This document shows, piece after piece, positions 1-64,000 of a stretch of DNA of 64,000 bases. The notes beneath the pieces are model-generated. The model saw only the letters and a list, made by a program, of their open reading frames with translations. It was not told where the DNA came from and searched no databases. The number at the start of each line of letters is the position of its first letter. Position 1 is the first letter of the stretch. A program made the position numbers and the translations under genes. Origin of the DNA: an uncultured Oscillospiraceae bacterium (GTDB lineage: Bacteria > Bacillota > Clostridia > Oscillospirales > Oscillospiraceae). The DNA is taken from positions 248,001-312,000 of the forward strand of contig CALWVV010000001.1 in NCBI GenBank assembly GCA_944385035.1. The letters are read 5' to 3'.

Positions 1-213
1 GTAAAAGTTCTCTCCGCCGTGGCTCAGGGCCAGCACAAATGGGGAGAGGGTATCCCAGGCACTTTGGCAAAACCCCTCGGGCTTCTCCCAGCCGTTGGCG
101 AGGAACACCTGGCCTTCCTCCATATTGCAGGCGTGGGAGATGGGGTTTTCATACTGTGCCATCAAGTCCTCATATCGGGCCACGCGCATAACCGTAATTT
201 TGCATTTTTTCAT
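1..213 (-). CDS. TIGR04076 family protein (partial, 3' end off window)
   Basis: Only the first 71 codons are present. The protein starts MKKCKITVMRVARYEDLM and continues with a conserved-looking NPISHAC segment and a WEKPEGFCQSAWDTL segment, which I recognise as the TIGR04076 family of small proteins with no established function. The ATG at 211-213 overlaps the TGA of the deformylase-like gene (210-212) as ATGA, so the two are translationally coupled. It is the third gene of the acetyltransferase operon, presumably driven from the promoter near 1330-1358. Typical members are about 70-95 residues long, so little is probably missing. Confidence 0.75.
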   Translation of the reverse strand, partial: MKKCKITVMRVARYEDLMAQYENPISHACNMEEGQVFLANGWEKPEGFCQSAWDTLSPFVLALSHGGENFY

Positions 214-623
214 ATGAGAATCCCCTCACAGTGGTCAATTTCATGCTGAATGATCTGGGCTGTCCAGCCGGTGAAGGTCTTCAGCCGTTCCTGAAATTTT
301 TCATTCTGCCAGCGCACCTTGATGGACTTCCACCGCCTGGCCGGACGGGTGCCGGTGAGGGAGAGGCACCCCTCCTCCGTGTCATAAGGCCCGGATTTTT
401 TGATAATTTCGGGGTTAAACATGACCATGTATTCCCCCTCGTTATCAAAGGCAATGATGCGCTTATTTTCTCCGATCATGTTGGCCGCCATGCCCACACA
501 GCCGCTTTTGTGGTGCTCCAATGTCTCCAGCAGGTCAGCGGCGATGGAACGATCCTCCGGCGTAGCAGGCTGTGCCCTCTGGGTCAAAAAGGTCTCGTCT
601 TTACAGATCTCTCGAATCATCAT
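210..623 (-). CDS. Peptide deformylase-like protein with Gln-to-Met change in motif 1
   Basis: 137 residues, shorter than a standard peptide deformylase (about 150-190). Motif 2 is intact (EEGCLSL, metal-binding Cys) and so is motif 3 (QHEIDH, the HExxH metal site). Motif 1, normally GxGLAAxQ, reads GMAANMIG, so the oxyanion-stabilising Gln is replaced by Met. The family removes the N-formyl group from nascent proteins in the cytoplasm. With motif 1 altered this copy may be an accessory deformylase or have a different amide substrate. The start codon at 621-623 overlaps the TGA of the upstream acetyltransferase (ATGA), and its own stop overlaps the next gene, so the three form one coupled operon. 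The assignment to the fold is firm and the activity is inferred. Confidence 0.85.
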   Translation of the reverse strand: MMIREICKDETFLTQRAQPATPEDRSIAADLLETLEHHKSGCVGMAANMIGENKRIIAFDNEGEYMVMFNPEIIKKSGPYDTEEGCLSLTGTRPARRWKSIKVRWQNEKFQERLKTFTGWTAQIIQHEIDHCEGILI

Positions 624-1276
624 TGGCTCTCCTTATGTTCTTGAATGGCCGCAGATTCATCCAGCCGCGCCTGAAGATGATTGACAAAACGGCACAGGTG
701 AAAGCCGTCGCATACTGCATGGTGCACCTGCACCGCCAGGGGCAGCAACGTCTTGCCATCCTCTTCATGGTACTTGCCCATGGTGAAGATGGGCAGCAGA
801 AAATCATATCCCTTCTGCAGATTCAGGTTGAACCCTTCAAACCCGGCCCACGGGAGCATGGACACTGGGAAGGTGTTCTCTGGAGTGTTCGGTTTGGCTT
901 CCATGCCCAGATTCCCGCCATACTCCTCCATATCCCGCTGGTACGCCTGGCAGAAGGCATCATAGTCCGGCGTATATTCCGTCCAAAGGTTGGAGAAGGT
1001 CTCACTCTCCTTGTGGAAAATGGTGTAGCAGGGGTGCATCCGGTCATAGATCCCCAGCCTTCCCGCCCCATCCAACGCGGTACGGAATTCCTCCCGGCAA
1101 TTTACTTCTGCAGCAATGTGATACAGCATGGTCGGATATAGCTTCTCTCCCCGCTGGCGAAGGGCAGTAATATCCAACGGAAACACTGCACTGTAGGTAC
1201 AGGGAACCTGAGCGAAATAGTGGTCAAAATATTCCTTTCGGGCCCAGTGCTCCCGGTCAATGGGGGTAAATATCAT
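620..1276 (-). CDS. cat: Chloramphenicol acetyltransferase family (type A CAT)
   Basis: 218 residues, the normal length for a trimeric type A chloramphenicol O-acetyltransferase. The signature QVHHAVCDGFH near residue 190 holds the catalytic His and the structural Asp. The N-terminal part (FTPIDREHWARKEYFDHY) also matches the family. These cytoplasmic enzymes transfer acetyl from acetyl-CoA to the 3-hydroxyl of chloramphenicol, although many chromosomal homologues acetylate other small molecules, so resistance is not proven. An AGGAGG site precedes the ATG at 1274-1276 by a normal distance. It is first in an operon with the deformylase-like and TIGR04076 genes, with ATGA overlaps. No mobile-element signature was seen next to it. 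Confidence 0.88.
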   Translation of the reverse strand: MIFTPIDREHWARKEYFDHYFAQVPCTYSAVFPLDITALRQRGEKLYPTMLYHIAAEVNCREEFRTALDGAGRLGIYDRMHPCYTIFHKESETFSNLWTEYTPDYDAFCQAYQRDMEEYGGNLGMEAKPNTPENTFPVSMLPWAGFEGFNLNLQKGYDFLLPIFTMGKYHEEDGKTLLPLAVQVHHAVCDGFHLCRFVNHLQARLDESAAIQEHKESQ

Positions 1277-1329
1277 TGTAATGCTTCCTCCTTGGCTGAC
1301 TTCGCAAATTCTTATATATTCATGTTGAC

Positions 1330-1358
1330 ATTATACGGTCTTCCGAACTGAAAGGCAA
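1330..1358 (-). promoter_or_regulatory. Sigma-70 type promoter of the cat operon
   Basis: On the minus strand TTGCCT (1353-1358) is followed after exactly 17 bp by a perfect TATAAT (1330-1335). The predicted transcript starts about 45 bases before the cat ATG at 1276 and includes its AGGAGG site. Confidence 0.65.
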
Positions 1359-1675
1359 TTCCTTTTCCCCAGCACAGGTCACGGAATCAAATCATTTTTA
1401 CTGCCCTGTTTCCAGAAAAAATGTACTTTTTTATCAATTCTGTTGAAGTAATTCTCATTTTATGATACATTGACACTACCACAGAGCAAAATACTGACGC
1501 GGTCCCCATACATTTTGAATGGGCCTTCTCCTTTTCCCTGTGTATGGCAGCCCAGGCTGATATACCACACCATTTGCGTCTCATCACAATTTGATCTGGC
1601 AGCGGCCGTGGCAAGGGAGGCATTTGGGGCCCTAGGCAATCTTCTCCGGAAGCAAAAGAGGAAGGATGTTGCACA
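1359..1675. other. Intergenic region with no recognised gene
   Basis: This stretch separates the minus-strand cat operon from the plus-strand lipoprotein gene. I see a TTGACA-like hexamer near 1470 but no convincing -10 at the right distance, and no RNA gene. The only clear signal is the ribosome site GAGGAAGGA just before the lipoprotein ATG at 1676. Confidence 0.5.
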
Positions 1676-2341
1676 ATGAAAAAATTACTCGCATTACTCT
1701 CCGCGTTTATGCTGCTGTCACTTTGCGCCTGCACAAATACAGGCAGCACTTCTCAGGGCACTTCTCAGAGCCCCTCTCAAAGCACCTCTCAGAGCGCTGA
1801 ATCCAGCTCAGAAGATTCCAAGATACTGTACGATTATTCGCTGAAAGCCGGGGAAACGACCGAGGTCTACGATGTGACCTTTGATCAAATGGTTACGGTT
1901 ACCATTGACCCGGCCAGTACCCGCGATGGCGGCAGCGAATTGCGCAGCAACATCTATTTTGACAACTGTACCTTCAACGCCGGCCTTACCATCGTGGGTG
2001 ACTACCACGCCATGGTCAGCTTAGGGGCAAACTGTTCGTTTGGTGATGGTTCCGTTGTCACCTGTCAGGAAGCCACCTCCGGTGCTTCCAAGGAGATCAC
2101 ACTGGAAGATAACCTCATCAAAGTGTTTGTTGCCTGTGAGGGAGTCACCGTGGAGACAGAATCCGCCATTGGTGTGCTAACGGACGGTCCGGATTTTGTC
2201 TTAAACGGCACCGCATACAGCAAAACAGAGCTTGCACCGGACACTGCTTTCCTGGGTGTGTATGCCACCTACGAAGATGATACCATGACGTATATCAAAC
2301 TTGCCATCGGCGAAGATGACAGCGTTGAATTTTTAGAGTGA
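1676..2341 (+). CDS. Small secreted lipoprotein of unknown function
   Basis: 221 residues. It begins with a lipoprotein signal peptide (MKKLLALLSAFMLLSLCAC), with the LCAC lipobox giving a lipidated Cys at about residue 19. A low-complexity Thr/Ser/Gln linker follows at about residues 23-45, formed by repeats of TSQ and SQS, which probably spaces the mature domain from the membrane. The remaining domain is acidic, Thr-rich and beta-like (VYDVTFDQMVTVTIDP). I do not recognise a family. A GAGGAAGGA ribosome site supports the start. It stands alone, with a strong hairpin 10 bases past its stop. Confidence 0.75.
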   Translation: MKKLLALLSAFMLLSLCACTNTGSTSQGTSQSPSQSTSQSAESSSEDSKILYDYSLKAGETTEVYDVTFDQMVTVTIDPASTRDGGSELRSNIYFDNCTFNAGLTIVGDYHAMVSLGANCSFGDGSVVTCQEATSGASKEITLEDNLIKVFVACEGVTVETESAIGVLTDGPDFVLNGTAYSKTELAPDTAFLGVYATYEDDTMTYIKLAIGEDDSVEFLE

Positions 2342-2350
2342 TCCCGCTAT

Positions 2351-2397
2351 CCTAGGAAGGCCCCCTGCCGTTATGAACGGCAGGGGGCCTTCCTAGG
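2351..2397. terminator. Perfect 22-bp stem-loop, probable bidirectional terminator
   Basis: Arms at 2351-2372 and 2376-2397 are perfectly complementary over 22 bp around a 3-base loop. They contain a GC-rich core and are followed by only three T residues. The element lies 9 bases after the lipoprotein stop and downstream of the convergent membrane-protein gene, so it can serve both. Confidence 0.7.
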
Positions 2398-2561
2398 TTT
2401 CATATGTTTTCAGCCTATCTGCCATTTTACCAGTGTCAGACATTGTCTTGACCCAGAACACAAAAGCCGCATGATAGACTAGCTCCGGAAGGCATCCGTC
2501 AATCATATGGGACCAAGCACTTCCCGATCCGCCTTGCCGATTCAGTGGATACTTTGTCCAC

Positions 2562-3047
2562 CTACCGCTTGATTCGTTTGAAAAACAGAATATAAACCAG
2601 CAATCCGTTTATGATCCAATCATAGATCCGAAACCCATCAAAGAGAATCATGCTGGACAGCACCGAAGCCAATAAAATTCCAATTCGGATCATCGCAGGA
2701 AAAGCGCCTTTTTCTTTTGCGCTCCAGGCAAACCAGGCAAGAACCGGCGAGCAAAGGGCAAATACCGTCCAGCCTAGGATGAAGGTGCGGCTGTAAACCC
2801 CATGGGTCGCCACAGCCGCTCCATAATAGGTCAGCAGCATCCCCAGAGAAAAGGGGAGAAGATTGCCTGCAGCCCGTCCTTTTGTGCTGCTGTAAATGGA
2901 GATCAGCACGCCGAATAGAATCCAGACCGCAAGCTGGGAAAATATATTGCCTAGATTCGTTGTATAAACATCCAAGCACCGGCTCAAAACACCAAGCAAA
3001 AGGCCGCTCAGCAGCATTCCAATGGGATTCAGTATCAGCTTTTTCAT
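2562..3047 (-). CDS. Integral membrane protein of unknown function
   Basis: 161 residues from the ATG at 3045-3047, chosen because a GGAGG site lies about 6 bases upstream; the open frame extends further upstream without a good start. About five hydrophobic segments are visible (for example PIGMLLSGLLLGVLS, LAVWILFGVLISIY, LLPFSLGMLLTYY, ILGWTVFALCSPVLAW, and IGILLASVLSSMILF). The protein ends with a basic FFKRIKR tail. I do not assign it to a family with confidence. It sits downstream of the mgtA-associated genes but is separated from them by a long palindrome. Confidence 0.6.
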   Translation of the reverse strand: MKKLILNPIGMLLSGLLLGVLSRCLDVYTTNLGNIFSQLAVWILFGVLISIYSSTKGRAAGNLLPFSLGMLLTYYGAAVATHGVYSRTFILGWTVFALCSPVLAWFAWSAKEKGAFPAMIRIGILLASVLSSMILFDGFRIYDWIINGLLVYILFFKRIKR

Positions 3048-3236
3048 TCCGCTCCTCCGTTCTGACGAAAAAAGCCCCGCATCCATGCCCAGGTGTGCTT
3101 CCATCAATCGGTTCCCATCATACCGAATTTCACAGAAATTATCAATCAAAACTTCTTCCCGTCGTTCCCCCATAACCGCAACCGCTGAAACGTGATTTTC
3201 AACACAGGGCACAGGCTTGACACCGGATAGGCCAAA

Positions 3237-3277
3237 AATATGTCCTCTGAAATTAACTTAATTTCAGAGGACATATT
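3237..3277 (-). terminator. 41-bp near-perfect palindrome, probable terminator of the mgtA operon
   Basis: Arms of 20 bases (3237-3256 and 3258-3277) are perfectly complementary around a single C. Read on the minus strand the hairpin lies 17 bases after the stop of the 52-residue membrane protein, and its 3' arm runs into a T-rich stretch before GGCC, the form of an intrinsic terminator. The symmetry is unusually complete, so a two-fold protein-binding site is also possible. Confidence 0.6.
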
Positions 3278-3294
3278 CTTCTCTTCAGCGCAAG

Positions 3295-3453
3295 TCAGCA
3301 GTCTTTGTTCTCTTTGGGCTTCATACTCCAAAACACTACATTCATCAAAATTACGATCAACAAAACAGCGGACAGGGCCACCCAGAACCCCATGTCAATG
3401 CCGCAAAAGGAAGTACATCCAAATAAGTTCATCCACAGTTCAGACCAGGTCAT
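3295..3453 (-). CDS. 52-residue single-pass membrane protein beside mgtA
   Basis: The frame encodes 52 residues, beginning MTWSELWMNLFGCTSFCGID. A single membrane helix (WVALSAVLLIVILMNVVFW) and a short charged tail (KPKENKDC) follow. A GGGAGGA ribosome site lies 6 bases before the ATG at 3451-3453, and the gene starts only 17 bases after the mgtA stop, so it is probably the last gene of that operon. Small membrane proteins that bind MgtA are known in enterobacteria (for example MgtR), but there is no sequence argument for homology here. A role as an accessory or stability factor of the ATPase is inference from position and topology. Confidence 0.6.
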   Translation of the reverse strand: MTWSELWMNLFGCTSFCGIDMGFWVALSAVLLIVILMNVVFWSMKPKENKDC

Positions 3454-3470
3454 ACAAATTCCTCCCATCA

Positions 3471-6238
3471 TCAAAGTAATTCACCGTAATGGCGTACATA
3501 GGCTTTTTTCAGGCTGGTTGCCAGCACCATATAGAGCAGGATACAAGGAATCAGGTAAGCAAAGTAAGCGGCAGGCAGGGCAACAAATCCAAGCACAGCA
3601 CCCAAGGGCGTAAAGGGGATCACGGTCAGCACGGTAATGCCGGTCAATGTGAGCAGTGTGAGCGGTGCGGAGGCCCGGCTCTGAAGGAAGGGCAGCTTGG
3701 GTGTACGGATCATGTGAATGACCAGGGTCTGGCTCCACATCGACTCCACAAACCATCCCGCCTGAAAAAGACCGATATACTTTACCTGCATCAGGGCCAG
3801 CTCCGCGCCGCTGAAATGGGCGGACAGATCGTGGAAAAGCACGCCTCCAGAGACAAACACGGGGCAGAAAATGAAGTACAGAAAGAGATAGGTGGTAAAG
3901 TCAAAGATGGAACTGGTGGGTCCGATCCAGAGCATGAACTTACCCACACTGGATGCATCCCACTTTCGGGGCTTGGCGATAAATCCCTCATCCACATTGT
4001 CCCAGGGAATGGCAGTGCAGGACAGGTCGTAAATGAGATTGAGGAAAATAAGGTGTACGCTCATCATGGGCAGGAAGGGCAGCAGGGCCGAGGCGGCCAG
4101 CACCGAAAACATGTTTCCAAAGTTGGACGAGGCAGTCATCTTAATGTATTTGATCATGTTGGCGTAAGTTTTACGCCCCTCGATGATTCCCTGCTCCAGA
4201 ACCATCAGGTCTTTCTCCAGCAGAATAATATCCGCCGACTCCTTGGCTACATCCACCGCAGTGTCCACGGAAATACCGATATCGGCAGCCTTCATAGCAG
4301 CAGCATCGTTGATGCCGTCTCCCATAAAGCCGACCGTGTGCCCGCTCTCCCGCAGCACCGAAACCACCCGTGCCTTCTGGTCGGGAGTCAGCTTGGCGAA
4401 CACATCGGTAGACTATGCCGCCCTTGCCAGCTCCTCGTCGCTCATAGCCTCCAGATCGGAGCCCAGCAGCATGTTGCGTACCTTCAGCCCCACCTGCTTG
4501 CAGATGGTGCGGGTCACCTTGTCGTTGTCACCGGTCAGGATTTTGGTGGTGACACCGTGGTGCTTGAGGGCCCGGATGGCATCCGCTGTGGACTCCTTGG
4601 GCGGATCCAGGAAGGCCAGATAGCCAATAAGCACCATGTCACACTCATCTTTTACCCCAAACGCTCCCACGGGAGAGGGGTTGCTCTTCTGGGCGATGAC
4701 CAGCACACGAAAGCCCTTGTCATTAAGGCTGTCCACTGTCTGAAGGATCTGTTGGCGCACATGGCCCGTCAATGGCTGGACCCCGCCGCCGTACTCAGCA
4801 AAGGAGCAGACAGCGAGCATTTCTTCCACCGCCCCCTTGGTCACCATCTGAGTTTTTCCGGTCTTGTCCTGTACCACGGTGCTCAGACGCCGGCGGGAAA
4901 AGTCAAAGGGGATCTCATCTACCTTCACATAGTGCTCCGACAGATCCACCAGCCGCGGGTCCTCCGCCTCGGCCTCCTCAGTTTTCCGGATGATGGCCAG
5001 GTCCATAAGATTCTTGTAACCGGTCTGGAAATAGCTGTTGAGATAGGCGTGGCGCAGCACCCGTGTGTCGTCCTCCCCCCTTACGTTGAGATGGTATTCC
5101 AGTACCACCTGGTCCTGCGTCAGGGTTCCGGTCTTGTCCGTACACAGGATATCAATGGCCCCAAAATTCTGAATCGAATTGAGATTTTTGACAATGGTCT
5201 GTTTTTTGCTCATGGATACCGCCCCCTTGGCCAGGCAGGTAGTCACGATCATGGGCAGCATTTCCGGTGTTAGGCCTACAGCAATTGAAATACCGAATAG
5301 GAACGCGTCCAGCCAGTCTCCCTTGGTGATGCCGTTAATGAGGAAGACCAGTGGAACCATCACCAGCATAAAGCGGATAAGCACCCAGGAGACGGCGTTT
5401 ACCCCTTTGGTAAAGCTGGTTTCGGCCGCCTCTCCCGCCACTGCAGAAGCCATGGAACCAAAGAGGGTATCATCCCCCACGCAGACCGCCACGGCGATGG
5501 CGCTGCCGGAAACCACACTGCTTCCCATAAAGGCGATGTTGGTATAGTCCGTGATGCTTTCTTTCGGTTGGTTCACCTGAGGCTGTTTTTCAACCGGCTC
5601 GCTTTCTCCGGTGAGGCTTGCTTGGCTGATAAACAGGTCCTTCGCCTCCAAAATGCGCACATCGGCGGGGATCATATCCCCCGCAGACAGGTGGACAATG
5701 TCACCCACCACAAGTTCATCCATGGGGATCTCCACCTTTTCCTGGCCCTTTCGTGTAACCGTGCAGGTGGTGGTGATCATAGCCAGCAGCTTCTCCGCCG
5801 CACTGCCGCTTCTGGATTCCTGGACAAAACGGAGTGTGCCGGAGATCATGACCATCGTCAAAATAATGACCACCGTCAAACAGTCAAAATCCTCCGGTGT
5901 ACTGCCAAACAGCGAAAGACAAGGGAATACCATGTCCGTCATCGTGGACACCAGAGCCAGGCAGAGCAGAATGGCAGTAAAGGGATTGATAAAAGCCCCC
6001 GCCAGCCGCCTGGGAAAGGATTTCTTTTTCTCGTGGGTTACCTTGTTGCTGCCGTATCTGGCCCGGCTGGCGGCAACGGCCTGCGGAGCAAGCCCCCCAG
6101 CGGAGCGTGAAGCTCGCTCAGGAGAATATTGACCGGGGCGGTCGCCGCATCCTGAATGCGGCGGTTCTGCTGATCGCGCAGGACAGCCTTCTGCGCTGCC
6201 TGGCGAGCCGAGCGGCGATTTTCCTTTTTGTTCATCAT
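3471..6238 (-). pseudogene. mgtA: Magnesium-translocating P-type ATPase (mgtA), disrupted by a frameshift and an amber codon
   Basis: Full-length P-type IIIB ATPase homologue: about 922 residues once the frame is restored. Motifs in order are TGES, DKTGTLT (phosphorylated Asp), TGDN and [18 protein letters not shown], with multiple C-terminal membrane helices. The family imports Mg2+. The authentic start is ATG 6236-6238, just after an AGGAGG site ([16 protein letters not shown]). This frame runs to a run of six C on the plus strand (6093-6098, G on the coding strand); one extra G would join it to the following frame as [10 protein letters not shown] second lesion is an in-frame TAG at 4413-4415, between ELARAA and STDVFAKL, where relatives usually have Glu or Gln. 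Both could be sequencing errors, but as written no full-length protein is made. Confidence 0.85.
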
Positions 6239-6241
6239 TTC

Positions 6242-6340
6242 TTACCTCCTTGTGTGTATGCAAGGCGGTACCGTTGCTGGGAGCGGAACTCCATGCATAC
6301 CATATTGTACCGGCCTTTGAGGACTGCCGTCAGAATCCAT
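6242..6340 (-). CDS. Proline-containing leader ORF upstream of mgtA (mgtL-like candidate)
   Basis: A 32-codon frame starts at ATG 6338-6340 behind a strong GGGGGG ribosome site about 7 bases away. The peptide starts [10 protein letters not shown] and contains six prolines, including a PLP and a PP. Its last two codons are AGG AGG, which form the ribosome site of mgtA, and its TAA ends 3 bases before the mgtA start. In Salmonella the mgtA leader contains mgtL, a short ORF with an acidic, proline-rich start that couples translation to Mg2+ and proline supply. The resemblance here is in position and composition, not alignment. A second short frame (start near 6304, ending in TGA over the mgtA ATG) overlaps in another phase and is an alternative. 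Confidence 0.5.
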
Positions 6341-6375
6341 GTTGTTCCCCCCTTTCTTGCGTCCTCCACGAGTAT

Positions 6376-6426
6376 AAAAAAACCGCAAGAAAAATCACAG
6401 GGCCGAAACCTTGCGATTTTCTTGCG
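6376..6426 (-). terminator. Intrinsic terminator after the winged-helix gene
   Basis: On the minus strand an imperfect stem of about 18 bp (6409-6426 pairing with 6383-6400), with an 8-base loop, is followed by seven T residues (6376-6382). It ends transcripts of the upstream ATPase and winged-helix genes just before the mgtA leader. A TATACT hexamer at 6371-6376 overlaps the T tract and could be the -10 of an mgtA promoter, but no good -35 was found. An attenuation role is therefore also possible. Confidence 0.7.
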
Positions 6427-6445
6427 ATTTAGTAAGAATTGAACC

Positions 6446-6940
6446 TTACAGTTTATCACTGAATTTGTATCCAATGCCCCAGATGGTCAGGATATATTGT
6501 GGAGAGTCGGGGTTGGGCTCGATTTTCTTTCGCAGCTTTCGGATAAAAGCCATAATATTGCTGTCATCCAACAGGTAGTCACTCTCCCACACAGCCTGAT
6601 AAATCTGCTCCTTGGTAAATACCTCTCCCCGGTTTCGGGCCAGAAAATACAGGATGTCAAACTCCTTTGGAGTCAATGAAATTTCCACTCCGTCCCGGCT
6701 GACTCTGCGCAGCCTCCAGTCGATGGAAAGCCCGCCGCAGCAAAGGGTATCCTCTGTCACAGCCGCATGCTCTCCCTCCCCCAGCTCCAGCATCAGGGAC
6801 TGTGTGCTTCCATTCATCAGCTCCCCCACCCCATCCAGCAGTTCCTGGGCAGCGGGGGTGCGCGGAGCGCTGCGAAGGGCATCGGAAAGCCAGTGTGCAA
6901 GGGAGAAATCCAGGGTGATAAATCCAATATGTTTTTTCAT
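6446..6940 (-). CDS. OmpR-type winged-helix DNA-binding protein without a receiver domain
   Basis: 164 residues. The C-terminal 95 or so form a typical OmpR/PhoB winged helix (LTPKEFDILYFLARNRGEVF, then the recognition region LDDSNIMAFIRKLRKKI and the wing YILTIWGIGYKF). The N-terminal 70 residues do not resemble a receiver: no Asp-Asp pocket or phosphorylated Asp with the usual context is seen. It therefore probably acts without a kinase, perhaps sensing a ligand or partner. The start at 6938-6940 follows GAGGAGGA. It lies 17 bases after the intact ATPase gene and upstream of mgtA, so it is a good candidate regulator of both transporters. Confidence 0.8.
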   Translation of the reverse strand: MKKHIGFITLDFSLAHWLSDALRSAPRTPAAQELLDGVGELMNGSTQSLMLELGEGEHAAVTEDTLCCGGLSIDWRLRRVSRDGVEISLTPKEFDILYFLARNRGEVFTKEQIYQAVWESDYLLDDSNIMAFIRKLRKKIEPNPDSPQYILTIWGIGYKFSDKL

Positions 6941-6957
6941 CACAGATTCCTCCTCTC

Positions 6958-9612
6958 TTACAACAGCTCGCGGCAGCGGCGGATATACCATCCTTTGGCC
7001 AGTGTGACCCAGAGCAAATACAGCAAGACCGCCACGGCCAAAAAGCCGAAGTAGTCAGGGGGCAGCGGGGTAAGCCCCAACAGTTCTCCGGCCTGGGTAA
7101 AGGTCAGGCCCGTAAAGAATAGCGTTCCCAGCAGGGTGACCAGCATCACCGGCCGGGAAGGCCTGCTTTGCAGCAGCGGTACTTTGGGCGTACGCAGCAG
7201 GTGCAGGATAAGCACTTGGGTCCACATGGATTCCAGAAACCATCCCGTCTGAAAAAGGGCAATAAAGCGCAACTCTTCCCCACTCCCGGCCAGGGAGGCA
7301 AAGCTCCCTCCACATACCGTGGGGCACAGGACAAAAAACAAATAGGAAAAGGTCAGGATATCAAAAAAGGAGCTGATTGGTCCGAAAAACCGCATAAAGC
7401 GTCCCAGCGTTCTGCCGGACCACTCCAGCGGCCGGGAACAGGTCTCCTCGTCCACATGGTCCCAGGGCAGAACCAGACACAGAATGTCATAGAGGAGATT
7501 CAGCAGCAAAAGCTGCAGCGATGTCATGGGGAAAAAGGGCAGGCATACACTGGCAATGACGATCGAAAGGATGTTGCCGAAATTGGAAGAAGCCGTGATT
7601 TTGATGTACTTTGACACATTGGCAAAGGCCTTCCGGCCCTCCTGAATCCCTGCTTCCAGCACATTCAGGTCCTTTTTCAGCAGGATCACATCCGCCCCTT
7701 CCTTGACGGCCTCCGCTGCGGTGTCCACCGATATGCCCACATCCGCCTCTGCAATGGCCGGCAGGTCGTTCATACCATCCCCCAAAAAGCCCACCGTGTG
7801 TCCATTGGCCCGAAGAAGCTGCACGACCTGCACCTTCTGTTTGGGCGAAAGCTCTACAAACAGGGTGGTATGTTCTATCCTTATGGGGCGTTCATCCTCT
7901 CCCAACCGCTCCAATTCTCTGCCGGTCAGCGTCTGAGTGGTGTCGATGCCCAGTCTCCGGCAGACCGAAATTGCGATATCTCTGTGATCTCCGGTCAGCA
8001 CCCGCACCCCCACATGGAGTTTCTGTAATTTTTGGATTGCCCCGGCGGCGCTTTCCTTGGGTGCATCAAAAAACGCCAGATATCCCAACAGAATGAAATC
8101 ATGCTCATCTTCTTGTGACAGCGTCACCGTTTTCAGGGGCTTATAGGCCACAGCCAGCACTTTCATCCCGTCTTCCAGCATCTCATCTACAATGGCACGC
8201 ACACTTTCCATTCCGTCGCCGGATATTCTGTGGCGCTCACCCCTATATTCCACCCAGCCGCACCGGCAGCATACTTCCTCAATGCTTCCCTTGATGATCA
8301 GCAGACTTTCTTCCCCATTTCGGACCAAAACGCTGGCAAACCGCCGCTCATAGTCAAAGGGCAGCTCATCCAGCTTTGGGTGTTGGGCTGCCAATTCCTG
8401 GACATACTGTTCTCGGCCCGGCATCTCCCGGTACTGCAGAAGGGCGCTGTCCAGATGGTTTTTGACGCCAGTATGATAAAGGCTGTTCAAATAGGCAAGA
8501 TCCAGAACGTTTCTGCTCTCATTGCCCAGAATATCCATGTAATATTCCAGTGTAATTTTATCTCCCGTCAAGGTGCCGGTCTTATCCACACATAGGACGT
8601 CCATACTGCCGAACCCCTGCATGGCATTGATGTTTTTTACCACAGTCTGCTTTTTCCCCATGGCTGCACTGCCCTTAGCCAGGCAGGCGTTGATGACCAT
8701 AGGGAGCATTTCCGGCGTCAGTCCCACAGCAACAGACAGTGCAAACAGAAAGGCGGAAATCCAGTCGCCTTTGGTCAAACCACAGGCAACCAAAACCACC
8801 GGGACCAGAACTGCCATAAAACGGATGAGCACCCACGCAATGGAATTGGCGCCTTGGTCAAATCCATGTTTCCGGGTGGATTGCGCCGCCGCAAAGCCAC
8901 CATAAACGGTGTCCTCCCCTACGGCCAGTACCACCCCTTCACCGCTGCCGCCCGTGAGGGCCGAACCCATAAAAACGAGATTATGGAACTGGGCATAGGA
9001 CTGGGCCTGTCCGTGAAAAAGAGTTCGGGCGCTCTTTTCCAGGATCTCGCTCTCTCCTGTGATGACCGACTGTGAGACAAACAGATCCTTTGCCGCAGTC
9101 AGCCGAATGTCCGCCGGAACACGGTCGCCGGCAGACAGACGGACCAGATCGCCTACCACCAGCTCAGTGGAAGACACTTTGATCCATTTTCCGCTCCTGC
9201 GCACCAGCACCGTGGAAGCAATCATCCCCGTCAGACGGTCTGCCACATGCTTTGCCCTCAGCTCCTGGGTAAACCGTACTGCACCGCTGATGAGCAGCAT
9301 ACACAGAATAATGACTACAGTAGTGATATTTCGGCTGAAATTAGAGGCCAATACCACATCGGTCAAAAAGGAAATGCATGCCAGTACAAACAGAATAATG
9401 GTAAACGGGTTCAGAAAAGCCCGCCCCAAACGGTAGAGTACCGTATCCGAGGCCCGACCTGAAAGACTGTTTTTTCCATATCGGCTGCGGCTTTCCTCCA
9501 CCTGTTCCTCGCTGTAACCTTGGTTGGAAATGTGAAAATCCCGGAACAGTGTGTCGACATCCATATATGCGTAATCAAGTACACGCCGATGGGCGATAGG
9601 ATTTATGTTCAT
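6958..9612 (-). CDS. Magnesium-type P-type ATPase (P-type IIIB), intact
   Basis: 884 residues with all P-type landmarks: actuator TGES (ITGESEILEK), phosphorylation site DKTGTLT, the TGDH of the nucleotide domain, and the hinge GDGMNDLPAIAEADVGIS. Membrane segments flank these, including the PEMLPM helix typical of MgtA/MgtB. The ATG at 9610-9612 was chosen because GGAGGTGA precedes it; the open frame extends upstream without a start signal. The protein is clearly related to, but diverged from, the broken mgtA downstream, so the organism still has one complete transporter of this class here. Transport of Mg2+ into the cell is known for the family and inferred for this member. Confidence 0.9.
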   Translation of the reverse strand: MNINPIAHRRVLDYAYMDVDTLFRDFHISNQGYSEEQVEESRSRYGKNSLSGRASDTVLYRLGRAFLNPFTIILFVLACISFLTDVVLASNFSRNITTVVIILCMLLISGAVRFTQELRAKHVADRLTGMIASTVLVRRSGKWIKVSSTELVVGDLVRLSAGDRVPADIRLTAAKDLFVSQSVITGESEILEKSARTLFHGQAQSYAQFHNLVFMGSALTGGSGEGVVLAVGEDTVYGGFAAAQSTRKHGFDQGANSIAWVLIRFMAVLVPVVLVACGLTKGDWISAFLFALSVAVGLTPEMLPMVINACLAKGSAAMGKKQTVVKNINAMQGFGSMDVLCVDKTGTLTGDKITLEYYMDILGNESRNVLDLAYLNSLYHTGVKNHLDSALLQYREMPGREQYVQELAAQHPKLDELPFDYERRFASVLVRNGEESLLIIKGSIEEVCCRCGWVEYRGERHRISGDGMESVRAIVDEMLEDGMKVLAVAYKPLKTVTLSQEDEHDFILLGYLAFFDAPKESAAGAIQKLQKLHVGVRVLTGDHRDIAISVCRRLGIDTTQTLTGRELERLGEDERPIRIEHTTLFVELSPKQKVQVVQLLRANGHTVGFLGDGMNDLPAIAEADVGISVDTAAEAVKEGADVILLKKDLNVLEAGIQEGRKAFANVSKYIKITASSNFGNILSIVIASVCLPFFPMTSLQLLLLNLLYDILCLVLPWDHVDEETCSRPLEWSGRTLGRFMRFFGPISSFFDILTFSYLFFVLCPTVCGGSFASLAGSGEELRFIALFQTGWFLESMWTQVLILHLLRTPKVPLLQSRPSRPVMLVTLLGTLFFTGLTFTQAGELLGLTPLPPDYFGFLAVAVLLYLLWVTLAKGWYIRRCRELL

Positions 9613-9636
9613 TGCCTCACCTCCACAGGTCGTTCT

Positions 9637-9645
9637 ATCATACCA
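9637..9645 (-). promoter_or_regulatory. Extended -10 element before the intact Mg ATPase gene
   Basis: TGG followed by TATGAT (minus strand) gives an extended -10 motif 25 bases upstream of the ATG, with no recognisable -35. The predicted untranslated leader is very short, which argues against a riboswitch directly before this gene. Confidence 0.35.
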
Positions 9646-9954
9646 TAGAATCACCTTGCCGTGAGGAATAAAATCCTTGCTTTTTTCTTGCTTCTTCCAT
9701 CTGTCTGGACCCTGTCCCCCATCAAGCAACGCCTGCTAACGAAAAAATGTACCAGCCGTCAATGTACCACGCCAGCTCAGAGCAGCTCTCTTTTCACAGT
9801 TATAGAGGGGGATACCTTTATGGTACCCCCCTCTGATTTATCACGATTTCCGTACACTAAGTGTCTTATTCCTGCTGTAAATTCCGCCCTGTCCGTCCAT
9901 ACCTGGTCCACCGGACAGAGAAAACGGGCGGTCACCTTGGACGTCGCCATACCA
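9646..9954. other. Intergenic stretch with one hairpin and no gene
   Basis: The only structure seen is an inverted repeat at 9804-9834: a 13-bp stem with one mismatch and a 5-base loop, not followed by a T tract on either strand. No M-box (ykoK) consensus could be recognised by eye. The remainder shows no coding signal. Confidence 0.4.
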
Positions 9955-10512
9955 TTACCCCTTCTTCGGTTTCTGGCTGCGTTTCAGCCCGATTCCCCGG
10001 CGGTCCGCCGCCTCCTGAAGCAGCTCTGCAGCGGCAAGGGCCCGTTCCCTGACCGCCTGCTCACCCGGTTTTGCCCGGCTGTCCAGAGCGGCCATTACAA
10101 AGCGCAAATCCTCCAAGGGCAGGAGATAAACTGCCGTGCTGAACAGGGTCTTGCGGCGGCCATCGTTGTAATGGGCCAGAAGTTTTTCTAAAATTGCCCG
10201 TTTTTCTTCCAACTGGGCCAGGTAAGCGCCCAATCCCAGCTTCTCGGCCTGGGCAATGTCCTGCTTCCGGTTCCGGTGTGGGACAAAGGAATCCCCATCG
10301 TCAAAGCTCTCGTAGTGAGAGCAGGGATACTTCGGGCACTGCCAACAAAAGGAAATGCTGCCATGCTCCAGAGAACAGCGGGCTTTCGCACAGCTTTGAT
10401 TTCCTGCTCCACCCCCGCAGCCGGGACAGTAGCCGCCCAGGTGCATGGAACACAGGACACAGTTGAGACCACATAGGGAAAAGCGGGGTTCCGTACGGGT
10501 AAAGCCTTTCAT
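9955..10512 (-). CDS. DUF3795 family Cys-rich protein
   Basis: 185 residues. The first 70 contain ten or more cysteines in CGLNCVLCSMH, CPGCGGG, CAKARC and CWQCPKYPCSHY clusters, the pattern of DUF3795 proteins, which probably bind metal or iron-sulfur. The rest is helical and charged (KKRAILEKLLAHYNDGRRKT-like) with no recognised catalytic motif. It follows the alpha/beta hydrolase gene by 60 bases on the same strand, so the two may share a transcript. The function is unknown. Confidence 0.75.
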   Translation of the reverse strand: MKGFTRTEPRFSLCGLNCVLCSMHLGGYCPGCGGGAGNQSCAKARCSLEHGSISFCWQCPKYPCSHYESFDDGDSFVPHRNRKQDIAQAEKLGLGAYLAQLEEKRAILEKLLAHYNDGRRKTLFSTAVYLLPLEDLRFVMAALDSRAKPGEQAVRERALAAAELLQEAADRRGIGLKRSQKPKKG

Positions 10513-10572
10513 AGTACCCTCCTGAGCGGAGCGCCTGCAGGCACTCCGCTTTTCTGTCTAGGATTCTTCTGT

Positions 10573-11286
10573 CTACCGTGAAAGGAAGGCTTTGATGGCC
10601 TCCACGGTCTGCTTTTGCTGCTCCTGGGCGGAAATGGCTGCGGGAAGATCCCCTTTCTGTGGGCCGTAGTTGCCGAACTGGGCGTGGTTTCCGCCCTGGA
10701 TTTCCACAATGTTCTCCGTGTAGTCGATGTGGTCCTCCACGCTCTGGTTGAGGGAGCCATAAATAGTCAGGGCCTTTTCATCCGGGTAATCGCCGTAGAT
10801 ATAGGCTCCCATCAGAATAAGCCCATCAATTTGTTCTGGATGGTCAGAGGCAAACTTGGACGCCATAGCGCCGCCCATGGAGTGTCCGGCCACATACCAA
10901 TGCTGGATTTCAGGGAACGCGGCAATCACCTTTTCTGCCGCATTGGCATCAAAAATTGCCATACGGAAGGGCATGTGTACCAAAATACAGGTAACTCCGG
11001 TCTGTCGAATCTGATCCAGCAGAGGCAGGTAAGCCTCCGCCTCCACCTTGGCGCCGGGATAAAAAATGATAGCAGTATCGGTGGGATAGGCAGGAGATAA
11101 CATCGTCAGATTGTCCTGTACCGTGATCCCGCCGCCCTGGTTCATCACCGCAAGCGCCGACTCCTCCGCCCGGTAGTAGTCAGACACATACCAGAAAAAT
11201 ACGCCCGCCAAAATGGCCAACATCAGAAGAAGTATCCCGCCGGCAGCAAGCCACCTTTTACGCCGGGGCATTGGCTTTGTGCGCAT
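10573..11286 (-). CDS. Membrane-anchored alpha/beta hydrolase
   Basis: About 237 residues. An N-terminal membrane anchor (AAGGILLLMLAILAGVFFWYV) is followed by an alpha/beta hydrolase domain with the nucleophile elbow GHSMGG near residue 135 and a likely catalytic His in GGNHAQFGNY near 200. The family of carboxylesterase-like exported hydrolases fits, and the substrate is unknown. Two start codons lie close together (11290-11292 and 11284-11286); the second has better spacing from the GAGGTG site. A good promoter is visible at 11423-11451. Confidence 0.82.
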   Translation of the reverse strand: MRTKPMPRRKRWLAAGGILLLMLAILAGVFFWYVSDYYRAEESALAVMNQGGGITVQDNLTMLSPAYPTDTAIIFYPGAKVEAEAYLPLLDQIRQTGVTCILVHMPFRMAIFDANAAEKVIAAFPEIQHWYVAGHSMGGAMASKFASDHPEQIDGLILMGAYIYGDYPDEKALTIYGSLNQSVEDHIDYTENIVEIQGGNHAQFGNYGPQKGDLPAAISAQEQQKQTVEAIKAFLSR

Positions 11287-11422
11287 GACCATATCACCTC
11301 ATTACTCCTTCTGGGACAGATCCGCCCAGGCGGTATCACGGCGCCGTCCGGCCGCAGCCTTTCCCCATTGGATGGCCTGCCGGGAACCTTTGCAGCTGCA
11401 GCGCAGGCACTGGATTGGTCTT

Positions 11423-11451
11423 ATCATACCGTCAGCACCCTGGCCTGTCAA
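11423..11451 (-). promoter_or_regulatory. Sigma-70 promoter of the hydrolase gene
   Basis: On the minus strand a perfect TTGACA (11446-11451) is separated by 17 bp from TATGAT (11423-11428). The predicted 5' leader to the hydrolase start is about 130 bases and shows no known riboswitch pattern. Confidence 0.7.
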
Positions 11452-11566
11452 CGGTGGCCCAGGAAAGGTCAGCCGGAAAGCAGCGCCGGAGAATGACAAT
11501 GATGGGACGTGATCCCACAATCTTAAAGATAATTAAGAAAAAATTCACTGGAAATGCGCTTTTTCC

Positions 11567-11575
11567 TGGTATAGT
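11567..11575 (+). promoter_or_regulatory. Extended -10 element before the YcxB-like gene
   Basis: TGG followed by TATAGT forms an extended -10 about 50 bases upstream of the ATG at 11624. No clear -35 hexamer was found at 16-18 bp. Confidence 0.4.
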
Positions 11576-11623
11576 AGTGCCCACGTTGAAAAACTTACTG
11601 CCGTTACTGTCTGGGAGGTACCT

Positions 11624-12139
11624 ATGGAATTTACTTGTCATACTACGTACGACCAAAAAGCGCTGTCCGCCATGGCACGGGCCGTTCGAAAAACAATCCA
11701 AGCCAAACGAAACCGTTTGATCCACCTTAACACCTGGATCATGATCGGGCTTCTCCTGGTATCCCTCTGGCTGTGCTGGGGCGATATCTGGCAAACTGCG
11801 CTCCATTGCACGGTCATTGCCGCGCTGCTGTTGATCAGCCGGAACGAGGACCGCATCAATGCCTTTTTTGCAAAGCGCAAAGCTATGCCGGGCACCGATG
11901 CTGCAAACACCACATTTTTCTCCGATTGCTTTCTGACAAAGTCTGACGCAGCGGAGTCAAAATGGCAGTACGATAAGATCCTCGCACTGGCAGAGACCAA
12001 GGATTATCTCGTTTTCGTAGTGGGGAAAAATCACGCGCTGGCAGTGGAAAAGGCAACACTGAAAGGGGGCAGCATCCCTGAATTCTGCCGTTTCATCGAA
12101 GAAAAGTCCGGGCGGAAAATTCAGAACGTCGGAGGCTAA
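11624..12139 (+). CDS. YcxB-like membrane protein
   Basis: 171 residues. Two adjacent membrane helices (LNTWIMIGLLLVSLWLCW and TALHCTVIAALLLISR) precede a cytoplasmic domain containing FFSDCFLTKSDAAESKWQYDKI and the DYLVFVVGKNHALAV strand pair, the layout of YcxB-like (YcxB C-terminal domain) proteins. GGGAGGTAC precedes the ATG. Molecular function is unknown for the family. The next gene starts 6 bases after the stop, so the pair is co-transcribed. Confidence 0.75.
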   Translation: MEFTCHTTYDQKALSAMARAVRKTIQAKRNRLIHLNTWIMIGLLLVSLWLCWGDIWQTALHCTVIAALLLISRNEDRINAFFAKRKAMPGTDAANTTFFSDCFLTKSDAAESKWQYDKILALAETKDYLVFVVGKNHALAVEKATLKGGSIPEFCRFIEEKSGRKIQNVGG

Positions 12140-12145
12140 CGGAAT

Positions 12146-12514
12146 ATGAAATCAGGGAAAAAAATTGCGATTCTGGGCTGTCTGACCGTTGCCGCTGGCA
12201 CTGCCGCCTGCTGGCACTGGATGATCCGGATGCCGCTGAAGGAATTTACCCGGTATGCTCTCTATATGGCGGTCATGGACGATGAAATCTGCCGCAACGA
12301 GCTGGAAGGCCATCTGATTGGGGACGATGTCATTACCTTTCCTTCTAAGGCAGAAACCCTTCAAGAGCGGTATCATCTCTTCCTGCAGATGAACCGGGCG
12401 AAAAGCCGCCAGCAGATTCAGAAGGAAATTACGGAAATGGAACAGCGGCTCCAGCAATCCCGGCAGTACATCGGCCAGCCCAAAGAGCAGCTGGAGGTGG
12501 AATTTTCCGGATAA
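12146..12514 (+). CDS. Hypothetical single-pass membrane or secreted protein
   Basis: 122 residues: a short basic N-terminus, one hydrophobic segment (IAILGCLTVAAGTAACWHWM) and a mainly helical, Glu/Gln-rich C-terminal half (KEITEMEQRLQQSRQ) likely to form a coiled coil. There is no lipobox in the right place and no family was recognised. It is translated from the same message as the YcxB-like gene and is convergent with the diguanylate cyclase gene, with only 23 bases between the stops. Confidence 0.55.
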   Translation: MKSGKKIAILGCLTVAAGTAACWHWMIRMPLKEFTRYALYMAVMDDEICRNELEGHLIGDDVITFPSKAETLQERYHLFLQMNRAKSRQQIQKEITEMEQRLQQSRQYIGQPKEQLEVEFSG

Positions 12515-12537
12515 ACGGGGAACGGTACGCGTTGCAT

Positions 12538-14121
12538 TCATAGATCTGCGGCATGGCATTTCATCTGACTCTTATTCTGGTACATATTGGCATCTGCTTC
12601 GCGGAACATTTGCTCAATGGTCGCATCCTGTCCCATGGTATACCCCACAGCCAGCGACAGCGGAAAGGAACGTGTCAGATTTCTGCGGCTGATGCACAGT
12701 TCCAATTCCGATAGCGCTTTGCTCACCTGGGACTCGGTCATGTTTTGCAGCAGTATCACAAATTCATCACCGCCCATGCGGTAGCATCGGCCCAGAGAGT
12801 CAAAAACCGACAGAATACACTCAGCGGCAGTACAAATCAGCTCATCTCCGGCCGAATGCCCCATGGTATCATTCACCTGTTTCAGATTGTTGATGTCCAA
12901 AACAATACAGGCGCTGAGGCCTTTCAGGATGGGGAACTGCCGAACCCGTTCTTCAAATGCTGTACGGCTATCAAGCTGTGTCATCAGGTCCGTGTTGGCC
13001 ATCTTCTGATAGTAAGACATCTGGGAGGACTTGACCATTTCCTGGTACACATAGCCAATGGATACTGCCAGCAGCGACACCACAAGCAGCAGTGCGCCGA
13101 CGCTGAAATAAATAAGATACAGCCGCTTTCCCCACAGGTAATAGTCCAGAAATCCCATTGCACAGCAGCAGCCGAGGGCGCCAAAACCACTTAGCATCAG
13201 GCGTGCCTCCCGATGGAATTGGGAATGGAGCCAGGACACCAGAAGGCGCAGCAGGGACAACAGCGTTACGATCATCAGTATATGGGTCAGGGGCAGCATC
13301 TCATGGAACTGGGCCACGCCCAGGACCTGCAGCAGACCGCAGATACAGAGGTTCAGCAGGTGGAGCCAATAGATCAGGCGCAGCAGACGGCTATCCTTAT
13401 CCATCATGCTGCGATAGAACTGGATCATAAAAAGCGGCATGGCCATAAAGGCGTACATAGCCAATACATACATGATCGCACCGCTGATGTGGACCATCTG
13501 GAGCACCGCTGAATCCATGGATATCCACAAACTCACCAGCAGCACCAGCGCGCTGAGATACCGCAGCGTCCGAAGGCGTTTCGCTCCAAAGGCGGTGCTG
13601 GCTCCCAGAGACAGCAGACCGATGAGAATGCCAAGCAGCAGAAACAGCCCTGAAAATATCAGGGTGGCAGCGTTGGTATTGCGGTAGTGAAGGATGAGAT
13701 CACTGTAATCGCCCACCAGAACCGTTAGCTCTTCGGAGGGTGCGGACACCTTGAGAATGTGTCCCGCCAGTTCCTTGTCAGGCAGCGAGATCCAGTGTAT
13801 CATCCCGCCGTGGTCGAATGTACCGGGGATGTATTCCTGCAGGAGTACTCCGTCCAGATATACGGAATAAGGGGTCCGCTTGGCAGTGACGGCACAAACA
13901 GGCTGGCCCCAGCGGTCATCTGACAGCAACTTCTGATAAATGGTGTCGGCCCCATCCTCAGCCGGGCCCACCGGCTTGATTTGCATCAGCTGCGGATGCA
14001 GTTCGGGTTGACAGCACACGGGGGCACGCAGGGCGAAAAAGAATATGACAAAAAAGCCCGCCAGAGCCAAAACGCTAAGAAAACAGGATATTAGAAAGGA
14101 ATCATGGCGTATTTTTGGCAT
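12538..14121 (-). CDS. Membrane diguanylate cyclase (sensor plus GGDEF)
   Basis: 527 residues from ATG 14119-14121, which has an AGGAGG site at good spacing. One N-terminal helix is followed by an extracytoplasmic region (about residues 35-160), then about seven or eight membrane helices in the manner of 7TMR-DISM receptors, then a GGDEF domain at about 360-525. The active-site loop reads YRMGGDEF at about 448-452 and looks catalytically competent, so the enzyme should make c-di-GMP from two GTP. The inhibitory RxxD site is not present at the expected position upstream. It lies 3 kb from the type IV pilus operon, whose PilB has a c-di-GMP motif. Confidence 0.88.
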   Translation of the reverse strand: MPKIRHDSFLISCFLSVLALAGFFVIFFFALRAPVCCQPELHPQLMQIKPVGPAEDGADTIYQKLLSDDRWGQPVCAVTAKRTPYSVYLDGVLLQEYIPGTFDHGGMIHWISLPDKELAGHILKVSAPSEELTVLVGDYSDLILHYRNTNAATLIFSGLFLLLGILIGLLSLGASTAFGAKRLRTLRYLSALVLLVSLWISMDSAVLQMVHISGAIMYVLAMYAFMAMPLFMIQFYRSMMDKDSRLLRLIYWLHLLNLCICGLLQVLGVAQFHEMLPLTHILMIVTLLSLLRLLVSWLHSQFHREARLMLSGFGALGCCCAMGFLDYYLWGKRLYLIYFSVGALLLVVSLLAVSIGYVYQEMVKSSQMSYYQKMANTDLMTQLDSRTAFEERVRQFPILKGLSACIVLDINNLKQVNDTMGHSAGDELICTAAECILSVFDSLGRCYRMGGDEFVILLQNMTESQVSKALSELELCISRRNLTRSFPLSLAVGYTMGQDATIEQMFREADANMYQNKSQMKCHAADL

Positions 14122-14257
14122 GAACAACCTCCTGCTTTTCAGAACCGAAATGCAAAAATTTGCATGATAATTCAAACTTCACACAAGTGAACGGATAACG
14201 TTTCAAGGTAAAAGCATGGTCAGCGGATGTGTGGGGCGTTATAAATACCACATGTTC

Positions 14258-15535
14258 CTACAACACCAATCTCAACCGGAACCAGCCGTCTGTTAGGTCA
14301 AACTGACAGACGGCTCCGTTTTTGCGGCAAAAAGCAGAGATGGACTGCACACCCAAGCCATGCCCTTCCTGTTTGGCCATTGGCAGCCCACTGGCATCGA
14401 AGGAGATATTGCCGCTGTAAGGGTTGGAAATTTCCAGCATGATGCTGGGAGTACCCACCATCTTGCAGCGGATATGCCGCTGCTCCTGGGGCAGAGTCAG
14501 ATTGGCGTGGATGGCATTTTCCAGGGCGTTGGCCACGACGATGGCCAGTTCACCCTCATCTACTGGGAGGGTGTCGGGGAGGGCAATGTTCGTCTCCAAT
14601 GAGATACCCTGGTTTTTTGCCTGGTCAAAGTAGGAGGAGAATACTGCGTCCAGCACCGGCGGGCGACACCAGCGGATCTCCTTTTTTTCGTCCAGACGCT
14701 TCCGGGCGGCATCCAAAAACTCCAGTGCAGCCTCCTGGTCACCCTGTACCACCAATTCTGTGACAGCCTGGAGCTGATGGCGCAGATCATGGCGCTGGAT
14801 GCGAATGCCCTCCTCCACTTCTTTCACTCTCTGCACTTTCTCCTTCAGGGCCGTAATCTGCACCTCCAGCAGTGCGGTACTCTGCCGCTCCAGCTGAATA
14901 TGGTACTGAGCCAAAAGGCTTTTGAATACGGCGATATACACAAAGATCAGAGGGACGACAGCTGCGTAGACGTAGAGTCTCTGGGCATTGTTTTCCAGAT
15001 AGCTGCTTGGCCAAGCCGCCACGAGAATGAGATAGATGCAGTACACACAGGGGATGAGGGTAAGCACTCCCCATCGGGTAGGAATGATTTTGATAAGCCT
15101 GCGAAAGGGTTGCCGCAGAAAACGCCATTCCAGATAGATGACCGTAAAATAGAATCCGCACATCAGCAGGACGTTCACAAGCAAGGAAAGGCCCAGAGAC
15201 TCCGTCAGCCAACGGATCATGGAGACTGACAATGTGGAGACCATAATCTGGGTCATGTAGTTGAACACCGCCTGCGCGGGGGTATCGGTGGCCGCCCAGT
15301 ATGTAAGGATCGTGGCGGGGATAGAAATGGTGAGAAAAAACAGGCGAAGCAGCAGCAGTTCTCCACCGAGCGAGAGTAAAACCAAGCTGGAACCAGCTGC
15401 CCAAAGGCTGTAAACCGCCAAAATCAGCAGCAGCTTTCTGCGGCTAAAGCGAAATTCCGTCAGGCTTGCCATCATCCCCACGGTCATCACTGTAATAAAG
15501 AAGGTGCGGAAAACGAGAAAAAGCATATTTGTCAT
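14258..15535 (-). CDS. AgrC-like sensor histidine kinase (GHKL), orphaned
   Basis: 425 residues: about six membrane helices in the N-terminal 200, a dimerisation helix containing RHDLRHQL with the phospho-acceptor His, and a GHKL ATPase with N-box ALENAIHANL and G-box GHGLGVQSI. From the His box to the C-terminus it is closely similar to the kinase at 38736-40019, while the sensor halves differ, so the two are paralogues with separate input. The start codon overlaps the stop of a residual LytTR regulator fragment as ATGA, showing that a full response regulator once preceded it. It may now signal to the intact regulator at 40031-40780. Confidence 0.88.
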   Translation of the reverse strand: MTNMLFLVFRTFFITVMTVGMMASLTEFRFSRRKLLLILAVYSLWAAGSSLVLLSLGGELLLLRLFFLTISIPATILTYWAATDTPAQAVFNYMTQIMVSTLSVSMIRWLTESLGLSLLVNVLLMCGFYFTVIYLEWRFLRQPFRRLIKIIPTRWGVLTLIPCVYCIYLILVAAWPSSYLENNAQRLYVYAAVVPLIFVYIAVFKSLLAQYHIQLERQSTALLEVQITALKEKVQRVKEVEEGIRIQRHDLRHQLQAVTELVVQGDQEAALEFLDAARKRLDEKKEIRWCRPPVLDAVFSSYFDQAKNQGISLETNIALPDTLPVDEGELAIVVANALENAIHANLTLPQEQRHIRCKMVGTPSIMLEISNPYSGNISFDASGLPMAKQEGHGLGVQSISAFCRKNGAVCQFDLTDGWFRLRLVL

Positions 15536-15600
15536 AGCAAATGCTCCTCCAGGCAGTAATTTCCCCAGGTCTTCTTAAACTCCGTCACCCAACCCTCGCA
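15532..15600 (-). pseudogene. C-terminal remnant of a LytTR response regulator
   Basis: The frame ending at the TGA over the kinase start encodes TEFKKTWGNYCLEEHLL. This matches the end of the intact regulator at 40031-40780, which has TEFKKAWGNYWLTEIDKL. Upstream of about 20 codons the similarity disappears and no receiver domain is present. The layout (regulator, then kinase) is the same in both loci, so this is the stub of a deleted partner gene. Confidence 0.65.
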
Positions 15601-15672
15601 GGCTTCGACTGTGGCATACGCAAGGCTGGAAGCGAAAAGGAATCATCCACATGAGGAATTCTTTTCGCCGTT

Positions 15673-15849
15673 TTATAACTGGAGCTGTACACTTTTTGTT
15701 GGACGCTCCACCAGAACGATTTGAGGGACAATTTGTGCGCTCGTTTTAGCATGGCGTAAACACACAGCACAGGTACAGAAACATACGGTTCCACCCGGCT
15801 GTTCGATATACCGTACAGACCAGCAATCATGTCCACACTGTGGGCACAT
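15673..15849 (-). CDS. Possible small zinc-ribbon protein
   Basis: A 58-residue frame begins MCPQCGHDCWSV and contains further cysteines in CFCTCAVC, giving a CxxC plus CxCxxC arrangement that could bind zinc. The ribosome site is weak and the C-terminal half looks unconstrained, so this may be a chance or decaying frame. It occupies most of the 360-base gap between the pilus operon and the kinase remnant. Confidence 0.3.
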   Translation of the reverse strand: MCPQCGHDCWSVRYIEQPGGTVCFCTCAVCLRHAKTSAQIVPQIVLVERPTKSVQLQL

Positions 15850-15960
15850 TTTTCCCGTTTCATTTCCATAAATATAAATAGAAATCGTTCTCCTTATCCT
15901 CAAATTCTATATCTTCTGCTTGCGTATAAGGAAGAAATCCTTTGCCGTTCAACTTCCCCT

Positions 15961-16512
15961 CTATGTTTCTTCCTGCGCTGGTTCTGCCGCTTGATACTCA
16001 AAAAATGTCATCGTCACAGATACTTTGACCGTTCCATTTTCCAGTTGTGAAAGCTGCATGTCTCCCAGAAGTCCCCGCAGAGCACTATCATGGAGTTTCT
16101 GAAGAATATCTTTGGCTTGCTCGTAGCTGCTGCAGGTAAACGGAATGGACACACGGCGAGAAACCACATGATTCTCACCCTGTTCACTTTGAAAGGAGAG
16201 GGAATATTCCTGGCATCCGGCCAAGATGGTGTGCAGCTCCACCATGACGGCCTGGAGGTTGTCATAATCCGGCATATAGGGTACCTGGGCCCCCTGCTCA
16301 GAAAGCTGTGCCAGCTTTTTCTCCATCTGCTGCTGGCTTGCCAGCCTGGCATCCAATTGGGCTGTCAACTCCTGGCTCTGGGCAATCTGTGTGTTGAGGG
16401 ATTCCAGGCGCTGGGTAGTGGGCAGATAAAAGAGCAGGACATATCCGCTGACCAAGGCAATGACAGCCAGCAGGAGCAGCAGTACCCGCTCACGAACCGT
16501 AAGTTTTCTCAT
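15961..16512 (-). CDS. pilO: Type IV pilus inner-membrane protein PilO-like
   Basis: 183 residues with one N-terminal membrane helix (VLLLLLAVIALVSGYVLLFYL), a coiled coil (about 40-75) and a C-terminal ferredoxin-like domain (VSIPFTCSSYEQAKDILQKL), the PilO layout. PilO dimerises with PilN to link the cytoplasmic PilM to the pilus machinery. The ATG overlaps the pilN TGA by 4 bases. It is the last gene of the pilus operon. No outer-membrane PilP or PilQ follows, as expected for a single-membrane cell. Confidence 0.82.
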   Translation of the reverse strand: MRKLTVRERVLLLLLAVIALVSGYVLLFYLPTTQRLESLNTQIAQSQELTAQLDARLASQQQMEKKLAQLSEQGAQVPYMPDYDNLQAVMVELHTILAGCQEYSLSFQSEQGENHVVSRRVSIPFTCSSYEQAKDILQKLHDSALRGLLGDMQLSQLENGTVKVSVTMTFFEYQAAEPAQEET

Positions 16513-17096
16513 GTAGCAGATTCCTCCTGTGCAGCCTGAAAATAGACGTGGACCTCTACCTGATCGGTTCCATCAGTGGAGGAAGCGGTATCCACCTGGG
16601 TATTGGCTACCAGGGGGGACTGCTCCAGCTGGACCACCAGGTCAGCGGCCTGGGCCAGAGTGACGCCGGAGAAGGCGATCACCACCTGATTTCCCTCGAT
16701 GGACACCTGAGTAACTTGGGCGGTGGGCCGAATGGTGGTATCAATGAGCGCCAGAAGGTCCATCACATCGGGCTGCTCTTGTTCCTGCTGGGTAGGCAGA
16801 GAACGGATATAGTCCTCCAGCACCTGGTCATAGTTCTTAAGCTGCTGCATCTGCTGAACCGTGCGCTGCTCCAATGCCAGGACCTGGCTTTCCAGCTGTT
16901 TTTCCTGGCTTATAAAGTCATAAACCATAATTTTTCCCAGTCCCAGCAGCACTGCCGCCGCAAACAGCACGTACAGTGCTGCCGTGGCGGGGGCGGTGGT
17001 GCGGTCCACCTTAAAGTACAGGTTCATAGATCGTTTGGTGGGATAGACCGCCTTTTTCCCAGCCATCAGCTGCCGTACATCACTATTCAATTTCAC
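16509..17096 (-). CDS. pilN: Type IV pilus assembly protein PilN-like
   Basis: 195 residues: a cytoplasmic N-terminal segment (the tail that docks in PilM in known systems), one membrane helix (ATAALYVLFAAAVLLGLG), a coiled coil and a PilN-type C-terminal domain (VSIEGNQVVIAFSGVTLAQAADLVVQLEQ, split here across the beta-alpha-beta fold). It starts 3 bases after the pilM stop and overlaps pilO by 4 bases, so M, N and O are made in equal register. Confidence 0.82.
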   Translation of the reverse strand: MKLNSDVRQLMAGKKAVYPTKRSMNLYFKVDRTTAPATAALYVLFAAAVLLGLGKIMVYDFISQEKQLESQVLALEQRTVQQMQQLKNYDQVLEDYIRSLPTQQEQEQPDVMDLLALIDTTIRPTAQVTQVSIEGNQVVIAFSGVTLAQAADLVVQLEQSPLVANTQVDTASSTDGTDQVEVHVYFQAAQEESAT

Positions 17097-17099
17097 GGC

Positions 17100-18131
17100 T
17101 TATCCCTCCTTTTCCGGCTCAGCCATCAGCCCCACAGCCCCCATGAAGGTGGCGTTGTGCCCCTGCCCTTGCCCCTCACCGCCTGGGAGGAGCGTATCCA
17201 CTGTGAGGGCGGGCAGGCTCAGCGTTTCTTCCAACAGGCGGCGCAGCGGTTCGATCTCAGCACCGCCGCCGATCAGGTATACGCCTTCCAGCTGACTCTG
17301 CCGGTAGGTAAAGTGGTAGAAGTTGATGACCTTCAGCACCTCCACCGCTATGCTCTCGTAGACCTCCATACAGCGGGGATGCTCCAACACCCCCTGATGG
17401 TTGCCCCGTTTATAGGCGTCGGCCAGGAAGGGGTCCATATTGAAAATGTCGGCGATCACCCTGTCCAGATCCCGGCAGCCGATATGTACCCGGCGGGCAG
17501 CCTGGAGGCGGTCGCTGTTGACGACAAAAATACGGGTGGACAAAAAGCCCAGGTCGATGAAGCAGTACTCCCTGGGAGCCGCGGACCGCTCCCGGCGGCA
17601 GTTCTGCACCAGCTGAATGAGGGACATCTCCTGGGGCAGGATGAGTTTAAGGGAAAAGCCCCCGGCGGAGAAAATGCGAATATAGTCCTGAATCTGCTGG
17701 CGCTGGACCACGGCCGCCATCATAGTCAGCTGTTCCTCACCTTGCTCCTCCTGGGGCGCCGACTGCTGGGATTCATCCTGGCACAGGGCGTAGTCGCAGT
17801 AGTACTGGTGGGGTTCCCCATGGACAAAGTCACTGAACTCATAGGGCAGGTTCAGCATCAGCTGGTCCACCGACATGTGGGGCATGGTCACCAACCGGCA
17901 GATGACCTTGCTGGAGGGCAGCAGCAGCCCCGCCGGACCGCCGGGCAGACGCAGGTCCTTTTTGGCCTTCTTCAAAAAGGCAGAAAAGGCGTGGGGCATG
18001 AGGATATCATCCTCTTCCATCAGGTTCTCGGGCAGGGGCAGCGCATGCATCTCCAGCACGCCCTTTTTCAGCGCGGCAATTTTTAAACTGCTGTTGCCCA
18101 AATCAAATGCAACTTTTATATTTTTTGACAT
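17100..18131 (-). CDS. pilM: Type IV pilus assembly protein PilM (actin-like ATPase fold)
   Basis: 343 residues. The N-terminus VAFDLGNSSLKIAAL is the phosphate-1 motif of the actin/FtsA-like fold, and LIGGGAEIEPLRRLLEE near residue 280 is the adenosine motif. PilM forms the cytoplasmic ring component that binds the PilN tail. The start at 18129-18131 is preferred over the ATG three codons upstream because the GAGAGGA site is then 9 bases away. The spacing to pilD is 13 bases. Confidence 0.85.
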   Translation of the reverse strand: MSKNIKVAFDLGNSSLKIAALKKGVLEMHALPLPENLMEEDDILMPHAFSAFLKKAKKDLRLPGGPAGLLLPSSKVICRLVTMPHMSVDQLMLNLPYEFSDFVHGEPHQYYCDYALCQDESQQSAPQEEQGEEQLTMMAAVVQRQQIQDYIRIFSAGGFSLKLILPQEMSLIQLVQNCRRERSAAPREYCFIDLGFLSTRIFVVNSDRLQAARRVHIGCRDLDRVIADIFNMDPFLADAYKRGNHQGVLEHPRCMEVYESIAVEVLKVINFYHFTYRQSQLEGVYLIGGGAEIEPLRRLLEETLSLPALTVDTLLPGGEGQGQGHNATFMGAVGLMAEPEKEG

Positions 18132-18144
18132 CAATTTCATCCTC

Positions 18145-18921
18145 TCATCCCAGCAGACTTACATACCACTGGAGCAATGGCGCGCCAAACACAGTGACAC
18201 CCAGCCAGGAAGCCGCCAAAAAGGGGCCAAGGGGAATTTCTCCCCCCGCCTGCCGCCGTCCCGGCCCGGCAGCCCACAAAAGGGCCAGAGCACAGGCAAC
18301 GATCAACAGCAGCAGCATTTCCAACCAGCTAAGGTACAGCCCCAGCACAAATAAAAGCTTTATGTCGCCGCCTCCCAGAGTGTCTTTTTTCAGCAGAGCA
18401 TCCATGGCAAGGGACAGCAGCAGCAGAGGCAGGGACACACTGAAAGCCCCCAGGGCCATTTGGGGCAAAGTCTCCCCCAAAGGCTCCCGGAGCAGAAACA
18501 AAAAGGCCAGCCGGTTGACCACCGCCGCCAACAGCAGCTTGTCAGGCAGGACATGAGCAGTCCAGTCGACTAGACTGAGCAGCAAAAGAAGGCCCGCCAG
18601 GATCAGCTGCATCACCAGCTCCAGACCGGGGCCAAACCGCAGTCCCAGGACGGCAAAGCCAACCGCTCCCACCAGCTCCGCCGCCAGACAGCGCACCGGG
18701 ATGGACGCGCCGCAGTGGCGGCAGCGGCCCCTGGAAAACAAATAGCTGAAAATGGGGACCAGTTCCCCCGCTCCCAGCACATGGCCGCAGCCGTCGCACC
18801 GGGAGCGTCCCGTGGGCAGGCCGCCCCGGTCGGCGGCGCAGCAGAGAAAGCTACCCAGCACCGCCCCCAGAATGGCCAGCCACAGGGCCAGATAGAGGTT
18901 AACAAGCAGGTCGATATCCAT
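18145..18921 (-). CDS. pilD: Prepilin peptidase / N-methyltransferase PilD
   Basis: 258 residues with about eight membrane helices. The N-terminal cytoplasmic loop has the paired CxxC motifs (CDGCG and CRHCG) of full-length enzymes that also methylate the new N-terminus. The two catalytic aspartates are in LVDWTAHVLPD and GGGDIKL. It cleaves the prepilins of this operon before the Phe, Leu or Glu of their class III signals. An AAGGAG site fixes the start at 18919-18921; the open frame continues upstream through hairpin-rich DNA that is not coding. Confidence 0.9.
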   Translation of the reverse strand: MDIDLLVNLYLALWLAILGAVLGSFLCCAADRGGLPTGRSRCDGCGHVLGAGELVPIFSYLFSRGRCRHCGASIPVRCLAAELVGAVGFAVLGLRFGPGLELVMQLILAGLLLLLSLVDWTAHVLPDKLLLAAVVNRLAFLFLLREPLGETLPQMALGAFSVSLPLLLLSLAMDALLKKDTLGGGDIKLLFVLGLYLSWLEMLLLLIVACALALLWAAGPGRRQAGGEIPLGPFLAASWLGVTVFGAPLLQWYVSLLG

Positions 18922-18954
18922 GAAATGCTCCTTTTGTGTACTGGACAAGGGGCC

Positions 18955-19037
18955 TTGGGAGGGCTTCGGAACCTCCGAAGCCCTCCCAAAGCGGCTTGCC
19001 GCTTTGGGGTCCCGCCGGGGGCCACCCCCCCGGCGGG
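18955..19037 (-). repeat. Tandem hairpin cluster between the major pilin and pilD
   Basis: Three adjacent inverted repeats: a perfect 16-bp stem (18955-18970 with 18974-18989), a perfect 8-bp stem (18988-18995 with 18998-19005) and a GC-rich stem of about 11 bp near 19011-19037. They lie directly after the major pilin stop. Such an array can partly terminate transcription or protect the pilin message, so that pilin is made in excess over the downstream pilD-M-N-O genes. It may also be a dispersed repeat of the genome. Confidence 0.7.
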
Positions 19038-19064
19038 CATAAATTATGTTAATGAATCTCGCTC

Positions 19065-19478
19065 TTAAGGCTCCCACTCAACGGTGGGCTTCAGATCTCC
19101 ATCAAATTGGACTTTAATATAACTGGATTTATTCTCTTTGCTCTGTCCCTTGTCAGTATCTTCGTCACCAACACCAGTCGCAAGCTTACCCGTGGCAATA
19201 TCATAGTGATAGGCCGCGCCGGGATTGGTAGCAGTCGTAACAATATCTACGCCATCACCATTGAGCTTTCCTTCAATAGCAGAAACCATGGCAATCGTCT
19301 TGGCAGCACGAAGATTAGCTTCATCGGTAGCTTCCCGTGCCTTTTCCAGGCTGGAATTCACCATGGGAATAGACACCGCCACCAGAATGGCGATGATGGC
19401 CACCACGATGAGCATCTCGATGAGGGTGAAGCCGCCGGTCTTCTTCAGCTTCTTGGACAGTTTCTGTTTCAGATTCAT
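19065..19478 (-). CDS. pilA: Major type IV pilin
   Basis: 137 residues. The class III signal is KKTGGFTLIEMLIVVAIIA: cleavage after Gly, Phe at +1, Glu at +5, then a hydrophobic helix that forms the filament core. After alpha-1 there is a short globular domain with Ala-rich helix (REATDEANLRAAKTIAMV) and an acidic, Lys-rich C-terminus. It lacks the Cys pair of Gram-negative pilins, as is usual in Clostridia. It is the only compact pilin of the operon and is followed by a hairpin cluster, both fitting the major subunit. Confidence 0.9.
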   Translation of the reverse strand: MNLKQKLSKKLKKTGGFTLIEMLIVVAIIAILVAVSIPMVNSSLEKAREATDEANLRAAKTIAMVSAIEGKLNGDGVDIVTTATNPGAAYHYDIATGKLATGVGDEDTDKGQSKENKSSYIKVQFDGDLKPTVEWEP

Positions 19479-19574
19479 TGGATTCTCTCCTCCTTTTTAT
19501 TGTTATCCGCCTCCAGGCGGATCAAAAAACATCTATTTCATCAAAGGGCGGGGTGGCCGCCCTTTAACGACGGA

Positions 19575-20780
19575 TTAAATGGAGCCGTACAGGCTGAACA
19601 TGGGCAGGTAGATGGACAGCAAAATCAGCACTACAAATACCGCCATCACACAGATGATGATAGGCTCCAGCAGGGACAGGGCCCGTGCGGACAGGGTATC
19701 CACCTCGTTGTCGTAGTACTCAGCCTGAATCTCCAACGTGCTCTCCAGAGAGCCGGTGGCCTCGCCCATGGCGGTCATCTGCACCAGCATGGGAGGCAGA
19801 TCTTTGCAGGTACGCAGGCACTCGCCCAGGGGGCGCCCACCCTCCACACCGGGGATAGTGCTCTGAATCTGCGCCGAGAGGTGGGCATTGCTCACCGAGC
19901 GGGATGCGGTGTCCAGAGCCTTCAAAATGGGCATACCCGCTGAGAGCATGGCGGACATGGTGTGGGCAAACTGGCTGGCTGAGGTCATGGCGGCCAGCTT
20001 CCCCAAAATGGGCAGGGTCAGCCGGAACTGGGCCACGCGGATGCGTCCGCTCGCCGTCCCGGCGTACAGCCGGAGCAGAAAGATCAAACCCGCCGCTACA
20101 CACAGCAGCACCCAGATGTACCGGCTGAAAAAGTCAGATACTCCGATCACAATGCGGGTGGGCAAAGGCAGCTCCACGCTCATAGATTCAAACACCTGGG
20201 CAAAGGTGGGCACGGCGTAGGTCATAATAATCATAATGACAAACACTGCCACCACCGTGAGAAAGGCAGGGTATACCAGGGCGCTGGTGGCCTTGGCCCG
20301 CGTCTTGGTCATGCGGTCATAGTAGGCGCTCATACGGTCAAAGGAGCGCACCAAATCGCCCGACTCCTCCCCCGCCCGAATGGTCTCAATGAAGGTGGTG
20401 GGCAGGCGGCCCTTTCCCCGCTGAGAGAAGCTGTAAGAAAGGCTCCAGCCGTTGGCGATGTCCAGCGACACCTCCTCCAGCAGCTTTTTCAGCATTTTAT
20501 CGGAAACCTGAGAGGCCACCAGGTCCACCGTCTGCACCAGGGGCAACCCTGCCTTGAGAATGATGGCAAACTGCTTGCACATCAGGGCAAAAATCTTTAA
20601 ATTCAGCTTCTGGAATTTCTCCAGGGGGTCAGTGCGGGGGGCGGCGATCTCCTCCAGCTTGAGCACCACATCGTAGCTCTGGCGGATGAGGGCAACTGCC
20701 TGGGCGCTGTCCGAAGCCTCCAACACCCCTTCCGCCCGCTGCCCCTCTCCGTTCATGGCCTCATAGCGATAGGTCGGCAT
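19575..20780 (-). CDS. pilC: Type IV pilus inner-membrane platform PilC
   Basis: 401 residues, standard for PilC/GspF. It contains two repeated cytoplasmic T2SSF domains (about 70-195 and 275-395) and three or four membrane helices, with typical stretches TFIETIRAGEESGDL and FAHTMSAMLSAGMPILKALD. It is the platform turned by PilB and PilT to add or remove pilin subunits. It sits between pilT and the pilin gene, 96 bases before the latter; this gap has no obvious promoter. Confidence 0.92.
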   Translation of the reverse strand: MPTYRYEAMNGEGQRAEGVLEASDSAQAVALIRQSYDVVLKLEEIAAPRTDPLEKFQKLNLKIFALMCKQFAIILKAGLPLVQTVDLVASQVSDKMLKKLLEEVSLDIANGWSLSYSFSQRGKGRLPTTFIETIRAGEESGDLVRSFDRMSAYYDRMTKTRAKATSALVYPAFLTVVAVFVIMIIMTYAVPTFAQVFESMSVELPLPTRIVIGVSDFFSRYIWVLLCVAAGLIFLLRLYAGTASGRIRVAQFRLTLPILGKLAAMTSASQFAHTMSAMLSAGMPILKALDTASRSVSNAHLSAQIQSTIPGVEGGRPLGECLRTCKDLPPMLVQMTAMGEATGSLESTLEIQAEYYDNEVDTLSARALSLLEPIIICVMAVFVVLILLSIYLPMFSLYGSI

Positions 20781-20794
20781 GGTCTATCCCTCCT

Positions 20795-21895
20795 TCATCG
20801 GCCAAAGCTCCGGGGGCGGGTCCCCAGGCCGGTCCCCATGGGCGACCCCAATGGAGAGCTCCCTGCCTGGGTCGAGCCGCCCCGCCGGGCCCCCTCCATG
20901 GTTTCCAAGGAGATAGCGCCACTACGGTACAAATTTTGCACAGAGCGGTCCATCAGAATGTTGCCGATGGAGCCGCTGGTCTGGATGGAGTTTTGAATCT
21001 GGGGGGTCTTGCCCTCCCGGATCAAATTACGGATGGCGTCGTCGGTCTTCATCACTTCGCAGGCCAGCACCCGGCCCGGTTTGCCGCTGCGGGGCAGCAG
21101 CTGCTGGGAGAGTACTGCCTTCAATGTCATGGACAGCTGAAGGCGGATCTGCTGCTGGCGTTCGGCGGGAAAGACGTCCACAATGCGGTCGATGGAGTCG
21201 GCCGCTGAGTTGGTATGGACGGTACCGAAGACCAGGTGGCCTGTCTCGGCGGCGGTAAGGGCGGTCTGGATGGTGTCCAGGTCCCGCATCTCCCCCACCA
21301 GGATCACATCCGGGTCCTCACGCAGGGCGGCCCGCAGGCCAGCGGCAAAGCTCATGGTGTCCCGGCCGATCTCCCGCTGGTTAATGAGGCACAGGTCGGG
21401 GGTATAAATGTACTCCACCGGGTCCTCCAGGGTAAGGATGTGCAGCCGCTGGGTGTGGTTGATCTGGTTGAGCAGGGCGGCCAGAGTGGTGGATTTGCCT
21501 GAGCCGGTCTCGCCGGTGATCAGCACCAGTCCCTGGTTGTAGGATGCAAATTCCTTCACCACCTCAGGCAGGCCCAGTTCCTCCAGTTGGGGAATGTGGT
21601 CATTGAGCAGACGGATGGCGGCAGAGTAGACCCCCTGCTGGCGGAACAAGTTCACGCGGCAGCGCACCCCGGAAATGGTAAGGGCCAGATCCAGCTCGCC
21701 CACCGCCTCCAGCTGGCCAAAATCGTCCCCCGCCAGCTCCTGTGCCATCTCCAGACACTGCTGGCCGGTGAGAGGGGTGGGCTCCAGGTCCCGGATCTCC
21801 CCGTCCACCCGGTATTTGGGCGGCAGAGCACAGACCAGATGCAGGTCAGAGGCCCGGTCCCCCCGCGCTTTTTCGATGTATTCCTTGATGTTCAT
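20795..21895 (-). CDS. pilT: Pilus retraction ATPase PilT
   Basis: 366 residues. Walker A GETGSGKST near residue 130, an Asp box and Walker B (DPDVILVGEMRD), a His box (GHLVFGTVHTNSA) and the PilT-specific C-terminal AIRNLIREGKTPQI. The last 30 residues are Gly/Ser/Arg-rich and probably disordered. It powers pilus retraction and hence twitching. Its ATG overlaps the pilB stop by 4 bases. Confidence 0.93.
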   Translation of the reverse strand: MNIKEYIEKARGDRASDLHLVCALPPKYRVDGEIRDLEPTPLTGQQCLEMAQELAGDDFGQLEAVGELDLALTISGVRCRVNLFRQQGVYSAAIRLLNDHIPQLEELGLPEVVKEFASYNQGLVLITGETGSGKSTTLAALLNQINHTQRLHILTLEDPVEYIYTPDLCLINQREIGRDTMSFAAGLRAALREDPDVILVGEMRDLDTIQTALTAAETGHLVFGTVHTNSAADSIDRIVDVFPAERQQQIRLQLSMTLKAVLSQQLLPRSGKPGRVLACEVMKTDDAIRNLIREGKTPQIQNSIQTSGSIGNILMDRSVQNLYRSGAISLETMEGARRGGSTQAGSSPLGSPMGTGLGTRPRSFGR

Positions 21896-23598
21896 TCCAC
21901 TTGTCTCCCTATGATTCGGAAAATTTCCTCTGTGGTGGTGACCCCCTGGGTCACCAGCTGGGCGCAGTTGACCAGAAGAGGCTGGAAGGTGGAGTGTTGT
22001 ACTGCCTCCTGCAGCTCCTTCAGATCCCGCCGGTGGATAGCCCGGCGGATCTCAGGGGTGACGGGCAGGATCTCAAAGACCGCCGTCCGGCCCCGGTAGC
22101 CGGTCTGGAAACAGTCGGAGCAGCCCGCGCCCCGGTAAAATGTCAGCTTCTCGCTCCAAGGCAGTCCCAACAGGGCGGCCTCCTCCTGGGTGGGGGCATA
22201 GGCCTGGCGGCACCGGGGACAGATTTTCCGTACCAGCCGCTGGGAGATGATGCCCCGCACCGCTCCGGCGATGAGGTAGGGCTCCACCCCGATGTCCAGC
22301 AGACGGTCGATGGAGGATAATGCGTCATTGGTGTGGATGGTGGTGAGCACCAGATGGCCGGTCATAGCCGCCCGCATGGCGATCTCCGCCGTCTCGCCGT
22401 CCCGGATTTCACCCACGGCGATGATGTCCGGGTCCTGGCGCAGCACCGCCCGCAGGGCGTTGGCAAAGGTCAGGTCGGTGCGCTCGTTGATCTGTACCTG
22501 GCAGACCCCTTCCATGTGGTACTCCACAGGGTCCTCCAGGGAGATGAGGTTTACTTCCTCACTCTTTTTCTGGTCGATCATGGTATACAGGGTGGAGGTC
22601 TTACCAGAGCCGGTGGGACCCACCACCAGCAGCACGCCCTCGGTGCTGCCCGAGAGCAGCTCCAGGAACTTGCGCCGGTTCTCCCCCTGCAGGCCGATGC
22701 CGTCGATGGTGACCATACGGGCATCCTTGCGCAGCAGACGGATGACGATCTTCTCCCCGTGGATGGTGGGCAGAGTGGACACACGCAGGTCCAGGGTCTC
22801 CTGCTGCACCGTCATATTGATGCGGCCGTCTTGGGGAATGTTCTTCTGGGCAATATCCATCTGGGCCATGATCTTGATGCGGGAGATCACCGACATCTGT
22901 AATTCCCTCGGCACCGTGATGATGTTGCGCAGCACGCCGTCGATGCGCATGCGGATCTGCAGCTTCTCACCGGTGGGCTCCAGGTGGATGTCGCTGGCAT
23001 TTTCCGTATAGGCCCGGTGGATAATGGAATTGACCAGGCGGATCGTGGGAGCGGCATTTTCGTCCTCCTCGTCAGCTGCCAGATGCAACTCCTCCCCGAT
23101 CCGGATGGCGGCCCCATACTGGCCCGAGTCCAGGTCCCGGCGCATATCCTCAATGGCTTTCATGGTGCCCTGGTTGCTGTACAGGTTCTGCACCGCCCGC
23201 TCCAGGGCGGATTCGGTGGCGATCATGGGAATGACCTGGCGGCGGGTAGCCGCCGCCACCTCTTCAATGGCAGAAAAGTTCAGTGGGTCGGACATCCCCA
23301 AATACAGTTCGGTGCGGGTGGCCCGTACCGGGACTACCCGGTGCTTTTTGGCGATGCTTTTGGGCACCAGCTGGGCCATTTCCGAGGAGATGGTGCAGGC
23401 GTTCAGGTCGATAAACTCCAGTCCCAGCTGGGTCATCAGGGCCTCGATCACCTGGTTTTCCGTAATAATTTGGTTGTCCCGGAGAATATCGCCCAGGCGT
23501 TTGCCGTTTTCTTTTTGGAGCTTGAGCGCCTCTTGCAGCTGTTCTTGGGTGATGGTTCCGTTGCCCACCAGAAGGTCACCCAGTCGAGTGTACTTCAT
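21892..23598 (-). CDS. pilB: Pilus extension ATPase PilB with MshEN c-di-GMP motif
   Basis: 568 residues. The N-terminus carries the two-part MshEN signature: RLGDLLVGNGTITQEQL followed by ALKLQ, then RLGDILRDNQIITENQV followed by EALMTQ, which binds c-di-GMP in MshE and related ATPases. The C-terminal ATPase has Walker A GPTGSGKTST (about residue 325), Asp box, Walker B DPDIIAVGEIRDGETAE, His box GHLVLTTIHTND and a tetracysteine zinc site (CPRC plus CSDC). It drives pilin polymerisation. It overlaps its neighbours by 4 bases on each side. Confidence 0.94.
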   Translation of the reverse strand: MKYTRLGDLLVGNGTITQEQLQEALKLQKENGKRLGDILRDNQIITENQVIEALMTQLGLEFIDLNACTISSEMAQLVPKSIAKKHRVVPVRATRTELYLGMSDPLNFSAIEEVAAATRRQVIPMIATESALERAVQNLYSNQGTMKAIEDMRRDLDSGQYGAAIRIGEELHLAADEEDENAAPTIRLVNSIIHRAYTENASDIHLEPTGEKLQIRMRIDGVLRNIITVPRELQMSVISRIKIMAQMDIAQKNIPQDGRINMTVQQETLDLRVSTLPTIHGEKIVIRLLRKDARMVTIDGIGLQGENRRKFLELLSGSTEGVLLVVGPTGSGKTSTLYTMIDQKKSEEVNLISLEDPVEYHMEGVCQVQINERTDLTFANALRAVLRQDPDIIAVGEIRDGETAEIAMRAAMTGHLVLTTIHTNDALSSIDRLLDIGVEPYLIAGAVRGIISQRLVRKICPRCRQAYAPTQEEAALLGLPWSEKLTFYRGAGCSDCFQTGYRGRTAVFEILPVTPEIRRAIHRRDLKELQEAVQHSTFQPLLVNCAQLVTQGVTTTEEIFRIIGRQVE

Positions 23599-24116
23599 GT
23601 GCTTCTCCCCTCTTCACCGGCGCTGCCGTTGAGGCAGCGGACAGTAAATTTGGTTTCATTGGAAATAGAATGGTTTCCGGTCACTTTTAGTTCGACGGTA
23701 AACAGATAGGCCGCTTCATCATAGACGATGCTCCATGTCTCCAGGCGGTAGGCCCCGTTGCCGTAGGCTCCGCCGGAGAGCATCTGGCGCTGTTTGTTAG
23801 CCTCCAGCTGCCCATTTTCATTGAGGGACAAGGTAGTGTTGCGGCCGTAATTGACGCTGGTATAGCGCTGGAGCGTTCCTCCCTCCCCCGTCACCACATC
23901 CCGTGCGTAGCGCAGCTCATTGGACAAAAGGTCGGTAAGGGTGGACAGGAGCAGCTGGCTTTCCGCCTCGCCCGTCATGGTGTTGTAACTGTCCTGCGCC
24001 ATGATTAGGCCGGTATGGAGCATCAGCCCCAGCAGGGCCAACACCCCTGCCGCCGCAACCATCTCTACCAGAGTCAAACCCCGGCTGCTTTTCAGTTTTT
24101 TGCGCAGGCGCTTCAT
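23595..24116 (-). CDS. Minor pilin-like protein (PilW/PulJ type)
   Basis: 173 residues with a prepilin signal KKLKSSRGLTLVEMVAAAG: cleavage after Gly, Leu at +1, Glu at +5, and a hydrophobic helix. The C-terminal domain is beta-rich (YTSVNYGRNTTLSLNENGQ). Minor pilins of this shape help to start filament assembly and often sit at the tip. ATGA overlaps connect it with both neighbours. Confidence 0.78.
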   Translation of the reverse strand: MKRLRKKLKSSRGLTLVEMVAAAGVLALLGLMLHTGLIMAQDSYNTMTGEAESQLLLSTLTDLLSNELRYARDVVTGEGGTLQRYTSVNYGRNTTLSLNENGQLEANKQRQMLSGGAYGNGAYRLETWSIVYDEAAYLFTVELKVTGNHSISNETKFTVRCLNGSAGEEGRST

Positions 24117-24436
24117 GAGCCGGTACCTCCGTCGGTGTTCAGAGCATAGGAGTATAACCCCTCGCCTCCATATACCCGAACGGGAATTTCAATGGATATC
24201 CCACCTTGCGTCAGTTCAACGGACCCGTTTGCCACAGGGGTTTGGCGCATTTCCGCTGCCGTCAGGGTTTCATAAAAGTATGCGTCCGCCGTGTCTGCCT
24301 GCCGCCCCAGATTGGCGGAAACCGCCACGCCCCCCAGCAACATGGCCACCGACAAGGAGGCGATGAGGATGGCTGCCAGCACCTCGACCAGGGTCTCTCC
24401 CCGCTGGCTGCGGAGTTTTCTGTTCAACGCTGTCAT
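24113..24436 (-). CDS. Minor pilin-like protein (PilV/PulI type)
   Basis: 107 residues with a prepilin signal KLRSQRGETLVEVLAAILI, Glu at +1 rather than Phe, and Glu at +5. The rest is a small Ala/Thr-rich domain (SANLGRQADTADAYFYETLT). Glu at +1 is uncommon but accepted by several prepilin peptidases. Translation is coupled to both neighbours by 4-base overlaps. Confidence 0.75.
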   Translation of the reverse strand: MTALNRKLRSQRGETLVEVLAAILIASLSVAMLLGGVAVSANLGRQADTADAYFYETLTAAEMRQTPVANGSVELTQGGISIEIPVRVYGGEGLYSYALNTDGGTGS

Positions 24437-25218
24437 GCTCCTCCTCCTTCCTCTTCATCCAGAATGGTGATCCAGCCCAGGGTCCACTGCATAGGTGCAG
24501 TCTGTTCTATCTTATCTTCACTTTCGCCTGCATACTGCAGCGTGGAAAAAGACGGCTTGTTATCATTTGGGGTCAGTTCGGCCTCAACTTTGTACTGGGG
24601 AAGCCCTTCCAGATATGCGGTAATATAGATGGCATAGGATTCCTGCACCTTCAGGGTGACGTATACCGTTCTGCCATCCAATGCCGCAATCCGGGTGTCC
24701 GGAGAGAGGGTCATAGCATAGTCAAAGTCACTGTCCCGGAACAAAGAAGGGTCTGTCTTATTGATCACATCCGGGAAAGACTCCCTTAATTTTCGCTCTG
24801 CTTCCTGGCGAAAAATCGTATCAAAGTCACTTAGAAGGATGCGATGAAAGGGGACTCCCAACGCGGGGGTCGGGTCCTCGCGATAGGTATATGACCCGGT
24901 ATCCTGCTGAAAACAATAGTAAGTCGTATAAATGGGTCTCCCCATCTCGTCTGTTCTAGTCCGCTCTGTATACTTCCAGCTGTAATATTGCCCCCTGTAT
25001 TCACATCGGTTGAGCTCGTCGCACAGGGTACTCACCGCGCTGGAGAGAGACAGATAGACCTGGTGCTCCTCCAAATTGCTGCGGTGCTTGCCGGCATTGG
25101 CCACCGCCGCCATCAAAATGGAGGCGGTGACCATGGAACAAATCAGCAGAAACAGCAGGGCCAGCAGCATGGAGGCCCCACGCTGACTGTGCAGTTTACG
25201 GGATATTACGCCTATCAT
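24433..25218 (-). CDS. Pilin-like or PilX-type protein with N-terminal membrane helix
   Basis: 261 residues from ATG 25216-25218, which overlaps the stop of the giant adhesin gene and has a GAGGGG site. The N-terminus KLHSQRGASMLLALLFLLIC resembles a prepilin signal in its SQRG turn, but Ser follows Ala where Glu+5 should be, as in PilX/GspK-like minor components that start rather than extend filaments. The helix is followed by a Tyr/Glu-rich domain of about 220 residues without a recognised fold. Confidence 0.7.
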   Translation of the reverse strand: MIGVISRKLHSQRGASMLLALLFLLICSMVTASILMAAVANAGKHRSNLEEHQVYLSLSSAVSTLCDELNRCEYRGQYYSWKYTERTRTDEMGRPIYTTYYCFQQDTGSYTYREDPTPALGVPFHRILLSDFDTIFRQEAERKLRESFPDVINKTDPSLFRDSDFDYAMTLSPDTRIAALDGRTVYVTLKVQESYAIYITAYLEGLPQYKVEAELTPNDNKPSFSTLQYAGESEDKIEQTAPMQWTLGWITILDEEEGGGA

Positions 25219-28200
25219 AGCTGCCCCTCCTGTGTGCCTTCGCTGCCTTCTTGGGCGGCTTCTTTTTTGACCTGCACCTCCAGCTCTGTCCACACGGTGT
25301 GTGTACTGCCCTCATACTCATACTGGAACCGAATCCGCACCGAGGCGTAAGCAGTACCCTGTGCCGGACAGTAGGCCTCAATGGACAAGGTATCCTTGTA
25401 AACCGTGCCGTCCTCGCCCTTAGCCCAGTCCACCCAGATGGTGCCTGTATGGTCGTCATCCACTTGGAACTCCGCAATACGCAGATTCTCAATGGATACG
25501 GCTGTACCGTTCACCTTCAGGATAAACTCTTCTGTTCCCTTGCCGGTATAGGAGAGTGTTTGCTGTGCTCCTTCCATAGCATCTGCCTGGAAGGTAATGG
25601 CCAGGGGCTTTACTGTGATCTCCGGGGTAACCAGATTCCAGGCGATGGAGCTGGTGGCGTAATATTGATTTCCCAGGTAGGTAAAGTCGTACCCCACCGT
25701 CATCTGGGTATTACCGGCTTTTGTCCCGCCGTCAGCGGTCAAGGTCAAACCGTCCTGCTGGCCCACAGAGGCAGAGGCAAAGTAGTCAGAATCGAACTTT
25801 ACTGTGGGGTTGGACAGCTCGATGAGATCTTCCAACGGGCTTGGCAGCGTTTTTCCGTCCCGATCCCGCAGCTCCAGCGTGGTCTGTACCGTTTGGCTGG
25901 TAAAGGCCAGCACCGGAGTTGGGGCCTCAGTGGCCAGACGCAGCTGCGCCGTCACATTGACCTCAATGTTCAGCGCGTATGACTCGCCGCCTACGGTGTA
26001 GGTCACGGTGACCACCGTGCTGCCCTCTTTCAGGCCGGTGATGGACAGAGTTTTGTGATCGCTTTCCTCTCCGGAAAGCGCTGCTGTGGCAATTATCTCG
26101 TCCGCACTTTTCCACTCCCATTTGCCGCCCGGCTCCACGCCCTCCAGGGATAGATTTTCGGTATGTACCGCGCCCTTGTTCTCCTCATAATCCGCAAACA
26201 GATCCAAATTCACCGGCAGGCCGCCGTATTGACGCCGAATACCTGCCAACGGCCAGTCGCCGTAGTGGACGCTGGCTTTCTTATTGTACACCAGATCACT
26301 GGCCTGGGTAAGAATGGTGGGGAAGGGGTAGTCCTGGCCCAACAGGCTTTGGTCACAGCCAAAGCTGTATCGGCCGTTGAGGGGATTTCCGCCGGAGGAG
26401 GTGGTGGTCACGGTGGAAAAACCGGCGTTTTTCAGTTTTGCCAGCAGGCCATCCGCCCCTTCCGTATCCTTCATTTCCCTGTAGGTCATGGAGACAGCAA
26501 CTGCATTACCGTAGTTGTTGGTATAGATATCCGTCTCTGCAATAGGAAGATTGTTCCCGTCGCGGATTGTAATACCATCCGGATTATTGCGCATGACTAC
26601 GTCTTTCAAGTAGTAATTATTGCTGCATATACTCTGCCCGCGGTCTCCAGTGGCCGGTCCCGCATCATTGGGATGCTGAACATAGCGGTCGTTCTGATAA
26701 TATTGATGCAGATCGCCGTTTCCGCCAATGGCATACAGGGCCATAATCCCGCCGCCATAATAATGCTGTCCATACCACCCGTTCGTATTTAGTTGGATTT
26801 TCATGCTCTCCTGAGCAGGCAGCTCCACATAGGTGTAGCAATTTTTGATTTCATTTTGCAAATTGCCGTTTTTCCCAATCGTTGTGTTGCTGTCTACGGT
26901 CAAGGGCTTCATGTAAATACCGCCGCAGATGCCGCCGATGTAGATACCGCGTTCCTTGCCGACCTGTGCGTTTTTTACCTGAATACTGCCGCCGGTATAG
27001 CTGCTGCTGATACTGCCCTGGCTGGTACCAACCAAACCGCCCACACGGACATTATCGTTGTCATTCGAGCTGAGGACGATATGGGTCACCGCGCTGCAGC
27101 CGGAGAGATTCATATTGGAGATTCCAACCAGACCGCCCAGACCGGTGCCGCCCCAATTGCCGCCGCCGGTGTGGCTGTCTGTAATGGTATAGCCCGCTAC
27201 AGCGCAGTTTTCAATGGCGCTGCGCTGGGCAGAGGAGGTGGCGGCCAACCCGGCCAGTCCGCCAATGGCGTACCAGCTGCTGTCGGTCTTGCTCGGATAA
27301 CTGTTCACAAAGCCATTGCCATCCTCTGAATAGAGGACTACATTGCGCAGCATACCATTGAATACCACACCGAAAAGGCCGGCACAGGAGGACTTCTGTC
27401 CCTGAATGTTCACATTGGCAATCAGGTAGTCCTGCCCGTCATAGGTGCCTCCAAACCAGCCGTACAAGAAGCCTGTCGCCGCATTTGTCGTGTCATAAAA
27501 CTCCGCAATGGGGGTGTAGACACCTTTGTTTCCGGTTAAATCATGGCTCTGTACCCAGTAGAAGGGACGGGTGATGGTAGACCAGCTGGTTTTGTAGCAC
27601 AGGTATGGGAATTGGCCATTCCTGCCCTGGGTAAGAACGGTTTTGGTATTGCGGGAGGAATGATTCCAGTTGATAAACTGCAGCTGATCAATGGACCGTA
27701 CCCCGTAGGGGTTAGCCGCGGTACCGGGCAAGTCCGTGGGAGCGTTGGCGTTCCGAAGCTGGCCAGCTTTATCATAAGACATGGCATCCGCAAAGAAGGG
27801 ATTGAGCTGGACCGTCAGAGTATAGGCCCCCTGTGTCAGCGTCCAGGTGCCGTAGGGGGGCTGGTTCCCTTGGGCCTCACCGGACCGGATCACATACAGG
27901 CCTTTGTTTTCCGCTGCCTGCCAGGTGTTGTAGCTGTGGAACACATATTGTCCGCCCATCAGTGCAGTCAGATTGTCGTTGGCTGCTGTGTTTTCCAGGT
28001 TTTCGCCGGGAATAAAGCCTGTGTCGTCATGGTATCCGATGCTTGTGCTGGTCAGTGCGGTATCCATAACTTCGCCTTGGGCGGATACCTGGGAAAAATA
28101 TCCGTATCCATATTCTGTGACCACGCCGCCGTCTCCGTGGGCGGTGGACAGGGTACCGCTTTTCGTCACCTGCTGTCCCGTTGTCATGGAAATGGCACTG

Positions 28201-31200
28201 ATATAATAGTTGCTGCTTTCGCCAATGGTCAGTTTTTCCCAATAATATACGCCCATAGTGCCCAGTTCCATCTGCTCGGGCCACTGGCCGTAGTGGACAT
28301 AGTTCAGGGAGGTATCCTCTTTCTTGGTCACCACAGCGGGATAGGGGTAATCTCCCTTCCAGGTGGACGTTGCCCCCCACTGCATGCCCAAAGCCTTCAC
28401 TGCCGCGACCTGCTGCTGCATCCCCTCGCTGGTGTCTCCCTGATGCTGACCAGCCAGAGCCGCCCAGGTCACCGGAACAGCAAAGGAATCCTCATACAGG
28501 GCGGCATAGTTTTCATCCCGATAGGTGAAGTTGCCCTTGTTGAGATAGACACAGCTTGTGGAACTGTCCGGGCAAAAGCCATAGCGCTGGGCTTCGCCGT
28601 CGGCCAGCAGGTAGACGGCGGCATAGCTGCGGGAGAGGGTGGCGCTGCTGCGCCCAGCGAAGCCGCAGGCGTACACCGTGCCGTACCGGGCTTGAGTGAC
28701 CGACACCTTCCCCACAGCGTAACACTGGTCGATGATGCCGCCGGCGGTATTTTCCCCCACAAATCCCCCCGCATAGGCGTGGGACATGGAAGCTTCCGCG
28801 GTGATGGATGCCCCCTCCACGGCGCTGCTTTGTATGGTGCCGTGGTTTTCCCCCACCAGACCGCCCAGATAGATAGTGCTGTACTGGTAGCCGTTGGCCT
28901 GCAGCTGCACGCCATAGGCGGCACAATTTTCCACCGTACCTCCGTTATAGCCCGCCAGGCCACCCACATACAGCGTCTCGGAACTGCTGCCCGATTGGGT
29001 TACAGAGAGCGTATCTGCATCTTTCATCTGATAGACAATATCCTGGAGTACGCCGATGCTGTAGCCAAACAGGCCCACATGCTGGTAGGCCTTTCCCTCT
29101 TCATCTCCAACGGCAGGAACCACTCCGGTAATACTGTGGTAGTTGCCATAGTAGACGCACCCGAAGGGCTTTGTCACATCCAGTCCAATGGGGGTCTGCG
29201 CCCAGCCGTCTGGAAACAGGTCATACCCCGTGTAGGTGTCATAGTCCAGGTCCAGCTGCTGGAGGAAGCGATATTCGTTGCCGCTGGAATAGTAGCTCTC
29301 AAACTGACTCAGGTTATAGAGATGCCGGGGGGTGCGCACTTCCACTTGCAGCCGCTTGGCTTTGGCGGGCAGCTCCTCCTCTTTGACCTCATCGGCAGAG
29401 AGGACGGTGTTGGCAAAGTGGGGGCTATAGTAGTAGGTTTTCTCTCCCGCGGCAGCAACTGCCTGATCCGGGGTATCCTGAATGGTGATCTTCTGGTAGA
29501 AATTCTCGGCGGCATAGCCGCTGTTGACCACTTCCCCCGGCAGAGGAAGCAGGTAATAGTCATTGGTTTCTTTTTCGGTATCGGTGACGTCATAGACCAC
29601 ATAAATGGGGTGTTCTCCCTGGCCTCCGTAGTCAAACTCCCTTGTCGTACTGTCATCCCCGGTCTGATAGGTCACCTTCAAAGTGGCTCCAATCCCGGAG
29701 ATTGGCTCCGTACTCTTGTAGGCCACGGCATATCCGTCCGCCACCACGGTTTTGTCGTCAAAGAGGTGGCTCAGGCCGCTGATATTAAAGCCGTAGGAAC
29801 CGTCGGCATAGGCTTCGTAATATACGAGGCTTCCGTCTTGGAACTGCGCACCCCAGTCGCCCCAGTGGTTCAGGCTGTCCAGGCCGGGGTATATGTAGGT
29901 GTTCAAGGACAGGGTAGTCTGGAGGTTATAGGGGTGGGACTGCACAATACTTTTGGAGGCGAACACACCCGAACCAAACAGTTCCCCCCACTGTTCCGAA
30001 TCAATGAGGGTACCATAAGACACACCCAAATTGGTATCCTGCTGAAAGTTAAAGTGATTGGAAGCCAGGAAGTGGGTCAGCGTATATGTGCCATTTTCAC
30101 ACAGAGGATAGTTGGCTGCCGTTTTCGCTGCGGTAAACAGCATGGCACTGTAAGAGCTTGTTACCGCCGCGGTACCGCCGCCCAAACACAGCCCGGCCGC
30201 CTTGGCTTGGGCTGTGCCGCTGTCAATAAACCCAACGGCATAGCTGCCGTAAAGATCGGCGCTCCCTGTCAGGTCCCCCACCAACCCCGCGCAGGTGGGT
30301 CCATTCAGATAAGATGCGGCGTAGGAAGCGTCAATCTCAAGTGCGCTGCCGCGGCCCACCAGACCGCCCACAGGGTCTGTACTCTCAACCAGGGAAGAAG
30401 CGGAACAGTTGGTAATGGCAGAGTTGGTGAGCATTCCTGCTAAACCGCCCGCCGGTCCGCTGCCGGTGATTTGGTACTTGATCCCTTTGGTACTGTCGCC
30501 CAGAACCTCCCGCAGATTGGTGGTCTCCTCGGAACGGTTCTCCCAGTAGACCTGACAGTTGTCTATGGTCAGATCGCTGCCATTGCCCACCAGTGCGCCT
30601 GCCGGGCCACGGCTGCCCTGCAGCACCGTATTGACCAGACGGATATTCTCCAATGTTTTGGGTGTACCGGCCCCGCCGGAAAAATTGCCGAACATACCAG
30701 CGCACGCACCCGTCCCGCTGATATTCAAATCATAGATGGAAAACTCCCCGCCGTCATAGCTGTTCAACGCTGTATTTTCAATGGGCAGGAATTTATAGCC
30801 CTCCACTTCCTGAATATTGGCCTTTTGTACCGCTTTGGTTTTCTCGCTGGACACTTTGGACCAATCTGCATCCAGATTTTGCAAATGGCGCAGACAGGTA
30901 ATGTAGGCGGTATCCCCGCCGCTGTCCTTGGCAAACAGGCTGTTGTCGCTGGCACTCTTTCGGGCGCCGTTGACCTTCAAGTCAGTTCCGGTGTAGCTTA
31001 CCTCGGCGGAAACCGTGAAATTATCGCCATAACTTAGCCCCGAGGCATCCTGGAACAAAATCTCCCGGAACTGTCTCTCGTCTTCCTCTAACGAATCCAG
31101 CGTCCAGGTGTAGATGTAGGTAAAATAGGAGGTCCCCTCCGTGGCCATAAAGCCTTCCGCTTCCGTTTGTCTCAGCCGGGCAGACCAACTCTGATAGGTC

Positions 31201-31895
31201 AGGGTCACATCCAGCTTGACGTTGCCGTCCTCCCCCATGGTATAAAGGGTCCTGGGTACCCAGTAGGTAACCTCCACCCGCAGAGTATCCTCGTTATAGA
31301 TGTTGATGACCGGGGTACGCAGGGAAATGGTGGTACCGCTTTCGGCGGACTCTCCGCCGTAGTACCCCACCATGGGCTTGCGGTCCATGCGGTCGGATTT
31401 GGAGGCGGCCCGCCATTCTTTGTAGAAGTCGGCAAAATCACCCCCCACCTCAAGGTCCTCATCGGAGAAGAACACATCGATCACGCTGCCGCTCTCCGGC
31501 TCATAGGTGATCCAGAAATCCCCATCCCAGAGGGTCGGGTCAATGGTCCCGTCGGGAAGCAGCTGGTCCATATGGGAACTGCTGCAGTGAATGTAGTAGG
31601 CGGTGATCTGGATGCCGCCATCCGAACCGGGGATCACATCCACATTTTGAATGGAATTTGCCTCCTCAACAACCAATCCCTTCAGCTGCTGGTTGCCGCG
31701 CAGGAGGATGGCCCGGTTCTGGGCCGCCAGAAAAATCTCTTTGGCAGAATTATCCAACTGGGCCAGGCGCAAATGGCGCATATAGGTCACGATCCCCACG
31801 ACAGACAGCGCCAGAAGAACCAGGGAAATCAGTATGACAAGCAGCATTTCATGTACGGTGAAGCCATGCTGGTTGTATTTCTTTCCAACATTCAT
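25215..31895 (-). CDS. Giant prepilin-like adhesin with GLUG repeats
   Basis: 2226 residues. The N-terminus NQHGFTVHEMLLVILISL is a prepilin signal (cleavage after Gly11, Phe +1, Glu +5) followed by the pilin helix. The rest is an exported, Tyr/Gly/Ser-rich passenger with at least fifteen GLUG-like units (for example GGLAGYNGGTVENCAAYG, GGLVGENHGTIQSSAVEG and GGLVGTSQGSISSSYTGG) in three blocks, which probably form beta-helices as in adhesins. Near the C-terminus there is an Ig-like Big-type domain (SITGLKEGSTVVTVTYTV). It is the first gene of the pilus operon and probably a tip-located adhesin. A pilin of this size is highly unusual; the usual length is 120-250. AGGGGGA precedes the ATG. Confidence 0.85.
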   Translation of the reverse strand: MNVGKKYNQHGFTVHEMLLVILISLVLLALSVVGIVTYMRHLRLAQLDNSAKEIFLAAQNRAILLRGNQQLKGLVVEEANSIQNVDVIPGSDGGIQITAYYIHCSSSHMDQLLPDGTIDPTLWDGDFWITYEPESGSVIDVFFSDEDLEVGGDFADFYKEWRAASKSDRMDRKPMVGYYGGESAESGTTISLRTPVINIYNEDTLRVEVTYWVPRTLYTMGEDGNVKLDVTLTYQSWSARLRQTEAEGFMATEGTSYFTYIYTWTLDSLEEDERQFREILFQDASGLSYGDNFTVSAEVSYTGTDLKVNGARKSASDNSLFAKDSGGDTAYITCLRHLQNLDADWSKVSSEKTKAVQKANIQEVEGYKFLPIENTALNSYDGGEFSIYDLNISGTGACAGMFGNFSGGAGTPKTLENIRLVNTVLQGSRGPAGALVGNGSDLTIDNCQVYWENRSEETTNLREVLGDSTKGIKYQITGSGPAGGLAGMLTNSAITNCSASSLVESTDPVGGLVGRGSALEIDASYAASYLNGPTCAGLVGDLTGSADLYGSYAVGFIDSGTAQAKAAGLCLGGGTAAVTSSYSAMLFTAAKTAANYPLCENGTYTLTHFLASNHFNFQQDTNLGVSYGTLIDSEQWGELFGSGVFASKSIVQSHPYNLQTTLSLNTYIYPGLDSLNHWGDWGAQFQDGSLVYYEAYADGSYGFNISGLSHLFDDKTVVADGYAVAYKSTEPISGIGATLKVTYQTGDDSTTREFDYGGQGEHPIYVVYDVTDTEKETNDYYLLPLPGEVVNSGYAAENFYQKITIQDTPDQAVAAAGEKTYYYSPHFANTVLSADEVKEEELPAKAKRLQVEVRTPRHLYNLSQFESYYSSGNEYRFLQQLDLDYDTYTGYDLFPDGWAQTPIGLDVTKPFGCVYYGNYHSITGVVPAVGDEEGKAYQHVGLFGYSIGVLQDIVYQMKDADTLSVTQSGSSSETLYVGGLAGYNGGTVENCAAYGVQLQANGYQYSTIYLGGLVGENHGTIQSSAVEGASITAEASMSHAYAGGFVGENTAGGIIDQCYAVGKVSVTQARYGTVYACGFAGRSSATLSRSYAAVYLLADGEAQRYGFCPDSSTSCVYLNKGNFTYRDENYAALYEDSFAVPVTWAALAGQHQGDTSEGMQQQVAAVKALGMQWGATSTWKGDYPYPAVVTKKEDTSLNYVHYGQWPEQMELGTMGVYYWEKLTIGESSNYYISAISMTTGQQVTKSGTLSTAHGDGGVVTEYGYGYFSQVSAQGEVMDTALTSTSIGYHDDTGFIPGENLENTAANDNLTALMGGQYVFHSYNTWQAAENKGLYVIRSGEAQGNQPPYGTWTLTQGAYTLTVQLNPFFADAMSYDKAGQLRNANAPTDLPGTAANPYGVRSIDQLQFINWNHSSRNTKTVLTQGRNGQFPYLCYKTSWSTITRPFYWVQSHDLTGNKGVYTPIAEFYDTTNAATGFLYGWFGGTYDGQDYLIANVNIQGQKSSCAGLFGVVFNGMLRNVVLYSEDGNGFVNSYPSKTDSSWYAIGGLAGLAATSSAQRSAIENCAVAGYTITDSHTGGGNWGGTGLGGLVGISNMNLSGCSAVTHIVLSSNDNDNVRVGGLVGTSQGSISSSYTGGSIQVKNAQVGKERGIYIGGICGGIYMKPLTVDSNTTIGKNGNLQNEIKNCYTYVELPAQESMKIQLNTNGWYGQHYYGGGIMALYAIGGNGDLHQYYQNDRYVQHPNDAGPATGDRGQSICSNNYYLKDVVMRNNPDGITIRDGNNLPIAETDIYTNNYGNAVAVSMTYREMKDTEGADGLLAKLKNAGFSTVTTTSSGGNPLNGRYSFGCDQSLLGQDYPFPTILTQASDLVYNKKASVHYGDWPLAGIRRQYGGLPVNLDLFADYEENKGAVHTENLSLEGVEPGGKWEWKSADEIIATAALSGEESDHKTLSITGLKEGSTVVTVTYTVGGESYALNIEVNVTAQLRLATEAPTPVLAFTSQTVQTTLELRDRDGKTLPSPLEDLIELSNPTVKFDSDYFASASVGQQDGLTLTADGGTKAGNTQMTVGYDFTYLGNQYYATSSIAWNLVTPEITVKPLAITFQADAMEGAQQTLSYTGKGTEEFILKVNGTAVSIENLRIAEFQVDDDHTGTIWVDWAKGEDGTVYKDTLSIEAYCPAQGTAYASVRIRFQYEYEGSTHTVWTELEVQVKKEAAQEGSEGTQEGQL

Positions 31896-31933
31896 ACCAG
31901 TTCCCCCTGTGTTCCACGGTGCAAGCCTGCCTG

Positions 31934-32097
31934 CGGCCCAATCAGGGCCGTGCGAGGTTCATTCTCCCTTACGGTAATTTTCATTTGGCAGAGCATCCCG
32001 CCGGCCAGCGGGCACCTCTCAAACTGTGTGTCCCCCCGGCCCAATTTGAAACGGCATAGCCGTCCCGATAATACGGCCCATGGATTCCCATGGGCCG
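31934..32097 (-). other. Hairpin-rich 5' region of the pilus operon
   Basis: Four inverted repeats occur within 165 bases: 32074-32083 with 32088-32097 (10 bp, perfect), 32051-32055 with 32059-32063 (5 bp), 31997-32001 with 32008-32012 (5 bp) and 31934-31939 with 31945-31950 (6 bp). They lie in the 279-base gap between the GGDEF/EAL gene and the giant adhesin. I compared the region by eye with the c-di-GMP-I (GEMM) core and found no match. It could be an untranslated leader with a regulatory role or a terminator/attenuator series. Confidence 0.4.
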
Positions 32098-32174
32098 ATT
32101 GGACCGGTGACGATCAAACACTGACTCAACCCAGCATAAGCTGAGCGGTTTTGTCCTCCCATTTTGAGGTTTTT

Positions 32175-35100
32175 TCAAACCTCCTCACGCGTTTCACGCG
32201 CTTCTTTTCCCTGTCTGCTTAACAGCTCATACAGTGTCCCTAATTCTATAGGCCGGTAATAATAATAACCTTGGATCATATCACAGCCTGTATCTAAAAT
32301 CAGTTCGTTCTGTTCCTCCGTCTCTACTCCCTCGATGCATACCGTTTTCCCAAATTGGTGACATGCAAAAACGATACTGCGTATGAAGTTTAGGTTCTCT
32401 TTGGATTCCATTACTTCCGCTATCAAAGAGCGATCCAGCTTAATGATACTAGAGGGATAACGAAGCAGCATGCGCAGGGAAGAATACCCGCTTCCAAAAT
32501 CATCTAACGCAACATAGAGCCCCATTTTTTGCAATTCCAGAACAAAGTGGGTCAAATTTTCTGGCTGCTCATCCAGAAAGCTCTCCGTTAATTCCGCAAT
32601 TAAATTAGAGCCGCACAGGCCATATTTGTTTAACGTCTCCTTCATAAACGGCAGAAGCAAGGGATCGGAGAGCTGCTGCAAACTAACATTAAACGTCAGA
32701 TAAAAAACGGGATTGTATGTATGGATCCGAACACAGGTACTGACAGCCTGTTCAAACACCCAACGGCCCACGATGTGCATCAAACTGTCCTTCTCAAGCA
32801 TGGGGATGAAAATTCCTGGGGACACATCCTTCCCCTCAAAAGACCAGCGGAGCAGAACCTCTCCGCCCAGAATGGAGCCATCACCCGCTGAGACCACAGG
32901 CTGAACGACGATCCGGAAATTCCTCATATCCTGCATAACATCTTGACTCAAGGTCAGCGCCATGCTGGACATTTTCCGGGCCGCTTCAAAATGTTCCGTG
33001 GAATTATCCGCATAGCACAACGCGGTATTTTGTTTGGCTACGCGGATCAAAGCGAGAAGCCGGTCAATGAGCTCCTCCGGAGATAAATCGCCGTTTGGGT
33101 ATTGCATAACTCCAAACGCACAGGCCTTTTGAATGGTTACATCTTTGCTTTCGTAGCATGCTTTGACGATGCTGTTGATTTGTTCCACAAGGGCTTTGGC
33201 TCCCTGATGTGTACAGACGGGGTTTACAATGGCCATACAGCGCGCGCCTTCCAGCCGGTAAAAGGTCATTTGCCAGGAGAGGTGTTCGAGCAGCGCGTTG
33301 GCAACTTTTTCGATCAAACGATCGCCGTATTCCCGCCCTCTTGTGCTGTTGATCTCGGTCAGTCCATTTAAGCTAAAGCCAATAATGAATGTATTTTCGT
33401 TTCTCGTTCTCAGCTCATTCATCTGCCGGAACGATGCGTGCTCACGCAGAAACCCGGTCACAGGGTCTACAACAAACTTTTTGTCCTGGTGTGTAACTCT
33501 GCCGGAGAACAAAAGAGGTCTTGTCTTCTCCTCGTCCCATTTTAAGATCCCGTAGCAGCGTACCCACTGATTATTCCCTTTGGAATCTCTGATACGGTAT
33601 CGTAAATCATGAACTGTCCGTTTTTCACGCAGCATTTGCGTAATATCCTGCCAATAAATATCCTGATCTTCCGGCGTGCTGATCCGTTTTCCCCAAGCAG
33701 ATAAAAGCCCATACACCAGATTGCTTTGGAAACCAAAATCGTCACGCATATTATCGGAAATATAGAAGAGGTCTTTTTGCATATCCCCCAAATAAAAGTA
33801 GCTTGAATCGTTATCCTCTGAAACTGACTGGATAAGCGATTCCGCATCAAAATCCACCATGGAGAGAAAGGTCTGCAGCGGTGTCTGTGAATTGGGCGTG
33901 CCGCTTTTGGATGGGAGCCTTTTGTCATCTGCTCTGCGGCGTTCGATGCCTGGGTGCTGACCATAAATGCGGTAGTAGTTTCTTTTATCCTCGTACATGA
34001 CTTGGTCCGCGTCCGAGATCAGCTTGTCAAGGTTCAGCGGCTGTTGGTCGGACCAGACGTAGCCAACGGCAATATGGTGTTGGTCTTCCCTGATTTTGTT
34101 CTGAAGGTTGGAGACGGTATCCTGAAATTCCGATTCGGTATATTCCGGACAGAGAACAATGAACTCATCGCCGCCGGTGCGGTAAATCCTGCTTGAGTCG
34201 GCGACCTCTTTCAGAATCTGGTAACAATGGTGGATGAGTTGGTCACCCGCTTTGTGCCCAAACGTATCATTTACCTCTTTTAAACCGGTGATATCACAAT
34301 AGATCACCCCTACAGAGCGCATGGGTAAGTCCCCATATTGCTCCGTCAGCGCGTGCCGATTCAGTGCCCCCGTCAGTTGGTCGTGATAACTCAGATCGTT
34401 CATCCGCCGCAGCAATTCCCGGCGGCGTAAAAGGGTAGAAGTAAAATACCCGATCACATTCAAAAGCGTTTCGATCATAGGAAGCATGGTGGAGTCAGGA
34501 TTGTCTACACCAATGAAGCCTATAATTTCCCCGTCGGAGGTAATGGGCCCTGCAGCCAAAACGCAAATTCCCTGGGGCTTTAGGATCGCGTAGGACTCGG
34601 GATACGTGTCTCGAATCTCTTCCAGATCAGGAATAACCGTTACCTTTTGAGAAGCAAATAACTTCATCCACCACTCAATGGCCGAATAGGGAATATTTTG
34701 CAAGAACTCTTTCTGCGGCGTAACGCCATGTTTGCACCATTCATAGGTGTTGCTCGCCACGCGTGATTCATTGAGCTCAAATATATAAGTTCGGTCACAG
34801 TGAAAGGTCTCGCCAATGTATTGGAGCATTTGGTCAATGGATTCCTCTGCGTTTGCCGTTGAGAAAACCTTGTGGAGACACTCGTTTAATATCGTTTCAC
34901 TGCGCGTATAAAAATAAGACGGCTTACAGCTGTTTTCCGAATCCGCATCAATGGCAAGTTCAATTCGATACTGTTTCCCGTTTTCTTCCACCAGTGTATC
35001 TTTCAGCAGAACCCGTTTGTTCATAACCGGATTCATATGTGTCCAGGTAAGAAACTCCCCGGTTTTCAACCTGCAATTTGTACAAAATTCGCAGGGGCTG

Positions 35101-35267
35101 CTCTTTCCCTGCAAAATTTCATAACACATTTTCCCGATATATTGTTTATCATCATGGATTTCCATGGAATTACGCAGCTTCTGATTCATGTAAATGAGTT
35201 CATTGGTTTCAACGTCAGTAACGTATACCATTTCATCCATTTTCTCAAAGAATTCCCATATCTTCAA
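32175..35267 (-). CDS. PAS-GAF-GGDEF-PAS-(degenerate GGDEF)-EAL c-di-GMP protein
   Basis: 1030 soluble residues. In order: PAS-like domain (1-110), GAF (about 125-275), GGDEF with intact YRTGGDEF at about 364-368, a second PAS-like region (about 470-590), a second GGDEF fold in which the signature is replaced by LEGARCM, and an EAL domain (about 765-1015). The EAL residues are present: EVLLRW, ELTESF, DDFGSGYSSL, KLDRSL, EGVETEEQ, so both synthesis and hydrolysis of c-di-GMP are possible. It lies upstream of and in the same direction as the pilus operon and has its own promoter. Control of PilB through its MshEN motif is the natural inference. Confidence 0.9.
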   Translation of the reverse strand: MKIWEFFEKMDEMVYVTDVETNELIYMNQKLRNSMEIHDDKQYIGKMCYEILQGKSSPCEFCTNCRLKTGEFLTWTHMNPVMNKRVLLKDTLVEENGKQYRIELAIDADSENSCKPSYFYTRSETILNECLHKVFSTANAEESIDQMLQYIGETFHCDRTYIFELNESRVASNTYEWCKHGVTPQKEFLQNIPYSAIEWWMKLFASQKVTVIPDLEEIRDTYPESYAILKPQGICVLAAGPITSDGEIIGFIGVDNPDSTMLPMIETLLNVIGYFTSTLLRRRELLRRMNDLSYHDQLTGALNRHALTEQYGDLPMRSVGVIYCDITGLKEVNDTFGHKAGDQLIHHCYQILKEVADSSRIYRTGGDEFIVLCPEYTESEFQDTVSNLQNKIREDQHHIAVGYVWSDQQPLNLDKLISDADQVMYEDKRNYYRIYGQHPGIERRRADDKRLPSKSGTPNSQTPLQTFLSMVDFDAESLIQSVSEDNDSSYFYLGDMQKDLFYISDNMRDDFGFQSNLVYGLLSAWGKRISTPEDQDIYWQDITQMLREKRTVHDLRYRIRDSKGNNQWVRCYGILKWDEEKTRPLLFSGRVTHQDKKFVVDPVTGFLREHASFRQMNELRTRNENTFIIGFSLNGLTEINSTRGREYGDRLIEKVANALLEHLSWQMTFYRLEGARCMAIVNPVCTHQGAKALVEQINSIVKACYESKDVTIQKACAFGVMQYPNGDLSPEELIDRLLALIRVAKQNTALCYADNSTEHFEAARKMSSMALTLSQDVMQDMRNFRIVVQPVVSAGDGSILGGEVLLRWSFEGKDVSPGIFIPMLEKDSLMHIVGRWVFEQAVSTCVRIHTYNPVFYLTFNVSLQQLSDPLLLPFMKETLNKYGLCGSNLIAELTESFLDEQPENLTHFVLELQKMGLYVALDDFGSGYSSLRMLLRYPSSIIKLDRSLIAEVMESKENLNFIRSIVFACHQFGKTVCIEGVETEEQNELILDTGCDMIQGYYYYRPIELGTLYELLSRQGKEARETREEV

Positions 35268-35295
35268 AGAAGTTTCTCCTCCCCGTATCTGGGCT

Positions 35296-35325
35296 ATTAT
35301 AACCTAGCATAAACCAACAAATCAA
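35296..35325 (-). promoter_or_regulatory. Promoter of the GGDEF/EAL gene
   Basis: Minus-strand TTGATT (35320-35325), an 18-bp spacer and a perfect TATAAT (35296-35301). The leader is about 25 bases and contains a GGGGAGG-type ribosome site before the ATG at 35267. Confidence 0.65.
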
Positions 35326-35389
35326 GTTCAACTATAAGTTTATTAAAATGAAAGATTAACTTTGCTAAAGTGTTGTGGGGTGATGATTC

Positions 35390-35713
35390 GTGATAGATTA
35401 TAAGCTTATAGGCAGCAGAATAAAGAACCGGCGAATCAGCCAGAAGCTGTCACAAGATCAGTTGGCGGAAATGGCCGATATCACGCCAGTATATCTATCC
35501 CGAATAGAGAATGGTCACGCCAAGCCATCGCTGGATGTATATGAAAGGCTTTGCGGATTTTTGGACTGTGATCTGGCATATCTCTTTTGCGGGGTCTCCG
35601 TAGAATCAAACCACTATCAGTGTGAAAAAATATTAGAATTGTTTCAGCTGTGTACTCCAAGGGTAAAGCTCGCCGCATTACACATCCTGGAACTGCTTTC
35701 ACAATTGAAGTAA
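35390..35713 (+). CDS. XRE-family DNA-binding regulator
   Basis: 107 residues. An HTH_3 domain fills the first 65 (SRIKNRRISQKLSQDQLAEM, then DITPVYLSRIENGHAKPSLD), and a short helical tail with Cys residues follows. It is cytoplasmic and probably a transcriptional repressor; the target is unknown. The start is a GTG at 35390-35392 preceded by GGGGTGAT. It is divergent from the GGDEF/EAL gene, sharing a 122-base region, so it may control that promoter. Confidence 0.85.
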   Translation: MIDYKLIGSRIKNRRISQKLSQDQLAEMADITPVYLSRIENGHAKPSLDVYERLCGFLDCDLAYLFCGVSVESNHYQCEKILELFQLCTPRVKLAALHILELLSQLK

Positions 35714-35765
35714 ATAGATTCTGTTATAGAACATTATATATTTTCAACCACCAACCCTCTACCGC

Positions 35766-35800
35766 CGATGTAAAATCCAAGGCTATTTGCGTAAAATTTG
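35766..35800 (+). promoter_or_regulatory. Possible LytTR-type direct repeat
   Basis: GTAAAAT occurs at 35770-35776 and 35791-35797, exactly 21 bp apart. The second copy lies in a 14-base block (35787-35800) identical to one of the two repeats found before the LytTR regulator gene (40808-40821). A TAAAAT hexamer follows near 35828. The match of sequence and spacing suggests a second target of that regulator; the first half-site is weak. Confidence 0.35.
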
Positions 35801-35988
35801 CTTGCTGTACACGGCAGTATTTTCTATTAAAATAGACCAATAAAGCCGAATCCCTTCAGACCGGAAACCACTGCATTATTTTGACTGCATGCACAGCGCA
35901 TGATAGGCAGACATCCGAGCTTTCAGAATCGGCTCAGAGATAAATATAAACAGAAAAATCAGTTTTGACAAGGCTTTCCGCACAAGTC

Positions 35989-36027
35989 AGCCCCCGTTTT
36001 TCGAACCATTTTCGAAAAGCGGGGGCT
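35989..36027 (+). terminator. Stem-loop, probable terminator
   Basis: A 17-bp stem (35989-36005 with 36011-36027, one G-T wobble) with a 5-base loop, GC-rich at its base and followed by a short T stretch. It lies well past the XRE stop and before the lipoprotein gene. Confidence 0.6.
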
Positions 36028-36187
36028 GTTTACCGATTTTGCGCAAAAGGAGGCAAATTTTTTGCATTTGGTTCACAATGACAAAATTATCATTAAACTA
36101 AACTTACACCCAAGCAGGAAAGGAGCAAGCAGTGCCGGAAAGTTTCAAATCCAGGCAACTGCAGTAGTTTCAGCAAGGAGGAATCCA

Positions 36188-36910
36188 TTGATTTTGAGAA
36201 GCAAGCGATTTGCTGCGGCTGCCGCCTGGCTAATCCTGAGTCTGCTGCCGCTGGCTGGATGTGTAAGCGAGCCCCCACTCTCCATTGAACAGCTGTGGGA
36301 AGCCGCTATGGCCGATGCAGTATTCAGCGAGGACAGCGAGGTAAAAGAGCTGGTCTGCCTGACCCAGCAGGACCCACAGGTCATCTGGGACGAGACGGGA
36401 AAGCGGGTGCTGTTGGTCACCTGGCACAGCTACGAAGAGCCATGTAAACCGGGAGAAGCATTGGAACACCAGGATATCTGGGCCACCTCTCTGGGGGAAT
36501 TGACAGACTGGTACCTGGAAAACAACCGCAGTGTCACTGACTGGGAGCTGCGGTTTGCGCAGCTGCTGGGCGTTCATGCCGACGAAGGGTATACCCGCTT
36601 CACCGCCTTCTGGGTAGATCCATCTGAGGTGATCCGCCCCGCCTATGTCACCGATGTGACCGCCCAGATGACGAACGGGTACGATCAGGTCACAGACCCG
36701 GCGTACCGAGCATGGTTTGACAGCAATATTCTCTATTCCTATTTTGAGAGCGACTACCCCTGGACCAGGCTGGGCTACACCTACGACTGGAGCGGCGGGG
36801 ATTCGCCCTATGGCCTCACCGAATTTCTAGTTGCTGACGGGAGTAAGGCAGAGATCGCCTTTACCTATTCCACGGAGGATTTTGTGGACTGGTTGGGGTC
36901 CCGATCCTGA
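36188..36910 (+). CDS. Lipoprotein of unknown function (TTG start)
   Basis: 240 residues. The TTG at 36188-36190 is chosen because AAGGAGG lies 6 bases upstream and it gives a compact lipoprotein signal (MILRSKRFAAAAAWLILSLL, then LAGC with the lipidated Cys near residue 25); an ATG-started longer frame lacks these. The mature part contains conserved-looking WDETGKRVLLVTWHSY and WATSLGELTDWY segments and is probably an extracytoplasmic globular domain. No family was recognised. The next gene follows 27 bases later. Confidence 0.7.
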   Translation: MILRSKRFAAAAAWLILSLLPLAGCVSEPPLSIEQLWEAAMADAVFSEDSEVKELVCLTQQDPQVIWDETGKRVLLVTWHSYEEPCKPGEALEHQDIWATSLGELTDWYLENNRSVTDWELRFAQLLGVHADEGYTRFTAFWVDPSEVIRPAYVTDVTAQMTNGYDQVTDPAYRAWFDSNILYSYFESDYPWTRLGYTYDWSGGDSPYGLTEFLVADGSKAEIAFTYSTEDFVDWLGSRS

Positions 36911-36937
36911 TCATTGATGAGAGAAAGGAAAAGACAT

Positions 36938-37135
36938 ATGAAACAACACTGTGACAATCAGCGGGAGTGCCCCTGCACCTACGCCTGCCCCCGGCACGGA
37001 AAATGCTGCGAATGTGTCGCCCACCATCGCGATCACAACGAAGGCGTGCCGGGCTGTTTCTTCTCCAAGGAGGCGGAAGCCACCTACGACCGCAGCATCG
37101 AGGCGCTGGCGCGGGATCATGGCATAATCCAATAA
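36938..37135 (+). CDS. DUF6485 family Cys-rich protein
   Basis: 65 residues starting MKQHCDNQRECPCTYACPRH. Eight Cys and several His (for example GKCCECVAHHRDHNEGVPGC, ending FFSKEAEATYDRSIE) make the pattern of DUF6485, a short family likely to bind metal. Function is unknown. An AAAGGAAAA site precedes the ATG. It is placed between the lipoprotein and the NCS2 permease on the same strand. Confidence 0.8.
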   Translation: MKQHCDNQRECPCTYACPRHGKCCECVAHHRDHNEGVPGCFFSKEAEATYDRSIEALARDHGIIQ

Positions 37136-37193
37136 GTCGGATGGCTAACCTGCCGGGGACTGACCCGCCGGCCGAGAAAGGAGTGACAGAGCG

Positions 37194-38594
37194 ATGGCAG
37201 AAAAGCTGTTTCACATTACTGAAAAGGGTTCTAATATCCGCACGGAGCTTCTGGCAGGCCTGACTACATTCATGACCATGGCGTATATCCTTATGGTAAA
37301 CTCCGGTATGTTTGCCGAGCTGCCCGGCGTGTCCTATTCTGCAATTTATATCGCCACAGCCCTCTCCGCAGCCATTGGTACGATTCTGATCGGACTTCTG
37401 GCCAATCTGCCCCTGGCCCAGGCGTCTGCCATGGGCTCCAATGCCTTTTTTGTCTATACCGTGTGCATGGGCTTCGGGTTGAGCTACGCCAACGCCCTGG
37501 TCCTGATCCTTTTGGACGGAATCGCTTTTGTCATTTTAACGGTAACCGGTCTTAGGAAAAAGATCTTTCACGCCATTCCCACATCCGTACGCTTGACCAT
37601 TCCTGCGGGAGTGGGCCTGTTTATTGCATTTATCGGACTGCAGAACGCCGGTATCGTCGTGGCAGATCCCGAAACCTTTGTGGACCTGGCGTCGTTCAAT
37701 CTGTTTTTCGGCTCAGCCGCCTGGTCGGATGTGATGCCCATTCTGGTGACCCTGGCCGCCCTGACCGCCATTGCCGTTATGACATGCAGGGGAGTAAAGG
37801 GCGCCGTTCTGTGGGGCATCCTGGGAGGCACCCTCCTGTATTACCTGCTGGGCATTACCGTTCCAGGGTTCTATTCCGATTTTAATACCGCTCTGAATTT
37901 AAATCCCTTTACGGCATTCGGGGAATTTAGCGCCTCGGCCTTTGGCCGGGTCTTTACGGAGGGTTTTGACTTTTCCTACTATCTGGTCGACCATAACCCC
38001 GCAGAGCTGGCCCTGCTCATCAGCACTACCTCCCTGGCCTTCTGCCTGGTCGATATGTTTGATACCATCGGAACCTTATACGGCGCCTGTGCCCGAGGTA
38101 ATCTGCTGACCCAGGAAGGTGAGGTGCCCAATATGGAGCGGGCCATGCTGGCTGACGCCGTGGCCACGGTCTGCGGCGCCGTGTGCGGGACCTCCACAGT
38201 CAGCTCCTATGTGGAGGCCTCCGCCGGCATCGCCGAGGGCGGTAAGACCGGACTGTCCGCTATGACCACCGGCGGACTCTTTCTCCTTGCCATGTTCTTC
38301 AGCCCTGTGGCCTCCCTTGTGCCAAACTGCGCCACATCGGCGGCTTTGATCTATGTGGGCATTCTCATGATGGACTGTACCAAAAAAATAAACTGGCAAA
38401 ACACCGGAGAGGCTGTTCCGGCGTTCCTGACCCTGGCGATCATGCCTATGACCTACAACATTTCCTATGGAATCGCCTTTGGCATTCTCTCCCACGTTCT
38501 GATTCAGGTATTTTCCGGCAGAGGAAAAGAGCTCAATGTGGGGACCTGGGTCATTGCGGGGCTGTTTACGGTGATGTTCCTGGTCACTCATTGA
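37194..38594 (+). CDS. NCS2 family purine permease (AzgA/PbuG type)
   Basis: 466 residues with about 12-14 membrane segments. Diagnostic stretches are GLTTFMTMAYILMVNS at the start, NAFFVYTVCMGFG, and VDMFDTIGTLYGACARGNL plus a GTSTVSSYVEASAGIAEGG loop near residues 285-345. The family takes up hypoxanthine, guanine or adenine by proton symport. An AAAGGAGTGA site precedes the ATG. Purine supply fits a cell with a xanthine-dehydrogenase-type enzyme 14 kb away, but no direct link is visible. Confidence 0.9.
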   Translation: MAEKLFHITEKGSNIRTELLAGLTTFMTMAYILMVNSGMFAELPGVSYSAIYIATALSAAIGTILIGLLANLPLAQASAMGSNAFFVYTVCMGFGLSYANALVLILLDGIAFVILTVTGLRKKIFHAIPTSVRLTIPAGVGLFIAFIGLQNAGIVVADPETFVDLASFNLFFGSAAWSDVMPILVTLAALTAIAVMTCRGVKGAVLWGILGGTLLYYLLGITVPGFYSDFNTALNLNPFTAFGEFSASAFGRVFTEGFDFSYYLVDHNPAELALLISTTSLAFCLVDMFDTIGTLYGACARGNLLTQEGEVPNMERAMLADAVATVCGAVCGTSTVSSYVEASAGIAEGGKTGLSAMTTGGLFLLAMFFSPVASLVPNCATSAALIYVGILMMDCTKKINWQNTGEAVPAFLTLAIMPMTYNISYGIAFGILSHVLIQVFSGRGKELNVGTWVIAGLFTVMFLVTH

Positions 38595-38677
38595 CAAGCG
38601 GAGGAAATATGGACACGGTTACGCATGCGGCAATGGAACTCTGCGTAGCCTCTCCCCGCCTCAAGGCACTGGTGCAG

Positions 38678-38723
38678 AAAAAAGGGGTTCCCGCAGAAAA
38701 CCGGCCTGCGAGAACCCCTTTTT
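38678..38723. terminator. Bidirectional terminator between permease and kinase genes
   Basis: Arms 38678-38696 and 38706-38723 pair with one mismatch around a 9-base loop. A run of A begins the left arm and a run of T ends the right arm, so it can end transcription from both the plus-strand permease and the minus-strand kinase. Confidence 0.75.
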
Positions 38724-38735
38724 CCCTTTTTTCTG

Positions 38736-40019
38736 TTACAGCACCAATCTAAGCCGGAACCAGCCATTTGTCAGTTCAAACTGGCACACAGCACCGTGTT
38801 TCTCACAAAAGGCGGCGATGGACTGTACACCCAGGCCGTGATCTTTCTTTTGGGCCTGGGGCAGGCCGCGGTCATCAAAGGTCACTTGCTTGCTGCAGGG
38901 ATTTGATAGCTCCAGCATAATGCTGGGAGTGCCTACCATCTTGCAGCGGATCTCCCGCTGCTCCCGAGGCAGCTCCAGATTGGCATGGATGGCGTTTTCC
39001 AGGGCATTTGCAAGGACAATAGCCAATTCTCCCTCATTTACGGGGAGGGCACCGGGCAGGGAGATAGCTGCCTCCACCCGAATTCCCTGATTTTGGGCTT
39101 GATCAAAGTAGGAAGAAAACACCGCGTCCAGCACCGGCGGGCGGCACCATCGAATCTCCTTCTGCTCATCCAGACGCTTTTGAGCAGCGTCCAGAAAATC
39201 CAGCGCCGCGTCCTTGTCCCCTCTAGATACCAGCTCCGCAACGGTCTGGAGCCGATGACGCAGGTCGTGGCGTTCGGTGCGGATCGCATGTTCTGCAGCT
39301 TTCACCGCCTCCATGCGGCTGCGCAGGGCAGACACCTGCAGAGCGGACAGCCGAGCCTCATAGCGGGCACTGTTTTCCTTCTGCACTCGATCAAAAAAGA
39401 GATACATCAGGTAATAGGCTCCGCTGCATACGATCATCAAGCCGTAGGTCAGCACAATAATCACAGAGGAATTAGCCGAATAGCTGGCGGTATACAGCAT
39501 GGCAATAAATGCGGAAAATGGGATGAGGCAAAGAATCCCCCAGCTGCGATTGAGTTGGTGAAGCATTTGCCGGTATGTAAGGCTGAACCGCCGCAGGATA
39601 AAAAACATTAGGAAAAAGGAAAGCGCACGTACGGCAAAGGAATAGTATTCGCAATATTTGTTGTGCTGGAGAAGCAATGCGGCCAACATTTCGTTCGCTG
39701 TCCCGATGCAGCCAACAAACAGGCCGGTAATAATACTGAACGCGGCACGGAAATCCCGATACTGCGAACACCAAAGTGTGACCACAATGTAAGGGACCGT
39801 CACGGTAAAGAAGCCCGCACGATAATAGGTGTCCCAAAAATTCAGAAAAAGCAGTCCTATCAGGTTGGAGCCAACAATCAGCACCGCTGAGACGATCCAG
39901 CGGGTCCGCCACTTGGCAACCGGTTTGCGGAAATCAATCAACAGAAACACGAAGCAACCCAAAAAAGCCTGTGAGATTCCAATGTAAAAGGTGTGGTAAA
40001 AATCCAGTTTCAACATCAT
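38736..40019 (-). CDS. AgrC-like sensor histidine kinase (GHKL)
   Basis: 427 residues: six or seven membrane helices, then RHDLRHRL with the acceptor His, N-box ALENAIHANL and G-box DHGLGVQSI. Peptide-sensing kinases of the AgrC/BlpH type have this layout. It follows the LytTR regulator gene by 11 bases and forms a two-component pair with it. Its catalytic half is very similar to that of the kinase at 14258-15535, whereas the membrane half is different. No AgrD-like propeptide gene was found nearby. Confidence 0.9.
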   Translation of the reverse strand: MMLKLDFYHTFYIGISQAFLGCFVFLLIDFRKPVAKWRTRWIVSAVLIVGSNLIGLLFLNFWDTYYRAGFFTVTVPYIVVTLWCSQYRDFRAAFSIITGLFVGCIGTANEMLAALLLQHNKYCEYYSFAVRALSFFLMFFILRRFSLTYRQMLHQLNRSWGILCLIPFSAFIAMLYTASYSANSSVIIVLTYGLMIVCSGAYYLMYLFFDRVQKENSARYEARLSALQVSALRSRMEAVKAAEHAIRTERHDLRHRLQTVAELVSRGDKDAALDFLDAAQKRLDEQKEIRWCRPPVLDAVFSSYFDQAQNQGIRVEAAISLPGALPVNEGELAIVLANALENAIHANLELPREQREIRCKMVGTPSIMLELSNPCSKQVTFDDRGLPQAQKKDHGLGVQSIAAFCEKHGAVCQFELTNGWFRLRLVL

Positions 40020-40030
40020 TCCTCATTCCG

Positions 40031-40780
40031 TCAGTGGTTGTCCAATTTATCGATTTCCGTCAGCCAGTAATTCCCCCAGGCTTTCTTAAACTCCGTGGCC
40101 GCTGTCCGGGGCAGTGAAACGGCTTGCCCATTGTCCAGCAGCGCCATCTGGCCGTTTACCCCAGTCACATGCTGAAAATTGAGCACAAAGCTGGCCCCGC
40201 ACAGGTAAAAGCGTCGGTCGGCCAGCAGGAGCGCCGCCATTTCCCGAAAAGAGCCCCGGATCGTTTGAGAATCTACGGTGCCATTGGTGCAATAATAGCG
40301 CATACAGCGCCCCACCCGCTCCACATACCGGATACTATCCAGAAGGACGCGCCGGGGGCCGTCCGCCGTGGTTACCACAACCGCGTTGTTCCGTTGGCGG
40401 TTCAGTTTCTCCACTGCCCCATCCAGCACCTGAAAGAACTTCCCTTCCTTTACCGGTTTCAGCAGGTAAAAAAATGCCCGGACGTCATAGCTATCGGCGG
40501 CAAAATCGTTGGAGCTGGTAAGATAGATGATTTCTCCGCCTTGCCCCAGCGCCCGCAGGCGGCGGCCGGTGTCAATTCCGCTCAGCTCCGGCATAAGGAT
40601 GTCCAGCACGTAGAGATCAAACCCCTCTGCCTCCTCCGCCCGGTCCAACAGCGAAACACCGCTCTGGAACATCTCCACCTGTCCATTCAGGCCTGGGCGG
40701 GATTGGAGATAGGTATTCAACAGTGACGCCACTTGATCGAGTTGTTTTTCTTCATCGTCACATATAGCGATCCGCAGCAT
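40031..40780 (-). CDS. LytTR response regulator
   Basis: 249 residues. Receiver domain (1-125) with the acidic pair in CDDEE, the phosphorylated Asp in LYVLDILMPELSG and the conserved Lys in FYLLKPV; LytTR DNA-binding domain (about 140-240) with YVERVGRCMRYY and GASFVLNFQHV strands. It partners the kinase directly downstream. GGGAGG lies 7 bases before the ATG at 40778-40780. A pair of 14-base direct repeats just upstream is a likely autoregulatory site. Confidence 0.92.
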   Translation of the reverse strand: MLRIAICDDEEKQLDQVASLLNTYLQSRPGLNGQVEMFQSGVSLLDRAEEAEGFDLYVLDILMPELSGIDTGRRLRALGQGGEIIYLTSSNDFAADSYDVRAFFYLLKPVKEGKFFQVLDGAVEKLNRQRNNAVVVTTADGPRRVLLDSIRYVERVGRCMRYYCTNGTVDSQTIRGSFREMAALLLADRRFYLCGASFVLNFQHVTGVNGQMALLDNGQAVSLPRTAATEFKKAWGNYWLTEIDKLDNH

Positions 40781-40807
40781 GGTTAGCCTCCCCAATGCAA
40801 CAAAGCA

Positions 40808-40842
40808 CAAATTTTACGCAAATTCTATCAAATTTTGCGCAA
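40808..40842 (-). promoter_or_regulatory. LytTR-type operator: 14-bp direct repeat at 21-bp spacing
   Basis: On the minus strand TTGCGCAAAATTTG (40829-40842) and TTGCGTAAAATTTG (40808-40821) differ at one base and are spaced by 21 bp, two helical turns. LytTR regulators such as AgrA and ComE bind imperfect 9-bp direct repeats separated by 12-13 bp, which gives the same period. The repeats end 27 bases before the regulator start codon, so the site is placed for autoregulation. Confidence 0.6.
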
Positions 40843-41304
40843 TAATTTTCCAATTTCAACACATTTTATAAAATAAACATATCATGGAAGCGGAACACCG
40901 TCAAGAGGATTTGGCCGAACTGGCAGAAAGCGGCTGTCCAGGCAGAGCTGTCCCCCAGAGCACAAGGAGAGCCGCACCCTCCACCTCCCGAGTCTCACCA
41001 TCACCAGGAACCGTCACACCCCGCTCAGGCACCGGAGACATAGTCGCATCTGGCAGATATGCACTTCCCCGCTTACTATGATAGGCCAGTGCCAGGCTGT
41101 GCCTGTTTTCTGCGGGACGCCGTGGCTGATTGGGTGAAAAAAGGATACAAAAGGTCCCCGGCCAAAAAGGCCGGGGGCCTATTCTGTGTGACCCTTGCCG
41201 TCAAAGATAGGGTTGGGTAGTAGTCGCCCACCCCCATGCCGCACAGCTGTAAATCTGTAGCCCCTGCCGATGTTCTGTGCTCATGTTTTTCGGCATCCAC
41301 CATT
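40843..41304. other. Long intergenic region with no recognised gene
   Basis: Apart from the hairpin at 41154-41180 (11-bp stem with one wobble, loop of five A) I see no coding, RNA or insertion-sequence signal. Frames are short and lack ribosome sites. Together with the acetyltransferase remnant to its right it looks like decayed sequence. Confidence 0.45.
41154..41180. terminator. GC-rich stem-loop, probable terminator
   Basis: Arms 41154-41164 and 41170-41180 pair over 11 bp with one G-T wobble around AAAAA. It could be the end point of the long molybdenum transcript, which has no hairpin closer to its last gene. Confidence 0.45.
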
Positions 41305-41490
41305 TCAAGAAGCGGTTATGGTGATATCCTCTCCGTCCTTCATCAGCGTCAGCATAAAGGACACCATTTGACGGGTGATATGCTGTCTCCGGTAAACTGG
41401 GACCACTGCCAGGAAGCACAGCATATTGTTTCTTTTGAAAAAACTTGATACGCACCAAACTTTTAACTCCCTGCACAGAGCTGCAGCCAT
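41305..41490 (-). pseudogene. Remnant of a GNAT acetyltransferase
   Basis: One minus-strand frame encodes LCFLAVVPVYRRQHITRQMV and then SFMLTLMKDGEDITIT. This is the beta-4 strand and acetyl-CoA loop (motif A, with RRQHIT in place of RGxGIG) of the GNAT fold. The frame stops directly after this motif, and pieces that could be the C-terminal strand (LYSC-like) are found in other frames downstream. No start with a ribosome site exists. I read it as a decayed gene with frameshifts. Confidence 0.45.
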
Positions 41491-41590
41491 TTCGTATACC
41501 AGATGGCTGCGTTCCTATCGTGCAGATATTCAGCTTGTCCGCATAAATTCGATGGCGTTAATACAGCTTTATGGGAGAAGCAGCGACTGG

Positions 41591-42493
41591 TTACGAATAC
41601 AGCTCCCGCTCCAAAATGCAATCGTTCTTTATACTGCTTACGAGGTAATTCAGCGCCTCCACAACGTGAGGGCGGATGTCCCCGCCGATTAGTACCCGCA
41701 TAATATCCTCGCCGACTTGCAGTTTTCCCTCGTTGATCCATGCCCTTACGTAATAGATCCCTGGCATTTGATATACTTGGGTAATCAGTGCATCCAATAC
41801 GTTTTTATCATAGGAAACGGCCATCCCCACTACACGAGCCGAAGATTCCACTCCCTGCCGCACGCTCGCCTTGGCGGTCTCCCGAACTGTACCGCTATGA
41901 ATGAGATACATGCCTACCTTTGGGGCACTGGGGGCCGTTTTGGCCTCCCGCAGCCACCAGTCCATAGAAGGTGGGTTTTGAGCGCTCTCCGCCACAGGGT
42001 TAGAAGCGCATTCCGCCGAACCGTTGCTTAGTATCATTTCTACCCCATGTCTGATCGGCTCCAGCACAGCCTGAAGATTTTCTCGCGCGCCGGTTTCACT
42101 GCCGGGAAGATTGACAATCAGAGTGCTTCCCCGAATCCCCGCTTCTGCCCGCGACAGGCATCCCCTGTCTGTCCGCTTCACACTTTCCCCGCGCATAAGC
42201 TCCGGAATTCCCGGTGTCCTGCGGTCAATGACTGCCAGCGTAGCTTCCGGCGTCACATCACGGGGGGAAAAGCCAGTTCCTCCCGTGGTCAGCACAAGCT
42301 GGATTTTTTTCTCATCCGCACAGAAAATCAGCTCTTTTTTGATGGTTTCCAGATCATCAGGAATTATTTTGGTGTACTCTACTTTCCATCCCCGATGTTC
42401 CAGCATATCACACACAGCCGGGCCACTGGTATCAATCCGTTCGCCCCTGGCACCTGTATCGCTGACGGTAATCACTGCGGCTGTGTTTCCCAT
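41591..42493 (-). CDS. MogA/MoaB domain fused to a MoaE-like domain
   Basis: 300 residues. The N-terminal 160 are a MogA/MoaB molybdopterin adenylyltransferase-type domain (AVITVSDTGARGERIDTSG, LVLTTGGTGFSPRDVTPEAT, LIVNLPGSETGARENL). The C-terminal 110 resemble MoaE, the large subunit of molybdopterin synthase (VGMYLIHSGTVRETAKASV, GKLQVGEDIMRVLIGGDIR, SSIKNDCILERELY). In MoaE the end normally has two catalytic Lys; here one is kept (IKND) and the second appears to be Glu. The ATG at 42491-42493 follows AAGGAAGAG and lies inside the end of moaC. It probably combines steps of cofactor assembly; no MoaD gene is present in the window. Confidence 0.82.
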   Translation of the reverse strand: MGNTAAVITVSDTGARGERIDTSGPAVCDMLEHRGWKVEYTKIIPDDLETIKKELIFCADEKKIQLVLTTGGTGFSPRDVTPEATLAVIDRRTPGIPELMRGESVKRTDRGCLSRAEAGIRGSTLIVNLPGSETGARENLQAVLEPIRHGVEMILSNGSAECASNPVAESAQNPPSMDWWLREAKTAPSAPKVGMYLIHSGTVRETAKASVRQGVESSARVVGMAVSYDKNVLDALITQVYQMPGIYYVRAWINEGKLQVGEDIMRVLIGGDIRPHVVEALNYLVSSIKNDCILERELYS

Positions 42494-42990
42494 TGTGTCT
42501 CTTCCTTTCTGATGTAATTTCCACGGACCCCTCCGGTCTTCTCCAGCAACCGGATCTCTTGGATCACAATGTCCCTCTGAACCGCCTTGCACATATCGTA
42601 GATGGTCAATGCCGCGGCACTGACTGCCGTCAGCGCTTCCATCTCCACCCCTGTTTTCCCACTACAGACAACGCTGGCCCTGATTTCCACACAGCACCTG
42701 TGTTCGTCCAAACTCAGCTCCAGGTCTACCCCATCCAAAAAAACTGGATGGCACATAGGGATCAGCTCAGCAGTTCGTTTGGCTCCCATAATCCCAGCAA
42801 TCTGTGCCACAGTCAGCACATCTCCCTTTTTCACTCCTCCGCTGCGGATCCGCTCCAAGGTACCCTTGCTTACCATAACCCGCGCCGCCGCCACAGCAGT
42901 CCGGCGGCTGTCCGGTTTTTCGCCCACACAAACCATTCTGGCCCGCCCTTGGCGATTAAAATGGGTAAAATCTTCCCGGTTCTCATCCAT
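42472..42990 (-). CDS. moaC: Cyclic pyranopterin monophosphate synthase MoaC
   Basis: 172 residues from ATG 42988-42990 (FTHFNRQGRARMV near the start is the usual MoaC beginning). Conserved active-site stretches are KGDVLTVAQIAGIMGAKRT, LIPMCHPVFLDGVDL and GVEMEALTAVSAAALTIYDM with the catalytic Lys in CKAV. It converts the MoaA product to cPMP, the first stable intermediate of molybdenum cofactor synthesis. The frame is open upstream to 43065, but an AAGGGG site 8 bases from 42990 supports the shorter start. It overlaps the next gene by 22 bases. Confidence 0.92.
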   Translation of the reverse strand: MDENREDFTHFNRQGRARMVCVGEKPDSRRTAVAAARVMVSKGTLERIRSGGVKKGDVLTVAQIAGIMGAKRTAELIPMCHPVFLDGVDLELSLDEHRCCVEIRASVVCSGKTGVEMEALTAVSAAALTIYDMCKAVQRDIVIQEIRLLEKTGGVRGNYIRKEETQWETQPQ

Positions 42991-43075
42991 ACCTCCCACC
43001 CCTTTCACAGTCTGCCGATGGAACAAAACCAGTTGCGGTTCCTTGTCCAATCGTCTTTGGATCATCTATCCTGCA

Positions 43076-44029
43076 CTAGCCGCCAATTTCGTTCATATTC
43101 CGGCCCGCTCCACTGGGACAGCGCACACCGAGGCCACCGTGTCCTTCCGGTTTTCCCATAATAGCGTTCCGGAACTGGGCCGCAACTTCCTCATATTTGA
43201 GTCCCTTGATGTTATATTCCGCATTGGAATGAAGGCAGGGTTTTATCTTTCCGTCCGCCGTGAGGCGAATGCGGCTGCATTGCGAGCAAAACTGATGGCT
43301 GACCGGACTGATAAGGCCGATGTTTCCCTTTGCCCCTGGTAAGCGGTACAGCTGTGCCACTCCGCCATCCCCATTGATTTTTCTCAGCTGAGGCAGCCTG
43401 TCCAGCACCACTTCGTTTTTGACCATGGCCCGCTGCTCAAGTTCATCCCCACGATTCATGGGCATAAGTTCAATAAAGCGTACATCCACCGGGCTGCGCA
43501 AGGTCAGCTCTGCCAGCTTCTGGATCTCGTCATCATTAAAGCCCCTGATTAAAACCGAATTGATTTTCACCTGTTCAAATCCGGCATCCAGAGCGCTTTG
43601 GATCCCGGCAAGGGCGGAACCAAAGTGATCGCGCCGGGTAATATAAAAATATTTTTGGGGATTTAAGGTATCAAGGCTGATATTTACCCGGCGGACACCA
43701 GCCTCCCGCAGAGGCTTTGCCAGCCGGGGCAATAAAATGCCGTTGGTGGTTATACAGACTTCACGAATTCCTTCCACCTTACTCACATGATCGCAGATGG
43801 AAAGGATATTCCGCTTGACCAACGGTTCACCCCCGGTGATTCGCAGCTTGCTTATCCCCAAAGAGGCCGCTGCTTTCACCGCCATCACCATTTCTTCTTC
43901 CGTCAGCATCTCCTCACGGCGTTTTTTACAGATCCCATCCTCCGGCATACAGTAACGGCAGCGCAAATTACAACGCTCGGTTACCGAGAGCCGGAGATAG
44001 TCCACCCTTCTCCCATAGGTATCCTCCAT
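43076..44029 (-). CDS. moaA: GTP 3',8-cyclase MoaA (radical SAM)
   Basis: 317 residues. N-terminal radical SAM cluster motif CNLRCRYC, the SAM-binding LRITGGEPLV, a C-terminal second 4Fe-4S site (CSQCSRIRLTADGKIKPCL) and a terminal Gly-Gly, which is needed for activity in known enzymes. It catalyses the first step from GTP. The ATG 44027-44029 is preferred over an upstream TTG because GGAAGG lies 7 bases before it. Start and upstream stop are nearly contiguous, with the MoeA-like gene ending at 44031. Confidence 0.94.
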   Translation of the reverse strand: MEDTYGRRVDYLRLSVTERCNLRCRYCMPEDGICKKRREEMLTEEEMVMAVKAAASLGISKLRITGGEPLVKRNILSICDHVSKVEGIREVCITTNGILLPRLAKPLREAGVRRVNISLDTLNPQKYFYITRRDHFGSALAGIQSALDAGFEQVKINSVLIRGFNDDEIQKLAELTLRSPVDVRFIELMPMNRGDELEQRAMVKNEVVLDRLPQLRKINGDGGVAQLYRLPGAKGNIGLISPVSHQFCSQCSRIRLTADGKIKPCLHSNAEYNIKGLKYEEVAAQFRNAIMGKPEGHGGLGVRCPSGAGRNMNEIGG

Positions 44030-44030
44030 A

Positions 44031-45047
44031 TCAGTACCTTCCAAATGTACAATTCGGCCAGTGACACTCCCTGCACAGCTGGCACAATCCGCCGTTCCCC
44101 AATTTCACCAGATCTTCCTTGGTCAGCTTTTCTCCAGTAAAAAGCTGCGGCAGCAACACATCAAACATGGTGGTAGGCAGACTGATTGCCGCTCCGGGGA
44201 CTCCCAGAATCGCAGTCTCGCCCAGGTAGGCAACCAACGTCATATTTCCCGGCTGGGCGGGGACCCCGTGGCAGATGATTTCCGCCCCCAGTTTCCGAAT
44301 GGCTCCGGGCGTCAGGTCGTCCGGATCCACGGACATACCACCTGTAAAGATTATCAAATCGGCCCCCAGCTCCTGATAACGCTTTCCGGCCGCTGCAATC
44401 ATTTCCAGATCATCGTCACACACCGTTACTCCCAAAAGCTCAGCGGGATACGCAGTCAGTTTTTCCCGCACCACCGGCTCAAATTTATCCTGAATTCTCC
44501 CATGATATACCTCACTTCCCGTGACCACAACGCCAATGTTCTTTCTCTGATACGGCCGCAGGTCCAACAGCTTTCTGTCCCGGCAAAGCGCTTCTGCCTG
44601 GGCGATCTGCTCCTCTTTTGTCACAAGAGGCACAATCCGCATCGATGCCAAACGGTCACCGGGCTGCACCGGATAGTGGTCCGGAAGGGTGGCTATGGTA
44701 ATATCTCCAATTTCGTTCACTGCTCTGAGCAGCTGCGTATCCACCCGGAACATTCCTCGTTCATCGGCGATCAGCAACATTTTGCCCTCACTGGGTCCGG
44801 TATAGTGGGCGTTGTCCAGCTTAGTCATAGCAGCCAAACGCACCGCAGCCTCCTCTTCATGGAGCTCGCCCGCAGTTTCCTCCCATACAAACACCATCCG
44901 TTTGCCATAGTCCAGCAGCGCCGGAACGTCTTCCGGGCGTATGACATGCCCCCGCTTGAATGCCGGGCCTTTAAATCCATCATACATAGCCGTAACATCA
45001 TGGCAAAGCTCCATGCCGACCGCATCTTCGACCTTTACTTTTTTCAT
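44031..45047 (-). CDS. MoeA-like molybdopterin-binding protein
   Basis: 338 residues, shorter than MoeA (about 400). The MoCF-binding domain is present in the C-terminal half (IGVVVTGSEVYHGRIQD, ADLIIFTGGMSVDPDDLTPG, PGNMTLVAYLGETAILGVPG). The N-terminal part lacks the full MoeA domain set. The tail GLCQLCRECHWPNCTFG has four cysteines that may bind a metal. It probably handles molybdopterin or inserts Mo in the pathway encoded by its neighbours. Confidence 0.85.
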   Translation of the reverse strand: MKKVKVEDAVGMELCHDVTAMYDGFKGPAFKRGHVIRPEDVPALLDYGKRMVFVWEETAGELHEEEAAVRLAAMTKLDNAHYTGPSEGKMLLIADERGMFRVDTQLLRAVNEIGDITIATLPDHYPVQPGDRLASMRIVPLVTKEEQIAQAEALCRDRKLLDLRPYQRKNIGVVVTGSEVYHGRIQDKFEPVVREKLTAYPAELLGVTVCDDDLEMIAAAGKRYQELGADLIIFTGGMSVDPDDLTPGAIRKLGAEIICHGVPAQPGNMTLVAYLGETAILGVPGAAISLPTTMFDVLLPQLFTGEKLTKEDLVKLGNGGLCQLCRECHWPNCTFGRY

Positions 45048-45111
45048 TGCAGAACTCCCTTCTGTCTCCTGCCCATCCAGGCCGTTTGTTCAGCCCCCGA
45101 TTGCGCACCGC

Positions 45112-46152
45112 TCAATGTTCCAGCAGCAAGATTGATTTTCTGGGAAAACTGACCTGCACGGTGTCCGCACGCATGTTCTCCCAGGTTTCCTTGTCCACTT
45201 CCCAGCCGATTAGAACGCCGTCTTCCTTTCCTTCGGGCCGCAGCATAACGACAAAGGAAAACGGATTTTCCACTTCTTCCATGACCCGGAACAAAAACGC
45301 GTTTTCTCCGTTACCCGGAACAATATCATGCATTCGGATGCCAAGATAGCCCGCCCTGTTGTCATCATTGATTTTCAGCTCCACGCCCCAATCGGCTGCA
45401 TACACGCGGCCAGCTCTCCCTCGAACCAATCTGGAAATGTTTTTGCAGCCGGTCATAATTGCCCCTGCCTTGGTTTGGGGGTTCTCAAATACGGCCTGCT
45501 TTTTTCCCTGCACTTCCACCCGGCCGCGGTCCATGACCGCAATGGAATCTGCAAGGCGGAACACTTCATCCCGGTCATGGGAGACCAATAAAACACTTTT
45601 TCCAAACTGGCGGATCACATGCCGCACTTCTTGCTCCAACCGAAACCGCAGCTGGCTATCCAGCGCGGAAAAGGGTTCATCCAGCAAGAGCAGTTTCGGA
45701 GCCGAGACCAGCACTCTGGCCAAAGCCACCCGCTGCTGCTGGCCGCCGGAGAGCTGGTGGGGATAATGTCGCGCCTGGTCCGTCAATCCGAAGCGCTCCA
45801 TAGCCTCTTCGACCAAAGCCATCCGCTTTTCTTTGCTGTTCTCCCGCCACGCCCCAGCCCAGATATTCTGACGCACTGTCATATGGGGAAACAAGGCGTA
45901 GTTCTGAAATACCACCCCTACCCGCCGTTGCTGAGGGCTTACATTGATTCCCTTTTCCGAGTCAAATACGCTCGTCCCATCGACTACAATGCGCCCCCGG
46001 TCCGGCCGTTCAATTCCGGCAATGCATTTCAGCGTCATGCTTTTTCCGCACCCAGATGCCCCCAGAAGTGCCAGCGTTTCCTCCTGCGCCTCCAGCTTCA
46101 CTTTTAAATGAAAACTTCCAAGTCTCTTTTCAATATCCACAGAAACTGACAT
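45112..46152 (-). CDS. modC: Molybdate ABC transporter ATPase ModC
   Basis: 346 residues. Walker A GASGCGKS, Q-loop VVFQNYALFPH, signature LSGGQQQRVALAR, Walker B LLLLDEPFSALD and H-loop SHDRDEV. The C-terminal 110 residues form a TOBE/Mop-like regulatory domain (YLGIRMHDIVPG). It energises molybdate uptake through ModB. It starts 2 bases upstream of the modB stop, so the pair is coupled. Confidence 0.9.
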   Translation of the reverse strand: MSVSVDIEKRLGSFHLKVKLEAQEETLALLGASGCGKSMTLKCIAGIERPDRGRIVVDGTSVFDSEKGINVSPQQRRVGVVFQNYALFPHMTVRQNIWAGAWRENSKEKRMALVEEAMERFGLTDQARHYPHQLSGGQQQRVALARVLVSAPKLLLLDEPFSALDSQLRFRLEQEVRHVIRQFGKSVLLVSHDRDEVFRLADSIAVMDRGRVEVQGKKQAVFENPQTKAGAIMTGCKNISRLVRGRAGRVYAADWGVELKINDDNRAGYLGIRMHDIVPGNGENAFLFRVMEEVENPFSFVVMLRPEGKEDGVLIGWEVDKETWENMRADTVQVSFPRKSILLLEH

Positions 46153-46153
46153 C

Positions 46154-46834
46154 TCAGTTCCCCCTTACCGGTTTCCTTGCCGACGTTCGTTTTTCCAACA
46201 GGTTCAGTGCCAGCAATACCGCAAAGGAGATGGCCATATTACACAGCACCCACTGAAAAGCCAGTTCGTCATTGTTGGTACGCCAAAGCTGATAGACTGT
46301 CGTAGCGATTGTTGCCGTCTTGCCGGGGGTGTAGCCGGCAATCATGCTGGTAGCCCCAAATTCTCCCAGCGCCCTGGCAAAGGCTAATACGGTCCCCGCC
46401 AGGATCCCCTGGCGGCAGCAGGGCATTCGGATTCGCCAAAATATATATGTATTGGACAGCCCCAGACTCTGCGCTGAATAGGCCAGCGTCTCATCAAAGG
46501 ATTCAAAGGCCCCTCGGGCAGTACGGTACATCAAGGGGAATATGACCACCACAGTAGCAAAGATTGCAGACCACCAAGTCATCGTCAGTTTGAGACCAAA
46601 TACATCTAAAAACCATGCACCAACCAGACGCTTCGGCCCCAGCACACGCAAAAGCAAATACCCTACCACCGTGGGCGGAAGCACCAGCGGAAGTGTCAGG
46701 AGTACATCTAAAATTCCTTTGACCATCTTTGGGGCTTTTGCAATGTAATAGGCCGCAAATATGCCTGTAAAGAAAATGATAATGGTGCTGATCCCTGCAA
46801 TCCGCAGGGAATTGACCAGAGGGAACCAGTCCAC
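46154..46834 (-). CDS. modB: Molybdate ABC transporter permease ModB
   Basis: 226 residues with five or six membrane helices and the ABC permease coupling loop (RALGEFGATSMIAGYTPGKT), identical in form to ModB/CysT proteins. Also typical is LPLVLPPTVVGYLLLRVLG. The start is an ATG at 46832-46834 that lacks an ideal ribosome site, 63 bases after modA. Confidence 0.9.
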   Translation of the reverse strand: MDWFPLVNSLRIAGISTIIIFFTGIFAAYYIAKAPKMVKGILDVLLTLPLVLPPTVVGYLLLRVLGPKRLVGAWFLDVFGLKLTMTWWSAIFATVVVIFPLMYRTARGAFESFDETLAYSAQSLGLSNTYIFWRIRMPCCRQGILAGTVLAFARALGEFGATSMIAGYTPGKTATIATTVYQLWRTNNDELAFQWVLCNMAISFAVLLALNLLEKRTSARKPVRGN

Positions 46835-46897
46835 ACGTTCACGACCTTTGCTTTTTGATGCCGGGAAGCCAGCTTCCGTTTCAACCGCCTGAGCACT

Positions 46898-47764
46898 TTA
46901 AGACACAGGTGTAAACCCTACTTTCTCAAACACCTCATCCCCGGCTTCACCAGTCAGATATGTCAGAAAGTCCTTCGCTTGCTGAGGATGTTCGGAGCTG
47001 TTTATTACCGCGGCTGGATAGATGACCTGGCCGCACATCTCTGCAGTGGCAGTATCCACAACCGTAAGCCCTGCAGAAAAGGCATCGGTCTGATAGATTA
47101 TGCCGCAATCCACCACCGCCTCAGAAACTTGAGTGGTCACTTCCTTCACATTGGAGCCATACGTAATACAGCCGGAAGCTGCAAGATCTTTTTCTCTCAG
47201 CGCAAAGTAATCAAAAATTTTCTGAGTATATTGCCCCACAGGCACGTCTGCATTTCCCATGGCCAGAAGAGCAGATCCCTCGTTCAACTTCTGCGCCAAT
47301 TCTTTGTAGGAATAAATCCCAGCCGGATTTCCCTCCGGCACGGCCAGCGCCACCTTGTTTTCCAAAATATTGAATCGGCTGTCGGCAAGAACAAAGTCCA
47401 ACTGTTCCGTATTTATCTGAGAATCCGCGCTGATATCAAGCTGATCCATTTGCTTTTGTCCCGCAGAGATAAAAATATCCACCTCCGCCCCCTCCTGAAT
47501 CTGAGTTTTGAGCGTACCGGAAGAGTCAAAATTAAACACAAGGCTGACATCCTGGTGTTCCTGCTCGTACTGTTCTCCAAGCTCCGTGAGGGTTTCCGTC
47601 ATCGAAGCGGCCGCAAATACAATAAGCTCTACCGGCTCAGAGACTTGCTGGGAACTGCCGGAAGCGTTCCCCGAAGACGAAACGCTATTCCTATGATCTT
47701 TTCCGCAGGAAGCCAGGGAAAAAGCCAGCACCCCAGCAAGGATCAACGCAAAATACTTCTTCAT
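46898..47764 (-). CDS. modA: Molybdate-binding lipoprotein ModA
   Basis: 288 residues. Lipoprotein signal with LASC lipobox (FALILAGVLAFSLASC), a Ser-rich linker, then the type II periplasmic-binding fold: VFAAASMTETL, FNFDSSGTLKTQI and GADVDIFIS-like QEGAEVDIFISAGQ, followed by YPAAVINSSEHPQQAKDFL. These Ser residues bind the oxyanion in ModA. Tungstate cannot be excluded as a ligand. It precedes modB and modC. Confidence 0.92.
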   Translation of the reverse strand: MKKYFALILAGVLAFSLASCGKDHRNSVSSSGNASGSSQQVSEPVELIVFAAASMTETLTELGEQYEQEHQDVSLVFNFDSSGTLKTQIQEGAEVDIFISAGQKQMDQLDISADSQINTEQLDFVLADSRFNILENKVALAVPEGNPAGIYSYKELAQKLNEGSALLAMGNADVPVGQYTQKIFDYFALREKDLAASGCITYGSNVKEVTTQVSEAVVDCGIIYQTDAFSAGLTVVDTATAEMCGQVIYPAAVINSSEHPQQAKDFLTYLTGEAGDEVFEKVGFTPVS

Positions 47765-47913
47765 CCACTACCATTCCTTTCTTGTTTCATCCATTTCTCA
47801 AACCCCAATCGGGTTTTACACATGTAACGATCGGCAATAAGCCCTCAAAGGCCAGGCCGCTGCAGCCGCCATATCAAGAAACCTGCGCACCCTGCCGGTT
47901 TCTGCGGCCAAAT

Positions 47914-47958
47914 AAATGAGACTGCTGCAGAACATTTGATTCTGCAGCAGTCTCATTT
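47914..47958. terminator. Perfect 19-bp stem-loop between xdhC and modA
   Basis: Arms 47914-47932 and 47940-47958 are fully complementary with a 7-base loop. The stem ends in A/T-rich flanks on both sides, so it can act on the minus-strand xdhC transcript. It may partly separate the hydroxylase genes from the modABC-moa genes. Confidence 0.65.
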
Positions 47959-48031
47959 TTCCACAAAGCAGTTCATTGAGTAAGAAATATTCCCTGCCGT
48001 AGTTCGGAACAGCAGAACCAAGCAACGTTTA

Positions 48032-49006
48032 TCAAGTGTCTTGTGTTGCTCTGAAGTGAATCAGTTGTGCAGCAATGGAAATGGCAATTTCCTCCGGGGT
48101 CTGTCCTCCTATCGGCAGTCCAATGGGGGTAACAATGCGGGAAAGCGCCTGCTGTGAAAAACCGCATTTCTGCAGCATTTCAAAGGAATACTGTGCTTTC
48201 CGTTTGCTTCCGATCACTCCAATATAGCGGGCCGGCGTGCAAAGCACCTGTTGCTGCACCAAAAGGTCATAATCATGGCCACGGGTCATAATACAGACAT
48301 AATCATGCTCCGTTATGGAAATTTCCTGAGGAATGTTTGAAAAATCGATCTGCTTGACCTTGTACGCAAGGGGAAACAGTTCCCGCGAGGCAAATTCCTC
48401 ACGATTTTCCAGAACTACGCAAGGAAAATCCAGCGGATACAGAACAGGAACCAATGCCTGAGCCACATGGCCACCGCCGAAAATATAGACCAAGCCGGGG
48501 CGATGAATTTGTTGCGTGAACCACCTGGCCCCCTCCCACTCCAAAATCCTGGGAGGAGCCGGCAGCGACGATGAATCCTGTACGGTCAGTTCCCCATGTT
48601 CCAGCGGAGTGCACAGCCAGAGCGGCTTTCCCGCCTCAAAAGCTGCTGCAACTGTTTCACACACAGCCGCAATTTTGGTGTCGTGCCCTTGAATTGGTAA
48701 AAAATGGGCCTTCACCTGTCCGCCGCATACCATATCCAGTTGTCCCGGTCCCGTCTGATTCAACGAAAAAATCCGGCACTGCGGCCTCTGGGTGGGATCG
48801 CACTTTAATATTTGCTGCGCCGTTTCAATACAGCGGCTTTCCACCGCTCCGCCTCCCACAGTGCCAGCCACCCGCCCCTGGCTGCCCACCAGCATGCGTG
48901 CGCCCGCACCTCGCGGGACAGAGCCGGAGCTGGCAGTCAAGGTGACCAAAACCGTGTCTTCTCCCTTGAGCGTCATATTTTTCAACGCATGAAACAGCCT
49001 TTTCAA
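48032..49006 (-). CDS. xdhC: XdhC/CoxI family maturation factor
   Basis: 324 residues. N-terminal XdhC/CoxI domain (VTLTASSGSVPRGAGARMLV, VAGTVGGGAVESRCIETAQ) and C-terminal Rossmann domain (YIFGGGHVAQALVPVLYPL, IGVIGSKRKAQYSFEML). XdhC binds molybdenum cofactor, promotes its sulfuration and inserts it into xanthine-dehydrogenase-type enzymes. It lies between mocA and modA. Confidence 0.92.
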   Translation of the reverse strand: MKRLFHALKNMTLKGEDTVLVTLTASSGSVPRGAGARMLVGSQGRVAGTVGGGAVESRCIETAQQILKCDPTQRPQCRIFSLNQTGPGQLDMVCGGQVKAHFLPIQGHDTKIAAVCETVAAAFEAGKPLWLCTPLEHGELTVQDSSSLPAPPRILEWEGARWFTQQIHRPGLVYIFGGGHVAQALVPVLYPLDFPCVVLENREEFASRELFPLAYKVKQIDFSNIPQEISITEHDYVCIMTRGHDYDLLVQQQVLCTPARYIGVIGSKRKAQYSFEMLQKCGFSQQALSRIVTPIGLPIGGQTPEEIAISIAAQLIHFRATQDT

Positions 49007-49035
49007 CCCTTGCGCCTCCGTCCCTTTATGCTTTG

Positions 49036-49644
49036 TTACATACCACTTCGCTGCATGTTCCAGTGGTCATAGTACTCCAAAAGCTTCTGATAATCCTGGG
49101 GCGAATCCGCATCCATCAGAACGGCAGCATCTTCTGTCTCCATAAATTTGCTCTCGAGTTTTCCGGAACGCAGAAGCCCTTTTAACCCATCCGTCCCCTT
49201 CCAGGTCTGCACTGTATGCACAGCCTCCGCGTTCAGCAAAATGGGATGCCCCCCACGGCCATGGCAGCTGGGACGCACCACCGGAGCATCCAGTTCACAC
49301 ATTGCACGAAGGGTGTCCGGCGAAACCAGGGGAATGTCACCAGGCATAATAAATACCCGCTCCGCCTCCGCAGTGAGCTGAGCCAGACCAAGCTGGATAG
49401 AGGTCAGCATGTCGGTCGTTGCATATTGCGCATTACGGCACAGTGTGACAGAGGAAAACCGAAGATGTTCTTCCAGCAATTGTCCTTGAAAACCAGTCAC
49501 AACAATAATCTGACCGGCTCCCCCAGCACGCAGGCTGTCAATCGTATGCTGGATCACAGTAGCTGTCCCCAGCGGAAGCAGGGGCTTAAACCGGTGCATT
49601 CTGGAGGAAAGCCCGGCCGCGGCAATCACAGCGGAAATATACAT
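49036..49644 (-). CDS. mocA: MocA-like molybdenum cofactor nucleotidyltransferase
   Basis: 202 residues of the MobA-like NTP transferase fold: AVIAAAGLSSRMHRFKPLLPL (G-rich loop with catalytic Arg and Lys, shown here for its position at residues 5-25), FIMPGDIPLV with the metal Asp, and a SCHGRGGHPILL substrate loop. MocA attaches CMP to the cofactor, giving the dinucleotide form used by hydroxylases of this family. The start at 49642-49644 follows AAAGGAGC. It is 29 bases before xdhC. Confidence 0.88.
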   Translation of the reverse strand: MYISAVIAAAGLSSRMHRFKPLLPLGTATVIQHTIDSLRAGGAGQIIVVTGFQGQLLEEHLRFSSVTLCRNAQYATTDMLTSIQLGLAQLTAEAERVFIMPGDIPLVSPDTLRAMCELDAPVVRPSCHGRGGHPILLNAEAVHTVQTWKGTDGLKGLLRSGKLESKFMETEDAAVLMDADSPQDYQKLLEYYDHWNMQRSGM

Positions 49645-49696
49645 ATTCTGCTCCTTTCTCTGCGCCACAGCCGGTTTCTCCAGTCAAACCGCGATA

Positions 49697-51121
49697 TCAG
49701 GGAATGATGTCCTCATCTTTCTGGGCAGGATCCATATACTTGATGGTCCAGCCAGTCCAAATGCAGATCAGGGACATGATAGGATTCAGCATTGCAAAGA
49801 ACATAAAGGGAGCATACTGACCGGTCGCTACGCCTAAGGTGCCCAAGATAAACGCGCCGTCTGTTCCATAAGGGCAAAACGGAGCACAGAGGGTGCCTAC
49901 GTCCTCCAGAATACGGGACAGGTTTTTGGGATGCAGGTTGCGGTCACGGAAGGTCTGGCGGAACATCCGGCCGGGCAGCACAATGGCGACATACTGAACG
50001 CCAGTGGCAAAATTGGTAAACAGGGTAGAAAACACCGTCGTCGTCATCATCGCCTTGTCGCTCTTGGCGTGGGAAAGGATCTTTTCCACCACACTATGGA
50101 CCATTCCTGTGCGCTCCACGATTCCGGCAAAGGCCAGCGCAATTAAAATCAGGGCAATGGTGTCCATCATACCAGACAGGCCGCCCCGGTTGACCAGCTT
50201 GTTGATGGCCTCAACGCCGGTGTCCATGCTGACACCAGTATAGGCGGCTCCCAGCACCTGAGACAGCGTGGCCCCCTGGAATGCGATGGCAAATATACCG
50301 CCTAACGCCGCTACCCCCAGCAGTCCAGGGATAGCAGGGACCTTGAATATGACCATCAGCAGCACGCAGATGGGAGGGATCAGCATAATAGGGCTAATGT
50401 TAAAGCAGGCATCCAGCGTCTCCAGATACAGATCAATGGTACCAAGATCGGCATTTTCTCCCACCACCGAAATTCCCAGTATTCCATAGATAATCAGTGC
50501 AACGATATAAGAAGGAGTCGTAGTATAGACCATGTGCTTCATGTGAGAGAACACGGTGGTACCTGCCATAGCGGGAGCCAGATTGGTGGTATCAGAGAGC
50601 GGCGAAATTTTATCTCCAAAATAGGCTCCGGAAATAATAGCGCCGCAAGTCATTCCGGCGTTGACACCCAGACCGGCACCCACGCCCATCAACGCAACTC
50701 CCACGGTTCCCATGGTGCTCCAGGAGCTTCCTGTAAAGGTAGAAACCAACGTACAAAGCAGGCAGGCCGTGAGCAGGAAGATCTTCGGAGAGATCCAAGT
50801 CAGGCCGTAGTAAATCATAGTGGGCACAATACCGCCCAGCATCCAGGTGCCAATGACCATGCCAATGATCAGCATAATCAGCATGGCAGGGGCAGAGGCT
50901 TTGATGGTGTCGCAAATACCAGCCTCCATTTCCGTCCATTTGTAACCGGACAGAATGCCAACAATTCCCGCGACCGCCGCGGCCAGCACCAGCGGCATGT
51001 GTGCCGAGGTTCCAAACAGCATGATGCCGCTGAGGATCAATGCAAAGGTAATCACAAATACGATTGCCGACTTTCCAAAATCTACCGGGGCTTTTTTTAC
51101 TTCATTGGTTGTCTTAGCCAT
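49697..51121 (-). CDS. NhaC-family Na+/H+ or organic acid antiporter
   Basis: 474 residues with 11-13 membrane helices. Conserved NhaC features are SSWSTMGTVGVALMG, GAIISGAYFGDKISPLSDTTNLA and the late SGMMDTIALILIALAFAG. The family includes NhaC and MleN (malate/lactate with Na+/H+). Its position within a hydroxylase operon suggests movement of the substrate, the product or ions tied to it. The start at 51119-51121 has GGGAGAG upstream. Confidence 0.85.
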   Translation of the reverse strand: MAKTTNEVKKAPVDFGKSAIVFVITFALILSGIMLFGTSAHMPLVLAAAVAGIVGILSGYKWTEMEAGICDTIKASAPAMLIMLIIGMVIGTWMLGGIVPTMIYYGLTWISPKIFLLTACLLCTLVSTFTGSSWSTMGTVGVALMGVGAGLGVNAGMTCGAIISGAYFGDKISPLSDTTNLAPAMAGTTVFSHMKHMVYTTTPSYIVALIIYGILGISVVGENADLGTIDLYLETLDACFNISPIMLIPPICVLLMVIFKVPAIPGLLGVAALGGIFAIAFQGATLSQVLGAAYTGVSMDTGVEAINKLVNRGGLSGMMDTIALILIALAFAGIVERTGMVHSVVEKILSHAKSDKAMMTTTVFSTLFTNFATGVQYVAIVLPGRMFRQTFRDRNLHPKNLSRILEDVGTLCAPFCPYGTDGAFILGTLGVATGQYAPFMFFAMLNPIMSLICIWTGWTIKYMDPAQKDEDIIP

Positions 51122-51256
51122 AACATTCTCTCCCATCCAAATTTTTCAGGGTAATCGAAACGCACGGCCCTCTTGAGCCGTTCTGATGTCACAGATAAGC
51201 TTGGTTTTCTGGTCATACTCCCTCAAAATTTTTATCTCTCTTGGACAAACAACACA

Positions 51257-52138
51257 TTACAGTTCGGCCGCTCCAATCAGCTCCACAACATCGTAAACCA
51301 CACCTTTTGCTGCACGTTCCTTATATAGCTGCTCTGCCTCTGTCAGCTTCAGCTTGGGCGGCCGGGTTCGCTTCAGACGAATCTGCCGGATCTGATCTGC
51401 CAGCAGCTGCGCCGCTTGTTCCGCAGTGAGCAGGTCGGCCAACAAGCCCGGATTGGGAAAAGCACACGGCCTGCGGTCAATAGCGCCGACAAAAGCGCTC
51501 AGGACCTCCGGTTTCCCGCTGTAGTTTTTCCAGGCTGCGCACAGGGATATTTGTGCAATGGTCACTTCCCTGCGGCTGCCAAGCTTAACAAAGCAGCTGT
51601 TCAGCTCCTTGTCAATGGGCAGATATATGGCAGTTAAAATTTCCCCCTGCTGCAAGCAGGTCTTCCCATCGGGAAACAGGAACTCGTCCATGTCTACCCT
51701 TCGGCTTCCGTCCTGGCTGAGGATCTCCAGTTGCCCATGATATAGAAATATACAAGGTGCAATGTCGCCCGCAGGGGAAGCGTTTACAAGGCTGCCCCCC
51801 AAAGTTCCCTTATTTCTGACCTGCTGGGATCCCACATGGCTGCACGCCATGTAAAGTCCACGAAAATAGCGGCGAATCAGATGATTGTCCGCTGCAGCAG
51901 CGTGAGTAACCATTGCACCGATCTTTAAATAGCCGTCCGTCGTCTCTTCCACGACACGCAGGTCCGGAATGTTCCACAAACTTAAAATACATTCATAATC
52001 CGGGTGCCGGGTGCGGATCTGCGGCATCAAATCGGTGCCACCCGCCAGCACTGCGGTGTTTGTCGGAAGAGTTGGCAGTAAGTTCTTCAGATCCTCCAGG
52101 GTGCCCGGCTGAAGGTATTCTGTCCTTGCCATATTCAC
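51257..52138 (-). CDS. Xanthine dehydrogenase-family FAD subunit
   Basis: 293 residues. The FAD-binding motif LAGGTDLMPQIR and the second nucleotide loop VGSQQVRNKGTLGGSLVNASPAGD are typical of CoxM/XdhB medium subunits. The domain passes electrons between the Fe-S centres and FAD. It overlaps the 2Fe-2S subunit gene by 4 bases (ATGA). It is slightly long at the C-terminus, which is basic and unlike the catalytic core. Confidence 0.92.
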   Translation of the reverse strand: MNMARTEYLQPGTLEDLKNLLPTLPTNTAVLAGGTDLMPQIRTRHPDYECILSLWNIPDLRVVEETTDGYLKIGAMVTHAAAADNHLIRRYFRGLYMACSHVGSQQVRNKGTLGGSLVNASPAGDIAPCIFLYHGQLEILSQDGSRRVDMDEFLFPDGKTCLQQGEILTAIYLPIDKELNSCFVKLGSRREVTIAQISLCAAWKNYSGKPEVLSAFVGAIDRRPCAFPNPGLLADLLTAEQAAQLLADQIRQIRLKRTRPPKLKLTEAEQLYKERAAKGVVYDVVELIGAAEL

Positions 52139-52605
52139 TCCTCCTCACTTTGTGCCGCGGCGGCTTCCTGTACTGCAGCCTTGACTTCCCGGTATCCCGT
52201 ACAGCGGCAAATATTGCCCGCGATTGCCATTTTTACTTCCTCTTGCGTGGGATGAGGATTTTTCAATAACAACGCCTTGATCGACATCACCATTCCGCTG
52301 ACGCAAAAGCCGCACTGGACCGCGCTTTTTTTGATAAAAGCCTTTTGGATCACGTCCAATTCTCCGTTTTGTTCCAGCCCTTCAATGGTCCACAGCTCTC
52401 CTCCATCCAACTGCCCGGTCATGGTCAGACAAGAATGAATCGCCTCTCCGTTAAGCATCACGGTACAGGCTCCGCACTCTCCCTCTCCACAGCCTTCCTT
52501 TGTTCCGGTCAAGCCGAGGTCATCACGAATAAAATCCAGCAGGCGTTTGCTGCCGTCCACCTCCATGGTTTCAGGCCGCCCATTTAATGTGAAATGCAGT
52601 TCCAT
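52135..52605 (-). CDS. Xanthine dehydrogenase-family 2Fe-2S subunit
   Basis: 156 residues. Plant-type 2Fe-2S site CGEGECGACTVML with the fourth Cys in HSCLTM, and the second, helical site CGFCVSGM plus CRCTGYREV. This is the small subunit (CoxS/XdhC-type nomenclature) of molybdenum hydroxylases. Its start overlaps the stop of the large subunit as TAATG, so the subunits are translationally coupled. Confidence 0.94.
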   Translation of the reverse strand: MELHFTLNGRPETMEVDGSKRLLDFIRDDLGLTGTKEGCGEGECGACTVMLNGEAIHSCLTMTGQLDGGELWTIEGLEQNGELDVIQKAFIKKSAVQCGFCVSGMVMSIKALLLKNPHPTQEEVKMAIAGNICRCTGYREVKAAVQEAAAAQSEEE

Positions 52606-54878
52606 TATTTTTGTGCCTCCAACGCTTCTAAAATCACCGCAGGGGTCAGGGGCAAATGCCTCAGCTGCGTTCCCAGGGCATGGTTGACCGCAGCCACGAC
52701 AGCAGGTGCCACCGGAGCCAGCACCACTTCGCCGATGGACTTTGCTCCAAAGGGAGCGTTGGGCTCCGGGTCCTCAATCAGGATCGTCTGATAATCCGGC
52801 ATATCCACCGCGTTGGCTACCTCATAATTTTTAAAGTTTGTAATCAGCGCACGGCCGGTTTTCGGATCAATTTTGATCTCTTCACACAGAGCCATTCCAA
52901 TGCCCTGCTGAATTCCGCTTCCCACCTGTCCCCGGCACATATCGGGGTTGATGGCCTTGCCCACATCATGCACAGAGAGGCAGTCCAAAACCTTGGTAAA
53001 CCCAGTATAAGTATCCACTCTCACATAAGTAAAGTGTGCAGCCGGTACGCCGGGATTTGCTGCAGCATTGGTGGTAACCGAACAAAACAGGTCTTCTCCG
53101 GTGACACGGATGGAATATTCACAAATCTCCTGCAGCGAAATCCTGACCGTTTTTTCTGTCTCTTTAAAGAACACTCCAGCCTCATAGTGCAGCACATTTT
53201 CATTGCAGCGAAGCGCAGCGGCGGCCTTCTTCCGTGCCTGATCCATCAATTTTTCACAACATGTCTTCACAGATTGGCCCAGGGAATATACAGTCCTGCT
53301 GGCATAACAGCCGTGGTCATATCGACAGGACTGGGTATCCGCTTCTTGCAGCAGAATGTTTTCCAGGGGGATCTCCGTCACTTCAGAAGCAATCTTTTTC
53401 AAGGCCATTACCGTTCCACACCCATGGTCGTGGACCGCAACATGTACGATCAGGCTTCCGTCTTCCTGCAATCTGGCGTTTGTGGATGCAACATCCACCC
53501 GGTACGGATAGAAGGAAGAGGTATGGGATGCCAACGCCACTCCCACTCCATACCGGTAGCGCCGCTGCTGCTCATTCTGCCGGCGGCACTCCTCTTTTCT
53601 CTCATCCCAGCGAAATGCCTCTCTTCCCCGAACCAAACACTCTTCAAAGTGCGTATTGCCAATGGAAACCTGATGCACGACTTCCTCATCATAGGGCTGA
53701 TGAATATTTTTCAGCCGAAATTCAATTGGATCAATCCCCAATTCCCCGGCAACCATATTCCAATGATTTTCCAGGCAAAGGGTAAGCTCACAGGAACCCC
53801 AGCTTCTAAAGCTCCCATTGATGGGCGTATTGGTACACACCGCTCTTCCGTCAAAGTGAATGTTGGGGATTCGATACACTTTATTGATCTTTTCCCCTAT
53901 GGTAGAGACATAATCTCTGGACACGGTCAGATAGGCTCCGGCATCGAGCCGGCAGGAGAGGGAAACCCCCTGAATCACTCCGTCCGCTGTGACTTTACTT
54001 TTGACTTGTGCATCCACACTGTGTTTCATCATGGTGTTGACAATCTGCTCTTCTCTGGTATATACCAGCCGCACCTCACCCTGCAAGTCCCATGCCGCAT
54101 AGGATGTAAGCGGTTCCAGCAGCGTCTCCTGACGCACACCAAAGGAGCCTCCCATTGGCATCTTGACCACGCGCACCTTGGAATACGGCATTTGAAGCAG
54201 TTCTGCCACCGTACTGCGAACCCCAAATACAGACTGGCACCCAGTCCAGACGGTCAAGGTCTTCTCCGAGGCGTTATATTTGGCGCGGCAAGATTGGGTT
54301 TCCATCGCCAAATGAGTCATGCGTCCAATGTGGGAACAGCTGGAATGACACAACACATCTGTGACAGAGGCATAATCGCCATAATCGAAGGGGGCACATT
54401 CATACACATTGCCGTCCGGGTGAATTTTGGGGGCATCTTCACGTTCTGCCTCGTCCACGGAGACCACAAACGGCAGAGGATCGTATTCTACTTCGATCAA
54501 CCGGCAGGCCTGTTCTGCGATTTCCTCAGAAACAGCAACCACGGCCGCAACGCGCTCCCCCACATACCGGATATGCCGGTCAAACAAACGCTCCTGATTG
54601 GGAACGGTCTCCCAAGGTCCCACCCGTCCGCGGTCATAAAGACGGTCCGGAGTATTCTCACAAGTATATACCGCACGTACTCCGGGCAGCTGCACCGCTT
54701 TTGAGATATCAATGGAACGGATCATTCCGTGGCTGACCGTACCCGCCTTTAATCTCATGTACAGCATGCCCTGCGTGGTTTCATCGCCGCAGTAGTGGAG
54801 CCGGCCGGTTACCTTTCCATACGCCTGATCGTTCGACAGTTCTTTTCCAACTACATGAAACTCTTTCAAAACTATCAT
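52605..54878 (-). CDS. Molybdopterin-binding catalytic subunit of a xanthine dehydrogenase-family enzyme
   Basis: 757 residues, the normal length of the large subunit. The N-terminal aldehyde oxidase a/b hammerhead (KVTGRLHYCGDETTQGMLY) precedes two molybdopterin-binding domains with GGSFGVRQETLLEP and TNTPINGSFRSWG in the cofactor region. The catalytic Glu should be in the C-terminal FGAKSIGEVVLAPVAPAVV segment. It hydroxylates a heterocycle or aldehyde using water. Purines are the commonest substrate in Clostridia, but the sequence alone does not decide it. The annotated ATG has poor spacing; a TTG three codons in (54867-54869) has a better AAAGG site. Confidence 0.92.
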   Translation of the reverse strand: MIVLKEFHVVGKELSNDQAYGKVTGRLHYCGDETTQGMLYMRLKAGTVSHGMIRSIDISKAVQLPGVRAVYTCENTPDRLYDRGRVGPWETVPNQERLFDRHIRYVGERVAAVVAVSEEIAEQACRLIEVEYDPLPFVVSVDEAEREDAPKIHPDGNVYECAPFDYGDYASVTDVLCHSSCSHIGRMTHLAMETQSCRAKYNASEKTLTVWTGCQSVFGVRSTVAELLQMPYSKVRVVKMPMGGSFGVRQETLLEPLTSYAAWDLQGEVRLVYTREEQIVNTMMKHSVDAQVKSKVTADGVIQGVSLSCRLDAGAYLTVSRDYVSTIGEKINKVYRIPNIHFDGRAVCTNTPINGSFRSWGSCELTLCLENHWNMVAGELGIDPIEFRLKNIHQPYDEEVVHQVSIGNTHFEECLVRGREAFRWDERKEECRRQNEQQRRYRYGVGVALASHTSSFYPYRVDVASTNARLQEDGSLIVHVAVHDHGCGTVMALKKIASEVTEIPLENILLQEADTQSCRYDHGCYASRTVYSLGQSVKTCCEKLMDQARKKAAAALRCNENVLHYEAGVFFKETEKTVRISLQEICEYSIRVTGEDLFCSVTTNAAANPGVPAAHFTYVRVDTYTGFTKVLDCLSVHDVGKAINPDMCRGQVGSGIQQGIGMALCEEIKIDPKTGRALITNFKNYEVANAVDMPDYQTILIEDPEPNAPFGAKSIGEVVLAPVAPAVVAAVNHALGTQLRHLPLTPAVILEALEAQK

Positions 54879-54994
54879 CCTTTAAAATTTTTTCTTCCTA
54901 AAAGGGTGCTAGTAGAATGTTCTGCTTGCAACTGCAGAAAAGTTTATGGCCCTTTTCCTTGCGTCGGTTTGTCCTGTATCAAATATGTTTTCAG

Positions 54995-55036
54995 TGTATA
55001 GCCTCAAAATCAAATTCAGGTCAATAAAAGCGTCAA
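54995..55036 (-). promoter_or_regulatory. Hydroxylase operon promoter with TTGAC-type direct repeats
   Basis: On the minus strand TTGACG (55031-55036), TTGACC (55019-55024) and TTGATT (55008-55013) are direct repeats spaced by 12 and 11 bp. The last ends 7 bp before TATACA (54995-55000). TTGACC also stands at 18 bp from this -10 and can act as -35. The arrangement resembles SARP/AfsR activator sites, which overlap the -35 region as direct repeats ending near 8 bp from the -10. Confidence 0.55.
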
Positions 55037-55091
55037 AAAAATATCTAATAAAAATTTTCAATCATTTTCTCCGGAAAAGCGCTCCATTTTA

Positions 55092-55106
55092 CGTCAATTA
55101 TGTCAA
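55092..55106 (-). promoter_or_regulatory. Additional TTGACA/TTGACG pair in the divergent region
   Basis: TTGACA (55101-55106) and TTGACG (55092-55097) on the minus strand are 9 bp apart. They lie about 60 bp upstream of the promoter repeats and could be an auxiliary site of the same regulator or chance in AT-rich DNA. Confidence 0.3.
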
Positions 55107-55171
55107 ACAGATGGCCATAACCACCATTGCACATTTTCCGGAAAACACAGCATGCAATTTCAATGTAGTAA

Positions 55172-55194
55172 CGTCAAAAAAGATATGTTATAAT
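55172..55194 (+). promoter_or_regulatory. Promoter of the AfsR-like regulator gene with one inverted TTGACG
   Basis: A perfect TATAAT at 55189-55194 has no usable -35 at 17 bp. CGTCAA (55172-55177, TTGACG on the other strand) lies 11 bp upstream, where an activator or repressor could act. This suggests autoregulation of the gene starting at 55270. Confidence 0.45.
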
Positions 55195-55269
55195 CTAATT
55201 TAAAATATCGTGTTCTTTCTGAAACTGGAACAAAATGGATCATGTGTGTGTAAGGAAAGGTAGATTCTC

Positions 55270-58200
55270 ATGAGGCAATTAACCGCTTCTCTTTTAGGTT
55301 CCCCCCGTATTCTGAAGGACGGGGAATTTGTTGCGTTTCCGTTTAAGCAAGCAGAAGCCATTTTGTATTATCTTTTGGTGGAGCGTGAAGCACCCCGCAG
55401 CAAAATTGCCGATCTAATTTGGGGAAACAATGTGGGGGATCAAAAGGTCAAGTCCAATATGCGAAACGCTATTTATGTGCTGCGCAAATTGCTGTGGACA
55501 GACTTTCTGATTGAGCCGAGAAAGAACATTCTGCAGATCAATCCAGAGATCGATGTACACCTGGACCTTGAGCAGCTGAACAAAGATTCTGCGGAAATTA
55601 CAAACATTTATGCCGGAGAATTTTTGCAAGACTTCTATCTGAAAGAGAATGAATACTATAACGAGTGGATCTTAAACACGCGGCAAGAGCTTCAGCAGAT
55701 CTATATCGACCGTTTAAAACAGTCCATTGCCCGCCGGTTTGAATCCCAGGACTGGTCTCAATGCGAGGCACAGGCCAAGCAGCTCATCTCGCTGGATGAG
55801 TACGATGAGACAGGCTACTACTATCTCATGGAAATCTACCGCATCAGAGGGGAATATCACAAGGCCATTGCTCTTTACGACCGGCTGAAACTGCTCTTGG
55901 CAGAAGATCTGTTCCAATTTCCCGGAGAACGCATTTCACAGCTGACGGAACTGGTCAAGCAGGAGCGCAGCCAAAAACTCATCAAGGCCTCCGCTTCAAC
56001 GCAAGCTGCCTTTCCCACTCAGAATTCCGGAATGACCCATAAGACTCCCATATACGGGCGCGCCTTGGAACAAGAGCTGCTGGTCAAAAATGCCCTTCAG
56101 TTTTTCAACGGAGGAACCTGCATCAGCCAAGCAGTCATCGGGGAGGCCGGCATCGGAAAAAGTACGCTGTTAAATCATCTGTGCAGCGGTCTTCAGACCG
56201 GTGAGGAGACCTTTTTGTTTCATGCTTCCTGTTACCACGCAGAAGAAACCTTTGCCTTAAAGCCATGGCAGGCTATTTTTGAGCAGATCTTACACTTGAT
56301 CAAAAAATGCCCATCGGACAAACGAAATGCCTATTTTCATACAATGACCGGGCTCTTTTTCCCTCACTTAAAAGATGGCGACGCAGAGCTTATCGATCAG
56401 GACTCCATCAGCATCCAAACATACGACGGCAATGAAAGAACCATTACCCACGCTCTGCTTCACTTTGCCAAAAACCGAAAAATCATCATCTGCATCGACG
56501 ACCTGCAATGGGCTGATATTTTAACCGTATCCTTGATCCAGGACATCCTCACCACCAACCAAAATCACAACATCATGTTTCTTCTGGGGTGCCGAAGCGC
56601 GCACAACGAACATATCTCCCGCTTCCTGGAAGACATGCACCTGGCCCACTTTTTGCAGAAAATCGTTTTGGAACGTTTCAGTTTCGCCGATACCGTTGGT
56701 CTGGCGGATTCTCTGCTGCCTCGCCGGTTCGACTCAGCCGATCTCCGCAAGCAGCTTTACCACGAGACGGAGGGAAACCCGTTTTTCATCATCGAAACCG
56801 TCAATAATTTTAAGTATAACGGAGATCTGGCGGACATCACCCAAAATATGAGAGACACCATTCGCCAGAGGACCATCCACCTTCCTTCCGACTGCCGTAA
56901 TATTTTAGACCTCTTGTCTTTGTTTTTTGACGGCGTTTCTCTCCCTTTTCTTGCGGAGCTTTCTCAAAAACAGGAATACGAGCTAGTCGATATTCTTGAA
57001 ACCTTGATCGATCAACAGCTGATTTGCGAAAAGGCCTCCGATACTGGTGTTCGTTTTCAATTTACCCACCAAAAGATTTTGGAATATGTATATAGCGAAT
57101 TATCTCTGACCAAACGGCGTGTCCTGCACGAACGGATCGCCAACCTTTTGGAAGGAAAGCTGTCCGGAACGGGCAGGGATTTTCCCCTCTACCATAAATT
57201 GATGTATCATTTCGAACGGGCCAAGAATCAGAAAAAGTATCTGAAATATTACATCAAATACATTTATGTCCAGCTAAACCGCGCCCATGAATACTACCCC
57301 GTAATCAGTGACGGCCAATGGTCCGTCACCTCCAAAGACCTAGAGAGCAAAACATATGACGACAACGGCATCATCCGCAGTCTCCAGCGCATTGGAGATT
57401 TGATAAAAGCCAACGAGGGCACCTTTGAAGTGTCCGATCAGCAGGACTATCTGTCCGATTACTGCCACATGATGGGGCGGTATTATATCCGCAGTGCAGA
57501 CTATACACAAGGACTATCTTACATTCAAAGATTAGTCGAGCTAAACGAACCAATCAACTCCGATCAAGCTCTGAAAAACATCATCAAAGCAAATCGTCAA
57601 AAGGTCTGCGTCTATATGAACCGCTATGAACCCGAGCCCATGCGCACACTTGTGGAGGAATCCATCACACTTTTAGCCGGACATAGCAAGCCAGAGGAGC
57701 AGGCCATCTGGATGCGCCTGTCCGGAATGAGTGACATCATGTCCGGCGACCTCTCCTCCGCCCAAGTACAGTTCAGCCGAGCCATTGAGCTATTTGAGAA
57801 ATCGCTGGAAAAGGAACAGTACCGTTATAACTTAGCCGCCTCCTACGCCGGTCTCGGCGAGGCAAAACGGTTGTCGCTGGATTATCCTGGGGCCTTTGTC
57901 TGCTATGAGCAGGCCATCACTGTTTGCAAAGATTATTACCTGGGCGGCGGTGCAGCTTCCTTCTACACCTACGCCGGGCAGGCAGCTCTCGACAGTCAAG
58001 ACCTGGACCGGGCCGAGGAATATTTGACTCAGGCCGTGGAATGTTTCAGCAAAATTGAGCTTTTGTGGGAGCGCAGTATTGCATTTGCCTATTATGGCCT
58101 GCTATGTTTTCTCCGAAAGCGGTACGCTGATGCGGTCAAAAATCTGGAAATTGCCGAAACCTGTTCCCAACGGTTGGGCAGCCGCTATGAGCAGGGCGTC

Positions 58201-58389
58201 CTCAATCGAATATACGCCTGGATCGCGATACAGCTTCAGAAAGACCGGGATGTTCCATCCCTTCTTTCAGCGGTTATCACCCAAGCACCACAGGTATATA
58301 TTCAGCGTGCAAGAGCTTTGTTGGACTGTGTATACTCTCCCATTGATGAAATCTATTTAAATCAAATGGAAAAGGTCCTTTCCGAATAA
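55270..58389 (+). CDS. AfsR/SARP-like ATPase transcriptional regulator
   Basis: 1039 residues. N-terminal OmpR-type winged helix (about 1-95), then a bacterial transcriptional activation domain (BTAD) of TPR-like helices (about 100-230, with DEYDETGYYYLMEIYRIRGE), an AAA/STAND ATPase with Walker A GEAGIGKST near residue 295 and Walker B IIICIDDLQWAD near 405, and a long C-terminal TPR region (about 640-1039). Such proteins, best known in Streptomyces, activate promoters with direct repeats after binding a ligand or partner and ATP. It is divergent from the hydroxylase operon and upstream of the PLP-enzyme operon; both promoters have matching repeats. Gene ends in a strong terminator. Confidence 0.88.
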   Translation: MRQLTASLLGSPRILKDGEFVAFPFKQAEAILYYLLVEREAPRSKIADLIWGNNVGDQKVKSNMRNAIYVLRKLLWTDFLIEPRKNILQINPEIDVHLDLEQLNKDSAEITNIYAGEFLQDFYLKENEYYNEWILNTRQELQQIYIDRLKQSIARRFESQDWSQCEAQAKQLISLDEYDETGYYYLMEIYRIRGEYHKAIALYDRLKLLLAEDLFQFPGERISQLTELVKQERSQKLIKASASTQAAFPTQNSGMTHKTPIYGRALEQELLVKNALQFFNGGTCISQAVIGEAGIGKSTLLNHLCSGLQTGEETFLFHASCYHAEETFALKPWQAIFEQILHLIKKCPSDKRNAYFHTMTGLFFPHLKDGDAELIDQDSISIQTYDGNERTITHALLHFAKNRKIIICIDDLQWADILTVSLIQDILTTNQNHNIMFLLGCRSAHNEHISRFLEDMHLAHFLQKIVLERFSFADTVGLADSLLPRRFDSADLRKQLYHETEGNPFFIIETVNNFKYNGDLADITQNMRDTIRQRTIHLPSDCRNILDLLSLFFDGVSLPFLAELSQKQEYELVDILETLIDQQLICEKASDTGVRFQFTHQKILEYVYSELSLTKRRVLHERIANLLEGKLSGTGRDFPLYHKLMYHFERAKNQKKYLKYYIKYIYVQLNRAHEYYPVISDGQWSVTSKDLESKTYDDNGIIRSLQRIGDLIKANEGTFEVSDQQDYLSDYCHMMGRYYIRSADYTQGLSYIQRLVELNEPINSDQALKNIIKANRQKVCVYMNRYEPEPMRTLVEESITLLAGHSKPEEQAIWMRLSGMSDIMSGDLSSAQVQFSRAIELFEKSLEKEQYRYNLAASYAGLGEAKRLSLDYPGAFVCYEQAITVCKDYYLGGGAASFYTYAGQAALDSQDLDRAEEYLTQAVECFSKIELLWERSIAFAYYGLLCFLRKRYADAVKNLEIAETCSQRLGSRYEQGVLNRIYAWIAIQLQKDRDVPSLLSAVITQAPQVYIQRARALLDCVYSPIDEIYLNQMEKVLSE

Positions 58390-58429
58390 CAGGTCAAACT
58401 GCCTTGCCGTGCATCCATTTTCCATTTCT

Positions 58430-58480
58430 AAAAAAGCTTGCATCGAATTGTCTGATCCACAATTCGATGCAAGCTTTTTT
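58430..58480 (+). terminator. Strong intrinsic terminator of the regulator gene
   Basis: Perfect 22-bp stem (58430-58451 with 58459-58480) with a 7-base loop, ending in seven T. It cleanly separates the regulator transcript from the downstream operon. Confidence 0.9.
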
Positions 58481-58572
58481 TATCCATATCAGGCTTTTGC
58501 TACCAATCCCAGCCTAAACTATCTGCACAAAAAAAGCAACACGTTTTTCTTCAATCTGTAAAATAAGTGAAA

Positions 58573-58627
58573 TTGACGCATTTTTGACGCTGCGTTTGAT
58601 TTTGTTTTGATGATATGGTTTTACGAT
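58573..58627 (+). promoter_or_regulatory. Four direct repeats before the PLP-enzyme operon
   Basis: TTGACG (58573-58578), TTGACG (58584-58589), TTGATT (58596-58601) and TTGATG (58607-58612) are direct repeats at spacings of 11, 12 and 11 bp. A TACGAT (58622-58627) lies 9 bp after the last and is the best -10 candidate, about 55 bases before the ATG. No standalone -35 to -10 pair of good quality is present, so activation by a bound regulator is likely. Confidence 0.55.
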
Positions 58628-58686
58628 AAATCCAACGAAGAAACTTTTGCCGTGAAATGTGGTAAAGCGCCCGTGGAGGAAACGAA

Positions 58687-59847
58687 ATGAACAACTACCA
58701 TTTTGACCTGCAAACAGATATGCGTGGAACCGGCTGCTGCAAATGGGATAAAGCCGGTGCCCAATATCCATTTCCATTCAGTGTCGCGGACACCGACTTT
58801 CGTCCCCCCGTTGAGATCGAAGAAGCCATCATTCAAAAAGTCAGGCAGGGAAACTTAGCTTACGGAATCTATCCTCCTGCCTTTCACAAAGCAATTAAAT
58901 CCTGGTATGAGCGGCGGTATGGGACAAAGCTGGCCTCGAAGTGGATCCGCAATTCGCCCGGTCTGATCGTCTCTGCAAAACTGATCATGGAAGCAGTAAC
59001 CAGAGTGGGAGAAAATGTTCTGGTGATGCCGCCCGTTTATTTCAATTTTCGGGAAATTGTGGAAAAAAATGGCCGGAACCTGGTGGAAAGCCCATTAATT
59101 TTGGCACAAGGGCATTACCGCATTGACTTTGAAGATCTGGAACAAAAAGCCCGCGACCCCCGTACCACGATGATGATCCTTTGCAATCCCCACAATCCCA
59201 TTGGATATTGTTGGCCGAAAGAAGAGCTGGCGCAAATCGCAGAAATCTGCAGCCGACATGGTGTATTTGTCCTTTCAGACGAGGCCCACGCCGACATTGT
59301 CTATAACGGCGCCAAGCACACGGTATTTTTGGACTCCTGTGAAGCGGCAAAAGACAATTGCGCGTGCATCAATGCCCCAGGAAAAGCCTTCAACATCAAC
59401 GGTTTGTATGTATCCTATGCCATTATTCCAAACGAGCGCATCAGAACTGCCTATGATAATGCCTATGAAAATCACCATTTTGACTTTTCCTTGCTGGGCG
59501 CTGAGGCTCTGATCGCTGCTTATGAATATGGCGCCCGGTACGTAGACGAGTTGGATGAATACATAGAAGGTAACATGCGGTACTTAGATGAATTTTTGAA
59601 AACGAATCTCCCCAAAATCCGTATGGTACCGCCCAACGCTACTTATCTGGCCTGGCTTGATTTCCGTGACTGCGGCATGAACAGCCAGAAAGCGGATCTG
59701 TTTTTGAAATCAGCGGGCCTTGTCCTCAATCGCGGGGATTTGTATGGGGCTCACGGCGACGGCTTTATGCGGTTCAACGTTGCCTGCTCCCGCACGGTGC
59801 TGGAACAGGCACTGGAAGCGTTGAAAAACCATCCTTCACATTTGTAA
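58687..59847 (+). CDS. MalY/PatB-type PLP-dependent aminotransferase or C-S lyase
   Basis: 386 residues of fold-type I PLP enzyme: the N-terminal DKAGAQYPFPFSVADTDF block and KSWYERRYG, NPHNPIGYCW, SDEAHADIVY and the PLP Lys in CINAPGKAFNING. The C-terminal FMRFNVACSR holds the carboxylate Arg. The MalY/PatB group cleaves cystathionine or cysteine conjugates, and some members transaminate. GGAGGAAA precedes the ATG. It is followed by a peptidase and a peptide transporter, pointing to peptide or sulfur-amino-acid use. Confidence 0.9.
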   Translation: MNNYHFDLQTDMRGTGCCKWDKAGAQYPFPFSVADTDFRPPVEIEEAIIQKVRQGNLAYGIYPPAFHKAIKSWYERRYGTKLASKWIRNSPGLIVSAKLIMEAVTRVGENVLVMPPVYFNFREIVEKNGRNLVESPLILAQGHYRIDFEDLEQKARDPRTTMMILCNPHNPIGYCWPKEELAQIAEICSRHGVFVLSDEAHADIVYNGAKHTVFLDSCEAAKDNCACINAPGKAFNINGLYVSYAIIPNERIRTAYDNAYENHHFDFSLLGAEALIAAYEYGARYVDELDEYIEGNMRYLDEFLKTNLPKIRMVPPNATYLAWLDFRDCGMNSQKADLFLKSAGLVLNRGDLYGAHGDGFMRFNVACSRTVLEQALEALKNHPSHL

Positions 59848-59969
59848 TGTGAGGGGATCTGGGACAACTCTCTGGCTATCCCGGCGGCAGCCAGGCAAAA
59901 CAGCAAATATGCTCCAATATTGAATGGAAATATTCCAAGAAAACGATTGTGCTGATGGGAGGTAAAAGA

Positions 59970-61010
59970 ATGAATCATGTAAAAATCGATCAGGAATTTA
60001 TGCTGCACTTCATGGAAAATCTGATCAACATTCCCAGTCCTGTGGGGTACTACGTAAAAGTCAGTAAATTTATGGTAGACTCCCTGACCCAGCTTGGATA
60101 TGAACCCTGGGTGGACAACAAAGGAAACATTTATGTTCGGGTCGCCGGCCAAAACAAGGAAAAAACCGTGGGGATCGTAGCCCACCTTGATACCCTGGGG
60201 CTGATGGTTCGAAAAATCAACGCTGACGGTTCTTTGAAAATCGTCGACATAGGCGGCATCAACTACCACAGCATTGAAGGGGAATCTGTCGTAATCCACA
60301 CCCGTGACAATGGAGAATACACTGGCGTTGTTTGCTGTAATTCCCATTCCCTTCATGTATTTAAAGATGCCGCGACTTTGGAACGCACATCCGAAAATAT
60401 GCACATTATGATCGATGAAAAGGTGTCTTGTGCAGAGGACGTCCAAAAATTGGGAATTCGCGTTGGTGATCACATCTCGGTTAACCCCAGATTCACAGTG
60501 ACAAAATCCGGTTTCATTAAATCACGTTTTATTGATGACAAGGGCGGGGTTGCTGCCGTTGTTGCTACACTGAAAGCCCTCAAAGATCACAATCTAGTGC
60601 CGTCCAATAACGTCCTATTCATGTTCTCTCAGTATGAAGAAGTAGGATACGGAGGCGCAAGTGTTCCCGATGGAATGGAGGAGCTTGTAGCGGTGGACAT
60701 CGCTTCGGTAGGACCGGACAACGCCGGTACCGAATTCGATGTCAGTATTTGCACCAAAGACGCCATTACGGTATATGATGTGCCATTAGTGGACAAGTTG
60801 GTCAAGCTGGCCCAAGAGCATCACCTGGGCTTCCAAACCGACATCTGTACTGGCGGAGGAACAGACGCCTCTCAGGCAGTACGGGCCGGCAACAACTTGA
60901 GAGTTGCAGCTATCGGCTTAGGAACTTATTCCAGTCATGCCATGGAGCGGACCCATGTCGAAGCCATGGAGAATACCAGTAAGCTCCTGCTGGCATATTG
61001 CTGCGGATAA
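59970..61010 (+). CDS. M42 family metallo-aminopeptidase
   Basis: 346 residues from ATG 59970, which has GGGAGGTAA 8 bases upstream. Di-metal ligands and catalytic residues typical of M42 are visible: AHLDTLG, FIDDKGGVAA, SQYEEVGYGG, VDIASVGP and a late SSHAMERTH. M42 enzymes are large cytoplasmic complexes that remove N-terminal residues of peptides. It is about 120 bases after the PLP-enzyme gene and probably co-transcribed. Confidence 0.9.
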   Translation: MNHVKIDQEFMLHFMENLINIPSPVGYYVKVSKFMVDSLTQLGYEPWVDNKGNIYVRVAGQNKEKTVGIVAHLDTLGLMVRKINADGSLKIVDIGGINYHSIEGESVVIHTRDNGEYTGVVCCNSHSLHVFKDAATLERTSENMHIMIDEKVSCAEDVQKLGIRVGDHISVNPRFTVTKSGFIKSRFIDDKGGVAAVVATLKALKDHNLVPSNNVLFMFSQYEEVGYGGASVPDGMEELVAVDIASVGPDNAGTEFDVSICTKDAITVYDVPLVDKLVKLAQEHHLGFQTDICTGGGTDASQAVRAGNNLRVAAIGLGTYSSHAMERTHVEAMENTSKLLLAYCCG

Positions 61011-61089
61011 ATTTATCCAGTGCTATCAAAGAGGAGAGCAGAATTAGACATCATTCGGGAATAAGATTACAAATTTGAGGAGGAGAACT

Positions 61090-62634
61090 ATGAAAACGAC
61101 CAGATTCATATCCATTGCCTTAGCACTTGCACTCAGTGCAAGCTTGTTCACCGGCTGCTCGAACAGCTCGTCTTCCAGCGGCAGCTCCACTGGTTCCCAG
61201 GGGATCAAGGAAGAGATCGTCATTGCTCAGAATTCCGATGCCAAATCTCTGGACTTACAGGCCAGCAATGACGGCGGATCCTTGAACGTCAATGCTCAGA
61301 TCTATGACACCCTTGTCGTCAAGAATGCTGACGGCACCTTCAGCCCCCACCTGGCAAAGTCCTGGGAACAGGTCAGCGACTTGGTCTGGCAGTTCAAATT
61401 GGAAGAGGGCGTGAAATTCCATAATGGAGAGGAATTGAAAGCCAGCGACGTAAAATTCACCTTTGAGCGCGGCCTGACCTCTACCATCAGCTACATGCTG
61501 GACTTCATCGACTCGGTGGATGTCGTCGATGAATATACCTTCAACTTGAATCTGAAGTTCCCCTATGCTCCCATTCTGTCCAATCTTTCCTATACATCAA
61601 CGGGTATTTTGAATGAAAAGGCAGTAACCGAGGCTGGCGAAGACTATGGCCAGAATCCCATCGGCACCGGCGCCTATATGTTCTCCAACTGGAAGGCCGG
61701 CGACAGCATTGAACTGGTTGCCTTTGAGGACTATTTCAAAGGCGCTGCCCCCACAAAAAAGCTGAAGTATCGGAGCATTCCCGAAAACACCAGCCGGAGC
61801 ATCGCACTGGAGACCGGCGAGGTCGATATTGCATACGACATTGATCCTGTGGATAAAGAAACCATCAGAAGCAACGATCAGCTTGTTCTGATTGAAGCTC
61901 CTTCTTTGCAGGTAGATTACGTCGGCTTCAATATGCAAAAGGAACCCTTCACTGACGTGAGAGTCCGGCAGGCCATCAACTATGCCATTGACCGCGAGGG
62001 CATTATTTCTGCTGTTCTGTTGGGCGGCGGCGAGGTTGCTACAACCCCCATTTCCCCCAAGGTGACAATGAGCAATCCCGACATTGTGGGCTATCCCCGT
62101 GATGTTGAAAAAGCAAAGGAGCTGTTGAAAGAGGCCGGATATGAAAATGGTTTCCAAACCACAATCTGGACCAACGATAACTCCGTGAGAACCAGAATCG
62201 CTCAGATCGTCCAGGCAAATCTGAAAGAAATCGGTATTGATGTGGCAATCGAGACGCTGGAGTGGTCCAGCTACCTGGATCGAACCTCCAATGGCGAACA
62301 TGATATGTTTATCTTGGGATGGACCGCTACCACTGGTGACCCGGACGGCGCAATGTACGTGCTGTTCCATGGTTCTTCCTCCGCTACCGCCGGCAATAAA
62401 TTCTTCTATTCCAATGACGAAGTCTCTGAGCTGCTGGATTTGGGCCGTGCGGAAACCGATGATGCAAAGCGGCAGGAATATTACTACAAAGCTCAGGAAC
62501 TGGTGGTAGAAGATGCTCCTTTGGCCGCACTGTATTATGCCAATGATTGTGCCGGAATCAGCGCAAAAGTCGACGGTTTTGTCTTGAGCCCCTCCAAGAG
62601 CCATAAACTGTACGGAGTTACCTGCGCAATTTAA
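61090..62634 (+). CDS. Peptide ABC transporter substrate-binding lipoprotein
   Basis: 514 residues. Lipoprotein signal with lipobox FTGC, Ser/Gly linker, then the SBP_bac_5 fold (IYDTLVVKNADGTFSPHLAK, VKFHNGEELKASDVKFTFER, NPIGTGAYMFSNW, YAIDREGIISAVLLGG). The family binds di- or oligopeptides outside the membrane, some nickel or other small molecules. GGAGGAGAA fixes the ATG at 61090. A stem-loop follows before the permease gene. Confidence 0.92.
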   Translation: MKTTRFISIALALALSASLFTGCSNSSSSSGSSTGSQGIKEEIVIAQNSDAKSLDLQASNDGGSLNVNAQIYDTLVVKNADGTFSPHLAKSWEQVSDLVWQFKLEEGVKFHNGEELKASDVKFTFERGLTSTISYMLDFIDSVDVVDEYTFNLNLKFPYAPILSNLSYTSTGILNEKAVTEAGEDYGQNPIGTGAYMFSNWKAGDSIELVAFEDYFKGAAPTKKLKYRSIPENTSRSIALETGEVDIAYDIDPVDKETIRSNDQLVLIEAPSLQVDYVGFNMQKEPFTDVRVRQAINYAIDREGIISAVLLGGGEVATTPISPKVTMSNPDIVGYPRDVEKAKELLKEAGYENGFQTTIWTNDNSVRTRIAQIVQANLKEIGIDVAIETLEWSSYLDRTSNGEHDMFILGWTATTGDPDGAMYVLFHGSSSATAGNKFFYSNDEVSELLDLGRAETDDAKRQEYYYKAQELVVEDAPLAALYYANDCAGISAKVDGFVLSPSKSHKLYGVTCAI

Positions 62635-62667
62635 TTTCAACTTGTTATTGGGATACAGCTGCGAAAT

Positions 62668-62704
62668 GGATAACTATTCCTAATTTATTTAGGAATAGTT
62701 ATCC
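62668..62704 (+). terminator. Perfect 16-bp stem-loop between binding protein and permease
   Basis: Arms 62668-62683 and 62689-62704 pair completely with a 5-base loop, all AT-rich. No T tract follows directly. Such an element commonly stabilises or partly ends the transcript so that the binding protein exceeds the permeases. Confidence 0.55.
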
Positions 62705-62745
62705 TATTATATAATTTCCCGATTCTGTATAGCGAGGAGATCGTA

Positions 62746-63672
62746 ATGTATAAATACATCATTAAACGGCTAGCTTTACTTCTCCCTGTGTTAATCGGTG
62801 TATCATTTATTGTATTTACAATTATGTATTTTACACCAGGAGATCCAGCACAAATTATCTTAGGGGAAAATGCAACAGAAGAAGCATTGGCGAACCTGCG
62901 GGAAGAAATGGGGCTTAATGACAGCTTTTTCGTCCAGTATTCTCGCTTTATCATTAACGCGGTCCAGGGCGACTTCGGACGCTCCTATCAAAGCAACCGG
63001 GTGGTATTTGACGAGATTTTCTCACGCTTCCCCGCCACCCTTCAGTTAGCGGGAATCGGTGTTCTTTTGTCTGTGCTAATCGGTATTCCCGTTGGTGTTA
63101 TTTCTGCTACCAAACAATATTCTTTTTTTGACAATACCACCATGGTTTTTGCTCTCATCGGTGTATCTATGCCTAACTTTTGGCAGGGCCTGATGCTCAT
63201 CATGCTGTTTTCCGTTTGGCTGGGAATCTTACCGTCCGGCGGATATGGTGATTGGACCTATTTTATTTTGCCCGCTATCACATTAGGAACCAGCTCGGCT
63301 GGATCTATTGCCCGTATGACCAGATCGTCTATGCTGGAAGTCATCCGGCAAGATTACATCCGGACGGCCCGTGCAAAAGGCGTTCTTGAGAAAAACGTGG
63401 TATATAAGCACGCCTTAAAAAATGCACTGATTCCAATTATTACCGTCGTGGGCCTGCAGTTTGGATATCTTTTGGGCGGAGCTGTGCTGACAGAAACTGT
63501 TTTCTCCTGGCCGGGAATCGGAAGACTGCTGGTGGACTCCATCAAGCAGAAAGATACTCCCATGGTGCAGGGATTGGTGGTATTTATTGCTGTTACGTTC
63601 AGCATCGTCAATTTGTGCATTGATATTCTATACTCATACGTAGATCCCAGAATCAAATCACAATACAAGTGA
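62746..63672 (+). CDS. Peptide ABC transporter permease (OppB/DppB type)
   Basis: 308 residues with six membrane helices. Typical OppB stretches are the N-terminal YKYIIKRLALLLPVLIGVS, FTPGDPAQIILGE, and the coupling loop DYIRTARAKGVLEKNVVYKH. GAGGAGATC lies 7 bases before the ATG. It forms the channel together with the partial gene after it. Confidence 0.93.
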   Translation: MYKYIIKRLALLLPVLIGVSFIVFTIMYFTPGDPAQIILGENATEEALANLREEMGLNDSFFVQYSRFIINAVQGDFGRSYQSNRVVFDEIFSRFPATLQLAGIGVLLSVLIGIPVGVISATKQYSFFDNTTMVFALIGVSMPNFWQGLMLIMLFSVWLGILPSGGYGDWTYFILPAITLGTSSAGSIARMTRSSMLEVIRQDYIRTARAKGVLEKNVVYKHALKNALIPIITVVGLQFGYLLGGAVLTETVFSWPGIGRLLVDSIKQKDTPMVQGLVVFIAVTFSIVNLCIDILYSYVDPRIKSQYK

Positions 63673-63689
63673 CCGTCGAGGTGAGAAAA

Positions 63690-64000
63690 ATGCAAGGTAT
63701 TACATCTGAATTACATACCGGCAGAGCCAAAAAAAGAAGTCTTTGGCTGGATATCGGCATCAGAGTGATTAAAAACAAGGCTGCAATGGTCGGTTTTGTA
63801 ATTTTGGCAGTTTTGATTCTGCTGGCCCTGTTTGCGGATGTTATTGCCGATTATGATACTGTGGTCATTCAGCAGGACCTGGCCAATATGAATCAGGGGC
63901 CCAGCCTGGAGCACATCTTAGGTACCGATGAATTCGGGCGGGATATCTTTGCGAGAATCATTCACGGAGGCAGAATCTCTCTGGCTGTCGGCTTGGTTTC
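63690..64000 (+). CDS. Peptide ABC transporter permease (OppC/DppC type), partial
   Basis: The first 103 codons are present. The sequence (MQGITSELHTGRAKKRSLWL, then a helix FVILAVLILLALFADVIADY and HILGTDEFGRDIFARIIHGG) is typical of DppC, including the FGRD motif. Its ATG follows GAGGTGAG and lies 17 bases after the previous stop. The gene continues beyond the window end. Confidence 0.92.
   Translation, partial: MQGITSELHTGRAKKRSLWLDIGIRVIKNKAAMVGFVILAVLILLALFADVIADYDTVVIQQDLANMNQGPSLEHILGTDEFGRDIFARIIHGGRISLAVGLV

Follow-up and report, generated by a model that had tools for sequence, protein, structure and literature searches.

Genes and candidate operators at the locus

The window, a 64,000-nucleotide stretch of DNA from an uncultured Oscillospiraceae bacterium, contains a gene for a large AfsR-type regulator flanked by a molybdenum hydroxylase operon on the left and a PatB/M42/Opp operon on the right (Table 1). 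Both promoters flanking the regulator gene carry tandem TTGAC/TTGAT half-sites, named here site A and site B. Reading of the sequence 3' of the regulator gene showed an inverted repeat with a run of T after it. The NhaC-family antiporter gene probably belongs to the hydroxylase operon; in genome G068 an antiporter relative 84% identical to it was found, with the lyase gene alone lying between that relative and the regulator.

Table 1. Annotated features of the regulator locus (window coordinates)
Feature	Position	Strand	Basis
XdhC-like Mo-hydroxylase maturation factor, downstream on the same strand	48032..49006	-	Pfam; NCBIfam below cut-offs
NhaC-family antiporter, probably in hydroxylase operon	49697..51136	-	Pfam, NCBIfam, relatives
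FAD-binding subunit of hydroxylase	51257..52138	-	Pfam
2Fe-2S subunit of hydroxylase	52135..52605	-	Pfam
Molybdenum hydroxylase large subunit (xanthine-dehydrogenase family)	52605..54878	-	Pfam; PDB; NCBIfam below equivalog cut-offs
Putative -10 of hydroxylase operon, TACACT, 8 bp past last half-site	54993..54998	-	Sequence, spacing analysis
Candidate operator A, TAGATAT (weak)-N4-TTGACGC-N5-TTGACCT-N4-TTGATTT plus 8-bp spacer	54999..55047	-	Sequence, pattern scans
AfsR-type, SARP-like regulator, 1039 aa	55270..58389	+	Pfam, AlphaFold/Foldseek, AfsR alignment
Terminator-like inverted repeat and T run	58434..58480	+	Sequence reading alone
Candidate operator B, TTGACGC-N4-TTGACGC-N5-TTGATTT-N4-TTGATGA	58573..58613	+	Sequence, pattern scans
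Putative -10 TACGAT, 8 bp past last operator B half-site	58622..58627	+	Sequence, spacing analysis
PatB-family PLP-dependent C-S lyase	58687..59847	+	NCBIfam TIGR04350, 367 bits (cut-off 340)
M42-family peptidase	59949..61010	+	Pfam
ABC solute-binding protein of family 5 (SBP_bac_5)	61075..62634	+	Pfam
ABC transporter permease (BPD_transp_1)	62746..63672	+	Pfam

The N-terminal part of the regulator has a modelled fold like that of AfsR

The regulator is composed of an N-terminal winged helix and BTAD, an AAA_16/NACHT STAND ATPase and a TPR tail. BTAD (PF03704) was matched above the Pfam cut-off, and so were AAA_16, NACHT and TPR in the C-terminal part, which gives it the STAND/NOD ATPase with TPR of the large proteins of this class. 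The OmpR-type profile PF00486 did not match the regulator at E <= 0.001. In the accessible part of PMC10663231, the working definition of a SARP is PF00486 plus PF03704, of which the regulator has the latter. Because PF00486 was unmatched, we call the regulator SARP-like and do not file it as a SARP member.

When the single window protein was compared with the PDB by phmmer, no relative was found at E <= 0.01. The AlphaFold model of residues 1-260 (pLDDT 89.4) was then compared with the PDB by Foldseek, and the best matches were AfsR (8k60/8hvr; TM 0.67-0.72), followed by EmbR. Identity to AfsR over the modelled domain was 20%. At fold level the domain would have the winged helix plus BTAD of a large SARP, the winged helix being taken from the model and a weak alignment. 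In this alignment (E 0.05 for that chain), R65, R72, K73 and W51 of the regulator correspond to R87, R94, K95 and W74 of AfsR, so that residues aligned with the DNA-backbone contacts of the AfsR recognition helix, as given in the accessible literature, are present. The base-contacting residues T88 and R92 of AfsR are replaced with N66 and V70.

Sites A and B follow the promoter geometry of SARPs

The half-sites of site A, read on the minus strand, are TTGACGC (55036-55030), TTGACCT (55024-55018) and TTGATTT (55013-55007), with steps of 12 and 11 bp; a weaker half-site, TAGATAT (55047-55041), was scored 11 bp further upstream. Site B, on the plus strand, has four half-sites, TTGACGC (58573), TTGACGC (58584), TTGATTT (58596) and TTGATGA (58607-58613), with steps of 11, 12 and 11 bp. 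These spacings are those given by the sequence-only reading of this DNA. That reading had also put the -10 elements 7-9 bp from the repeats; their proximity stands, while a distance of exactly 8 bp, to TACACT and TACGAT, fits better than a range. By a rule that demanded at least four of six matches to TATAAT, with A2 and T6, the hexamer at 8 bp was the sole one to pass among positions 2 to 18 bp at either site. According to the accessible part of PMC10936776, SARPs use 11-bp direct repeats that overlap the -35 region, with the 3' repeat 8 bp from the -10. Sites A and B show this geometry, with one 12-bp step each, and we infer that both are targets of the adjacent regulator.

The arrays were compared with chance expectation. 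The pattern TTGAYN5-7TTGAYN5-7TTGAY matched three times in the window, always at sites A and B, against 0.01 expected, and none of 100 shuffles reached three. In the 2.5-Mb genome of the same organism, TTGACN5-7TTGAYN5-7TTGAY gave four matches, three at A and B and one within an open frame of 250 codons, with none in the reversed control. TTGACN5-7TTGAYN9-11TANNNT had a single match in this genome, site A, and none in the control; site B escapes this pattern because both its proximal half-sites are TTGAT. The tandem half-sites claimed for both promoters were thus confirmed by the sequence and by chance tests. The two-copy repeat TTGACN6TTGAC (one mismatch) was not enriched in the window, with six matches against 3.71 expected and 16 of 100 shuffles reaching six. 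Array length and spacing, not the two-copy repeat, set sites A and B apart.

The exact TTGAC triple was also tried as a genus-wide marker. It gave 23 matches in 16 of 64 genomes, and was rejected outside the organism's own genome because, once the two own sites are set aside, 18 of the 20 remaining matches fall in open frames of at least 200 codons. The two-half-site word of regulator clade XA is unspecific by itself (51 matches spread over 36 of 64 genomes, against seven in the reversed control) and is useful only together with the -10 spacing.

Conservation of the repeats in relatives

The sequence-only reading would have failed if the repeats were not conserved next to orthologous operons. 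Both other genomes of the genus with the closest regulator (48-49% identity) have TTGACGY-N4-TTGATG repeats before the orthologous hydroxylase gene and before a divergent lyase or antiporter gene, so the repeats do recur at orthologous hydroxylase promoters. Three of the four repeats in these genomes are placed 8 bp from CATAAT. The geometry is shared by other regulator clades, whose words differ (TCAAC, TCGAC or NTGAYG, at unchanged 11/8 spacing) and whose sites precede genes for ergothionase, transporter, hydroxylase, urocanase and lyase proteins. The regulator tree was built from 21 of 22 matches, leaving out the partial G023. Hydroxylase relatives scoring at least 538 bits (next, 333) occur in nine genomes, and these are the nine, among the 21 in the tree, that have clade XA or XB regulators. 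Close kin among the compared genomes are G007/G082, G001/G031 and G068/L226.

The organism's own genome encodes a paralogue of the regulator, with NTGAYG as half-site. Across the 2.5 Mb, its half-site pair plus -10 was found at two places, each adjoining the paralogue, with one match in the reversed control. A motif-free repeat scan near regulators recovered the operators of clade XD and of the paralogue. The same scan gave nothing convincing for clade XC (L040, L041, L042, L046), clade XE (L049, L052, L054) or the lone G032b regulator (L045), and reading the upstream regions of the XC and XE regulators by eye gave no convincing operator. It recognized no operator adjoining four XB regulators (L043, L044, L050, L051). 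In these four of the six XB genomes (G008, G035, G007, G082), the regulator is on a different contig from the hydroxylase site or, in G007, about 119 kb from it. A near-match scan for three TTGAY half-sites at 28 loci found one match (L049). Some other regulators have neighbours unrelated to imidazole use: a malate/lactate dehydrogenase (L045), an RCC1/SLH protein (L041) and two proteins with no Pfam match (L040, L054).

At the level of the order, two of 394 drawn genomes, the organism's own and G231, matched the regulator at E <= 1e-40. Near the G231 regulator, an 11/8 match lies before a formiminotransferase gene (TGATCAC, TGATTTC, AATACT), and another has a spacing of 9 bp. A search of genome contigs with the single regulator protein confirmed none of ten candidates.

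The 8-bp spacing across genomes

A -10 at exactly 8 bp was found at 23 of 25 compiled sites (own and relatives), at least eight of which came from scans that demanded a nearby -10. Word matches collected with no -10 criterion were compared separately. For the XB word, the 8-bp -10 was present in 7/9 matches in XB genomes against 1/14 elsewhere (p = 0.001). For the XA word, it was present in 3/5 matches in XA genomes, all five being regulator-linked promoters, against 0/28 elsewhere (p = 0.002); the 28 were taken from 46 other matches, two of which are further G032 matches. A motif-free test gave a moderate difference, 12/170 against 8/354 upstream regions (p = 0.009). Of 20 matches at exactly 11/8 with 5/7 identities, 11 are described sites and nine look unrelated. 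Near copies and split contigs (L165, L050, L056, L162/L038) were left out of the 170-region counts, in which L161 represents L037, and L168 and L167 stand in for L053 and L055.

These data bear on whether the repeats are ordinary -35/-10 promoters, with TTGACA-like words recurring as the -35 consensus and no special regulator, a reservation already attached to the sequence-only reading. TTGAC is five bases of that consensus, site A offers an alternative -10, TATACA, 18 bp from TTGACC, and the two-copy arrangement is not enriched in the window. In the XA sites, however, the distance to the conserved -10 is 20 bp (21 at one site) for the upstream TTGAC/TTGAT hexamer of the pair and 9 bp (10 at one site) for the second hexamer, against about 17 bp for a sigma-70 pair, and the words TCAAC, TCGAC and NTGAYG are no -35 elements yet keep the 11/8 spacing. 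The triple repeat is, in addition, nearly unique in the organism's own genome. The plain -35 reading was rejected because of the spacing and the clade-varying word; ordinary -35 elements are unlikely to explain the repeats, and we give this account very little credence.

The repeats might instead be bound by an OmpR/PhoB-type response regulator and not by the product of the adjacent gene. Proteins of this type have the same winged-helix fold and likewise use 11-bp direct repeats. In Streptomyces, PhoP recognizes the AfsR repeats at afsS, according to the accessible part of PMC10972967. Against this, the half-site word tracks the regulator clade of each genome and is not one global site, and the paralogue is adjoined by its own word variant. 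Binding by a response regulator is highly improbable in our view.

Proposed switch

Two nutrient-use operons of a gut clostridium appear to be governed by a switch built like AfsR, a regulator of the kind that turns on antibiotic production in Streptomyces. The product of 55270-58389 would be a SARP-like activator of AfsR architecture, whose N-terminal winged-helix/BTAD domain would bind pairs of half-sites 11 bp apart on one face of the DNA. The bound domain would hold the housekeeping polymerase on weak promoters with the -10 8 bp downstream of the last half-site. In each site, the two half-sites nearest the -10 would form one pair (step 11, ending 8 bp before the -10) and those upstream of them a second pair, which is weak in A. 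The step of 12 puts the upstream pair out of register by one base, an arrangement that would suit two stacked dimers. In this way the regulator would switch on the molybdenum hydroxylase operon and the PatB/M42/Opp operon. Sensing is most likely the task of its STAND ATPase and TPR region, which would respond to a nucleotide together with an inducer. Judged by the genes that accompany the regulator family, an imidazole compound is the probable inducer, be it histidine, urocanate, ergothioneine or a product. Computation shows the domain make-up, the fold, the geometry of the operators and their occurrence at orthologous and paralogous operons; we infer that the protein binds them directly and activates transcription, what its inducer is, and that it controls operon B. 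We consider it likely that the AfsR-type protein activates both operons through A and B, slightly less so in view of the unmatched PF00486 profile and the four XB regulators with no recognized operator alongside.

That one regulator serves both operons holds up best on the hydroxylase side, where the repeats are conserved; the PatB/peptidase/Opp side is indicated by sequence match and position. Only site A might belong to the adjacent regulator, with B being a relic, a chance resemblance or the paralogue's site. Conservation was seen for hydroxylase-side promoters only, and TGACG is common to the TTGACGC half-site of XA and the NTGAYG half-site of the paralogue. Twenty relatives of the PatB gene (32-39% identical) included none within 20 kb of a regulator match, many of the contigs being short; the closest, in G014, was about 21.5 kb away. 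Site B, however, comprises four half-sites, one of them the TTGATGA that also occurs in G032 and G068; it lies exactly 8 bp from its -10 and closely follows the regulator gene, and its exclusion seems rather unlikely. The alternatives do not all exclude one another.

For the genus as a whole, we tentatively suggest, with somewhat less than even confidence, that an AfsR-type SARP-like family with clade-specific words and shared 11/8 geometry serves as switches of imidazole catabolism (histidine and urocanate; ergothioneine for XB), with the Mo hydroxylase acting on the lyase product.

Comparison with known systems

A 2024 review describes SARPs as exclusive to actinobacteria, and the accessible part of PMC10663231, on biosynthetic clusters, reports no SARP from Firmicutes (review: PMC10972967, accessible part). 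No SARP-type regulator in Firmicutes was found in the literature searched, which mostly excluded subscription journals. The contigs that carry the closest relatives are recorded as Lawsonibacter sp. and as uncultured Oscillospiraceae, a departure from an actinobacteria-only distribution; this concerns distribution, not mechanism. The earlier proposal that a regulator resembling SARPs works through tandem repeats in bacteria other than Actinobacteria gains support from the fold, the weak helix alignment, the 11/8 rule and the repeats at orthologous promoters.

HisR regulons of Firmicutes provide histidine-related regulation in Clostridia, and one hisR paralogue adjoins hutH in Oscillibacter (PMC9413887, accessible part). 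HisR is described there as a TrpR-family DNA-binding protein, unlike the window regulator, and SARPs are unmentioned in the main text of that paper. EmbR (2fez, 2ff4) shares the N-terminal fold of the regulator but has a C-terminal FHA domain, as far as accessible sources describe it, in place of the STAND/TPR part. The small SARPs ActII-ORF4, DnrI and RedD bind heptameric direct repeats over the -35 region, with three copies for ActII-ORF4 and DnrI (PMC10972967, accessible part); unlike the window regulator, they are without the STAND/TPR part and belong to actinobacterial antibiotic clusters.

The large SARP AfsR of Streptomyces coelicolor (8hvr, 8k60, 8jke) has, like the regulator, a winged helix, BTAD, STAND ATPase and TPR, and its 11/8 promoter geometry, as described in the accessible part of PMC10936776, is that of sites A and B. 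Binding of the repeats and activation of transcription with sigma region 4 are further marks expected of a large SARP. The window differs from AfsR in the half-site TTGACGC, the clostridial host and the catabolic operons as neighbours. The protein fold and the operator and promoter geometry recur in gut clostridia beside catabolic, not antibiotic, genes, a pointer to how gut bacteria may control their use of histidine and ergothioneine. With one activator and two short operators in its own genome, the locus offers a compact system for testing the operator specificity of SARPs. If the family-wide reading is true, the recognition helix could predict the operator word, and SARPs would serve clostridia as catabolic switches besides serving actinobacteria as antibiotic ones.

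Repeats before the two operons

Two divergently oriented operons flank the gene for a SARP-like regulator of the AfsR type (Table); gene functions were assigned from profile or sequence matches. As read from the sequence, the leftward promoter (site A) has the half-sites TTGACGC, TTGACCT and TTGATTT, spaced in steps of 12 bp and then 11 bp; TACACT lies 8 bp further on. The rightward promoter (site B) has four, TTGACGC, TTGACGC, TTGATTT and TTGATGA, with successive steps of 11, 12 and 11 bp, and TACGAT again lies 8 bp beyond the last. A weaker half-site, TAGATAT, lies 11 bp upstream at the leftward promoter; when it is counted, A and B both have the arrangement 11/12/11/8. According to sections of PMC10936776, SARP target repeats are spaced by 11 or 22 bp, and 8 bp separate the 3' repeat from the -10.

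A loose triple pattern matched three times in the window, always at A and B, against 0.01 expected, and none of 100 window shuffles reached three matches. A stricter triple gave four matches in the whole genome (2,523,675 bases) and none in the reversed control; three were at A and B, and the fourth was inside a 250-codon open frame. Two half-sites combined with a -10 pattern had a single match in this genome, which was site A. Bare TTGAC word pairs were not enriched within the window. More TTGAC words, TTTGACATAATTGACGTA at 9-bp spacing and TTTTTTGACGT, were found upstream of the regulator, outside the 11/8 arrangement of the operators.

Table. Features in the window and in related loci (L-numbers)
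Feature	Location	Strand	Description
Operator A	54999-55047	minus	Repeats before the hydroxylase operon
Operator B	58573-58613	plus	Repeats before the PatB operon
Regulator gene	55270-58389	plus	Between the leftward and rightward operons
Leftward operon			Molybdenum hydroxylase large, 2Fe-2S and FAD subunits, then NhaC-family antiporter and XdhC-like factor (Pfam, NCBIfam)
Rightward operon			PatB-family C-S lyase, M42 peptidase, peptide-type ABC transporter (Pfam, NCBIfam)
Molybdate-type ABC transporter genes	45112-47764	minus	ATPase, permease, binding protein; near the hydroxylase operon; identified from translations
Further TTGAC words	55090-55109, 55172-55182	minus	Upstream of the regulator
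XA-clade lyase	L038:4111-5721	minus	Nearest to histidine ammonia-lyases
G080 lyase	L167:5876-7393	minus	Ergothionase-like
G080 flanking genes	L167:4200-5774; L167:7534-9837	minus; plus	Either side of the lyase
Formate-THF ligase gene	L042:8554-10230	plus	Divergent from an XC-clade regulator
Order-level relative, another family	L232:1167-10095		Regulator relative; neighbouring genes for formiminotransferase, cyclodeaminase, HutD, formate-THF ligase

Conservation in the regulator family

Relatives of the regulator at E <= 1e-60 were found in 18 of 64 genus genomes, the window's own counted. When 21 of the 22 regulator matches were placed in a tree, they formed the groups XA (own, G032, G068), XB (G008b, G014, G035b, G080, G007, G082), XC (four members), XD (G074, G001, G031, with G032b as neighbour) and XE (three members), and a paralogue from the window's own genome. 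Hydroxylase relatives of at least 538 bits (next 333) occurred in nine genomes, exactly the nine with an XA or XB regulator in the tree.

The closest regulators, in G032 (48%) and G068 (49%), come from the genomes with the closest hydroxylase relatives (45%). The sequence-only reading had proposed looking for the repeats next to orthologous operons, and at the hydroxylase they were present: TTGACGC-N4-TTGATGA precedes it in both genomes. A second, opposite-facing copy precedes the ammonia-lyase in G032 (TTGACGC-N4-TTGATGA) and, in G068, an antiporter leading to lyase and regulator (TTGACGT-N4-TTGATGT). CATAAT follows at 8 bp in three of these four sites and at 9 bp in one. Contig CAOKLO010000050.1, identical to G068 at these sites, shows the cluster on one contig; the titles of related contigs give Lawsonibacter sp. 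and uncultured Oscillospiraceae. This conservation covers promoters on the hydroxylase side; site B is a putative operator by sequence match and position. The XA-clade lyase has A-C-G at the position of the MIO-forming triad, which is usually A-S-G.

In five XB genomes the hydroxylase is preceded by TCAACGY-N4-TCAAT repeats; in G014, TCAACAG-N4-TCAACGT lies ahead of a flavin reductase gene that leads to the hydroxylase. G080, G082 and G007 each have a lyase as the divergent gene; the one compared, from G080, matched ergothionase 6s7j with 640 bits (next 236). In G080 and G082 a BCCT transporter with its own putative operator follows. Other XB sites lie ahead of DcuC-type carriers (G008, G035) and, in G007, ahead of a second lyase. 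The G080 set of ergothionase-like lyase, BCCT transporter and divergent molybdenum hydroxylase, with putative operators of 11-bp repeats, is a candidate ergothioneine-use regulon, and its lyase-hydroxylase layout recurs in G082 and G007.

At all three XD regulators, TCGAC repeats stand upstream of the divergent gene; it was checked in G001, where it encodes urocanase and an amidohydrolase gene comes next. NTGAYG repeats lie upstream of the paralogue's own gene and upstream of a symporter-lyase operon; with a -10, this pattern occurs in the window's own genome at those two places only (reversed control, one match). Scans of regulator surroundings gave no convincing operator for XC, XE and G032b, nor around four XB regulators. 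In the order-level relative, a single 11/8 match, of unclear meaning, precedes the formiminotransferase gene.

Tests of the geometry

A -10-like hexamer (at least 4/6 matches to TATAAT, with A2 and T6) stands at exactly 8 bp in 23 of 25 compiled sites and at 9 bp in one; the remaining site, before the G080 hydroxylase, has TATAAA at 9 bp, which fails this rule. Since at least eight sites (three XD, two paralogue, three XB) came from scans requiring a -10, independent tests were made with the XA and XB words. By itself the XA word is frequent, with 51 matches spread over 36 of the 64 genomes and 7 in the reversed control. With a -10 at 8 bp, it was found at 3/5 regulator-linked XA promoters versus 0/28 elsewhere (28 of the 46 such matches; p = 0.002). 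For XB, all 23 matches to TTCAACGN3-5TTCAAY in the 64 genomes were taken regardless of -10, and the hexamer was at 8 bp in 7/9 in XB-regulator genomes versus 1/14 in others (p = 0.001).

Free of any motif, 12 of 170 regulator-near upstream regions had an 11-bp repeat (6/7 identities) with a -10 at 8-10 bp, versus 8 of 354 in real background (p = 0.009) and 1.83 +/- 1.43 in 60 shuffles (maximum 6); steps of 9, 10, 12 and 13 bp gave 3-4. Some of the 12 differ from the sites described here. Allowing for close relatives, the independent lineages number about three (XA), five (XB), two (XD) and one (paralogue).

Proposed mechanism and inducer

SARP activation as in AfsR would be the simplest account: the regulator would bind the repeats side by side and contact sigma region 4, and polymerase would then use the -10 without a well-placed -35. 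The proximal 11/8 pair and a second, upstream pair shifted out of register by one base suggest two dimers at each of A and B.

The recurrent ammonia-lyases, ergothionase and urocanase, together with the order-level formiminotransferase, HutD and formate-THF ligase genes, point to imidazole compounds as the putative inducer. Neighbours of some other regulators fall outside this theme, and the PatB/M42/Opp operon of the window does not obviously fit it; that operon may feed the pathway with peptides.

Comparison with AfsR

The literature searched, including portions of PMC10936776, PMC10972967, PMC9413887, PMC11747023 and PMC10663231 and otherwise listings with abstracts, yielded no SARP regulon in Firmicutes. 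BTAD, AAA_16/NACHT and TPR were all over the Pfam cut-offs in the regulator, and the OmpR-type domain PF00486 had no Pfam match; PF00486 plus BTAD is how one paper defines SARPs (PMC10663231, in part). An AlphaFold model of residues 1-260 (mean pLDDT 89.4; input alignment of 13 sequences) had three AfsR chains, then EmbR, as its best PDB structure matches. Searching by sequence with the family profile recovered AfsR (E 9e-10) and EmbR, matched over the BTAD part, and TPR proteins too. The winged-helix part alone aligned weakly with AfsR (E 0.05), and this alignment yields the residue numbers of the AfsR paper. Relative to the contacts described in sections of that paper (PMC10936776), the phosphate-contacting R87, R94 and K95 of AfsR correspond to R65, R72 and K73 in the window's regulator, and the base-contacting T88 and R92 are replaced by N66 and V70.
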